A stretch of DNA of 45,000 nucleotides, taken from contig JACDAB010000103.1 in assembly GCA_013695665.1 (NCBI GenBank), positions 1 to 45,000 of the forward strand, read 5' to 3'. The first letter of the stretch is position 1. Every line of letters starts with the position of its first letter. This document shows, one piece after another, positions 1 through 45,000 of this stretch. The notes beneath the pieces were generated by a model, which was given only the letters and a program-made list of their open reading frames with translations, made no database searches and had not been told where the DNA came from. The DNA comes from Geodermatophilaceae bacterium. GTDB taxonomy: Bacteria > Actinomycetota > Actinomycetes > Mycobacteriales > Geodermatophilaceae. Both the position numbers and the translations under genes were made by a program.

Positions 1-539
1 AACGACCAGGGCTCGTCACCCGCCGCACGCAGCACGGGCGTGAACGGTCGAACCGCCCACCACCATCCCTGATCGCCGAACGGGCCGGCGATCTCCTCCA
101 GATGTGCGGCCATCTCGGCGTTCGACCTCGGCTCGGTCGCGAAGGCAACCGCGTGCGCGACCAGGTCGTCCAACCGCTCCTTCGGGACGCTCCCGGCCGG
201 GAATCGCGGCGGTGACGTCCGCGCGGCGCGGATGTAGTCGGCGTGTGCCGCCCAGCAGGTGGGGTAGTCCTCGGCGGCAACGGCATGCAGCGTCACCCGC
301 ATCAGGGTGGCCTTGACGATCGCGCTGGTCCGAAATGCCGCGTCGAGATCAGCCGGCTGAAAGTCCGCGAGCCGGGTCCACAGCGCGATGTACGGCGAGG
401 CCGGCTCCTGCGCCTGGAGCGCGCAGAGCCTGCGGATCGCGGTCACCGGATCGAGAGAGACGCGCTCGAGGAGCAGCTGTCGGGCGAGGGTTGCCCGGTT
501 GAGTTCGGCATCGGAGACGACGCGCGGTGCGGAGCTCAT
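1..539 (-). CDS. Winged-helix DNA-binding (HTH_42/AlkZ-like) protein, C-terminus truncated by window edge
   Basis: Reverse-strand reading from ATG at 539: MSSAPRVVSDAELNRATLARQLLLERVSLDPVTAIRRLCALQAQEPASPYIALWTRLADFQPADLDAAF..., typical of the winged-helix/AlkZ family; overlaps the stop of the upstream hydrolase gene. Absent from the ORF track because no stop lies in the window. Confidence 0.8.
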   Translation of the reverse strand, partial: MSSAPRVVSDAELNRATLARQLLLERVSLDPVTAIRRLCALQAQEPASPYIALWTRLADFQPADLDAAFRTSAIVKATLMRVTLHAVAAEDYPTCWAAHADYIRAARTSPPRFPAGSVPKERLDDLVAHAVAFATEPRSNAEMAAHLEEIAGPFGDQGWWWAVRPFTPVLRAAGDEPWS

Positions 540-1351
540 GGCCCCGAATCGATCAGATCGGCAAGGGCGACCACGGCGTCGACGAAGGTGGGGCCGTCGA
601 GTAGCACGCCGTCGTTGTGGTCGGCGCCCTCGACGGGTACGACCTGCGTCGATCCTGCGGCAGCCGCGGCCACCGCCCGGCTCTGCTCCGGCGGCACGAT
701 GGCATCCCGCGTGCCGTAGACGACGGTTGTGGGGACATCGAGGGCGGCGACGTGGGTGCGCACAGGGTATCGATCCCGCAGCAGCGCACGGACCGGGAGG
801 AAGGGGTAGTGCACCTGGCCGACCGAGGGCAGGTCGATGAACGGGGACCGCAGCACGAGCCCACCCGGCGGGTGTTCGGTCGCGAGTTCGGTGACAACAC
901 CTGTGCCGAGGCTCTCCCCGAGATAGATCAGCCGGTCGGGTGGCACGTCGGCGTCCTCGACCAGGAAGCGGTACGCCGCCCGCGCGTCCAGCGCGAATCC
1001 CCGCTCGCTCGGGCTGCCGGGATTGCCGCCGTAGCCCCGGTAGTCGAAGAGCAGGACGCCGAGCCCCCGCGCGCTCAGGGCCGCGGCGAGGGGCGCTCGG
1101 CCGGCGCGATCGCCGGCGTTGCCGTTCGCCACGAGCACCGTCGTACCGTCCGGATGGGCTCGGATGAACCAGGCGCCCAGCCGCAGCCCGTCGGTCGTCT
1201 CGAGCACGACGTCTTCGGCGCCGGGAAGTACGTCGGCCGCTGAAGGCACCGTGTCCGTAGAAGGCAGGTAGATCAACCGGCGTTGGAATGCGTACAGCAA
1301 GGCAAGCACGAGCCCCAGTGTCGCCACCACGACGACGAATGCACGCAGCAC
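536..1351 (-). CDS. Alpha/beta hydrolase (membrane-anchored, BEM46/YfhR-like)
   Basis: N-terminal TM helix, DYRGYGGNPGSPSE, nucleophile elbow GESLGTG, late GADHND. Confidence 0.85.
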   Translation of the reverse strand: MLRAFVVVVATLGLVLALLYAFQRRLIYLPSTDTVPSAADVLPGAEDVVLETTDGLRLGAWFIRAHPDGTTVLVANGNAGDRAGRAPLAAALSARGLGVLLFDYRGYGGNPGSPSERGFALDARAAYRFLVEDADVPPDRLIYLGESLGTGVVTELATEHPPGGLVLRSPFIDLPSVGQVHYPFLPVRALLRDRYPVRTHVAALDVPTTVVYGTRDAIVPPEQSRAVAAAAAGSTQVVPVEGADHNDGVLLDGPTFVDAVVALADLIDSGP

Positions 1352-1416
1352 AGGGGAAGTATGGCGAACTGCCCCGTGGCGGTATCCTCGCTCGCACGGC
1401 CACGCTGTGGCCCTTC

Positions 1417-1490
1417 GCGGGTGTGGTCCAATGGCAGGACTTCAGCTTCCCAAGCTGACAGTGCGGGTTCGATTCCCGTCACCCGCTCCA
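1417..1490 (+). tRNA. tRNA-Gly (anticodon CCC), CCA end encoded
   Basis: GCGGGTG acceptor pairs with CACCCGC; anticodon loop TTCCCAA; T-arm GCGGGTTCGATTCCCGT; 3' TCCA. Confidence 0.93.
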
Positions 1491-1512
1491 GCAAAAGCGC
1501 AGGTCGCAGAGG

Positions 1513-1535
1513 CAGCCGGTCAACTGCACCGGCTG
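1513..1535 (+). terminator. Candidate hairpin terminator after tRNA-Gly
   Basis: CAGCCGGT-CAACTGC-ACCGGCTG: perfect 8-bp stem, 7-nt loop, 23 nt after CCA; no U-tract. Confidence 0.5.
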
Positions 1536-2310
1536 ACGCGCCGCTGCACCTACCGAGGCGAACCGGTGGCACGTCGCCACGTTGGCAGGCCCGGAGCGGG
1601 CGAAAGACCGGCGCCGCGACCCGCGAGATGGGCCGCGCCCAGAGCGGACAGATCACGTCGCGAGTCGCCAGACCGGCCGGCCAGGTCGCCACGAGGTCGT
1701 CGTTCGCGCTGGCCCCACCGTCGGCGACAGGCGAGCGACAGGCCCCGCGGCGTGCTCGGTCGCCGTCACCACGTCGTCCACCTGGTGCGCGATCGACTCG
1801 AGGACCGCGCACCTCGAGCCGGGTCGGGACGATCGAGATGAACTCCGGGTCCAGGAGCGCGAAGGCCCCGGCGAAGGACAACGTCGTACCGGCCAGCGTG
1901 TCGAGGTCCAGTGGGGCGACGACGTGGTTCTTGGCGAGGTCATTGAGCCCCTGCCGTGGGCCGGCTCCTCCGCGGTTGTACGGGTCAACTGTTGAGCCGG
2001 CGGCGTCAGGCGAGGCAGGGGGAGGGGCTGGCGCAGGCGGCCGACCCGCTGACCGCAGACGAGCGGGTTCGGGTTGAATGGGCCAGGGCCGAGGACTTCA
2101 CCTGCCTGCGGCCCCCCAGGAGGATCACCCTGTAAACCGGCGCCACGGACTCCGGATGCCTTGGTACGGGGTCGGTCTGGCTCCAGATCGCCTACCTGCA
2201 GTACCGCAGCCGGTGGCCTTGCGCGTCACCCCGGCGGTCGTGGGCATTAGGGTCCTGGCACAGCCCGGTCTCGCACGGCAGTAAGAGCTGGATCGATGGA
2301 GGCGCCCGCC

Positions 2311-7803
<5,493 letters not shown>

Positions 7804-7842
7804 ACGTCCCCCAATCCCGGTCTTCGATGAAACGGACGCGCC

Positions 7843-9798
7843 ATGCAGCCCTTTGTGCTCAACCGCAATGACCGGATCGTGTTCCCCTCTAACGTCTTTC
7901 CCGAGCTGGACCTGTCGGTGATCGACAGCCTCGAGCAGCTGGACACCGTGATCCGGCGTGACTTCGAGACGAAGACCCCGACTGGAACGGACATCCTCCG
8001 TCGGGTCGAGGAGGGCAGCTACACCAACCGGTATGAGCTGATGCGTGACGTCGCGCTCAACCTGTTCTGGACCGGTCGCTTCGCCCTCACGATGTATGAC
8101 AAGCGTCCGACGCGGTGGCGCGATGTACCGCGTCACCGCAGCGACGTATTCCTGCCCATTGTCACGCCGTGGGAAGACGGTGACCGCAAGGTCACCGCGG
8201 TCCGCGGCGCGTACGACGCCCTGCCCGCGACCGGGGACGCCGCCGCGGAGGACCGGATCTTCACGATCCTGTTCGACGTGTTCGGGCATCGTAAGCACCA
8301 CGCCACCGAACTGTCGGCGATCAAGCCCACGGTGGCCCAGATCCTGTCCGACCCGAGCAACCTCACCTTCCGGCTGGCCGGGTACGACGCGGACTTCCCG
8401 ACGTTCGGCTACGACGAGATCATCGACTGCGCCGAGGATTCTCCCGAACTGGAGGCACTGCACCGCTGGGCAATGGTGCTGCACAACCAATACCCGTGGG
8501 ACCGCTCCCAGGCCGAGCTCGTGCAGGTCGGCCAGCTCGAGGACGACGACTACGTGGTCGCCTTCCACCCACGCGACCAGGAGGTCCGGCTCTTCCTCCG
8601 TCGGCTCGACGCCGACGCGGGGCGCTCGCCCAGCGCCCCGGCGCCGGAAGCCACCCAGCCGGTGCGGCCCTACCCAGCGGTGAACGTGCGCACGCACTTC
8701 CCGGTGCAGCCGCGGATCGAGGCGCTGGCCGTGGTGCACGGCGACCGGGTTTGCAGCAACGAGGACCTGATCCGCAACGCCGCCTACAACTGGTCGCCGA
8801 TGTCGGCCGGCGAGATCCTCGACAAGACCGGGATCGCGCAGCGGCTCTACACCTCGAGCAGCCTCGAGGAGATCGCGTTGGAGGCGGCTCAGCGCGCCCT
8901 GACCAAGGCCGGGCGCGGACCCGAAGACATCGGGGCGGTGCTGGTCTGCACCTGCACGAGCACCCGGATGATCCCCTCGGTGGCGACCTGGATCTCCGGT
9001 CAGCTGGGGATCGCGCAGACCCACGGCTCCTACGACATCGTGGCCGCCTGCGCCGGGCTCCCGTATGGCCTGTCGGACGCGACCAGGCTGCTTCAGGAGG
9101 TGCAGCGCCCGGTGCTCGTGGTGTGCGTGGAAAAGTTCTCGGACAAGATCGGCAACGTGCGCCCATCCCGCATGATTTTCGGTGACGGCGCCGCCGCCAT
9201 CGTGGTCGGCGTGGCACCGCAGGGTGAGCCGCCCGACATCGAGTACCTGCAGACCTATGCCAGCGGTCCCGCCTCGGAGGTGAACTCGATCATCTGGCCC
9301 AACCCCGACTTCGACAACAACATCACCGTGTACGGCCCGGAGGTCAAGTCGCTGGCCGGGCGCTACCTGAAGCAGATGATCGACGAGTTGACGCGGTTGC
9401 CAGACCCGGACGGCAAGGCCGAATCGCTACTGGACAGCATCGAGCTCGTCGTACCGCACCAGGCGAACAAGACGATGGTGAGCCAGCTCGCCACGGGGGC
9501 AGGCCTGTCGCTCGACCGCCTGTACTTCAATATCGACCAGGTCGGCAATGTGTCGTCGGCGAGCATCCCGCTGGCCATCCATGACGCGGTGCGCGACGGC
9601 GTCATCACCGAACCCATGCGTATCTTCGCGCCGGGCTTCGGCGCGGGTGCGGTGGCCGGATACAGCGTGATGCGGATTGATCCGGCCGTGGTGGCCATCT
9701 CCGGCCCCTCACCGCGCCGGGCGCCGGCGGCCGCCTCCAGTGGCACCGATCCTCGTCCCGAGCAGTCCGCAGACGACGTGCAGCTCGCCTTCGGGTAG
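7843..9798 (+). CDS. 3-oxoacyl-ACP synthase III (KASIII/FabH-like) with additional N-terminal domain
   Basis: C-terminal KASIII: active-site AACAGLPYGL, VPHQANKTM, GNVSSASIP, FGDGAAAIVVG; first ~270 aa are not KASIII. Confidence 0.88.
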   Translation: MQPFVLNRNDRIVFPSNVFPELDLSVIDSLEQLDTVIRRDFETKTPTGTDILRRVEEGSYTNRYELMRDVALNLFWTGRFALTMYDKRPTRWRDVPRHRSDVFLPIVTPWEDGDRKVTAVRGAYDALPATGDAAAEDRIFTILFDVFGHRKHHATELSAIKPTVAQILSDPSNLTFRLAGYDADFPTFGYDEIIDCAEDSPELEALHRWAMVLHNQYPWDRSQAELVQVGQLEDDDYVVAFHPRDQEVRLFLRRLDADAGRSPSAPAPEATQPVRPYPAVNVRTHFPVQPRIEALAVVHGDRVCSNEDLIRNAAYNWSPMSAGEILDKTGIAQRLYTSSSLEEIALEAAQRALTKAGRGPEDIGAVLVCTCTSTRMIPSVATWISGQLGIAQTHGSYDIVAACAGLPYGLSDATRLLQEVQRPVLVVCVEKFSDKIGNVRPSRMIFGDGAAAIVVGVAPQGEPPDIEYLQTYASGPASEVNSIIWPNPDFDNNITVYGPEVKSLAGRYLKQMIDELTRLPDPDGKAESLLDSIELVVPHQANKTMVSQLATGAGLSLDRLYFNIDQVGNVSSASIPLAIHDAVRDGVITEPMRIFAPGFGAGAVAGYSVMRIDPAVVAISGPSPRRAPAAASSGTDPRPEQSADDVQLAFG

Positions 9799-9814
9799 CC
9801 CGCCGACGAGCGGG
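9799..9814. terminator. Bidirectional hairpin between convergent genes
   Basis: CCCGC-CGACGA-GCGGG fills the 17-bp gap between stops at 9798 and 9816. Confidence 0.45.
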
Positions 9815-9815
9815 T

Positions 9816-10724
9816 TCAGGAAGCCTCGGACAGCGCCTTGGCGATGATGGTGGTCTCGTCATCGAGCGATGCCGGCTGGTGGTAGCCGTCTTCGATCAGC
9901 CGATCGATCTCGGTCAGGTGTTCGCGGAAGGACTCCGCGCTGATGTGCGGGAGCACGACGCCCCGCGTCTCGGCCACGAAGATCCGGGCCACCCGACCGC
10001 CGGCCACGGAGTAGACGTGACCGTTGACCGCACAGTCCTGGTGGGCGAGGTAGGCCACGATGGGGCTTACCGACTCCGGTGAGACGCGAGGCGCGAGCGG
10101 GCCGAGAAGGTCCTCGGTCATCCGGGTCAAGGCTATCGGCGCGATCGCATTGACCTTGATGCCGTGCCCGGCGCCCTCCAGGGCCAGGACACGCGTGAGG
10201 CCCGCCAGCCCGGCCTTCGCCGCGCCGTAGTTGGCTTGACCGAAGTTGCCGAACAGCCCCGACGCGGAACTGGTGTTGATGATCCGGCCGTAACCCTGCT
10301 CGCGCATCAGCCGGAACGCCGGCTGGCTGACGTAGCAGGCACCTTTGAGGTGAACGTCTATCACGGTGTCGATCATGGTCGCGTCCATCTTGTGGAATGC
10401 CTTGTCCCGCAGGATGCCGGCGTTGTTGATGAGGATGTCGACCTGGCCGAATGCCTCCACCGCGGCCTGCACGATGGCCGCTCCCCCTTCCGGGGTGGCT
10501 ACGCTGTCGTCGTTGGCGGCCGCCTCACCGCCGAGGGCACTGATCTCGGCCACGACCCGCCGGGCCGCCGAGGACGATCCCCCGCTGCCGTCGACCAGCC
10601 CGCCCAGGTCGTTGACCAGGATGGCGGCGCCGCGGCGCGCCAACTCCAGTGCATGGGCACGCCCCAGACCGCCGCCCGCGCCGGTGATGATGGCGACGCG
10701 TCCGTCGAAACGCAGTTCAGGCAT
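9816..10724 (-). CDS. SDR-family (3R)-hydroxyacyl-CoA dehydrogenase-like oxidoreductase
   Basis: TGAGGGLGRAHA, NDLGG, NNAGILRD, YGAAKAG; resembles the MFE-2 dehydrogenase domain. Confidence 0.88.
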   Translation of the reverse strand: MPELRFDGRVAIITGAGGGLGRAHALELARRGAAILVNDLGGLVDGSGGSSSAARRVVAEISALGGEAAANDDSVATPEGGAAIVQAAVEAFGQVDILINNAGILRDKAFHKMDATMIDTVIDVHLKGACYVSQPAFRLMREQGYGRIINTSSASGLFGNFGQANYGAAKAGLAGLTRVLALEGAGHGIKVNAIAPIALTRMTEDLLGPLAPRVSPESVSPIVAYLAHQDCAVNGHVYSVAGGRVARIFVAETRGVVLPHISAESFREHLTEIDRLIEDGYHQPASLDDETTIIAKALSEAS

Positions 10725-10821
10725 GGTCAGTAGGCCCTTCAGGATCGGTAGGAGGCCAGCGGGCGGTCCCGCGGGCCTTGGGTGTCCAGTGATCGGCGCT
10801 CAGGAGACTGTGGTCGCGTCG

Positions 10822-11577
10822 TCAAACCTTGACGAGCGGCGGCTCCGAACGGAGTCTGGCGGCCAGAAACGGCTCCATCGCGCCGACCAACGAACCGGCC
10901 GGGCCGGCTCGTTGCAGATCGTGGCCCGCCGGCAACGTGACCAGCCGAGCGCCGGGGATGCGTTGGGCCAACACCGTGCTGTTCGCCGGAGGCACCACCC
11001 GGTCGCGGATCCCATGGACAACCAGCGTCGGCGTCCTAATGGCACCGAGGAACGGAATGCTGGACCAGCTAGAGATGGCGAGGAACTGCCACAGTGTCCC
11101 GACGGCGTCCGGCCGGGGCCAGGCACGGGCACCGGAGGGCGGCAGCAGGCTCCGCAACGCGTCCTGGGAGCCCGGGCTCGCCCCTATGCCGCAGGACGTG
11201 GACGCGAGGACCAGCCGGCGAACCCGGGTCGGGGCGTCCACCGCGAGCTGCTGCGCGACGGCACCACCGTGGGAGAAGCCGAGCACGTCTGCCGTGTCCA
11301 CACCCGTCTCGTCGAGCACGCCGGTCGCAAGCCGGGCCATCTGGGGTATCGACAGGGGCAGCACCGGGGTGGGGCTCCTCCCGACGCCGGGCGCGTCGAA
11401 GCTGATGATGGTGCGTCCGCGCAGTTCCCGGGCGACCGGCTCCCAGCTCTCCAGGGGTCTGGTCAACCCGTTGAGCAACAGCAGCGCAGGCCCGTCTCCC
11501 TGCACTCGGATGCGGACCCTGTGCCCTCGGATACAGACCACCTCGGCGTCGGACGCCCGCGGTAGCGCGTGCTTCAC
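10822..11577 (-). CDS. phaZ: Alpha/beta hydrolase, PhaZ-like intracellular PHA depolymerase
   Basis: VKHALPRASDAEVVCIRGHRVRIRVQGDGPALLLLNGLTRPLESWEPVARELRGRTIISFDAPGVGRSPTP...GFSHGGAVAQQ...GHDLQ; GTG start overlaps the phaC stop (GTGA). Track ORF 10822..12534 extends upstream through phaC and is over-long. Confidence 0.75.
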   Translation of the reverse strand: MKHALPRASDAEVVCIRGHRVRIRVQGDGPALLLLNGLTRPLESWEPVARELRGRTIISFDAPGVGRSPTPVLPLSIPQMARLATGVLDETGVDTADVLGFSHGGAVAQQLAVDAPTRVRRLVLASTSCGIGASPGSQDALRSLLPPSGARAWPRPDAVGTLWQFLAISSWSSIPFLGAIRTPTLVVHGIRDRVVPPANSTVLAQRIPGARLVTLPAGHDLQRAGPAGSLVGAMEPFLAARLRSEPPLVKV

Positions 11578-13295
11578 GCCCGGGTACGTACGTAGCTGCC
11601 CGGAGCGGGCTCGACCACGGGATGGTCCTTGCTGCCGAGCTGCCGGGGGGCGGCCACCTTCGCACCGCCCTGCTTGGCGATCCACGTGGTCCAGTCGTCC
11701 CACCAGGTGCCTTCGTGCAGCTGCGCAGCGTCCTTCCACTCCTTCGGATCTGCCGGGAGGTCGTCGTTGGTCCAGTGCTTTGCCTTCGGGCCGGGTGGGT
11801 TGACGATTCCGGCAATGTGCCCGGACGTGCTCAAGACGTATCGGCTGTTGCCGCCGAACAGCTGCGTGGTCTTGTACCCCGACACCCACGGGACGATGTG
11901 GTCGTCGACCGCGGACAGCACGTAGGTATCGATGTCGATCTTTCCCGGCTCGAGCTTCTGCCCGCCCATCTCGAACTCCCCCCGGGCGAACTCGTTGTTG
12001 AGATAGCACGACCGTAAGTACTGCGAATGCATCTTGGCCGGCATCCGGGTGCTGTCCTTGTTCCACACCAGCAGGTCGAAGGCTGGTGGCTGCTTGCCGA
12101 GCAGCCAGTTGTTCACGACGTATCCGAAGATCAGGTCGTTGGCCCGCAACGCGTCGAACGTGTGCGCCATCTTGTCCGAATCGAGATAACCCTTCTTGGC
12201 CATCTGCTTCTCTAGTCCGGCGATCGTGGCCTCGTCGGTGAAGACCCCGAGAGTGCCTGAAGCGGCGAAATCGGTATGGGTGTTCAGGAACGTGGCGGAC
12301 TTGATCGACCGATCGCCGATCCCCGCGTTGTGCGCCAGACCGATAGCCGTCAGCGTCCCCCCGAGACAGACCGACAAGACGTTGACCTCCGCGGCGCCGG
12401 TGATCTCCCGCACCACCCGGACCGCATCCAACGGGCCCTGGCGCAGGTAGTCCTCGAAGCCCAGGTCGCGCATGGATGCATCGGGGTTGCGGTAGCTGAT
12501 CGCGAAGCAGGTGTGACCGTGCTGGACGGCCCATTCGATCAGGCTCTTACCCGGCGCCAGATCCATGATGTAGTACTTGTTGATCCACGGCGGGCAGAAC
12601 AACAGCGGCACGGCGTGCACGCGCGGCACCTGCGGCTCGTACTGGATGACTTCGATCAGGTCGCTCCGATAGACGACCGCACCGGGAGTGGCGGCCATGT
12701 TGACGCCGACTTCGAACCCGGAGGAGTCGACCTGCGAAGGCCACCCGCCGTTGTGGCGGATGTCGCCCAGCATGTTCCGGACGCCCCGCAGCACGCTCTT
12801 GCCGCCGGTGTTGAACGCCTCGCGCAGCGCCGCGGGATTGCCGGGCAACGTGTTCGTAGGTGCCAAGGCGTCAAGGATGAACGACGCGGCAAACCGTGCC
12901 TTCACGTCCTGGGCGGCGTCCAGCCCAGCCGCGTCGAGCAGTTCCGTGACCAGCTGAGCGGCCAACAGGTACTGCTGCTCGAGCAGGAAGTACATCGGGT
13001 TCTCGGCGTAGGCCTGGTCCCGGAAACGCTTGTCGCCCTTGTCCGGAGACACCGGGCCGTCGGTGTCCCGGCCGACCGCGCGCCCAGCCGTCGCGCGTAC
13101 CGCCGCCGCAAGGCCAATCAACAGCCGGGCATTCGCGGCCGCGGCCGCGGTCGGGTTCCTCGCCAGCGCGGCGCCCGCTGCGGCGAGTGAGCGCAGGAAC
13201 GACACGGGGTCGGCACCGACCAGCGGGTCCTCGGCGACACCCAGGCGGTCCAGGACTGACCGGGTCGCTGACTCAGGGCTGTGTGCTGGCTTCAT
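11574..13295 (-). CDS. phaC: Poly(3-hydroxyalkanoate) synthase, class I-like
   Basis: Lipase-like box SVCLGGT, PPWINKYYIMDL, GGSRYVLSTSGHIAGIVNPP-like segment (GGNSRYVLSTSGHIAGIVNPPG). Confidence 0.95.
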   Translation of the reverse strand: MKPAHSPESATRSVLDRLGVAEDPLVGADPVSFLRSLAAAGAALARNPTAAAAANARLLIGLAAAVRATAGRAVGRDTDGPVSPDKGDKRFRDQAYAENPMYFLLEQQYLLAAQLVTELLDAAGLDAAQDVKARFAASFILDALAPTNTLPGNPAALREAFNTGGKSVLRGVRNMLGDIRHNGGWPSQVDSSGFEVGVNMAATPGAVVYRSDLIEVIQYEPQVPRVHAVPLLFCPPWINKYYIMDLAPGKSLIEWAVQHGHTCFAISYRNPDASMRDLGFEDYLRQGPLDAVRVVREITGAAEVNVLSVCLGGTLTAIGLAHNAGIGDRSIKSATFLNTHTDFAASGTLGVFTDEATIAGLEKQMAKKGYLDSDKMAHTFDALRANDLIFGYVVNNWLLGKQPPAFDLLVWNKDSTRMPAKMHSQYLRSCYLNNEFARGEFEMGGQKLEPGKIDIDTYVLSAVDDHIVPWVSGYKTTQLFGGNSRYVLSTSGHIAGIVNPPGPKAKHWTNDDLPADPKEWKDAAQLHEGTWWDDWTTWIAKQGGAKVAAPRQLGSKDHPVVEPAPGSYVRTRA

Positions 13296-13351
13296 GGCGT
13301 TGCTATCCTCTGCGCTCGGGGGTTCACGCGATCTCCCTACGGCTGGCCGTG

Positions 13352-13717
13352 CTACGACTCTGCCGGGGTGTCCCCAACATAGCTGCGGTACACGACGAGC
13401 AATGCCTGGCGTTGAGCTTCGCTGAGCCGCGGGTCGGCCCGGATCGCGGACTCCGTCGCCTTGTCGTCCGGCGCCTCGGCGTCGTCGACCAGGCCGGCCT
13501 GCTGGAACAGCGTCTCCGCCGACACGTTGAGCGCGTCTGCGATCGCCTTGAGCACGCGGACGGACGGCTCGTGCAGTCCGCGCTCGATCTGGCTCAGGTA
13601 GGGGTTGGAGACCTCAGCCAGCGCGGACAATTGGCGCAACGAAAGTTTCGCCATCTGCCGCTGCGTGCGGATAAAGGCGCCCAGCACGTGCGGCGGGTCG
13701 TTTGCTTCAGCAGCCAT
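13352..13717 (-). CDS. XRE-family HTH regulator in the PHA locus
   Basis: LGAFIRTQRQMAKLSLRQLSALAEVSNPYLSQIERGLHEPSVRVLKAIADALNVS; directly upstream of phaC. Confidence 0.9.
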   Translation of the reverse strand: MAAEANDPPHVLGAFIRTQRQMAKLSLRQLSALAEVSNPYLSQIERGLHEPSVRVLKAIADALNVSAETLFQQAGLVDDAEAPDDKATESAIRADPRLSEAQRQALLVVYRSYVGDTPAES

Positions 13718-13773
13718 CGACTCTTCCGTGCCGTGGATCGCGGTTGACGCCGGGACGCTGACACTACTCCACC

Positions 13774-13789
13774 GCTTGGCATGGCAAGC
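13774..13789. promoter_or_regulatory. Candidate operator upstream of the XRE regulator
   Basis: GCTTGGCATGGCAAGC: 7 of 8 symmetric pairs; ~57 bp upstream of the ATG at 13717. Confidence 0.35.
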
Positions 13790-13801
13790 AGTCGGCTACG
13801 G

Positions 13802-14641
13802 CTACATGTCCATACCGCCATTGACGCCCCAGACCTGGCCGGTGATGTACGCCGATGCATCGGCTGCCAGGAAATGGACGACCCGGGCGATTTCCTCGGG
13901 TCGGCACAACCGGCCCACCGGAATCTGCGATCGGATCTTGTCCAGTACCTTTTCCGGGACACTCTCCAGCATCTCGGTCGCCACGAAGCCCGGTGTCACC
14001 GTGTTCACCGTGATACCGACGCCGTCGTCGGTGAGTTTGCCCGCCCGCGCAAGGATGAAGGCAGCCTCTTTCGCGAGCGTCTTGGTCAGTCCGAGGATGC
14101 CGGCCTTGGAGGCGGCGTAGTTGGCCTGGCCGATGTTTCCGGTCTCCCCGATGACCGAGGAGACGAAGATAATGCGGCCGGTCCCCCGTTCAACCATGTG
14201 CTGCAGCGCCGGCTGAGCCATGTAGAACGAGCCCGACAGGTTCACCGCGAGAACGGTGTTCCAGTCCTGTACCGACATCTTCATAGCCATCTTGTCGATG
14301 GTGATCCCGGCGTTGTTGACCAGGATGTCGAGCCGGCCATGCGCGTCGAGAACCTCCTGGACCACCCGCTGACAGTCCTCGGGGCGGGAGACGTTGCCCT
14401 GATGGACAGTGGCGCGACCTCCGCTCGACGAGTCCTCCTCGAATTCCCTGAGGAACTGCTCGGCGCGTTCCCGGTTGCCGCTGTAGCCGGCGGCTACCGA
14501 TGCACCTTGGCTGGCCAGGCTCCGGCAGATCGCGGCGCCGATGCCACGGCTTCCGCCGGTCACCAGCGCGACCCGCCCCGCGAGCTTGTCACCGGCCATG
14601 CCTCGCGTTCGTTCCTCGGACTGCTCGTCCATGGCGTTCAT
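13802..14641 (-). CDS. phaB: SDR-family acetoacetyl-CoA reductase (PhaB/FabG-like)
   Basis: TGGSRGIGAAIC, NNAGITIDKMAMKM, YAASKAG, ITGQVWGVNGGMDM; position in PHA locus. A start at 14599 (MAGDKLAG) is also possible. Confidence 0.8.
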   Translation of the reverse strand: MNAMDEQSEERTRGMAGDKLAGRVALVTGGSRGIGAAICRSLASQGASVAAGYSGNRERAEQFLREFEEDSSSGGRATVHQGNVSRPEDCQRVVQEVLDAHGRLDILVNNAGITIDKMAMKMSVQDWNTVLAVNLSGSFYMAQPALQHMVERGTGRIIFVSSVIGETGNIGQANYAASKAGILGLTKTLAKEAAFILARAGKLTDDGVGITVNTVTPGFVATEMLESVPEKVLDKIRSQIPVGRLCRPEEIARVVHFLAADASAYITGQVWGVNGGMDM

Positions 14642-14787
14642 TGGTGGTCCCTCCCAGGATTGCCGACAAGGTCGTCAACCACGACCGCGCTCGAGGCCCG
14701 TGGTCTCAGGGCCCCGATCCGCCGCACGGGGCGTCTGCCAATCCTGCCAGGTCCCGCCGAGGCCATGGCCCCCACAAGACAGGTCGC

Positions 14788-14818
14788 TAGACATTTCTAG
14801 CACGTCACGTAGTATGTC
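14788..14818 (+). promoter_or_regulatory. Candidate promoter/operator region for the phasin gene
   Basis: TAGACA -35-like element with 17-18 nt spacing to GTATGT/AGTATG; also GACAT...ATGTC dyad at 14790-14818. Confidence 0.3.
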
Positions 14819-14855
14819 AATCACAGCTACCACCGATGAGCAGAGGAGACTGCAC

Positions 14856-15332
14856 ATGATTGTTCAGGACCGATACACCAGCACCGTCCGACAGGCCCAG
14901 GAGACCTGGTCCGGGCTCTTGGAGTCCGTGCTCGACAACCAGCAGAAGGCCTTCGGACACTCTGTCAGCCCGTTCGGGCTCGTCAACCCCAGCGCGGCGA
15001 TCGACCAGGTCTTCGACCTCTGGACCAAGACGCTCGAGGTTCAGCGCGAGGCGGCCAAGACGCTGGTCGGCGTCACCGTAACGGTCGGCGAGACGCTCCG
15101 CACCCAGGCTCAGTCGGTCGGCGAGATGGTGCGCGAGCAGACCGAGTCTGCCAATCGCGTCGCCCGGGAGCAGGTGGACGCGGTCAAGCAGGCCGCCGAG
15201 GAGCAGGCCGTCAGGAAGTACGCGGACCTGACGAAGGCGGAACTGCAGGACGCGCTCGACCGCCGCGACCTGCCCAAGACCGGCAACGTCGACGAGCTCC
15301 GCGCCCGACTGATCGAGGACGACCAGAAGTAG
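14856..15332 (+). CDS. Phasin-like PHA granule protein with C-terminal SAP-like motif
   Basis: MIVQDRYTSTVRQAQETWSGLLESV...helical phasin-like core, then KYADLTKAELQDALDRRDLPKTGNVDELRARLIEDDQK (SAP pattern). GAGGAG 7 nt upstream of ATG 14856; in frame within track ORF 14541..15332. Confidence 0.75.
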   Translation: MIVQDRYTSTVRQAQETWSGLLESVLDNQQKAFGHSVSPFGLVNPSAAIDQVFDLWTKTLEVQREAAKTLVGVTVTVGETLRTQAQSVGEMVREQTESANRVAREQVDAVKQAAEEQAVRKYADLTKAELQDALDRRDLPKTGNVDELRARLIEDDQK

Positions 15333-15376
15333 CGTTCGGATTGCTTCCACGCCACGCCGTGAACCGTTGCGGCACG

Positions 15377-15425
15377 CCGACACCTCCCGATAGGCGTTCG
15401 AACAACCCTTCGGAGGCGGTGTCGG
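15377..15425 (+). terminator. Candidate imperfect terminator after phasin gene
   Basis: CCGACACC (15377-15384) pairs with GGTGTCGG (15418-15425), 33-nt spacer; 44 nt after the stop. Confidence 0.25.
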
Positions 15426-15686
15426 GTGTCGCAGCGCGTCGCGGCGACCTGCGCCGATCCCTTCGAGCTGACGTCCATCGCCCGTCACCGGCCGGCGAGC
15501 CGGAGATCACAGGCCGGCCATCTGCATCAGCGTCGCCAGTGTCGCGCCGGGACCGTTCCCTGTGTGCTGGCCGAGGCCGGGCACTGACGACCAATCGCCA
15601 CCATGGTTGACGGTCGACATGATCGCGACCGGCGCAGAAGTGCGCACGCTGAAGTGCGTACCTGCCCGGATCGGTCTGTTCGATAG

Positions 15687-15833
15687 ATGCGCGGGTGGGG
15701 CTCCGTGCATGTCCTCCACGACCGAGTGACCGAGCCCAGGGACATCCTGTGGATGGACACGAGGAGCCACATCGCCTTGTATGACGTGCCCGACTACGTC
15801 GAGCCCGCCGCCCGCCGCCCAGAGGCTGGTTGA
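15687..15833 (+). pseudogene. Remnant of alpha/beta-hydrolase C-terminus
   Basis: MRGWGSVHVLHDRVTEPRDILWMDTRSHIALYDVPDYVEPAARRPEAG*: matches the typical hydrolase C-terminus (SHIDLYDVPDYVDPA) but has no catalytic N-terminal portion; in-frame stop directly upstream. Confidence 0.5.
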
Positions 15834-15901
15834 GCACCTCGCAGCCGCTCGGGCCTGAGGGCGCTCGCGAGCGTGACCATTGAGCCGGTTGTCGCGCACG
15901 A

Positions 15902-15923
15902 AAACGTTCCCGCGGGAACGTTT
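15902..15923. repeat. 22-bp perfect palindrome AAACGTTCCCGCGGGAACGTTT
   Basis: Exact self-complementarity read from sequence; intergenic; core shared with 41964-41987. Confidence 0.9.
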
Positions 15924-16288
15924 CTGACGGTTCACAGGACGTGTGGCGCGACCACGACGAGGCGAGTCGTGGCCGCGGCGGGGGACCGACCGCGCGCCAA
16001 GGCCCACCGGCCGGGCGGCGGATCACTGCGCCGCTCCTGACCGGCAAGCGAACGGGGGGGTCAGCCGGTCGCGACGGCCATCCGCGCTCCCGAACGTCCT
16101 CCTGCCAGGCACCCACGGCCGCCCCGAACACCTGCTCCCGCCCACCCCCGACTGGGTGAGACGGATCGATTGCCGGCTCTGATCCGGCCACGAACACCAC
16201 CCGCGGCCGGCAACACCATTGATCACCGACCCCAACTCGGGAAGAGCTGGCGGTCACGCATCCCGACCGGCAGGCCGATGGTCAAGGT

Positions 16289-19111
16289 GTGCGGTGGCAA
16301 CTGGCGGGCGGAAAACGCGACAGCATTGGTCAGACGCTGACCGGGAGCCGGTCGGAGAACCACGACTCCGGCGTACCCGCTGCGCCGGCTGGCCCCACTT
16401 CCGGCGGTACGCCGATCGCAGCCGACGTCGAGGCGCTGCGGTCTGCCGGCTCCCACCCGATCCTGCGCTGCTTCCCCGAGGGCGCCATCATCGTGTTCGA
16501 CCACGACTTGCGCTACCTCAGTGCAGGAGGGCTGGGCCTGGCCGACGTTGGCCTGTCCCGGGAGATGCTCGAGGGCCACACGATCTTCGAGGTGTTCCCG
16601 CCCGAGGTCGTCGATGCCATCGAGCCGTTGTACCGGCTGGCGCTGGCCGGCCAGGAGTCCACGCTGGACGTGCCCTACCAGGACCGCATCTATTCAATGC
16701 GGCTCGGCCCACTGCGCGACACCGACGGCGCGATCATCGCCGGCATGGGGTTCACCCAGGACGTGACATCGGCCCGCCGGTCCGAGCGGGCGATGCGGGA
16801 GTCCGAAGACCGTTTCCGTTCGGCCTTCGACAACGCCCCGATCGGTATGGCGCTGATCGCCCTCGACGGTCGCTTCGAACAGGTCAACCAAGCCCTCTGC
16901 GAGCTCACCGGGTACGGCGACCGGCAGCTCCGGGAGCTCGCCATCACCGACATCACCCACCCCGATGACCTCGCCGAAGATCTGGCGGGCAGGACCCAGC
17001 TGCTCGCCGGCCGGGAGAGCACCTACCGGTTGGAGAAGCGCTACCTGACGGCCACGGGTGGGGTCGTCTGGGCAGCCAAGTCGGTGTCCCTCGTCTGCGG
17101 GGACGATGGTGCACCCCGCCACTTCATCGCCCAGATCCAGGACATCAGCGAGCGCAAGAAGCACGAGCAGGTCCTGTCCGCGGAACGGCGCCGGCTGCGT
17201 GACGCCCAGGCCATCGGTCATGTCGGATCGTGGGAGATGGACGTCACGGCCGGCACCGTCGAGTGGTCGGACACCCTGTTCGACCTGTACGGCCTCGACC
17301 CGGCGACGTTCGCTGGTGACTACGGGTCCGCGCTGGACTGCATCCACCCTGAGGATCGCGCCAAGGTCGACGCTGCGTCCATCAGGTGCCGGGACGGCGG
17401 TGAGCCGCTGTATGTGCGCTACCGCGTGACCCGAGCGGACAACGGTCAGCTGCGGTGGTTCGACGCCCGCGGCGAGGCCTGGTACGAGGGCGGGCAGCTC
17501 GTCCGCCTCACCGGAGCCGTCGCCGACGTGACCGACCAGGTCCTGGCCGAGGTTGCCGTGGCAGAGGCCAGAGACGCTGCGTTGGAGGCATCGCGGCACA
17601 AGTCGGCGTTCCTCGCGACAATGAGCCACGAGATCAGGACACCCATGAACGCCGTGATCGGCCTGACCGGGCTGCTGCTCGACAGCGACCTGGACCCGCA
17701 ACAACGAGATCTCGTGGAGACGGTCCGCGACAGCGGAGACGCCCTACTCGTCATCATCAGCGACATCCTCGACTTCTCCAAGATCGAGTCGGGGCAGCTG
17801 GAGCTGGAACAGCAGGCCTTCGACCTGTGGGAGTGCGTGGAAGGCTGCCTCGACCTCCTGGGTCCCTCGGCCACCGCGAAAGGGCTGGACCTGGTCGGCT
17901 ACGTCGGCGACAGCCCGCGCTGGGTGATCGGCGACGCGTCCCGACTGCGCCAGGTGCTGGTCAACCTGCTGAGCAACGCCATCAAGTTCACCAGGCGGGG
18001 GGACGTGCTGCTGGAAGTCACCCCGCAGGAATCGACCGCCACCGGAGTCCGCCTCCACATCGCCGTCACGGACACTGGGATCGGCATCCCCGCCGACAGG
18101 CTGCACCGGCTGTTCAAGTCCTTCAGCCAGGTCGACGCTTCCACGACCAGGGTGTACGGCGGGACGGGCTTGGGCCTGGCCATCAGCCACCGGCTGGTCG
18201 AAGCAATGGGAGGCGAGCTGGCGGTGACCAGCGCGGTGGACACCGGCTCGGTGTTCTCCTTCTCCCTGCTGGCGGGCCGCTGCGACGAGGTCCCGCCGGC
18301 AGGCAGCGAGCCGGCAGTCGACCTGCAGGGCAGGACGGCGCTCATCGTCGAGGACAACGCCACGAACCTGCGCACCCTGCGCCGCCAACTCGAGGACTGG
18401 GGCATGCGGTGCGCGAGCACCGATACCCCCGACGTTGCACTCGCGCTCGTCGCCGCCGGCGCCCGCTATGACGTCGCCCTCATCGACATGATCATGCCGG
18501 CCATGGACGGGCAGCAACTCGCGAGCGATCTGCACGAGCTGCCGGCCGGGGCGCGGTTGCCGATCGTCCTGCTCGCCAGCATGGGCCGGCCTGTCGAGCG
18601 CCCTGCGACCAGCGGCGTCGCCGCGACCCTGACCAAGCCGGTGAAGGCGACCGCCCTGCAGTCAGCGCTCATGACCGCGCTCTCCGGACCCGTGCTGGAG
18701 GTGCTGCCGGCACCCGTCCGGTCCCTCGCTGAACCCCTCCAGGCTCAGCGGCTCCGGATCCTGCTGGCCGAGGACAACGTGGTCAACCAGAAAGTCGGGC
18801 AGCTGATGCTCGACAAGTTGGGGCACCACGTCGACACGGTGGGCAACGGCTGGGAGGCGCTGCAGGCGGTGCTCCACCTGCCCTACGACGTGGTGCTGAT
18901 GGATGTGCAGATGCCGGAGATGGACGGCCTGGAGGCCACCCGCCGCATCCGCTCGGATCTCCCGATGCGACGCCAGCCTCGGATCGTGGCGATGACTGCC
19001 AGCGCTCTCGTCGAGGACCGGACGGCCTGCCGGGAGGCCGGCATGGACGACTACCTGGCCAAGCCGGTACGCGCCGCCGACCTCGCCGCCGTGCTCAACC
19101 ACCCCGCCTGA
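16289..19111 (+). CDS. Hybrid sensor histidine kinase (PAS repeats - HisKA - HATPase - REC - REC)
   Basis: PAS/PAC segments, MSHEIRTPMNAVIGL, GGTGLGLAISHRLVEAMGG, IVEDNATN...IDMIMPAMDG and LAEDNVVNQ...MDVQMPEMDG. Confidence 0.93.
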   Translation: MRWQLAGGKRDSIGQTLTGSRSENHDSGVPAAPAGPTSGGTPIAADVEALRSAGSHPILRCFPEGAIIVFDHDLRYLSAGGLGLADVGLSREMLEGHTIFEVFPPEVVDAIEPLYRLALAGQESTLDVPYQDRIYSMRLGPLRDTDGAIIAGMGFTQDVTSARRSERAMRESEDRFRSAFDNAPIGMALIALDGRFEQVNQALCELTGYGDRQLRELAITDITHPDDLAEDLAGRTQLLAGRESTYRLEKRYLTATGGVVWAAKSVSLVCGDDGAPRHFIAQIQDISERKKHEQVLSAERRRLRDAQAIGHVGSWEMDVTAGTVEWSDTLFDLYGLDPATFAGDYGSALDCIHPEDRAKVDAASIRCRDGGEPLYVRYRVTRADNGQLRWFDARGEAWYEGGQLVRLTGAVADVTDQVLAEVAVAEARDAALEASRHKSAFLATMSHEIRTPMNAVIGLTGLLLDSDLDPQQRDLVETVRDSGDALLVIISDILDFSKIESGQLELEQQAFDLWECVEGCLDLLGPSATAKGLDLVGYVGDSPRWVIGDASRLRQVLVNLLSNAIKFTRRGDVLLEVTPQESTATGVRLHIAVTDTGIGIPADRLHRLFKSFSQVDASTTRVYGGTGLGLAISHRLVEAMGGELAVTSAVDTGSVFSFSLLAGRCDEVPPAGSEPAVDLQGRTALIVEDNATNLRTLRRQLEDWGMRCASTDTPDVALALVAAGARYDVALIDMIMPAMDGQQLASDLHELPAGARLPIVLLASMGRPVERPATSGVAATLTKPVKATALQSALMTALSGPVLEVLPAPVRSLAEPLQAQRLRILLAEDNVVNQKVGQLMLDKLGHHVDTVGNGWEALQAVLHLPYDVVLMDVQMPEMDGLEATRRIRSDLPMRRQPRIVAMTASALVEDRTACREAGMDDYLAKPVRAADLAAVLNHPA

Positions 19112-19153
19112 CCCGGGCCCGCGACCACTGCCCGACCCCGGCCGGCGTCCCTG

Positions 19154-20752
19154 CTACCCGGCCAGCCGGCGTACGGCGGTCGCCAGGCGGGTGAGAACCG
19201 CCAGCTCTGCCCGGAGCGGGACAAGGATCAGCTCCTCGGCAACCGCCCCGACCCGACGCGTCAGCTCCCGACCGGCGCGCCGGCGGCGCCGGGCCGCACC
19301 GGCGGCGATGAACGGCCGCGCCAGCACCCTGAGTGCAAGCCCGCCCACCAGACCACCGAACAGAAGCACCGTCGGCCAGGCGAACCCGCCCAGCGACGGC
19401 GGTTCCAGGTCGATCTGCACATACGCCAGCACGGCCAGCAGGCCGAGCCATACCAGCCCGACGACGGCCACGCCCAGCAGCACCCACTGCAGTGCACCGA
19501 CCGCCCGCCACCATCGCGGCGGCACCTGCATGCCGAGGTCGGCACCGCCGACTGCGCGATCCAATGCGTCGGGGACCTCCTCGACCCGGCGGCGGGCGGC
19601 ACCGCGCAGCAGCCCGGGCCAGGGTTCTGGCAACTGCGCCGAGGCGATGTCGGCAACCTGGCGTACGGCGGTGTCCACGCCGGCCCGGGAGATCGCCGAA
19701 CCGGCCGGGAGTGACGTGCGCCCCAGCACCTGATCGGCAGATCCCGCACCCGGCGAGCGGCCGATGCCGAGGCGCCGAAGCGGGTCGGGTCGCAGCTTCG
19801 ACAGCCACCGCAGCGGCGGCCAACCCACAGCGGCGACACCTCGACGCTGATGCGCCCGGGTGACCGCGTCCAGCACGGCCGGTACGCCGGCTGCACGCTC
19901 CAGCGCCGAGCGCAGCCGCGACGCCTCCGCCCGGAGATCAGGTTCCGAGCGCTGCACCGGGGCCAGGGGCACGATCCGAGCGGCCAGGTCGGTCAGGTCG
20001 GCCGATATCCGGTCTGTCCGGGCCCGGTGCTCGGCGACGGTCGCTGCCAGGAACGCCCGCAACGGGTCGGCGCCCCCGGGACGCAGCGCCGACGTGGCCA
20101 GGACGGGCACCCCACTGAGGCCGTCCTCGGACAGCAGCCGACCAAGGTCACTCACGCACGCCGCCACCGCGTCGGGTGTCAGCAGGTCGGCCTGATTGAG
20201 CACCACGACCATCACCTCGCGGTGTGCGGCGAGCGGGCGGAGGTAGCGGTCGTGCACCGCGGCGTCGGCGTACTTCTGCGGGTCGAGGACCCAGACGAAG
20301 GCATCGACGAGCCGGATCATCCGGTCCACCTCAACCCGGTGCGAGGCCTCGGTGGAATCGTGGTCGGGCAGGTCGAGCAGGACCAGGCCGGCCAGATCGG
20401 GCAGGTGGTGCGCCTCGCCGTGCTGGCGCTGCCCGACCTCGAGCCAGTCCAGCAAGCCCGCCGCCCCGTCTGCACCGATGACGCACGCCTGGGTGGTGCT
20501 GGTGGTCGGTCGTCGTACGCCGACAGCGGCCAGCGGCGCACCAGCGATGGTGTTGAACAGCGAGGACTTGCCGCTACCGGTAGCGCCGGCCAGGGCGACG
20601 ACGGTGTGCTCACCGGACAGCCGCAGCCGTGTCCCGGCCCGGTCCGACACGCGTCGAGCGTCCTCGATCAACTCCCCCGGTAGCCGGCCGCTACCGAGGT
20701 CGATCACCGCACCGAGGGCGTCCAGGCGCCCGGTCAGGTCCCCAGCGCTCAC
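19154..20752 (-). CDS. Dynamin-like/YfjP-type GTPase, membrane-associated
   Basis: P-loop GATGSGKSSLFN, DLPDHDS (G3), NQADLLT (G4-like), two TM helices (WVLLGVAVVGLVWLGLLAVLAYV; WPTVLLFGGLVGGLALRV). Confidence 0.85.
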   Translation of the reverse strand: MSAGDLTGRLDALGAVIDLGSGRLPGELIEDARRVSDRAGTRLRLSGEHTVVALAGATGSGKSSLFNTIAGAPLAAVGVRRPTTSTTQACVIGADGAAGLLDWLEVGQRQHGEAHHLPDLAGLVLLDLPDHDSTEASHRVEVDRMIRLVDAFVWVLDPQKYADAAVHDRYLRPLAAHREVMVVVLNQADLLTPDAVAACVSDLGRLLSEDGLSGVPVLATSALRPGGADPLRAFLAATVAEHRARTDRISADLTDLAARIVPLAPVQRSEPDLRAEASRLRSALERAAGVPAVLDAVTRAHQRRGVAAVGWPPLRWLSKLRPDPLRRLGIGRSPGAGSADQVLGRTSLPAGSAISRAGVDTAVRQVADIASAQLPEPWPGLLRGAARRRVEEVPDALDRAVGGADLGMQVPPRWWRAVGALQWVLLGVAVVGLVWLGLLAVLAYVQIDLEPPSLGGFAWPTVLLFGGLVGGLALRVLARPFIAAGAARRRRRAGRELTRRVGAVAEELILVPLRAELAVLTRLATAVRRLAG

Positions 20753-22488
20753 CGATGCGCCGCCACGGCCGAGGCCACCCGCTCGACCGCGGCCCGCAAC
20801 TGCCCGCCCTCGACGGGACCGACCCCCGCCCCGAGCACGTCCGCATAGCGGGCGGCGTCGCGAGCCAGCAGCGCTTCGACCTGGCTCAGTAGCTCCTCGC
20901 GAGCCTGCCGGGCCAGCCCGCGCACTGCCTGCTCCCCGAACATCGCCTCGAGCACCTTCTGGCTGGCCACGCTGGTCCCACCGGCTACGGCGAACTCGGC
21001 GCCGGTGACCCCGCCGGTCTGGGCGAAGACCGCGAGCATGACCACCAGCCCCGCGCCGTTCACGCCGTACGACGCGATCCGGGCACCCGATCGCTTGGAT
21101 GCGCCCTCGGTCCGCACCAGCTCCAGCACGTAGCCCTGCCAGTCACGCACCAGCGTCTCGACGCGCTCACCCAACCCGGCAGCCGGTCTGGCCAGTTCGT
21201 CGACGAGCAGTGGGGCACCGCCCGGATGCCGCGCCCAGCAGGCGTAGGCGGATTCGGCGGCATCCTCGGTGGCGGCACGGACGACCGTCACCAGGCCGGA
21301 CTCCAAGGCCTCCTCCAGCTCATCGATCGGCCCGCCGCGCCCGGTGACGGCCGCGGTGATGCGGTCGCGCAGCCGCCCGATCCTGCTCTCCAGCCGCCGC
21401 AGCAGCTCACCGGTTCCCACCACGTCCTGCCAGCGGGCCAGCACCTCACCCCGCAGCAGGGCACCGTCTCGAATGGCCTCATCCACCCGCCCCAGCGCCG
21501 TGCCGTAGGACGCGCTCACACAGGACTCCAGCTGCCCTCGAACTGCCTGCTGCTCGTCGGCGGCTGCGGCCAGGGCCTGCGTACGCGGCGCCAGGCTGGC
21601 CAGCGCACCGTCGAGGGTGTGCCGCACGACGGCCGCCCGAGCCCCGGCGTCCGCGGTCAGCCCGGTCAGCCAGGTGCGGATCGGGGCGATCGCCGGCTCG
21701 CCGAGGCGACCGTCGACGAGGGGCACCTCGGGTACGACGAACAGCGGCGCACCACCGAGCCCGCGGGCGGTGAGCATCGCCGCCAGGTGCCCCCCGACGT
21801 CGTTCATGGCTGCGGGCGGGCAGCGGTCCAGCACGACCGCGATCGCGGTCCCGCGCTCACGGGCTGTGTGCAACAGCTGCCACGGGACGGCGTCGGCGTA
21901 CCGCGCCGCCGTGGTCAGGAACACCCACAGGTCCGCCGCGGCGAGCAGCGTGCCGGCCAGCTCGCGGTTGGCGCTGACCACCGAGTCGATGTCCGGTGCA
22001 TCCAGCAGCGCCAGCCCCGGACCGACTCCTGGGTGCAGCACTATCCGCAACCCGCCGAGGTCACCCGGACCGCTGGTGCGGGGAAGCCCAGGCAGGATCC
22101 TTCCGTCGGTGAACCAGCCGGCATCGGCCGGGTGGCAGATGCACACCGGGCCCCTCGTGGTGGGGCGGAGCACCCCTGCCGCACTCACGTCGGCACCGAT
22201 CAGTGAGTTGATCAGCGTCGACTTCCCCGCGCCGGTCGACCCACCGACCACAGCCAGCAGGGGCGCATCGAGGCGCCGCAGCCGCGGCAGGAGGTAGTCC
22301 TCGAGCTGTCCGAGGAGTTCGCGCCGGTCTCGCTCGGCGGCCCAGGCAGACGCCGAAGCCAGCGGAAACGCCGCATGCCGGGTCAGTTCGAGGAGATCGG
22401 AGACCGCCTCGAGCAATACCTGCGCTGGTGACTGCACGGGCACAGCCTGCCTTATGCGGCAGACGGCTTCCCGGCCCCTGGACGCCAC
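20749..22488 (-). CDS. Dynamin-family GTPase (upstream partner)
   Basis: P-loop GGSTGAGKSTLINSLIG, RPTTRGPV, LLDAPDID; ATGA overlap with the downstream GTPase gene. Confidence 0.85.
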   Translation of the reverse strand: MASRGREAVCRIRQAVPVQSPAQVLLEAVSDLLELTRHAAFPLASASAWAAERDRRELLGQLEDYLLPRLRRLDAPLLAVVGGSTGAGKSTLINSLIGADVSAAGVLRPTTRGPVCICHPADAGWFTDGRILPGLPRTSGPGDLGGLRIVLHPGVGPGLALLDAPDIDSVVSANRELAGTLLAAADLWVFLTTAARYADAVPWQLLHTARERGTAIAVVLDRCPPAAMNDVGGHLAAMLTARGLGGAPLFVVPEVPLVDGRLGEPAIAPIRTWLTGLTADAGARAAVVRHTLDGALASLAPRTQALAAAADEQQAVRGQLESCVSASYGTALGRVDEAIRDGALLRGEVLARWQDVVGTGELLRRLESRIGRLRDRITAAVTGRGGPIDELEEALESGLVTVVRAATEDAAESAYACWARHPGGAPLLVDELARPAAGLGERVETLVRDWQGYVLELVRTEGASKRSGARIASYGVNGAGLVVMLAVFAQTGGVTGAEFAVAGGTSVASQKVLEAMFGEQAVRGLARQAREELLSQVEALLARDAARYADVLGAGVGPVEGGQLRAAVERVASAVAAHR

Positions 22489-22545
22489 CGGCCGGCTCGC
22501 TCACTCTCCACCGCGAACCTTGCAGTCTCTCGGTCGGAGATCACC

Positions 22546-23343
22546 TCAGGCGACGAGCCGTCGCCGCAGTGCTTCCTGATCCCCGGCGCCGAAGCCGTGA
22601 CTGTCCAGCCAGCCGGGCGGGTCGCCGAAGCGCGCGTCTAGTTCCCCGAGAAAGCGGGACATGGTCGCAGCGAGCGGCCGGTGGCTGTCCAGCGTGCGAC
22701 CGGCGAGATCCCCGGCGTACGTCGGACTGGACCGCAGGCGGGCGACAAGCTGGGGCAACACGTCCCCGGTGGCCACGTAGTCCTCGATGATCCGCTGCCG
22801 GTCCACGCGGGCCACCGACAGAGCCAGGGCGATGACGACACCGGTCCGGTCCTTGCCGGCCGCGCAGTGCACGAGCGCCGCGCCGTCCTCCTGCTCGGCG
22901 ACGGCGCGCAGTGCCGCCACGACATTGTCCGGGCGATCTCGCAGATAGCCGAGGTAGTACCCGGCCACGACGTCTGGACCTGCCATCTCGCGGTCCCGTC
23001 GAGGCCGCTCGCCCTCACCCTGCCAGGGGAGGACGTCGTCGGCAGCGAGGTCGGTGGTCTCACCCGACTCCGGGAACAGGGACAGGTGCCGGTGGGCGAC
23101 CGCAGTGCCCTGCAGTGGGCCGGGGCCCTCGGAGCGAACCTCGACGCCGGTCCTCAGGTCGAGGACAAGGCGCACCCTGAGCTCCTCGACCAGCCGGCTG
23201 ATATCCGCCCGCGTCAATGACTGCAGGTTGTCCGCACGCAGCAGCCGCCCGCGGGCCGTCGTACGCCCATCGGTCGTCGGAAGGCTCCCGATGTCCCGGA
23301 CGTTGACTGCACCCTGGAGTTGAACCCAGCGGCTGGTCGTCAC
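22546..23343 (-). CDS. Tyrosine/serine protein phosphatase (PtpB-like)
   Basis: Signature HCAAGKDRTG; N-terminal NVRDIGSLPTTDGRTTARGRLLRADNL. Confidence 0.9.
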   Translation of the reverse strand: MTTSRWVQLQGAVNVRDIGSLPTTDGRTTARGRLLRADNLQSLTRADISRLVEELRVRLVLDLRTGVEVRSEGPGPLQGTAVAHRHLSLFPESGETTDLAADDVLPWQGEGERPRRDREMAGPDVVAGYYLGYLRDRPDNVVAALRAVAEQEDGAALVHCAAGKDRTGVVIALALSVARVDRQRIIEDYVATGDVLPQLVARLRSSPTYAGDLAGRTLDSHRPLAATMSRFLGELDARFGDPPGWLDSHGFGAGDQEALRRRLVA

Positions 23344-23395
23344 CAGCCGAGAGTATGCGCAGAACGCGACAACTCAGCCAACGGGCAAGGAACGC

Positions 23396-23620
23396 TTAGA
23401 GCAGGGTGCCGTCGTCGCGATAGCGCCGCTCTTCCACGACCCGGTGACTGGTATTGCTGCGCTGGTTCATCAGCACCAGCGAGATGATGATGCCGATCAC
23501 GCCGACGCCCATCAGGACGAACCCGACGACGTCGAGATCAACACCGCTCACCTCACCGGTGACCGCGAAGGCGAGGATGGCTCCCAACGCCAAGAGGAAG
23601 ATCGAGACTCCGACACCCAT
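23396..23620 (-). CDS. Small two-TM membrane protein (DUF6458-like)
   Basis: MGVGVSIFLLALGAILAFAVTGEVSGVDLDVVGFVLMGVGVIGIIISLVLMNQRS; AAGGAGG upstream of ATG 23620. Confidence 0.8.
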   Translation of the reverse strand: MGVGVSIFLLALGAILAFAVTGEVSGVDLDVVGFVLMGVGVIGIIISLVLMNQRSNTSHRVVEERRYRDDGTLL

Positions 23621-23694
23621 GCTGAGACCTCCTTGGTGAGCACGGCGAGTCCGCGTCACCTACACAGTCTGACAGCCCGGCCGAAAACCGACGG

Positions 23695-25533
23695 TCAGAA
23701 GCTCTCCTCGGGGATCTCCATGAGGCTGTTGTCGGTGTTCTCGACGAGAGTGCGCTCCGCGGACAGCCTCGGCAGCACCTGCGCTGCGAAGAACCGCGCC
23801 GATGCGATCTTGCCCTCGTAGAAGGCTCGATCCTTGGCCGACGTCTCACCGCCGACTGCAGCCAGGGCCACCTCGGCGTGGCGAAGCAGCAGCCACCCGG
23901 TCAGCAGGTCGCCGAACGCGAGGAGCAGTCGGGTCGTGTTCTGCCCGACCTTGTAGACGTTGGACATGTCCTCCTGGGCGCTGGTGAGCTGCCCGACCAT
24001 GCTGGCCACCATCGCCTGGGTGTCGCTCAGCGCGGTGGCCAGCAGCGCCCGCTCGGCCTTGAGCCGGCCGTTGCCCGCCTCGTTGTCCAGGAAGGACTGG
24101 ATCTCTCCGAGCAGAGCGGTCAAGGCGCGGCCCTGGTCCTTGACGATCTTGCGGAAGAACAGATCCATCCCCTGGATGGCGGTCGTGCCTTCGTACAGGG
24201 TGTCGATCTTGGAGTCCCGGATGTACTGCTCGATCGGGTAGTCCGTCAGATAGCCCGAGCCACCGAAGACCTGCAGCGACTCCGACCCGAGCAGGGCATA
24301 CGCCCGCTCCGAGCCGAAGCCCTTGACGATCGGCAGCAGCAGATCGTTGATCCGCTTCGCGAGATCGAGGTCGATTCCGTTGTCGGCCGAGGCGCGCCGG
24401 ATGTGATCCTGCCAGCTGGCCGTATAGAGGTACAGCGCCCGCATTCCCTCGGCGTAGGACTTCTGCAGCATCAGCGATCGGCGTACGTCGGCGTGCGCGG
24501 TGATGGGGACGCGCGGCGCGGCCGGGTCAGTGGAGCGGGTGAGGTCGGCGCCCTGGAGCCGGGTCTTGGCGTACTCCAGTGCGTTGAGGTAGCCGGTGGA
24601 CAGCGTCGCGATCGCCTTGGTGCCGACCATCATCCGGGCGCCCTCAATGACCATGAACATCTGCCCGATGCCGCGGTGCACACCGCCGAGGAGGTAGCCG
24701 ACGGCCGGCTGGCGCTCCCCGAAGGTCAGGTCGCACGTGGCCGAGGCCTTGAGGCCCATCTTCGACTCCATGCCGGTGGCGAACACACCGTTGCGAGCGC
24801 CGAGCTCGCCGGTCTCGGCGTCGAAGAGGAACTTCGGCACGATGAAGAGGGACAGACCCTTCGTGCCGGGGCCGGCGCCCTGGGGCCGCGCCAGCACAAG
24901 ATGCAGGATGTTCTCGGTGTAGTCCCAGTCACCGGAGGTGATGAAGCGCTTCGTCCCCTCGATGTGCCAGGTGCCATCCGGCTGCTCGACCGCGCGGCTG
25001 CGACCAGCGCCGACGTCCGAACCGGCATCGGGTTCGGTGAGGACCATGGAGGCGCCCCACTGCCGTTCGATCGCGAGCCTGGCGATCGCCTGCTGCTCCG
25101 GCGTACCGAGGCTGTCGATGACGGATGCGAAAGCGGGCCCAGTCACCATGTAGAGGAACAGCGCCGGATTCGCGCCGAGCAACATTTCCGCGCAGGCCCA
25201 CTGCACCGTGGGCGGGGCGCCATACCCGCCGAGGTGGCCGGGCACGTTGAGCCGCTGCCAGTCACCGTCGAGGTATGCCTGACAGCTCATCTTCAGCGAT
25301 TCGGGAAGCGTGACCGAGTGGGTAGCCGGGTCAAAGACCGGCGGATTGCGATCGGCATCGACGAACGACGCCGCGAGTGGCCCCGTAGCCAGACGATCGA
25401 ATTCGGTTAGCACACTGGCGGCGGTGTCGGGGTCCATGTGGTCGAACGGCGGCGAACCGAGCCAGTCCTGGATGCGCAGGACCTCGAAGAGGTTGAATGT
25501 GAGGTCGCGCACATTGCTCTTGTAGTGCGTCAT
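23695..25533 (-). CDS. Acyl-CoA dehydrogenase (long form)
   Basis: [26 protein letters not shown]..., [45 protein letters not shown]. Confidence 0.93.
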
Positions 25534-25656
25534 CGTTCGGAGCGCTCCAGACGAACCCGGCGACGGTGGACAGTCGGTGAGAGCCACAGCGTCACCGCGA
25601 GACACCGTCGTCGGTGCTCCGCCTCCGAGGGGTAGCTACTGGCACCCGCAAATATA

Positions 25657-25670
25657 TTACCGGCCAGTAA
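25657..25670. promoter_or_regulatory. Candidate TetR-type operator upstream of acyl-CoA dehydrogenase
   Basis: TTACCGGCCAGTAA: 14-bp dyad with one mismatched pair in a locally AT-rich stretch (AAATATATTACCGGCCAGTAA). Confidence 0.45.
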
Positions 25671-25688
25671 CTTGTGCAAGGTCCAGGT

Positions 25689-26144
25689 TCAGAGATCGAA
25701 CTCCGACGGGGCGATTCCCGCCGCGAAGCAGGCATCCCTGACCGCGACCCGCTCGTTCTCGTCGAAGTTGCCATCGGCGCCGCCGATGATGATCCCGATC
25801 TGGATCACCGCGCGGGCCTGATCCTGCTTCGGCTTCAGCTTGGCGATCGCCTGGATGCACTCCACCTTGCCGAAGTCGTAGTCCGAGGTCAGCTTGTTGC
25901 AGTAGTTGTCGAAGGTCTCGCGCAGCTCCGCCGCGGGGAAGATGGACAGCACGTCATTGCTGGAAATCAGGCCGGCGACCTTGGCACGCTCGCTCTGGTC
26001 GATGGTCCCGTCCGATGCCGCGATGAGCGCGCACATGGCCATCGTGCCGTTCTTGAAGTCCTTGTTCTTGAACTGGCTCGTCTTCGTCTTGAGCTGACTG
26101 GACATGTCCTGCGAACGCTGCTTGAGCTGATCCCACAAAGCCAT
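25689..26144 (-). CDS. terB: TerB family tellurite resistance protein
   Basis: MALWDQLKQRSQDMSSQLKTKTSQFKNKDFKNGTMAMCALIAASDGTIDQSERAKVAGLI...GGADGNFDENER. Confidence 0.92.
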   Translation of the reverse strand: MALWDQLKQRSQDMSSQLKTKTSQFKNKDFKNGTMAMCALIAASDGTIDQSERAKVAGLISSNDVLSIFPAAELRETFDNYCNKLTSDYDFGKVECIQAIAKLKPKQDQARAVIQIGIIIGGADGNFDENERVAVRDACFAAGIAPSEFDL

Positions 26145-26360
26145 CGACGTACTCCCTCTGTCACGGTGCCCGTCCGGGCGAATGGGACGGGATCTGCTGT
26201 TCGTCTTCCACTGTCCCATGAGAGCCGGGTGTCATGATCGGCGGCGCTGCGATCTGGCAGCGGTGACCGCGATGCGCGTCGATTGATCTAGAGTCAGGGA
26301 ATCGCCTGCCTCGGCGGACAGGACAAGTGGGGTAGGCCAAACCCAAGTGTGGAGGATTTC

Positions 26361-26942
26361 ATGGGAGTCAGCCTGAACAAGGGCGGCAACGTCTCGTTGA
26401 CCAAGGAGGCTGGTGCAGCCGGCCTCAGTGCGGTCCTGGTGGGACTGGGCTGGGACGCGCGCAGCACGACGGGAGCCGACTTCGACCTCGACGCCAGCGC
26501 GATCGCTCTGGCGTCCAGCGGCAAGGCCCTGTCAGACCAGCACTTCGTCTTCTTCAACAACCTGGCCACTCCGGATGGGTCGATCCAGCACACCGGGGAC
26601 AACCTCACCGGCGAAGGCGAAGGCGACGACGAGGCGATCAACGTGAACCTGTCCGTCGTACCGCAGGACATCGACAAGATCGTCTTCCCGGTGTCCATCT
26701 ACGACGCCGAAACCCGGTCGCAAAGCTTCGGCCAGGTACGGAACGCCTTCATCCGGGTGGTCAATCAGGCCAACAACGCGGAACTGGCCCGATACGACCT
26801 CACCGAGGACGCCTCGACCGAGACTGCGATGATCTTCGGCGAGCTCTACCGCAACGGTGCGGAGTGGAAGTTCCGCGCCGTCGGGCAGGGATACGCCTCC
26901 GGACTGCGCGGCATCGCCCAGGACTACGGAATCAACGTCTAG
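26361..26942 (+). CDS. terD: TerD family protein
   Basis: [17 protein letters not shown]...GLGWD...[11 protein letters not shown]...[13 protein letters not shown]. Confidence 0.95.
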
Positions 26943-27030
26943 CCGTGCGAGATCCTCACGCAGGTTCGGTCCTGCACATCTGACCTCAGCCGGAGACCCC
27001 GCCGGGCACCTCCTCACGGAAAGACGGTTC

Positions 27031-28149
27031 GTGGTTCTCAGAACTTTCGGTTGGTCCTTCGGGCTGACCGCGCTGGCGTTGGTCGGGGCGCTGTACCTCG
27101 GCGGTCCCGAGACGCTGCTCATCGTGGCCATCCTCATCGTGCTCGAGGTCTCGCTGTCCTTCGACAACGCGGTGATCAACGCCACCGTGCTGGTGCGGAT
27201 GAGCCCGCTGTGGCAGACGATCTTCCTGACCATCGGCATCGCCATCGCCGTATTCGGGATGCGGCTGGTGTTCCCCCTCGTGCTGGTGGGAATCACCGCG
27301 TCGCTCAACCCGGTCGACGTGGTGACGTTGGCACTGGAGGGTGGCTCGGTCGAGACGGAAGGAACCTATGCCTTCCTGCTCGAGGAGGCGTATCCGTCGA
27401 TCGCCGCGTTCGGCGGAATGTTCCTGCTGATCCTCTTCCTGGAGTTCATCCTCGAGGAGCGCGAGCACACCTGGCTGACCTGGCTGGAGCGCCCGCTGGC
27501 GAAGATCGGCAAGGTGGACCAGCTCGCCGTGGTCATTGCCATCTCGCTACTGGTCATCGCGGCGCAGACCTGGGCCAGCGACTACGCCGAGACCGTCCTG
27601 CTGTCGGGGCTGCTCGGAGCCGTCACCTACATCCTGGTCAACAGCCTCGGGCAGCTGTTCGAGTCGCAGGGCATTATTGCCGCCGAGGAGCAGGCGCCCG
27701 AGACCGACGGCAGCAGCGGACCGACCCCGCTCGTGGTGGCCACGGGCAAGGCGGCGTTCTTCCTGTTCCTCTACCTCGAGGTCCTCGACGCCTCGTTCAG
27801 CTTCGACGGTGTTATCGGCGCGTTCGCCATCAGCCAGGACATCTTCATCATCGCCACCGGCCTTGGTGTCGGCGCCCTCTACATCCGGTCCTTGACGGTG
27901 TACCTCGTCCGCCAGGGAACGCTGGACGACTATGTGTATCTCGAGCACGGTGCGCACTGGGCCATCGGCGCCCTGGCGATTCTGCTGCTCGTCACGATCG
28001 AGTTCCACATCCCCGAACTCATCACCGGCCTGATCGGCGTCGGGTTCATCATCGGGGCCTTCCTCAGCTCGGTGGTGCGCAACCGCCGGGTTGCCGCGGC
28101 CGCACCGGACGGGTCCACTCCCAAGGTCGAGGTCGATCAGCGCGCGTAG
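27031..28149 (+). CDS. TerC/DUF475 family integral membrane protein
   Basis: VVLRTFGWSFGLTALALVGALYLGGPETLLIVAILIVLEVSLSFDNAVINATVL...LEVLDASFSFDGVIGAFAIS; in-frame GTG 27031 preferred over the track start. Confidence 0.9.
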   Translation: MVLRTFGWSFGLTALALVGALYLGGPETLLIVAILIVLEVSLSFDNAVINATVLVRMSPLWQTIFLTIGIAIAVFGMRLVFPLVLVGITASLNPVDVVTLALEGGSVETEGTYAFLLEEAYPSIAAFGGMFLLILFLEFILEEREHTWLTWLERPLAKIGKVDQLAVVIAISLLVIAAQTWASDYAETVLLSGLLGAVTYILVNSLGQLFESQGIIAAEEQAPETDGSSGPTPLVVATGKAAFFLFLYLEVLDASFSFDGVIGAFAISQDIFIIATGLGVGALYIRSLTVYLVRQGTLDDYVYLEHGAHWAIGALAILLLVTIEFHIPELITGLIGVGFIIGAFLSSVVRNRRVAAAAPDGSTPKVEVDQRA

Positions 28150-28172
28150 CGCTGGCTAGGAGCGTTCGCGCT

Positions 28173-28751
28173 ATGTCTGTCAGCCTGTCCAAGGGTCAGC
28201 GGGTCTCCCTGTCCAAGCGCGGCGGCGGCACGCTGTCACGGGTCAGGATGGGTCTGGGCTGGGATGCCGTCCAGAAGAAGGGCCTCTTCGGCAAGATGAA
28301 GTCCCAGGACATCGACCTCGACGCATCGGTGTTGCTGTTCGACCGCAACAACCAGCTGGTGGACGCCGTGTGGTTCGGTCAGCTACGCAGCGCCGACGGC
28401 TCGGTGGTCCACACCGGGGACAACCTCACCGGCGCCGGCGAGGGTGACGACGAGTCAATCATCGTCGACCTCGCCGTCCTGCCGGCACACGTCACCGCCC
28501 TGCTGTTCACGGTGAACTCGTTCACCGGACAGAACTTCAGTCAGATCGAGAACGCCTTCTGCCGCCTCGTCGACGAGACCAATCAAGACGAACTGGCCCG
28601 ATTCGACCTGTCCGGTTCGGGCGCCCACAACGCCCAGCTGATGGCGAAGGTCAGCCGAGACGGTTCAGGCTGGTCGATGACGGCGATCGGGGCGACGACG
28701 TCGGGGCGCACGGTCCAGGACCTGGTCCCGGCCGCGCTGGGTCATCTCTGA
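28173..28751 (+). CDS. TerD family protein
   Basis: MSVSLSKGQRVSLSKRGGGTLSRVRMGLGWDA...DIDLDASVLLFD...GDNLTGAGEGDDESI. Confidence 0.93.
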   Translation: MSVSLSKGQRVSLSKRGGGTLSRVRMGLGWDAVQKKGLFGKMKSQDIDLDASVLLFDRNNQLVDAVWFGQLRSADGSVVHTGDNLTGAGEGDDESIIVDLAVLPAHVTALLFTVNSFTGQNFSQIENAFCRLVDETNQDELARFDLSGSGAHNAQLMAKVSRDGSGWSMTAIGATTSGRTVQDLVPAALGHL

Positions 28752-28756
28752 GGAGA

Positions 28757-30274
28757 TCAGCGGCTGCCGGTTGGGAGCAGGCCGCGCTGGCGGGCCAGCT
28801 GCAACCAGCCTGGGTACTCGTTCATCAGCAACTCGAACAGCTCGCCGTCAGGGATTGTCGCCGGATCCTCGACGGCGAAGAAGTTCGCATTGTCGACGTA
28901 GCGGCCGGCCAAGGTGTCGAGTTCCTCGAGAAACTCGAACTCCCCGCCGGACTTGCGCCCGCCACCCCATCGGCTCGGCTTCTGCACCGCTGCCCCCGGC
29001 TGAAATGACTGCGACGACTTTCCGATCGCCAGGAACTGCCAGAACAGCGGCTCGAAGGACGAGGCGATGAGCTGGTCCCGCGTGAACGCCTCATCCATCG
29101 TTCGGCCGTCTGTCACGAACATCACATACACCGGCAGTTCCTGAGCGAACGGCGCGTGCCGTAGGTCCGCCGTACCGAAGTAGTGCTGGCGGACCAGCTG
29201 CATCGCCTTGCCGTAGTACGTCGCCCCTTCCAGCTTGTGCCGGCGCAGCATCTCGTTGACGTACGTCGCATGGTTGGCCAGCTGCAAGGATCCGGCGGCA
29301 TAGCCCTCCTTACCGAAGAGAAACACGTCGACGTCACCGTCGTCGTCGAATCGCAGCCCGAGGGCCAGGATCCGCTCGGCCAGCTTCTGGATCTTGCCCG
29401 AGCGGTAGAGGCCGTGCATCGATCCGGAAATGTCCAGACACAGTGCGACGCGAGCGGTGTGCTCCCCGAGGCCGCGCTTCTCCAGTGACACCGCCGCGGT
29501 CTTGGTGAGGGAGAGCAGCTGCGGGCTCGCGCTCGCGATCTTCTTCTCCATGTTCATGAGCTGCTGCTTCTTGAGGCTGAGCTGTCCGCCGCCGCCCTGC
29601 TGAGGCGGTGGGTACGGCGCCGGCTGCCCCTGCGGGGGTGGATTGGTCGAGGTCGGTGGCCCGCTCGGCGGCGGGTAGGTGGGCTGCTGCCGTGGGGCCG
29701 GCTGCTGCCTGGCCGGCGGCGGTGCCGGCTGCCGGACCGGCGGTGGAGCGGGAGTGTCGTCCACGGAGATGCCGAAGTCGGTGGCGAGCCCCGCCAGGCC
29801 CGACGCGTACCCCTGGCCGACCGCCCGGAACTTCCACGCACCCTGCCGCCGGTACACCTCGCCGAAGAGGAATGCCTTCTCGTTGGCGGCGTCGGTGATA
29901 TCGAAGCGGGCCAGCTCGACACCTCCGGCGTCGTCGTACAGGCGCAGGTGCAAGCCGGGCACCCGGCCGAACGTCGTACCGTCCACACTCGCCCCGAAAA
30001 CCACCCGGTCAATCTCGGGCGGCAGCCTGGCGAGGTCGACTCCGACGGTGTCCTCGACACCGCCGGCGACCGGCGCCTTGCCTCGATGGCGAACCGCACC
30101 ACTCGCTCCGGACGGCTGGTTGTAGAAGACGAAGTCCGCATCCGAGCGGACTTTCCCTGCTGCGGTCAGGAGCAGCGCCGAGGAGTCCACATCAGCCGAT
30201 CCCCGCCACCCCAACACGACGCGGATCCGGCCGACCGAGATCGAGATGTTGGCGCCCTTGGCCATACTCGTCAT
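28757..30274 (-). CDS. TerD domain - Pro/Gln-rich linker - vWA domain protein (TerF-like)
   Basis: N-terminal TerD-like (VLGWRGSADVDSSALLL), PPP/Q-rich linker, vWA (ALCLDISGSMHGLY, VMFVTDG). Confidence 0.9.
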   Translation of the reverse strand: MTSMAKGANISISVGRIRVVLGWRGSADVDSSALLLTAAGKVRSDADFVFYNQPSGASGAVRHRGKAPVAGGVEDTVGVDLARLPPEIDRVVFGASVDGTTFGRVPGLHLRLYDDAGGVELARFDITDAANEKAFLFGEVYRRQGAWKFRAVGQGYASGLAGLATDFGISVDDTPAPPPVRQPAPPPARQQPAPRQQPTYPPPSGPPTSTNPPPQGQPAPYPPPQQGGGGQLSLKKQQLMNMEKKIASASPQLLSLTKTAAVSLEKRGLGEHTARVALCLDISGSMHGLYRSGKIQKLAERILALGLRFDDDGDVDVFLFGKEGYAAGSLQLANHATYVNEMLRRHKLEGATYYGKAMQLVRQHYFGTADLRHAPFAQELPVYVMFVTDGRTMDEAFTRDQLIASSFEPLFWQFLAIGKSSQSFQPGAAVQKPSRWGGGRKSGGEFEFLEELDTLAGRYVDNANFFAVEDPATIPDGELFELLMNEYPGWLQLARQRGLLPTGSR

Positions 30275-30357
30275 GCCCGGATTGTGTCAGCACCGCGTTG
30301 TCCACCGTTCACCTCGGTCGCGTCGCCGATCTGAGGATCTCGGCTAGCGTTGTTGGA

Positions 30358-31509
30358 ATGCGACACTTCGCCCATCTGGGTACCGGCGAGCGGCGGCGCC
30401 TGTTCGTCCGCGAGCCCGAGGAAATCGGCCCCGGCGCCGAGCGGGAGATCCGCGCGATCGCGTTGGGCGCGACGCTGTACTCCCCGGCCATCCGCCCGAC
30501 GCTGGCCGCGGACATCGCCAAACGCGCAGCCGGCGGCGTCCTGAGTCACGTCCTCTGCCTGGAGGACTCCGTGGCCGATGACCAGGTCGAGGCGGCGGAA
30601 GCGAACCTCGTCAGCCAGCTGCAGGCCTACGCCGACAGTGGCGGCGGCGAGTCCCAGCTGTTCATCCGGGTGCGGGCGCCTGATCAGATTCCGGACCTGC
30701 TCGCCAGACTGGGGTCGGCCGCGAGCGTTCTCGCGGGTTTCGTGTTGCCCAAATTCACCGCGCCCACGGGCCGTAAGTACTTCGACGCGATGGACAGCGC
30801 GCACACCGACCTGCTGGTCATGCCGGTTGTCGAGTCGCCCGAGGTGGTGCACCAGGAGAGTCGCACGGAGGTCCTGTGCGGCATCGCGCACCTGCTGGCC
30901 GAGCACCGTGAGCAGGTGCTCGCCGTGCGGATCGGTGCCGCGGACCTGTGCGCGGTCTTCGGACTGCGCCGCGACCGGGAGCTTTCCATCTACGACCTGC
31001 ACCCGGTGGCGTCAGTGATCTCCGACATCGTGACGATGCTCGGCCGTGCCGACGGGACCGGCTTCGTGATCACCGGCCCGGTGTGGGAGTACTTTTCCGC
31101 GCACCCGCGGCTGTTCAAGCCACTGTTGCGGACGACGCCGTTCGCCGAGCACGCGGGCCTGCGGCTGCGCAGCGATCTGCTGGCCGGGGATCTCGATGGC
31201 CTGATCCGCGAAATCGTGCTGGACAAGGCGAACGGCATGACCGGCAAGACCGTCATCCATCCCAGTCACGTGCACGCCGTCCACGCCCTCCTCGCGGTCA
31301 CCGCCGAGGAGTACGACGACGCCAGCGACATCCTCGGCGAGGACGCTCACAACGGCGGTGTACGCCGCTCGCAGCACGGGAACAAGATGAACGAGGCGAA
31401 GCCTCACCGTGCGTGGGCGAACCGCACGCTGTCGCGGTCGCGGGTCTTCGGGGTGACCCGGCCGGGCGTCGGCATCGTCGACCTGCTCGGCGCGGGCGGT
31501 CAGCGGTGA
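30358..31509 (+). CDS. HpcH/HpaI aldolase/citrate lyase (CitE-like) family protein of Ter locus
   Basis: GATLYSPAIRPTLAADIAKR, LCLEDSVADDQVEAAEANL, GFVLPKF, GKTVIHPSHV. Confidence 0.85.
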   Translation: MRHFAHLGTGERRRLFVREPEEIGPGAEREIRAIALGATLYSPAIRPTLAADIAKRAAGGVLSHVLCLEDSVADDQVEAAEANLVSQLQAYADSGGGESQLFIRVRAPDQIPDLLARLGSAASVLAGFVLPKFTAPTGRKYFDAMDSAHTDLLVMPVVESPEVVHQESRTEVLCGIAHLLAEHREQVLAVRIGAADLCAVFGLRRDRELSIYDLHPVASVISDIVTMLGRADGTGFVITGPVWEYFSAHPRLFKPLLRTTPFAEHAGLRLRSDLLAGDLDGLIREIVLDKANGMTGKTVIHPSHVHAVHALLAVTAEEYDDASDILGEDAHNGGVRRSQHGNKMNEAKPHRAWANRTLSRSRVFGVTRPGVGIVDLLGAGGQR

Positions 31510-31531
31510 CAGCTGTCGCCCGTGCGCGGAG

Positions 31532-34111
31532 GTGACCGACCCGTCGGAGTCGCCGGTGTGGACCGGGAGCTGGGTCACCGCCCGCTGGGGTTTCCACATG
31601 CGGACAGGCGAGTCGCCGCTGCGTGTTCCAGTGTCCGACCTGCTCGGCATCGCACTGCGGCGCAATCCCCGGCGTACGCACCTGTTGGTCTCGACGGTCC
31701 TGGGAAAGCATGTGCCGACCGACCCTCGACTGGTGCTGGCAGCGGGGCGGCTGCTCGGAACCTTGGTTGCCGATCAGCTGTCCCCTGACATCTCGCCGAC
31801 GCCACCCACCTGGGAGCGGCTCGGGCGGTTGCTGCAGGCCGCCATCCGCGGAGCACCCGGCTCGGCGGCCGCCATGCTGCGTGCGGTTCCCGAGCCCACC
31901 GGTTGCGGTTCGGGCGTCGTCGTCCTCGGTTACGCCGAAACTGCAACCGGCCTCGGGCACGCGGTCTCCGACGCGCTGCCGGACAGTTACTACCTGCACT
32001 CGACCCGACGCGCGGTGACCGGTGCCGAGGCAGTGGCCGGCTTCGAGGAAGAGCACAGTCACGCCACGAGCCACCTGCTGCTGCCTGAGGTCCCCGGCGC
32101 CCTCCTCGGCGACGGACCGCTGGTCCTCGTCGACGACGAGCTGAGCACCGGGCAAACGGTGCGCAACACGATCGCCGCGCTGCATCGGCTGACACCACGT
32201 CGGCGCTACGTCGTGGCCGCCCTGGCGGATCTGCGGAGTCACGACGATCGGGTGGCGATGGACCGGCTCGCCGAACGCCTCGACACCAGCATCGTCGTCG
32301 TCGCACTCGCCACCGGTGAGGTCGGATTGCCCGCCGACCCGCCCAGCCTCGAGGACCTCCGCACCATCGGGGGCCTCCGCACCATCGACGAGCAGGGTGG
32401 TCGAGACGGCAGCAGTCACCGCCCGGCGGCCCGGATTGTGGTGGACGATCTCTGGCCGCGGGGACTGCGCGACGGTGCCCGACATGGATGGCTGCGCACC
32501 GACCGCGCGGCACTCGACCGGCAACTGCCACGCCTGGCGGCGCGGCTGGCAACTGAGGTTGCCGGCGACGGCAGCGTGCTTGTGCTGGGCACCGAGGAGC
32601 TGATGTACACGCCACTGCGGCTCGCGGTCGCTCTGGCCGAGGTGACCCACGCGCAGGTGCGCTACTCGACGACGACCCGGTCGCCGGCGGCTCCGGTAGA
32701 CGACCCGGGATATCCGCTGCGCACAGCACTGGCGTTCTGCGCCGGTGACGAGCAGGCCGAACGCTATGCGTACAACGTCGCGCCGGGTGCCGGCGAGACC
32801 CGCTTCGACACCATCGTGGTCGTCACCGACACCGAGGCGCCCGACCTGCTGAATGCGGTCGGTGGATGCTGCGACCAGCTGGTCGTCGTACCGCTGCCGT
32901 CCTACCGCCCGGGGGCCCTGCCGGCGCCCCTGCGGGGTCCGCAGTTCGGCTCGTACGCCGCAGACGAGGTGAGCTGGCTGCTCCAGGATCTGTCGCACGT
33001 GTCGCTCGAGGCACCGACCGAGGAGCGCGAGGAGGCGATCCAGTCCGGTGGGGGTCACTACGCCGAGTCGCTGCCGGTGGAGTACGTCCCCTCCGCGGAG
33101 TACCGCCAGCTCTTCGAGAAGGCATTGGCCGCCTCCGCCGCCCGCGTCGCGACCGCCGTCGGTGTCGTCACCGAACTCGTGCTGGCCCGGCGGGGTGATG
33201 AGGCGGTGCTGGTGTCGCTGGCGCGGGCCGGCACCCCGATCGGCATCCTGATGCGGCGATGGGCGCAGTTCGCCCGCAACCTCGACGTACCCCACTATGC
33301 GGTGTCCATCGTCCGCGGTCGCGGGATCGACCCGGTCGCGCTGCGTTGGCTGGCCGCGCACCACGATCCGGCGCGGGTGATGTTCGTCGACGGGTGGACC
33401 GGCAAGGGGGCGATCGTGCGGGAACTCCAGGCCGCGCTCGTCGCGCACGCCACGACGACCGGGCAGCACTTCGCCGGTGATCTTGCCGTCCTCGCCGATC
33501 CGGGGCATTGCGTGTCGCTCTACGGCACCCGCGACGACTTCCTCGTGCCGTCCGCCTGCCTGAACTCAACCGTGTCAGGCCTGGTCAGCCGGACCGTCCT
33601 CAACGACGACCTGATCGGACCCGGCGACTTCCACGGCGCGAAGTTCTACGCCGAGCTGGCCGACGTCGACGTGTCCGCACAGTTTCTCGACGCGGTCAGC
33701 GCGCAGTTCGACTCGGTCGCTGACGACGTCACAGCTGCGCGTGCTGAGCGGCCCACGGGGCCGACGTGGCGGGGGTGGGCCGCGATCGAGGAAATTAGCG
33801 CGGACTACGGGATCGGTGATGTGAACCTGGTCAAACCGGGGGTCGGTGAGACCACACGGGTGCTGCTGCGCCGGGTGCCCTGGCGGATCCTGGCGCGAGC
33901 CGACGCCGCTGCCGACATCGAGCACGTCCTGCTGCTCGCCGAGGAGCGCGGCGTGCCGGTGGAGTACGTCGAGGCGCTGCCGTACTCCTGCGTCGGCCTG
34001 ATCCATCCGCAGTTCACCCGCGGGGCCATCGGCGCGACCGGAACGCGTGCCGCGGTGCAGCCCCGCGGGGCCATCGGCGCGACCGGAACGCGTGCCGCGG
34101 TGCAGCCGTGA
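31532..34111 (+). CDS. Phosphoribosyltransferase - TRSP domain - StiP/PRTase_1-type fusion protein
   Basis: PRPP-loop-like LVLVDDELSTGQTVRNT; literal TTRSPAAPVDDPGYPLR; C-terminal half LVSLARAGTPIGILMRRW...FVDGWTGKGAI as in StiP/PRTase_1. Confidence 0.82.
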   Translation: MTDPSESPVWTGSWVTARWGFHMRTGESPLRVPVSDLLGIALRRNPRRTHLLVSTVLGKHVPTDPRLVLAAGRLLGTLVADQLSPDISPTPPTWERLGRLLQAAIRGAPGSAAAMLRAVPEPTGCGSGVVVLGYAETATGLGHAVSDALPDSYYLHSTRRAVTGAEAVAGFEEEHSHATSHLLLPEVPGALLGDGPLVLVDDELSTGQTVRNTIAALHRLTPRRRYVVAALADLRSHDDRVAMDRLAERLDTSIVVVALATGEVGLPADPPSLEDLRTIGGLRTIDEQGGRDGSSHRPAARIVVDDLWPRGLRDGARHGWLRTDRAALDRQLPRLAARLATEVAGDGSVLVLGTEELMYTPLRLAVALAEVTHAQVRYSTTTRSPAAPVDDPGYPLRTALAFCAGDEQAERYAYNVAPGAGETRFDTIVVVTDTEAPDLLNAVGGCCDQLVVVPLPSYRPGALPAPLRGPQFGSYAADEVSWLLQDLSHVSLEAPTEEREEAIQSGGGHYAESLPVEYVPSAEYRQLFEKALAASAARVATAVGVVTELVLARRGDEAVLVSLARAGTPIGILMRRWAQFARNLDVPHYAVSIVRGRGIDPVALRWLAAHHDPARVMFVDGWTGKGAIVRELQAALVAHATTTGQHFAGDLAVLADPGHCVSLYGTRDDFLVPSACLNSTVSGLVSRTVLNDDLIGPGDFHGAKFYAELADVDVSAQFLDAVSAQFDSVADDVTAARAERPTGPTWRGWAAIEEISADYGIGDVNLVKPGVGETTRVLLRRVPWRILARADAAADIEHVLLLAEERGVPVEYVEALPYSCVGLIHPQFTRGAIGATGTRAAVQPRGAIGATGTRAAVQP
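34017..34107 (+). repeat. Perfect 45-bp tandem duplication at the 3' end of the PRTase-TRSP-StiP CDS
   Basis: CCCGCGGGGCCATCGGCGCGACCGGAACGCGTGCCGCGGTGCAGC repeated twice exactly; encodes RGAIGATGTRAAVQP x2. Confidence 0.97.
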
Positions 34112-34929
34112 CCGGCCCGGGGGGAAGGACGCTGGTCGTCTGCGACCTGGACCGGACGCTGATCTACAGTGCCGCGGCGATGGGTCCGGACCCCCCTGCG
34201 GTCCGCTGCGTCGAGCGGTATCAGGGCGCGGACGCCTCGTTCATGACAGTGGACGCGGTCGACCTGCTGCGCGCGCTGCAGCAGCGCTGCGAGTTCGTGC
34301 CGACGACGACCCGCACGCGGGAGCAGTACGCCCGGATCACCCTCGCCGGCTCACCCGCGCGCTACGCCATCGTCGCCAACGGTGGGCACCTGCTGCACAA
34401 CGGCGTCAGCGATGTCGACTGGAACCGGGGCGTGCTCGCCAGGCTCGCCGACTGTGCACCGCTGGCCGAAGCTGTCGAGCACCTCGACAGCCCAGCGCAT
34501 GCGCCCTGGCTCCGCCGCCAGCGGGTCGCCGAAGACCTGTTCTGCTATGCCATCGTCGAGCGGGAACTGCTCGCACCGGACATCCTCGCCGAACTCCAAG
34601 CGTGGTACGCCGAACGCGGCTGGGTGCTGAGCATGCAGGGCCGAAAGCTGTACTGCGTCCCCCACCCGCTCACCAAGTCTGCCGCAGCGGCCGAGGTCGC
34701 ACGGCGTACCGGAGCCGGCGTCGTACTGGCCGCCGGTGACTCCCTGCTCGACGCGGACCTGCTGGAGTACGCCGACATCGCCGTACGCCCGTCGCACGGC
34801 GAACTTGAGCTGATCGGCTGGACCCGGCCGGGGCTGCTGGTCACCGAGGCCGCGGGGATCGCCGGCGGTGAGGAACTGCTCCGCCTGCTCCTGGCGCGGA
34901 CTGACACCTACCTGTCGGCGCGAACCTGA
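34108..34929 (+). CDS. HAD-superfamily hydrolase of Ter locus
   Basis: VVCDLDRTLIYS (motif I), TTTRTREQY (motif II), AAGDSLLDADLL (motif IV). Confidence 0.88.
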   Translation: MTGPGGRTLVVCDLDRTLIYSAAAMGPDPPAVRCVERYQGADASFMTVDAVDLLRALQQRCEFVPTTTRTREQYARITLAGSPARYAIVANGGHLLHNGVSDVDWNRGVLARLADCAPLAEAVEHLDSPAHAPWLRRQRVAEDLFCYAIVERELLAPDILAELQAWYAERGWVLSMQGRKLYCVPHPLTKSAAAAEVARRTGAGVVLAAGDSLLDADLLEYADIAVRPSHGELELIGWTRPGLLVTEAAGIAGGEELLRLLLARTDTYLSART

Positions 34930-36161
34930 CGGACCGCGTCGACGACGGCCCGGGCGCCGTCGCTGACCGCCGCCAACTCGGTGAGATACCCCCAGTAGTC
35001 CGGCCGGTTTCGGGCCGCCAGCCGGTCGGGGACCGTGTCCAGCTGGATCCCGAGGGCGTCGAGCCTGGACACGTGCTGGGGCGAGGGCTGGTCGGCGCCG
35101 GAGAGCAGGAAACGCTGCGCATCGCGCAACACCCGGCGGGTCTGGCGCAGCGGCTCCCCGGGGTCCCGCTCGGCGGCTCGCAGGGCGGCGAGTCGGTGCC
35201 GGGGTGACTGCGCCGCATGGGCGGCTGAGTCGATGGCGGCACGAGCTGCGGCGATCGCCTGGTCGGCCTCACCCCACCGCTGCTCCTGCGGCGTGGACAG
35301 CACAGCGGCCCTGTCGAGGTGCTCCCGGCCCTGCGCGAGCGCAGCGTCAGCCGAGGCGACCTCGGCCTCCACATCGGCGAAGGAGGGATAGACGTACGCG
35401 CGGCGCAGTTCGCTCATCACCTCCGGTACGCCGAGCAGATGTCCCTCGGTGACCTGGAGGAACGTTCGAGCGGAGGTGCTCCGCTGGGTCAGGGCCTGCG
35501 CCCTTCCGGGCAGCGACTCAGCGTCGGCCTCGGCCCTGCTGCTCAGCTCGATGACGCGAGCTGCACCCTCGAGCATGCCTTGCAAGCCGATCGACTCGAC
35601 CCCGCGATCGAGCTGGGCGAGCGCGGATCGGGCCTGCTGCACGAGATGTGCGGCCTCCCGCGCCTGATAACCCGCCGCCTGGGCCGCCTCGACGGCTCGC
35701 ACCGCCGAGGTCAGCGCCACCCGGGCGGCCTGCTGCCGCTCCGGAACGGCGGCGTGCGCCGCGCGGGCCTGCTGCAATGGCCGCCCGGACTGCTCCACGA
35801 ACCGGCGTACGGCGACCACTGCGTGCGCAAGCTGCTCTGCCGATGTGCGGAACGCTTGGGCGGCATGCGCCGCGATCGGCTCCTCGAGGTCGGTGTCCAG
35901 GTCGGCGGCGGAGACCGCCGCCATATACGTCGCCACCGCGTGGTTGGCCTGCTCGCGCACCGGTTCCCAGGCCGCGGCGACCTGGCGTGCAGCCTGCCCG
36001 CTGTCCACGCCGGCAAGCATCCGCACGCCCTCAGCGGCCGCGGTCTGCTCCCGGTCCAAGTCGATGAGGGCGTGCGCCGCGCGGCCCGCTGCCTCGCGGG
36101 CAGCGGCCTGCGCCTGGTCCCGGCCACGTCGCCACCAGCGCTCGGCTGCCGGCTGCCCCAT
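34908..36161 (-). CDS. Alpha-helical/coiled-coil Ala-rich protein, Ter-locus associated, unknown function
   Basis: MGQPAAERWWRRGRDQAQAAAREAAGRAAHALIDLDREQ...; helical throughout; 22-bp 3' overlap with HAD gene. Track start at 36878 overlaps the methyltransferase CDS and is over-long. Confidence 0.75.
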   Translation of the reverse strand: MGQPAAERWWRRGRDQAQAAAREAAGRAAHALIDLDREQTAAAEGVRMLAGVDSGQAARQVAAAWEPVREQANHAVATYMAAVSAADLDTDLEEPIAAHAAQAFRTSAEQLAHAVVAVRRFVEQSGRPLQQARAAHAAVPERQQAARVALTSAVRAVEAAQAAGYQAREAAHLVQQARSALAQLDRGVESIGLQGMLEGAARVIELSSRAEADAESLPGRAQALTQRSTSARTFLQVTEGHLLGVPEVMSELRRAYVYPSFADVEAEVASADAALAQGREHLDRAAVLSTPQEQRWGEADQAIAAARAAIDSAAHAAQSPRHRLAALRAAERDPGEPLRQTRRVLRDAQRFLLSGADQPSPQHVSRLDALGIQLDTVPDRLAARNRPDYWGYLTELAAVSDGARAVVDAVRQVRADR

Positions 36162-36236
36162 GTCGATCACGGTAGCGCCAACGACCCAGCTGGCCGCAGC
36201 CGTCGCGATCTGGCGGGCTGTGTCAGGGTTGTAGGC

Positions 36237-36953
36237 GTGCCCCAGCTCCTCCGCGCCCGCAACGACCCCGGACAGTACGACGATCTGGTCGACGTCTGGT
36301 GGGACCTGTCGGGACCCTTCGCCCTCCTGCACGCGATCGCCACAGCCCGCGCCGACCTCATCCCGCCGGCGTCGCGACCGGGCGCGGTACTCGTGGACCT
36401 CGCCTGCGGTGGCGGGCTGCTCGCACCACACGTCCAGCACCTCGGCTACAGGCATGTCGGGCTGGACATCACCGCCTCGGCCCTGAGGCACGCGGCCGAC
36501 CACGGTGTCCTCGCGATTCGCGCCGACGTGCTGACGTTGCCGCTGCCCGAGGCCATCGCCGACGTCGTGGTCGCGGGGGAGATCCTCGAACACGTAACCG
36601 ATCTCGGGGGAGCGGTCGCCGAGGCCTGCCGAGTCCTGCGTCCAGGTGGAGTGCTCGTCCTCGACACGCTGGCCGATACCCGCCTCGCGCGTGTGCTGGC
36701 CGTCCACATCGCCGAACGCATCCCCGGCGGTGCCCCCAAGGGCATCCACGATCCGGCGCTGTTCGTCAACCGCGTCGCCCTGCGCGAAGCCTGCGCCCGC
36801 GGTGGCGTCACCGTCGTGCTCACCGGCCTTCGGCCCTCCATCCCCGGGCTGCTGCGGTGGATGCTCTTCCGCAGGCACAGAATCGGAATGGTCCGCACCC
36901 GGCCCACTGCCGTCCTCTTCCAGGGTCGCGGCACCAAGGAGGTTCCACGATGA
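36237..36953 (+). CDS. SAM-dependent methyltransferase (UbiG-like)
   Basis: VPQLLRARNDPGQYDDLVDVWWDLSGPFALLHAI...VLVDLACGGGLLAPHV...VVVAGEILEHVTD; GTG start 36237. Confidence 0.85.
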   Translation: MPQLLRARNDPGQYDDLVDVWWDLSGPFALLHAIATARADLIPPASRPGAVLVDLACGGGLLAPHVQHLGYRHVGLDITASALRHAADHGVLAIRADVLTLPLPEAIADVVVAGEILEHVTDLGGAVAEACRVLRPGGVLVLDTLADTRLARVLAVHIAERIPGGAPKGIHDPALFVNRVALREACARGGVTVVLTGLRPSIPGLLRWMLFRRHRIGMVRTRPTAVLFQGRGTKEVPR

Positions 36954-38143
36954 CCAGTCAGGACCGGGTGGCCGACCCCGCGAAGGCCCTCGCCGCCGCG
37001 CGACACCTGGCCGGCGCCCTGGCCACCCGCGCCGCCGAGCACGATCGCCAGGGTTGCTTCCCGAAAGCGGACTTCGACGACCTGCGGGCAGCCGGCCTGC
37101 TCGGCCTGATGGTCCCCGCCCGGCTCGGCGGCCCCGGCGCAGGGTTCCAGGACTACGCCGAGGTGGCCATGGCGCTCGCCGCGGGCAACGGCGCTACCGC
37201 CCTCATCTACAACATGCATGCCTCGGTCACCGGCGCACTGGCCGGTACGCCGGACGAGCTGGCCCGGGCGCTCGGCGTACCGGAGTCGTACTTCGAGATG
37301 CGCGACCGGGTGCTGACCAACGCCCTCCACGGGTCGCTGTATGCCGTCGCGATGAGCGAGCGCGGAGCCGGCAGCCGGCTGTCGCAGCTGACGACGTCGT
37401 ACGAGCCGGTGGACGGGGGGTACCGGATAAGGGGGTCGAAGACCTTCGTGTCTGCCGCCGGCCACGCCGACGGCTACCTGGTGGCGGCTCGGCGGGCGGA
37501 CGCCGACCCGCCGGTGTTCTCGCACTTCATCGTCCCGGCCGGCCCGGGCTTGCGGGTCGAGGAGACGTGGGACTCCCTCGGCATGCGGGCCACCGGCAGC
37601 AACGAGTTGCACATCGACACGACGGTGCCCGAGGACGCGCTGCTGGGCGGGATGGAGGGCCTGGTCCTGCTGCTCGCGCAGGTGATGCCGCAATGGCTGG
37701 TCGCTTCCTACGCGGCGGTGTACGTCGGGGTGGCGCAGTCGGCGATCGACGCGGCAGTGGCTCACGCCGGTGACCGGGCTCTGGCGCGGCTGCCCGCCGT
37801 ACGAGCCCGGCTGGGGAGGGCCGACGCAGCTGTCGCCGCCGCTCGCCTCGCCGTACTGGAAGCGGCCGGGCGGATCGACCGCGCACCGGGTGAGCCGGAG
37901 ACCAACCGGTGGGTGTGGCGGGCCAAGCTCCTCGCCGGGCAGACCGCGATGGATGTCGCGGCCTCGATGCTCGAAGCGGCCGGTACGTCGGCGTCGCGGC
38001 GTGGGCATCCGTTGGAGCGGATCTTCCGGGACGCCCGCTGCGGTTCGTTGCAGCCGGCGACCAGCGACGTCTGCGCGGACTGGCTCGGGATGGCCACGCT
38101 CGGGTTGGACCCGGAGAACGCCGCGGAGGTGTCGCGCTGGTGA
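36950..38143 (+). CDS. Acyl-CoA dehydrogenase-family flavoprotein
   Basis: MTSQDRVADPAKALAAARHLAGAL...FDDLRAAGLLGLMVPARLGG...GNGATALIYNMHASV...WDSLGMRATGSN; AAGGAGG 7 nt upstream; ATGA overlap. Confidence 0.88.
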   Translation: MTSQDRVADPAKALAAARHLAGALATRAAEHDRQGCFPKADFDDLRAAGLLGLMVPARLGGPGAGFQDYAEVAMALAAGNGATALIYNMHASVTGALAGTPDELARALGVPESYFEMRDRVLTNALHGSLYAVAMSERGAGSRLSQLTTSYEPVDGGYRIRGSKTFVSAAGHADGYLVAARRADADPPVFSHFIVPAGPGLRVEETWDSLGMRATGSNELHIDTTVPEDALLGGMEGLVLLLAQVMPQWLVASYAAVYVGVAQSAIDAAVAHAGDRALARLPAVRARLGRADAAVAAARLAVLEAAGRIDRAPGEPETNRWVWRAKLLAGQTAMDVAASMLEAAGTSASRRGHPLERIFRDARCGSLQPATSDVCADWLGMATLGLDPENAAEVSRW

Positions 38144-39183
38144 CGGCCGGCGCTGCCGTGGTCACGGGTATGGGGTACGCCGCACCGGCCTCGGTGACCC
38201 AGGAAGCGTTGTGGGACGGGTTCTTCGCCGGGCACTACAGCAACCACCCGGTCGCCCGGCGGATCTTCGCCGCGGCCGGCGTGCGGACCCGGCATGCGGT
38301 GGCGAACCCGTTGGACGAGGATCTGTCGACGTGGAGCACCGGGGCACGGATGGCCCGGTACGTCGCGGAGTCGATGCCGCTGGCCAAGCAGGCGGTGACG
38401 CACGCCCTTGACGAAGCCGGGCTGGCGGCCGGGGACGTCGGCCTGTTCGCCGTGGCGTCGTGCACCGGCTACAGCACCCCCGGCGTGGACATCCGACTGG
38501 CCCGAGATCTCGGGATGAGCGCCGACCTGCAGCGGCTCTTCGTGGGTCACATGGGGTGCTACGCCGCCGTACCCGCGCTAGGTGCCGTGTCGGACTTCGT
38601 CGTCGCCCGTGGGTGCCCCGCCGTTCTGCTGTGCCTGGAGTTGACCAGCCTGCACGTGCAGCCGCCGACTCACGACATCGACCAGATGGTCAGCCATTCG
38701 CTGTTCAGCGACGCAGCTGCGGCTGTCGTCGTCGAGCCGGGTGCGGTGGATGGCTTCGAGGTCGTCGACGTCGTGGCCAGAACCGATGTCGCCACCGCCG
38801 ACCACATGACGTGGGAGGTGACGGACCTGGGCTTCCGGATGCGACTGTCCCCCAGGGTCCCCGACGTCCTGGCCACGCATGTCCACTCCGTGGTCACCGG
38901 AATGCTCGACCGCCAGGCACTGTCCATCGAGGACATTGCCGCCTGGGCGGTGCATCCCGGTGGGCCGCGGATCCTGGATGTCGTCGCCGACCGGCTCACG
39001 CTGGCGCCGGAGTCCCTGGCGGCGTCGAGACGGGTGTTGGCCGAGCACGGCAACTGCTCGTCGGCGACCGTCCTGCTGGTCCTGTCCGAAGTCACGTCCG
39101 ATGTCCCCAGTGGCGGATACGTCGTGATGACGGCCTTCGGCCCGGGACTGACCTTGTACGCCGCACTGCTCCGCCGCCGCTGA
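38140..39183 (+). CDS. Type III polyketide synthase (chalcone/stilbene synthase family)
   Basis: CTGYSTPGVD, FVGHMGCYAAVPAL (catalytic Cys), WAVHPGGPRILD, AEHGNCSSATVL; GTGA overlap with upstream gene. Confidence 0.92.
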   Translation: MTAGAAVVTGMGYAAPASVTQEALWDGFFAGHYSNHPVARRIFAAAGVRTRHAVANPLDEDLSTWSTGARMARYVAESMPLAKQAVTHALDEAGLAAGDVGLFAVASCTGYSTPGVDIRLARDLGMSADLQRLFVGHMGCYAAVPALGAVSDFVVARGCPAVLLCLELTSLHVQPPTHDIDQMVSHSLFSDAAAAVVVEPGAVDGFEVVDVVARTDVATADHMTWEVTDLGFRMRLSPRVPDVLATHVHSVVTGMLDRQALSIEDIAAWAVHPGGPRILDVVADRLTLAPESLAASRRVLAEHGNCSSATVLLVLSEVTSDVPSGGYVVMTAFGPGLTLYAALLRRR

Positions 39184-39266
39184 AGCCTGCGCCAAAGGTC
39201 TTGCGCAACCAGCGCCGGACGCCCCAGAGTGGTCCCGCCACGGGGGTGATCTAAGGAGCTACCTCG

Positions 39267-39833
39267 ATGTCCACGGCGATCGGCAAGAGCCCAGCCCTGG
39301 TGATCACGCTGGCCGGCGCGCTGCTCGCCGGAGCTGCCGTTGCCTTGTCGATCGGGGTCTACGCCGGACTGCACGAGCCCGCCAACCGCCCCCTGGTGAC
39401 CCTCGGCTTCTCGGGCATGCTGCAGATGAAGGCGTGGCTGACCAACGCTGCGACCCTGTTGCTGATCGTCCAGCTCACGACCGCCCTGTGGATGTGGGGC
39501 CGGCTCCCGGGCGTGCGGGCGGCCGCGCCGTCGTGGGCCGCGCCCGTGCACCGGTGGAGCGGCACGACGGCGTTCGTCCTCACCGTCCCGGTCGCCTTCC
39601 ACTGCATCTGGGCGCTGGGTTTCGCTACCGGTGACCTCCGGGTGACCGTGCACAGCATCGTCGGCTGCCTGTTCTACGGCGCCTACGCCGCGAAGATGCT
39701 CGCACTGCGAGGACGCGGGCTGCCCGGATGGGCGCTACCGGTGCTCGGCGGCAGCGTGTTCGCAACCCTGGTGCTGCTCTGGCTCACCGCGTCGCTGTGG
39801 TTCCTCACCCGCTCCGGCATACCGCTGATCTGA
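39267..39833 (+). CDS. Multi-TM membrane protein, DUF6529/cytochrome b561-like
   Basis: Several TM helices with conserved-looking His (VHRWSG, FHCIWALGF, VHSIVGCLFYGAYAAKM); AAGGAG upstream. Confidence 0.75.
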   Translation: MSTAIGKSPALVITLAGALLAGAAVALSIGVYAGLHEPANRPLVTLGFSGMLQMKAWLTNAATLLLIVQLTTALWMWGRLPGVRAAAPSWAAPVHRWSGTTAFVLTVPVAFHCIWALGFATGDLRVTVHSIVGCLFYGAYAAKMLALRGRGLPGWALPVLGGSVFATLVLLWLTASLWFLTRSGIPLI

Positions 39834-39842
39834 GGGGTGACG

Positions 39843-40289
39843 ATGTCGGATGAGGGACTGTCCCGGCGCTCGGTTCTGCGCGGTGCCGCGGTGACCGCTG
39901 TCGCAGGAGTGGCCGGCTTCGCCGTCGCTGCGACCAGCGAGGCCGCCGACGACACAGGGGCGGCCACGGCGGCCAACGGCTACGGCGCCGAGGAGGAGAC
40001 CGGGCAGCGGCTGGCCGCGCTGGCCGACATCCCCGCGGGAGGCGGGCTGATCCTCGACGGCCCACGCGTCGTCCTGACCCGAGTCGAGTCCGGTGGGGTC
40101 GCCGCATTCTCGGCCACTTGCACGCATCAAGGCTGCACCGTCAGCTCGATCGAGGACGGCCTGATCGTCTGCCCCTGCCATCTCAGCCGCTTTGACCTCG
40201 CGACCGGTGCGCCGGTCTCCGGTCCCGCGGCGAGCCCACTGCCGCCGGTCGCCGTCGAGGTGCGCGGCGAGGACGTCTTCATCATCTGA
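39843..40289 (+). CDS. Tat-exported Rieske [2Fe-2S] protein
   Basis: SRRSVLRGAAV twin-arginine motif; CTHQGC ... CPCHLSRF Rieske ligands. Confidence 0.95.
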   Translation: MSDEGLSRRSVLRGAAVTAVAGVAGFAVAATSEAADDTGAATAANGYGAEEETGQRLAALADIPAGGGLILDGPRVVLTRVESGGVAAFSATCTHQGCTVSSIEDGLIVCPCHLSRFDLATGAPVSGPAASPLPPVAVEVRGEDVFII

Positions 40290-40300
40290 GGAAGGTTGCC

Positions 40301-40384
40301 ATGCAGTGGTCACGCGCTCTGCCCACGCTCGTCTGGCTGGCTGCTGTCGGCTTCGCGATCGGCGCCCTGGTCGCGCTGTCGTAG
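40301..40384 (+). CDS. 27-aa single-TM micropeptide
   Basis: MQWSRALPTLVWLAAVGFAIGALVALS*; GAGGAAGG 5 nt upstream of ATG, 11 nt after Rieske stop; below the track's length cutoff. Confidence 0.6.
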   Translation: MQWSRALPTLVWLAAVGFAIGALVALS

Positions 40385-40394
40385 CGTCGGTGAC

Positions 40395-40994
40395 ATGCCG
40401 GACGCCGTCGACCAGCTCATCGAGGTCGGGCGCAAGGTCGTCGCCACCGGGCTCGTCATCGGCTCCGGCGGAAACCTCTCGGCTCGCTCGCCGGACGGCG
40501 ACGCGTGCTGGATAACCGGAGCCGGCACCTGGCTGGAGGAGTTGGACCGTTCAGCGTTCTCCCTCGTCCGGATCGAGGACGGGGCAGTGCTGTCAGGCAA
40601 CCCGGCGCCGTCCACCGAGGTGCGCCTTCACCTGCGGAGCTATCAAGCCCGCCCTGACGCGACGGCGTTGATTCACCTGCATCCCCAGCTGTCGGTCCTG
40701 CTCGACGCGATGGGCCACCGGCTCCGGCTGGTGACGACCGACCACGCCTTCTACGTCGGTTCGGTCGAGCGGGTGCCGTGGTACCGGCCGGGGACCGAGG
40801 AGCTTGCCCGAGCCGCCGCCGCAGCGGTCGCCGACGGCTGCAACTGCGTGATCCTTGCCCAGCACGGATGCTCGGTCCTCGCCGACAGCGTGGAGTTGGC
40901 GCACAAGCGGGTACTCAACCTGGAGGAGGCGGCGCGGGCGACGTACGCCGCCCTGCTGCTCGGCGGCTCGGTACCTGAGTGCCCGTCACCGTGA
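40395..40994 (+). CDS. Class II aldolase/adducin family protein (FucA-like)
   Basis: MPDAVDQLIEVGRKVVATGLVIGSGGNLSARSPDG...ALIHLHPQLSV...QHGCSVLADSVELAHKRVLNLEEAAR. Confidence 0.9.
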   Translation: MPDAVDQLIEVGRKVVATGLVIGSGGNLSARSPDGDACWITGAGTWLEELDRSAFSLVRIEDGAVLSGNPAPSTEVRLHLRSYQARPDATALIHLHPQLSVLLDAMGHRLRLVTTDHAFYVGSVERVPWYRPGTEELARAAAAAVADGCNCVILAQHGCSVLADSVELAHKRVLNLEEAARATYAALLLGGSVPECPSP

Positions 40995-41056
40995 TCATGG
41001 GATCTGACCGCCCCTGGCCGGCGCAACCCCATGATCATCGCCAAGCGGCCAAGCGG

Positions 41057-41278
41057 CTAGGACTGGTCGGCGGCGCGGGCCTCGGCCCCGGTCTCGCCTG
41101 CGTACCCGGCGTCCTGGCCCGACACCCGGCCGACAAACTCCTCGCTCTCACCGGTCCCGGTGGTCGAACCCGCGTCCTCCCCCTTCGCATCGGGGTCACC
41201 ACCGGTCTCCCGCGAGTTGGCGAGCGTCGAGTCATCCTCGACATCAGATTCGCGGTCCTGGGCAGGGTCGGAGGTCAT
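41057..41278 (-). CDS. Small acidic, likely disordered hypothetical protein
   Basis: MTSDPAQDRESDVEDDSTLANSRETGGDPDAKGEDAGSTTGTGESEEFVGRVSGQDAGYAGETGAEARAADQS. Confidence 0.5.
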   Translation of the reverse strand: MTSDPAQDRESDVEDDSTLANSRETGGDPDAKGEDAGSTTGTGESEEFVGRVSGQDAGYAGETGAEARAADQS

Positions 41279-41418
41279 GTGCGCACGCTACCCGCCCGCA
41301 GCCCAGGGCTGCTGCGCCGGAGCAGCCGGCTGCAGGCGGGTGACCCGTCGGGGTTGACGCCCACCCGTGGCTGGCCCAAGCTGCCCGTGCGCCATCCGTG
41401 GAGCGAAGGGGAGATGCC

Positions 41419-41628
41419 ATGCCGACCGAGTCAGCCGGTGGAGAGATGCCTCAGGACAACCCGGGGGTCGAGGAACGAACCGGCGAGACGGTCCAGGAGG
41501 CGGTGGACGTGGCAGCCGAAGGCACGCAGCACGGAGGAACGGAACGTCCCCCGGAGGACGCACATCCCAAGGAGGCGCCGGTCGAGCAGGTCCGCGACGA
41601 CCCCGACATGACCGGTACGTCGGACTGA
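41419..41628 (+). CDS. Small acidic, likely disordered hypothetical protein
   Basis: MPTESAGGEMPQDNPGVEERTGETVQEAVDVAAEGTQHGGTERPPEDAHPKEAPVEQVRDDPDMTGTSD; GGGGAG upstream of ATG. Confidence 0.5.
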   Translation: MPTESAGGEMPQDNPGVEERTGETVQEAVDVAAEGTQHGGTERPPEDAHPKEAPVEQVRDDPDMTGTSD

Positions 41629-41963
41629 TCTCAGCGACACACCCATGCCCGGTCGCCGCAGACCCAGCGCCCGCGCCTCTGGCAGTACGCCGACGTCACG
41701 ATCGAGGTCCGGCTCACGGTGACGGCTCACCGGCCGGGACCGGCTCGTTGACGACGGCACCGCAAGACTCTGCCGGGGCACGACCCGCCCAAGCGGCTGG
41801 TCAAGGAGTCCGAGCGCCGATGATCTGCCGGTGGCATGACAAGCCCCAATCTCCCCGCTGCACTGCACTCTGCTGGGGATCGGACCACATGGTCAAGAGC
41901 CGCCATCCACCCAGGGGCCACACTGCCCGCCGGTGAGCTGGACGCCCTCTATCCCCCGGTCGC

Positions 41964-41987
41964 CGGGCGTTCCCGCGGGAACGCCCG
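41964..41987. repeat. 24-bp perfect palindrome CGGGCGTTCCCGCGGGAACGCCCG
   Basis: Exact self-complementarity; 16-bp core CGTTCCCGCGGGAACG identical to 15902-15923; 18 bp past the stop of the minus-strand VOC gene. Confidence 0.9.
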
Positions 41988-42005
41988 CACGGGGCCCGCC
42001 ACCGA

Positions 42006-42431
42006 CTACGCCTCGTCGTCCAGGCACAGGCAGAACGGACGTCCAGCAGGATCCAGAAGGACCCGCACGTGGTCCTGTGGCTGGAAGTCCGCGACCGTGG
42101 CACCCAGGGCCACGGCGTCGGCAACGGCGGTGGTGAGATCTCCGACGTGAAAGTCGGCGTGCATCATGCGCTGCTGTCCATCGACGGAAGGCCACCCTGG
42201 CGGCAGGTAACCCTTCGCCTGCTGAAAGACGGTGTAGATCGAACCCTGCGGCGCGGCGAGAATGGCCGTGCCGGGTTCCTCGTGACCGATCGGCCGGCCG
42301 AGCAGCGTGGAGTAGAACGCCGCGGGCCGCTTCGTGGTCGCCCACGGTTTCCTGAGGCGTTGTCGGTGGCCGCTCCGTGCCGGTGATGAGATCGGGCTTG
42401 TGGTTGCCATCGAGGGCCAAACCGCAACCAC
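42006..42431 (-). CDS. VOC/glyoxalase-family protein, possibly 5'-truncated
   Basis: AAFYSTLLGRPIGHEEPGTAILAAPQGSIYTVFQQ...MMHADFHVGDLTTAVADAVALGATVADFQPQDHVRVLLDPAGRPFCLCLDDEA; first ~35 aa not VOC-like. Confidence 0.65.
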   Translation of the reverse strand: MVAVWPSMATTSPISSPARSGHRQRLRKPWATTKRPAAFYSTLLGRPIGHEEPGTAILAAPQGSIYTVFQQAKGYLPPGWPSVDGQQRMMHADFHVGDLTTAVADAVALGATVADFQPQDHVRVLLDPAGRPFCLCLDDEA

Positions 42432-42521
42432 AACCCCGAGTTGATCATGGAGACCTTGGCAGCAGCGCCTTTTTTCGCCGCGCCAACCCGACGGAACCCC
42501 CGACCGAACCTACGAGCGTGA

Positions 42522-43283
42522 TCACGACGCGCGGGCGCGCACGCACCAGGCTGACGCGCTGATGTCGAACGGCGCAGAGGGCAGGCGCTGCGCACATCGG
42601 GTCCGGAGCACATCACGCCTGGCCTCATCCAGCCGGGTTACGTAGGCGCCCGCCGGCCCTACACCGAGGGTGAAGGGCTCCCACCAGTCGGCGAACGTGG
42701 CGAACCGGACTTTGACCGTCAGGGTGGTGGGCTCGATGTGCTCCAAGCCGGCCGCGTCGCTCAGCTCTGCCAGGTGACCTTCCCGGGCGCCGGCAAGGTC
42801 GGACTCATTCCTGGCATCGGGATCGATGTCATGGACGGCCTGCCAGAACGCGGCCAGGGGTCCACTGTCTCCGGCGTGATCCCAGACGCACGCGGCAAGG
42901 ATGCCGCCGGGGCGGGTGACCCGAGCCATCTCCCGTAGCCCCGCCACGGGATCGGCCATGAAGTGCACCACCAGCTGGGCGAGGGCAGCGTCGAAGCTGT
43001 CGTCGGGGAAGGGAATGCTTTCGGCCACACCGAGCCGCACGTCGACGTCTGGGAGGCGTTCACCGGTGGCCGCGACGAATGGGGCGGACGGATCGATCGC
43101 GGCGACCGCGGCCGCACCCAGCCGTTCCACAAGTCGCGCAGTCAGTGCCCCGGGACCACACCCGACGTCGAGAGCTCGCTGACCCGGCTGCACAGCGGCC
43201 ACCTCCACGAACCGCACAGCCAACGGCTCGGAGTACTGACCCATGAACCGGGCGTAGGAATCGGCAGGGACGTCAAAGCTCAC
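42522..43283 (-). CDS. Class I SAM-dependent methyltransferase
   Basis: RALDVGCGPGALTARL, ESIPFPDDSFDAALAQLVVHFM, EMARVTRPGGILAACVWD. Confidence 0.9.
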   Translation of the reverse strand: MSFDVPADSYARFMGQYSEPLAVRFVEVAAVQPGQRALDVGCGPGALTARLVERLGAAAVAAIDPSAPFVAATGERLPDVDVRLGVAESIPFPDDSFDAALAQLVVHFMADPVAGLREMARVTRPGGILAACVWDHAGDSGPLAAFWQAVHDIDPDARNESDLAGAREGHLAELSDAAGLEHIEPTTLTVKVRFATFADWWEPFTLGVGPAGAYVTRLDEARRDVLRTRCAQRLPSAPFDISASAWCVRARAS

Positions 43284-43315
43284 AGTTGGAACCCTATGCC
43301 GAACAGCTGCTTGGG

Positions 43316-44473
43316 TCAGTGACCCGCGCCCTGTAGACGTGGGTGGGGATAGTCCTGCGAGCGGTGCTGGAAGGACAGGATCTGTCCGTTCTGGATGACG
43401 CCGTCACGGATCTCGATGCAGCGGCGGACAGTCTCATCCGTGGCCCACGCGTCGGGACCGCCGAGCACCGTCGGGAGATAGGGCAACAACGCCTCGCTGA
43501 TTTCCCACGTGGCGGAGTTCCACAGGTATGAGGGGCTGTGGTCGACGGCGTAGTAGTGCACATTGTCGCCCACCGGAAACATGGGCTCGGTGAATGTCGT
43601 GGGCTTGGCCCAGCTGAAGCCCATCCCCTCGTCACAGGACACGTCGATGATCAGGCTGCCGGGCTGCAACGCGGCGAGGTCGTCGTCTTCCAGGAACATC
43701 AGCGGGGCATCTGGGTCCTGCAGCACGCAGTTGACAACGATGTCACGTTCGGCGAGGAACCCCGCCAGCGGCACCGCGCCCTGCTCGGTCAGTGCCTCGC
43801 CGCGGCTGGGTTCGTCGGCGTCGGGCCGTAACTGCACCAGGCGCATCGACTCCATCGGGGAGGCGACTGCCGCAACCTCGCGCTGGGTGAGCACGTGGAC
43901 GTCGTGCACGCCTTGCGCGTTCAGCGAAGCCACCGCACCCCGCCCGGTCGCCCCGAACCCGATGACGGCAGCGGACAGCCCGCGACCATAAGTACCCGTC
44001 GTACCGATGAGTTGCAGCGCGTGGAGCACGGATGCGAACCCGGCCATCTCGTTGTTCTTGTGGAAGACGTGGAGGGTGAAGCTGCCATCGGAGGCCCAAT
44101 GGTTCATCGCCTCGAAGGCGAGCACGGTCAGCCGGCGCTCGATGCTGAGCTGGGTGACCTTCGCGTCCTGGACGCAGTGCGGCCAACCCCAGAGGATCTG
44201 CCCCTTCCGGAGTTCCTGAACGTCGGCAGCGAGCGGTTTGGGGAGGAGGATCACATCGCAGGTCCCGACGAGCTCAGCGCGATCGAGGAGACCGGCGACG
44301 TGGGGTGAAAGGGCGTCATCCGGTACGCCGAACCGCTCGCCGTACCCCCGTTCCAGGTAGATGCGTCCTCGGAGATCCTCGTCGATGCGCTGCACATGCA
44401 GCGGGTGAATCGGGAGCCGGCGCTCGTTCTCCTTGAGTGATGTGCTCAGAACTCCTAGGCTCAGTTCGTCCAC
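43316..44473 (-). CDS. N5-(carboxyethyl)ornithine synthase-like / alanine dehydrogenase-family oxidoreductase
   Basis: VDELSLGVLSTSLKENERRLPIHPLHV...VIGFGATGRGAVASL...PGSLIIDVSCDEGMGFSWAKPTTF; GTG at 44473 preferred over the track start. Confidence 0.75.
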   Translation of the reverse strand: MDELSLGVLSTSLKENERRLPIHPLHVQRIDEDLRGRIYLERGYGERFGVPDDALSPHVAGLLDRAELVGTCDVILLPKPLAADVQELRKGQILWGWPHCVQDAKVTQLSIERRLTVLAFEAMNHWASDGSFTLHVFHKNNEMAGFASVLHALQLIGTTGTYGRGLSAAVIGFGATGRGAVASLNAQGVHDVHVLTQREVAAVASPMESMRLVQLRPDADEPSRGEALTEQGAVPLAGFLAERDIVVNCVLQDPDAPLMFLEDDDLAALQPGSLIIDVSCDEGMGFSWAKPTTFTEPMFPVGDNVHYYAVDHSPSYLWNSATWEISEALLPYLPTVLGGPDAWATDETVRRCIEIRDGVIQNGQILSFQHRSQDYPHPRLQGAGH

Positions 44474-44519
44474 AGACAGACTCCCTCGGTCGGAACGCCT
44501 GTCTAGCACAGGCCTCCCC

Positions 44520-45000
44520 TCAGCTGCCCGGCTCCGGTTGACCGGCCGCCAGGTCGAGCAGGTGGTAGAGCAGCATGAGCTTACTGATCGCCAGCGGTGC
44601 GCTGCGCTTGTCCGCTCCGAGCATTCCAAGTGAGTCCGGACGCGGGACGTCGAGTGCTAACGCCTCCCAGATGGCCTTCTCCAGCATGTCGCTCTCCTCC
44701 AGCGACGCGTACCCGTGCACGTGCAAGGCGTCGACCGGCCGACCGTCCTCGTCCCGGATCAGCTTGAGGTGCATGGACCGGTGGTCCTCGTCAGCCAGTA
44801 CCCCGGTGAGGTCGGGATGTCGGATCGTCGGGCGCAGGAGCAACTCGGCTGACAGCGGCGTCTCCGGCGGATCCGTCCGGGTGGCGATCGGGGCGAAGCG
44901 CACCACCATGTCGGCCCGCTGGCGCTGCGGACGGATGAACTCGGCGGACTCCGGCTCACGGCGGGCCAACTCGGCGTCAACCGCTTCGGCGGTGTATCCA
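44520..45000 (-). CDS. Phosphoribulokinase/uridine kinase-family protein, N-terminus off window
   Basis: Reading open from window end: GYTAEAVDAELARREPESAEFIRPQRQRADMVVRFAP..., typical of PRK C-terminal half. Confidence 0.65.
   Translation of the reverse strand, partial: GYTAEAVDAELARREPESAEFIRPQRQRADMVVRFAPIATRTDPPETPLSAELLLRPTIRHPDLTGVLADEDHRSMHLKLIRDEDGRPVDALHVHGYASLEESDMLEKAIWEALALDVPRPDSLGMLGADKRSAPLAISKLMLLYHLLDLAAGQPEPGS

Follow-up and report, generated by a model that had tools for sequence, protein, structure and literature searches.

What does a small protein that ends in a SAP domain do beside the genes of PHA metabolism? The window analysed here, a stretch of 45,000 nucleotides from a Geodermatophilaceae bacterium, carries an open reading frame that a preliminary description had read as a phasin-like granule protein with a DNA-binding SAP tail, encoded divergently from phaB in a PHA locus. 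The gene, its coordinates and its orientation were confirmed in this analysis (Table 1), and the C-terminus quoted in that description matches the translation exactly. As the best explanation for this gene we propose, with moderate confidence, that its product is a phasin with a SAP tail that serves as an adaptor between PHA granules and the chromosome.

Table 1. Features of the phasin-SAP gene, its product and the flanking PHA locus, in window coordinates.
Feature	Position	Strand	Basis and remarks
Phasin-SAP gene	14856..15332	+	ATG start, 158 aa, stop 15330-15332
Ribosome-binding site AGAGGAGA	14842..14849	+	Sequence
Phasin-SAP promoter, sigma-70-like, TAGACA-N16-TAGTAT	14788..14815	+	Promoter scan
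Helix 1, predicted, amphipathic, residues 2-32	14859..14951	+	AF2, low confidence (pLDDT about 50-60); amphipathicity
Helix 2, predicted, residues 45-76, family motif (A/V)IDQxFDxxxKxLEvQR	14988..15083	+	AF2; amphipathicity; alignment
Helix 3, predicted, residues 85-120, apolipoprotein/perilipin-like amphipathic, 11-residue repeats	15108..15215	+	AF2; amphipathicity
SAP domain, residues 122-156, helix-extended-helix	15219..15323	+	Pfam; AF2; Foldseek
phaB-like acetoacetyl-CoA / 3-oxoacyl reductase (SDR)	13802..14641	-	TIGR01829, 281 bits, below the cut-off of 302
XRE/Cro-type regulator	13352..13717	-	HTH_3, 53.7 bits; synteny
Class I PHA synthase PhaC	11574..13295	-	PF07167, 193.5 bits; TIGR01838, 597.7 bits, slightly under the cut-off of 622.65
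Alpha/beta hydrolase, PHA depolymerase-like	10822..11565	-	Best NCBIfam match TIGR02240, 110 bits, below the cut-off of 250.6
SDR oxidoreductase, edge of the locus; adjoins the locus in L001 too	9816..10724	-	Synteny, profile search

Moving outward from the phasin-SAP gene, the minus strand encodes in order the phaB-like reductase, with which the gene is divergently oriented, the XRE/Cro-type protein, PhaC, the depolymerase-like hydrolase and a further SDR, and this set of neighbours identifies the locus as a PHA module. The XRE/Cro-type protein is likely to be the regulator of the locus; its orthologs are found close to phasin genes in three other loci (L002, L003 and L069). The promoter-like site upstream of the phasin-SAP gene, for which shuffled sequences gave a mean of 0.0 in the promoter scan, lies in a region (14788-14835) that is conserved in four orthologs with the pattern TTGACAT/TAGACAT ... 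TAGTAT/TACTAT ... TCAA(T/C)C, where L001, L002 and L003 have TTGACAT and the window has TAGACAT. This region is a possible target of the XRE regulator. In the source genome (2.41 Mb, 74% complete) the phasin-SAP protein provides both the sole phasin core of its family and the sole SAP domain detected, and no SAP phasin adjoins the second phaC of that genome (contig C77, L124). Downstream of the phasin gene the window further encodes a large hybrid histidine kinase with a PAS domain (16289-19111), and it also contains two adjacent minus-strand genes (19154-20752 and 20749-22488) that by eye resemble P-loop GTPases and share 4 bases at their ends.

The assignment of the first 120 residues as a phasin core stood in part. 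The PHA context and the amphipathic character both bear it out: the predicted core helices are amphipathic in comparison with shuffled sequences (p 0.01-0.03), and the protein agrees with the functional description of a phasin as a small amphipathic helical protein encoded beside PHA genes. Furthermore, an 11-residue repeat runs through residues 81-120 and through longer relatives (moment at 98.2 degrees, p=0.0018), with a lag-11 self-identity of 0.31 in helix 3. Such 11-residue repeats are found in apolipoprotein- and perilipin-like surface helices. Membership of a known phasin family was not borne out, as the profiles PF05597, PF09361 and TIGR01837 scored 16.3, 16.4 and 17.0 bits, none of them reaching its curated cut-off. 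Phasin_2 weakly matched 5 of 14 family members, and the AlphaFold2 confidence for the core was low overall. The weaker statement, that the core appears phasin-like by context and character and not by family membership, is the one we adopt.

The SAP tail was established more firmly. The helix-extended-helix pattern noted earlier passed a PF02037 search over residues 122-156 (E 1.1e-5, 25.4 bits against the Pfam gathering cut-off of 23.9), and the tail alone scored 29.9 bits. A family SAP profile, built with the window sequence left out, scored the window protein at 74.3 bits, against 5.0 for the runner-up among 606 window ORFs; of 5,000 shuffles of the protein, the highest-scoring reached 9.1. 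Using an alignment of 14 relatives as input, AlphaFold2 predicted a helix at 127-136, an extended loop and a helix at 145-157 with a pLDDT of about 94, the SAP fold that had been anticipated. Foldseek searches of the PDB placed the Tho1 SAP domains at the top (rmsd 0.7-1.5 A, 43% identity), followed by 3'hExo, DEK, Hcc-1 and others, with Ku70 lower; the leading matches were nearly all SAP domains, and their E-values were weak (0.33 upward) because the match spans just about 36 residues. The sequence alignment to Tho1 is likewise ungapped over 36 residues, at about 43% identity, and a tail profile that included gas-vesicle SAPs (see below) matched the SAP domains of MKL1 (5e-10) and Tho1 (6e-8). 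WD40 proteins among the PDB sequence matches were rejected as repeat artefacts, no stretch of which passes alone. In a viral structure library the matches were mostly SAP-domain proteins, several of them from actinobacteriophages and all at E about 0.1 or more; the best of them, at 42% identity and an rmsd of 0.4 A, is labelled 'DNA binding protein' and comes from an Arthrobacter phage. A phage source for the SAP domain is possible; searches of plasmid and phage records returned no relative of the full protein.

Whether this SAP domain binds DNA is a more delicate matter. The proposal that it replaces the basic tail of other granule proteins is supported by its conservation and by the tail-swap paralogs described below, but is qualified by its charge and its loop. 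The yeast Tho1 SAP (PDB 1h1j, 4uzw) shares the helix-extended-helix fold with the window tail and has a net charge of +1 and the loop lysine, whereas the window SAP has a net charge of -4 (-4 to -5 in three orthologs), within a protein of pI 4.9, and V145 at the lysine position. The canonical loop G-x-K, which is common but not universal, is therefore replaced here by G143-N-V145, and the phasin SAPs share the signature LPK(S/T)G(N/T)V, in which valine stands for the loop lysine. Four residues before V145, at K141, the phasin SAPs have lysine or arginine, and a six-sequence alignment shows no variation at K127, R137, K141 or R151. For the most part, SAP domains bind weakly and with low specificity. 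Mutation of the loop glycine, leucine or lysine reduces DNA binding in RAD18, and the SDE2 SAP has leucine at the loop lysine position and still binds DNA, preferring single strands and helped by an extra lysine tail (PMC9399289). The isolated SAP of SAFB2 binds weakly, in the micromolar range (PMC9958909), and that of Tho1 binds DNA and not dsRNA (PMC4909252). Weak binding by a single SAP could be offset if a granule carried many copies.

The pairing of phasin core and SAP recurs in relatives, which suggests, short of proof, a tie between PHA granules and the chromosome. The phaC, XRE, phaB and phasin-SAP genes are all kept together in L001 (Geodermatophilaceae) and L002 (Sporichthyaceae), while L003 (Nocardioidaceae) encodes three phasin cores together with a linked XRE gene, with no phaC within the 11 kb examined. 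The SAP tail is present in all three and is the best conserved of all regions of the protein, at 82, 89 and 76% identity respectively; in the N-terminal helix identity is down to 42-77%, and in helix 3 to 48-77%. Also, the SAP showed a smaller dN than the core in each of the three comparisons, which are rough, being pairwise over 38 codons. Another genus of the same order (that of G080) has several paralogs with long Ala/Lys/Glu-rich linkers and one or three SAPs. Among 17 genomes of this genus, SAP phasins occur in all four with PhaC_N and in two of the 13 without (Fisher p=0.006, uncorrected for kinship). L064 (8215-9474) encodes a phasin-like protein that combines a long linker rich in Ala, Glu and Arg with three SAP domains in tandem.

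The core family has a sparse and scattered distribution across the class: it was found in five of 395 genomes, four of which have PhaC_N, a domain present in 28 of the 395. Most PhaC genomes must therefore use other coat proteins, and the other phaC neighbourhoods of the class that were inspected (L109-L128) contain no such phasin. SAP-tailed amphipathic proteins, apolipoprotein-like at sub-threshold scores, are encoded at L140 (9018-9809) and L066 (8779-9732) in two genomes without detected PhaC_N, so the core may serve another inclusion too. The minus strand of L070 (about 1976-3036) encodes an XRE regulator that shares about 52% identity with that of the window and, after it, a helical protein with a Rho_N/SAP-like domain at its end (34.2 bits for Rho_N, 24.2 bits for SAP). 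L145, for which Pfam gave no match, was left out of the set of firm SAP proteins. The SAP search of the phylum additionally returned several longer matches, in frames of 500-870 aa (L028-L054).

The strongest comparative argument for the SAP as the DNA-binding part comes from paralogs. L058, which represents the L002 locus again, and L003 each encode a neighbouring paralogous core (4502-4861 and 299-724, respectively) that carries a Lys/Arg-rich tail in place of the SAP, with a net charge of +8 over the last 30 residues. Since paralogous cores carry either a SAP or a histone-like tail, side by side, the two tails look interchangeable. This suggests a shared function in DNA binding, although each tail could bind something else, and two family members (L061, L147) have neither a SAP nor a basic tail.

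Taken together, we infer a protein with granule binding, multivalent DNA binding and a role in segregation. The amphipathic helices of the N-terminal 120 residues, including the 11-residue repeats, would sit on the surface of the PHA granule, and the C-terminal SAP would bind DNA non-specifically. A granule coated with many copies would then be held on the nucleoid, spaced from others and shared among daughter cells. The most serious competitor, which we nevertheless consider rather unlikely, is that the SAP fold is no DNA binder and instead contacts a protein partner, which might be PhaC, the XRE regulator or a second granule protein. PhaM, after all, activates PhaC; the net acidic tail and the valine at the loop lysine position of the phasin SAPs fit such a contact, and the strong conservation of the tail would suit any interface. 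The exchange of SAP for basic, histone-like tails in neighbouring paralogs is harder to accommodate, as are the four invariant basic residues and the nearest folds, most of which are nucleic-acid- or chromatin-binding SAPs. Nor does the missing lysine preclude DNA binding, given the hydrophobic residue at this position in the SDE2 SAP, which binds DNA with its additional lysine tail (PMC9399289).

Two further readings keep nucleic acid as the ligand and differ from a granule-to-chromosome adaptor in what is bound. The protein might act mainly as an autoregulator or nucleoid-associated regulator, its SAP on operator or promoter DNA and its phasin part sensing free granule surface. PhaF does have a part in the control of phaC1 expression (PMC5658603), and the promoter region is conserved in the four orthologs, but the locus already encodes an XRE regulator, each core has a single short SAP, and SAPs mostly bind weakly and with low specificity (PMC9958909), so that we regard this role as improbable. 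Less probable still is a tail with RNA or ssDNA as its ligand, which would bring non-chromosomal nucleic acid to the granule. The preference of SDE2 for ssDNA (PMC9399289) and the RNA-pathway proteins Tho1, SF3B2 and 3'hExo among the fold and profile matches would agree with it; against it, the SAP of Tho1, the nearest solved relative, binds DNA and not dsRNA (PMC4909252), and a bacterial precedent was not found.

A wider use of the domain is hinted at by gas-vesicle proteins from other lineages of Actinomycetota. The phylum-wide SAP search revealed SAP fusions in three gas-vesicle clusters (L055:12183-15257, L056:10043-13537 and L057:8520-9134), where the domain is found on the N-terminus of GvpO and the C-terminus of a GvpA-like protein, and where long proteins carry two to three SAPs, with single-domain scores of up to 48 bits. 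The SAPs of L055 and L056 retain the loop lysine. More genomes, all of one order, have SAP domains beside gas-vesicle genes (L148-L163), and our literature search found no paper on SAP-fused gas-vesicle proteins. The presence of SAPs on both phasins and gas-vesicle proteins suggests a common use on inclusions. We offer only as a tentative idea, one that we would not ourselves favor, that the SAP of Actinomycetota is a reusable tether fastening inclusions such as PHA granules and gas vesicles to the chromosome, sometimes through several proteins per cluster; these multiple SAP proteins could equally make assembly contacts. If the gas-vesicle fusions act alike, chromosome tethering of inclusions would be wider than thought.

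The positioning and partition of granules in actinobacteria have been little studied. If our proposal is true, the SAP would represent one more independent means of tethering, after the histone-like tails of PhaF, PhaM and AlgP, the helix-hairpin-helix of PhaH and the PAKKA motifs of MLDS. The natural swapped-tail paralogs permit a direct test of tethering, and the SAP tail might be usable as a compact tag for control of the number and position of bioplastic granules. In the literature searched, from which most subscription journals fall outside, no paper links a phasin or polyhydroxy-granule with a SAP domain; the best account of the protein's novelty is that its layout is known, from PhaF, PhaM, PhaH and MLDS, and that a SAP on a phasin is unreported there.

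That layout, a granule-binding N-terminus and a C-terminus on DNA, is common to PhaF of Pseudomonas putida and PhaM of Ralstonia eutropha/Cupriavidus necator (PMC13052382, PMC5658603) and extends to PhaH, with non-specific DNA binding in all three (PMC13052382). The histone-like tails that were cited at the outset as tying PhaF and PhaM granules to the nucleoid are consistent with that account. These tails are basic, whereas the window tail is a folded, acidic SAP of 36 residues, a putative DNA binder, on a core just distantly phasin-like. Two closer precedents are absent from the preliminary description. PhaH of Caulobacter crescentus is a PHB granule protein that likewise ends in a folded, non-histone DNA-binding module, a helix-hairpin-helix (PMC13052382), and differs from the window protein in fold and phylum. 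MLDS of Rhodococcus jostii, an actinobacterial inclusion protein with N-terminal droplet targeting and C-terminal DNA binding, ties lipid droplets to DNA via the PAKKA motifs of a lysine-rich tail, with no SAP described (PMC5504291), where the window protein would tie predicted PHA granules through a SAP. GA14 of Rhodococcus ruber, which likewise comes from an actinobacterium and is close to the window protein in size, coats PHA granules (PMC5658603); it has no described DNA-binding domain and differs further in binding granules by C-terminal hydrophobic patches.

Follow-up and report, generated by a model that had tools for sequence, protein, structure and literature searches.

A probable agq/los-type phenolic-lipid operon beside a putatively separate DUF6529–Rieske redox module in a Geodermatophilaceae genome

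Introduction

When genes for a type III polyketide synthase (PKS) and genes for membrane redox proteins follow one another on the same strand, do they form one functional unit or two? This question is raised by a 45,000-nucleotide stretch of DNA from a Geodermatophilaceae bacterium (contig JACDAB010000103.1), hereafter the window, in which six such genes occupy positions 36237–40384. The initial annotation proposed that an operon modeled on srs of Streptomyces griseus builds a methylated phenolic lipid or quinone and continues into a dedicated redox unit acting on that product. Judging from comparative sequence analysis, we consider it likely that these are two independent modules placed next to each other: a phenolic-lipid operon, and a DUF6529–Rieske pair with a micropeptide. 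The methyltransferase (MT), acyl-CoA dehydrogenase (ACAD)-fold and PKS genes can now be tied to a known phenolic-lipid pathway. The comparison also brings out a recurring, uncharacterized DUF6529–Rieske module, a putative exported redox pair whose function is directly testable.

Results and discussion

Gene layout of the locus

The reading frames of all six genes were confirmed, and their families were assigned by Pfam and NCBIfam; all lie on the forward strand. The first (36237–36953) encodes a UbiG-like SAM-dependent MT (PF08241, 1.1e-18), which scored 90.2 bits against the UbiG model TIGR01983, under the NCBIfam cut-off of 102.95, and so falls outside UbiG proper. It is followed by the ACAD-fold flavoprotein (36950–38143; PF02770, 1.8e-18) and by the type III PKS (38140–39183; PF02797, 2.4e-22; PF00195), a putative alkylresorcinol synthase of agq/los type. 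The three genes overlap by four bases each, as annotated initially: ATGA between MT and ACAD (36950–36953) and GTGA between ACAD and PKS (38140–38143). After a gap of 83 bp (39184–39266) come the genes for a DUF6529 membrane protein with five transmembrane (TM) helices (39267–39833; PF20139, 1.6e-70), a bc-type Rieske protein predicted to be exported by Tat (39837–40289, with an alternative ATG start at 39843; PF00355, 2.5e-12; QcrA-like, 1.3e-15) and a 27-amino-acid, single-TM micropeptide, MQWSRALPTLVWLAAVGFAIGALVALS (40301–40384). The next gene on this strand encodes a class II aldolase/adducin-family protein (40395–40994; PF00596, 3e-39), and an aldolase gene also comes after the PKS or Rieske gene in the related loci L002, L003, L004 and L006.

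Compared with L004, the ACAD gene differs at 38, 17 and 128 sites in codon positions 1, 2 and 3, and the DUF6529 gene at 24, 11 and 68. This bias toward the third position indicates that the genes are not chance frames and are under purifying selection. The micropeptide is conserved in L003, L004 and L006, where a Shine-Dalgarno-like sequence lies in front of it, and the changes relative to L003 (5, 0 and 11 in codon positions 1, 2 and 3) are mostly synonymous; on this comparative evidence it is a real gene, as had been annotated. No Rfam family was detected within 35900–41200, and searches for a sigma-70 promoter and a T-tailed terminator found neither. Genes in relatives were called with a simple codon-usage script, and the window's own genome (G000) is 74% complete.

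The MT–ACAD–PKS genes resemble agq and los loci

With the PKS as query, 84,980 species genomes were searched and 178 relatives emerged; we read the 80 best loci, several of which end at contig edges. Among these best 80 of 178, the PKS is adjoined by an MT gene in 75, always upstream, by an ACAD gene in 64, by a divergent UbiA gene (confirmed by Pfam: PF01040, 6.6e-25) in 66 and by a DUF6529 gene in 3; MT and ACAD are both directly upstream of the PKS in the window and in 61 of the 80. The order is fixed in Micromonosporaceae, where it reads disA-radA-lipoprotein-UbiA<-MT-ACAD-PKS-carD-ispD-ispF, with genes possible between PKS and carD.

Two described systems share this gene content. The agq cluster reportedly contains a type III PKS, a methyltransferase, an ACAD homolog and a UbiA-type O-prenyltransferase. 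The window's genome has genes of all four types, but differs in that its UbiA gene lies elsewhere and the DUF6529–Rieske pair and micropeptide lie next door. For agq of Actinoplanes missouriensis, an alkylresorcinol is described as being hydroxylated and O-prenylated (PMC10896814; PMC3227686), and the products are given as alkyl-O-dihydrogeranyl-methoxyhydroquinones (Awakawa 2011, as cited in PMC7587189, PMC3227686 and PMC10896814). Type III PKS loci of Micromonospora carry the agq annotation in the literature (PMC9967187). The Micromonosporaceae order also equals that tabulated for the loseolamycin genes (Table 1, PMC7587189), with UbiA, MT, ACAD and PKS between radA and carD, whereas the window operon lies away from the radA–carD neighborhood. 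LosA of Micromonospora endolithica is reported to make alkylresorcinols upon heterologous expression (PMC7587189); for los, it is the PKS product alone, and no tailored product, that has been characterized. The MT–ACAD–PKS genes very probably form an agq/los-type phenolic-lipid operon, whose product would be a methylated phenolic lipid of a kind already known from actinobacteria, the likeness to LosA and AgqA being drawn from gene content, locus order and the papers.

A UbiA gene at the ancestral site

Although the window operon has no adjacent UbiA gene, absence of UbiA from the genome was ruled out: a 49% identical copy was found on another contig (G000:C125:1280-2092, L197), at the disA-radA...carD-ispD-ispF site. 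The same holds in the Geodermatophilaceae whose UbiA site was read (the window's own genome, G008, G018, G026, G010, where it lies at a contig end, G002 and two Geodermatophilus genomes): UbiA occupies the position disA-radA-lipoprotein-UbiA / carD-ispD-ispF, and MT-(ACAD)-PKS lies elsewhere. UbiA is kept in 13/13 genomes tested. Since UbiA is still at the ancestral site, relocation of the operon within an intact pathway is the simplest interpretation; 36237–39183 would be the displaced MT–ACAD–PKS part of an agq/los-type pathway. By analogy with LosA and AgqA, the PKS would use malonyl-CoA to elongate a fatty acyl starter, giving an alkylresorcinol. The ACAD-fold enzyme would hydroxylate the ring to a hydroquinone, the MT would O-methylate this hydroquinone, and UbiA from C125:1280-2092 would O-prenylate the lipid.

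The PKS is present in 92 of the 96 sampled Geodermatophilaceae genomes, including 85/85 good ones, a near-universality that may reflect a basic role of the lipid in the family. A close ACAD homolog was found in only 5 of the 96, and the product of most members may therefore be less oxidized. The ACAD copy of G026, at a contig end (G026:C22:4-867), contains one in-frame TGA, through either assembly error or decay.

The ACAD-fold protein and the nature of the product

The Cys140-His272-Asn305 triad of the PKS is invariant in 81/81 homologs. By contrast with an ordinary ACAD encoded at window position 23695, which keeps the dehydrogenase-type catalytic Glu, the ACAD-fold protein of the operon lacks this C-terminal-domain residue and has RDARCGSLQPATSDV at the site; QPA or HPA replaces the Glu in the ten cluster ACADs aligned. 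The missing Glu argues against a true acyl-CoA dehydrogenase for 36950–38143. Among its nearest relatives of known structure are KijD3, nitrososynthase, DnmZ and DszC, which are oxygenases. The protein is most likely a flavin monooxygenase, acting as a ring hydroxylase rather than a dehydrogenase, and this reading would fit ring hydroxylation of an alkylresorcinol.

The product could also be a non-prenylated alkyl-methoxy-benzoquinone of the srs/polyketide-quinone type that serves as an alternative respiratory carrier, with the unlinked UbiA serving another role. This alternative concerns the product alone and does not conflict with a two-module layout. A PKS, an MT and a flavin enzyme are indeed the srs/PkQ tool kit as presented in PMC9927152, the closest solved structure to the PKS is mycobacterial (PKS11 of Mycobacterium tuberculosis, E 1.6e-47), and UbiA is non-adjacent in Geodermatophilaceae; yet UbiA is retained throughout the genomes tested, at the ancestral cluster site. 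Moreover, srs of S. griseus and pkq of Mycobacterium smegmatis and Streptomyces MNU77, in which a PKS, a methyltransferase and a flavin oxidoreductase give methoxy-alkyl-benzoquinones, have the order PKS-methyltransferase-oxidoreductase (for pkq, PMC9927152), with the PKS first, whereas the window has MT-ACAD-PKS and, unlike srs/pkq, a flavin enzyme of ACAD fold. We regard such a benzoquinone as unlikely and favor the agq/los-type lipid. The initial annotation thus appears to have been right about the kind of operon, with agq/los a closer model than srs.

DUF6529 and Rieske genes form a recurrent pair

The membrane protein had been described as b561-like and multi-TM. Its five TM helices bear out the second description. 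It has no b561 Pfam match, and its score of 236.6 bits against PF20139 (gathering score 23.3) places it in DUF6529, an uncharacterized Pfam family for which we found no mention in the literature searched. Among 33 members, H95, H129, K55, R125 and K143 are invariant, H95 and H129 being the only family-wide invariant His residues. An AlphaFold model (pLDDT 89) has five helices and gave nothing significant in Foldseek. VIA-align rows included a designed diheme protein, cytochrome b6 and b561 (Z 7.5), but helical bundles reach such Z values by chance. It is possible that the protein binds heme. The Rieske protein begins with a twin-arginine sequence and, read directly, carries the motif CTHQGC...CPCH, which conforms to the bc-type pattern (CTHxGC plus CPCH); its annotation as a Tat-exported Rieske protein is thus supported. 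Electrons probably pass within the membrane from the DUF6529 protein to its exported Rieske partner.

DUF6529 occurs in 15/96 Geodermatophilaceae genomes, in 26/296 of a phylum sample and in 33/101 genomes of the Pseudosporangium family. A Rieske gene lies 3′ of it in Streptomyces (assigned by neighbor genes), in two genomes of the same order as that of the window, in G002 and in 10/10 Pseudosporangium-family loci listed, and the pair in the window is of the kind present in Streptomyces and the Pseudosporangium family. A module of a secreted protein, DUF6529 and Rieske recurs in several actinobacteria (L134-L139, L096, L211-L219), normally without a PKS; no Pfam family matches its secreted protein significantly. 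In the DUF6529 loci read elsewhere, a secreted protein usually precedes DUF6529 and a PKS never does, whereas the window has the micropeptide after the pair. Other neighbors of DUF6529 are cupredoxins and an FHA-Fer2-oxidoreductase protein, and these varied redox neighbors tie the family to redox proteins generally rather than to this lipid. In L097-L101, DUF6529 lies beside a protein of ~1030 amino acids, the L099 copy of which is an FHA-Fer2-pyridine nucleotide oxidoreductase fusion. As judged by this distribution, DUF6529–Rieske is a separate, uncharacterized redox module.

Adjacency of the two modules is confined to one clade

A survey of adjacency, set as a test beforehand, found the redox module to be regularly separate from the PKS genes. 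Among the 25 genomes with both modules, they are adjacent in 4, all of one clade, where "apart" in fragmented assemblies means on different contigs and the genomes are samples. These four (G000, G008, G026 and G010) are the only adjacent cases in the 96 Geodermatophilaceae, the other 11 with both having them apart. In the Pseudosporangium family, 10/16 DUF6529 genomes checked have the PKS, and the two are unlinked in 10/10. The adjacent loci are the window, L003, L004 and L006; the window and L006 represent two genera, with PKS 73% and DUF6529 75% identical, and some selection for adjacency is possible, given its survival across genera.

Within this clade, L002 has the PKS nearest to that of the window (88–89% identical), yet its MT–ACAD–PKS genes are followed after 40 bp by the aldolase gene, and the redox genes are missing. 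The genome of L002 (G018, matched to it via PKS identity and DUF6529 absence; 98% complete) has no DUF6529. In the PKS tree, L002 sits beside the window within the adjacent clade (support 98/89 and 98/95), and this nesting indicates that the redox pair was lost there and the operon kept. The redox module (39267–40384) would have come to lie next to the operon in an ancestor common to one Geodermatophilaceae clade, at least one member of which later lost it.

The gap between the modules contains a conserved 25-bp block, GCCC(C/G)A(C/G)AGTG..C....CACGGGG (39221–39245, forward strand), immediately ahead of the ribosome-binding site of DUF6529. All four loci with an adjacent DUF6529 gene carry this candidate control element, and none of the other loci fetched does; in L003, where the PKS–DUF6529 gap is 228 bp, it stays with DUF6529 and not with the PKS. 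The block suggests that DUF6529 may be under its own control. A hairpin was rejected as the gap element, because the folding energy equals that of shuffled sequences (z -0.4 to 0.4).

We weighed these data against the proposal that the six genes form one operon in which DUF6529–Rieske is a dedicated unit oxidizing the PKS-derived phenolic hydroquinone. The shared strand and short gap, the adjacency kept in four loci of two genera and the bc-type Rieske motif are all consistent with such a unit. The adjacency clade is, moreover, the only sampled Geodermatophilaceae clade with a close ACAD homolog, and so could make a hydroquinone; 4/5 of the Geodermatophilaceae with that homolog have the adjacent pair. 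In both mycobacteria and Streptomyces, polyketide quinones are described as carriers in respiration (PMC9927152), and for this reason the idea keeps a small probability. Nevertheless, the operon persists without DUF6529 in L002/G018, 77/80 PKS loci (best 80 of 178) have no DUF6529 at the PKS, DUF6529–Rieske is found elsewhere without a PKS, the conserved block lies upstream of DUF6529, and O-prenylation by UbiA would block redox chemistry. With the PKS near-universal and adjacency restricted to four genomes, we consider the dedicated unit improbable. Its most specific form, in which DUF6529, the exported Rieske protein and the 27-amino-acid membrane subunit make up a minimal complex that oxidizes a polyketide hydroquinone, a new bc-like step for a non-menaquinone lipid, is very improbable. 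We retain two independent modules as the likely reading; a link between operon and redox pair is possible but unsupported, and is unneeded to explain the data.

It is scarcely credible that the PKS is DpgA-like and converts malonyl-CoA to 3,5-dihydroxyphenylacetyl-CoA: DpgA (NF042429) is its best NCBIfam match, but DpgA identity was rejected because the 148.8 bits lie far under the cut-off of 425, no DpgB/C/D genes adjoin it, and losA, from the same kind of locus, is reported to make alkylresorcinols (PMC7587189).

Genomic surroundings

Directly upstream of the operon lies a stress-type ter cluster (26349–34929), with TerD at 26349, TerC/DUF475 at 27031, a PRTase_2-TRSP-StiP-PELOTA fusion at 31532 and a HAD-like protein at 34108; conservation of the last part of this cluster extends to L002 and L004. 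A gene on the reverse strand (34908–36161), with no Pfam or NCBIfam match, is divergent from the MT gene, with ~75 bp between them. L002 and L004 have copies 79–81% identical to it, there separated from the MT gene by 600–1000 bp. A plasmid tblastn search gave matches of <60% identity only. Farther away, the window encodes an 1835-amino-acid fused biotin carboxylase-carboxyltransferase of the acyl-CoA carboxylase type (2296–7803), followed by a 651-amino-acid protein with a KAS III C-terminal domain (7843–9798).
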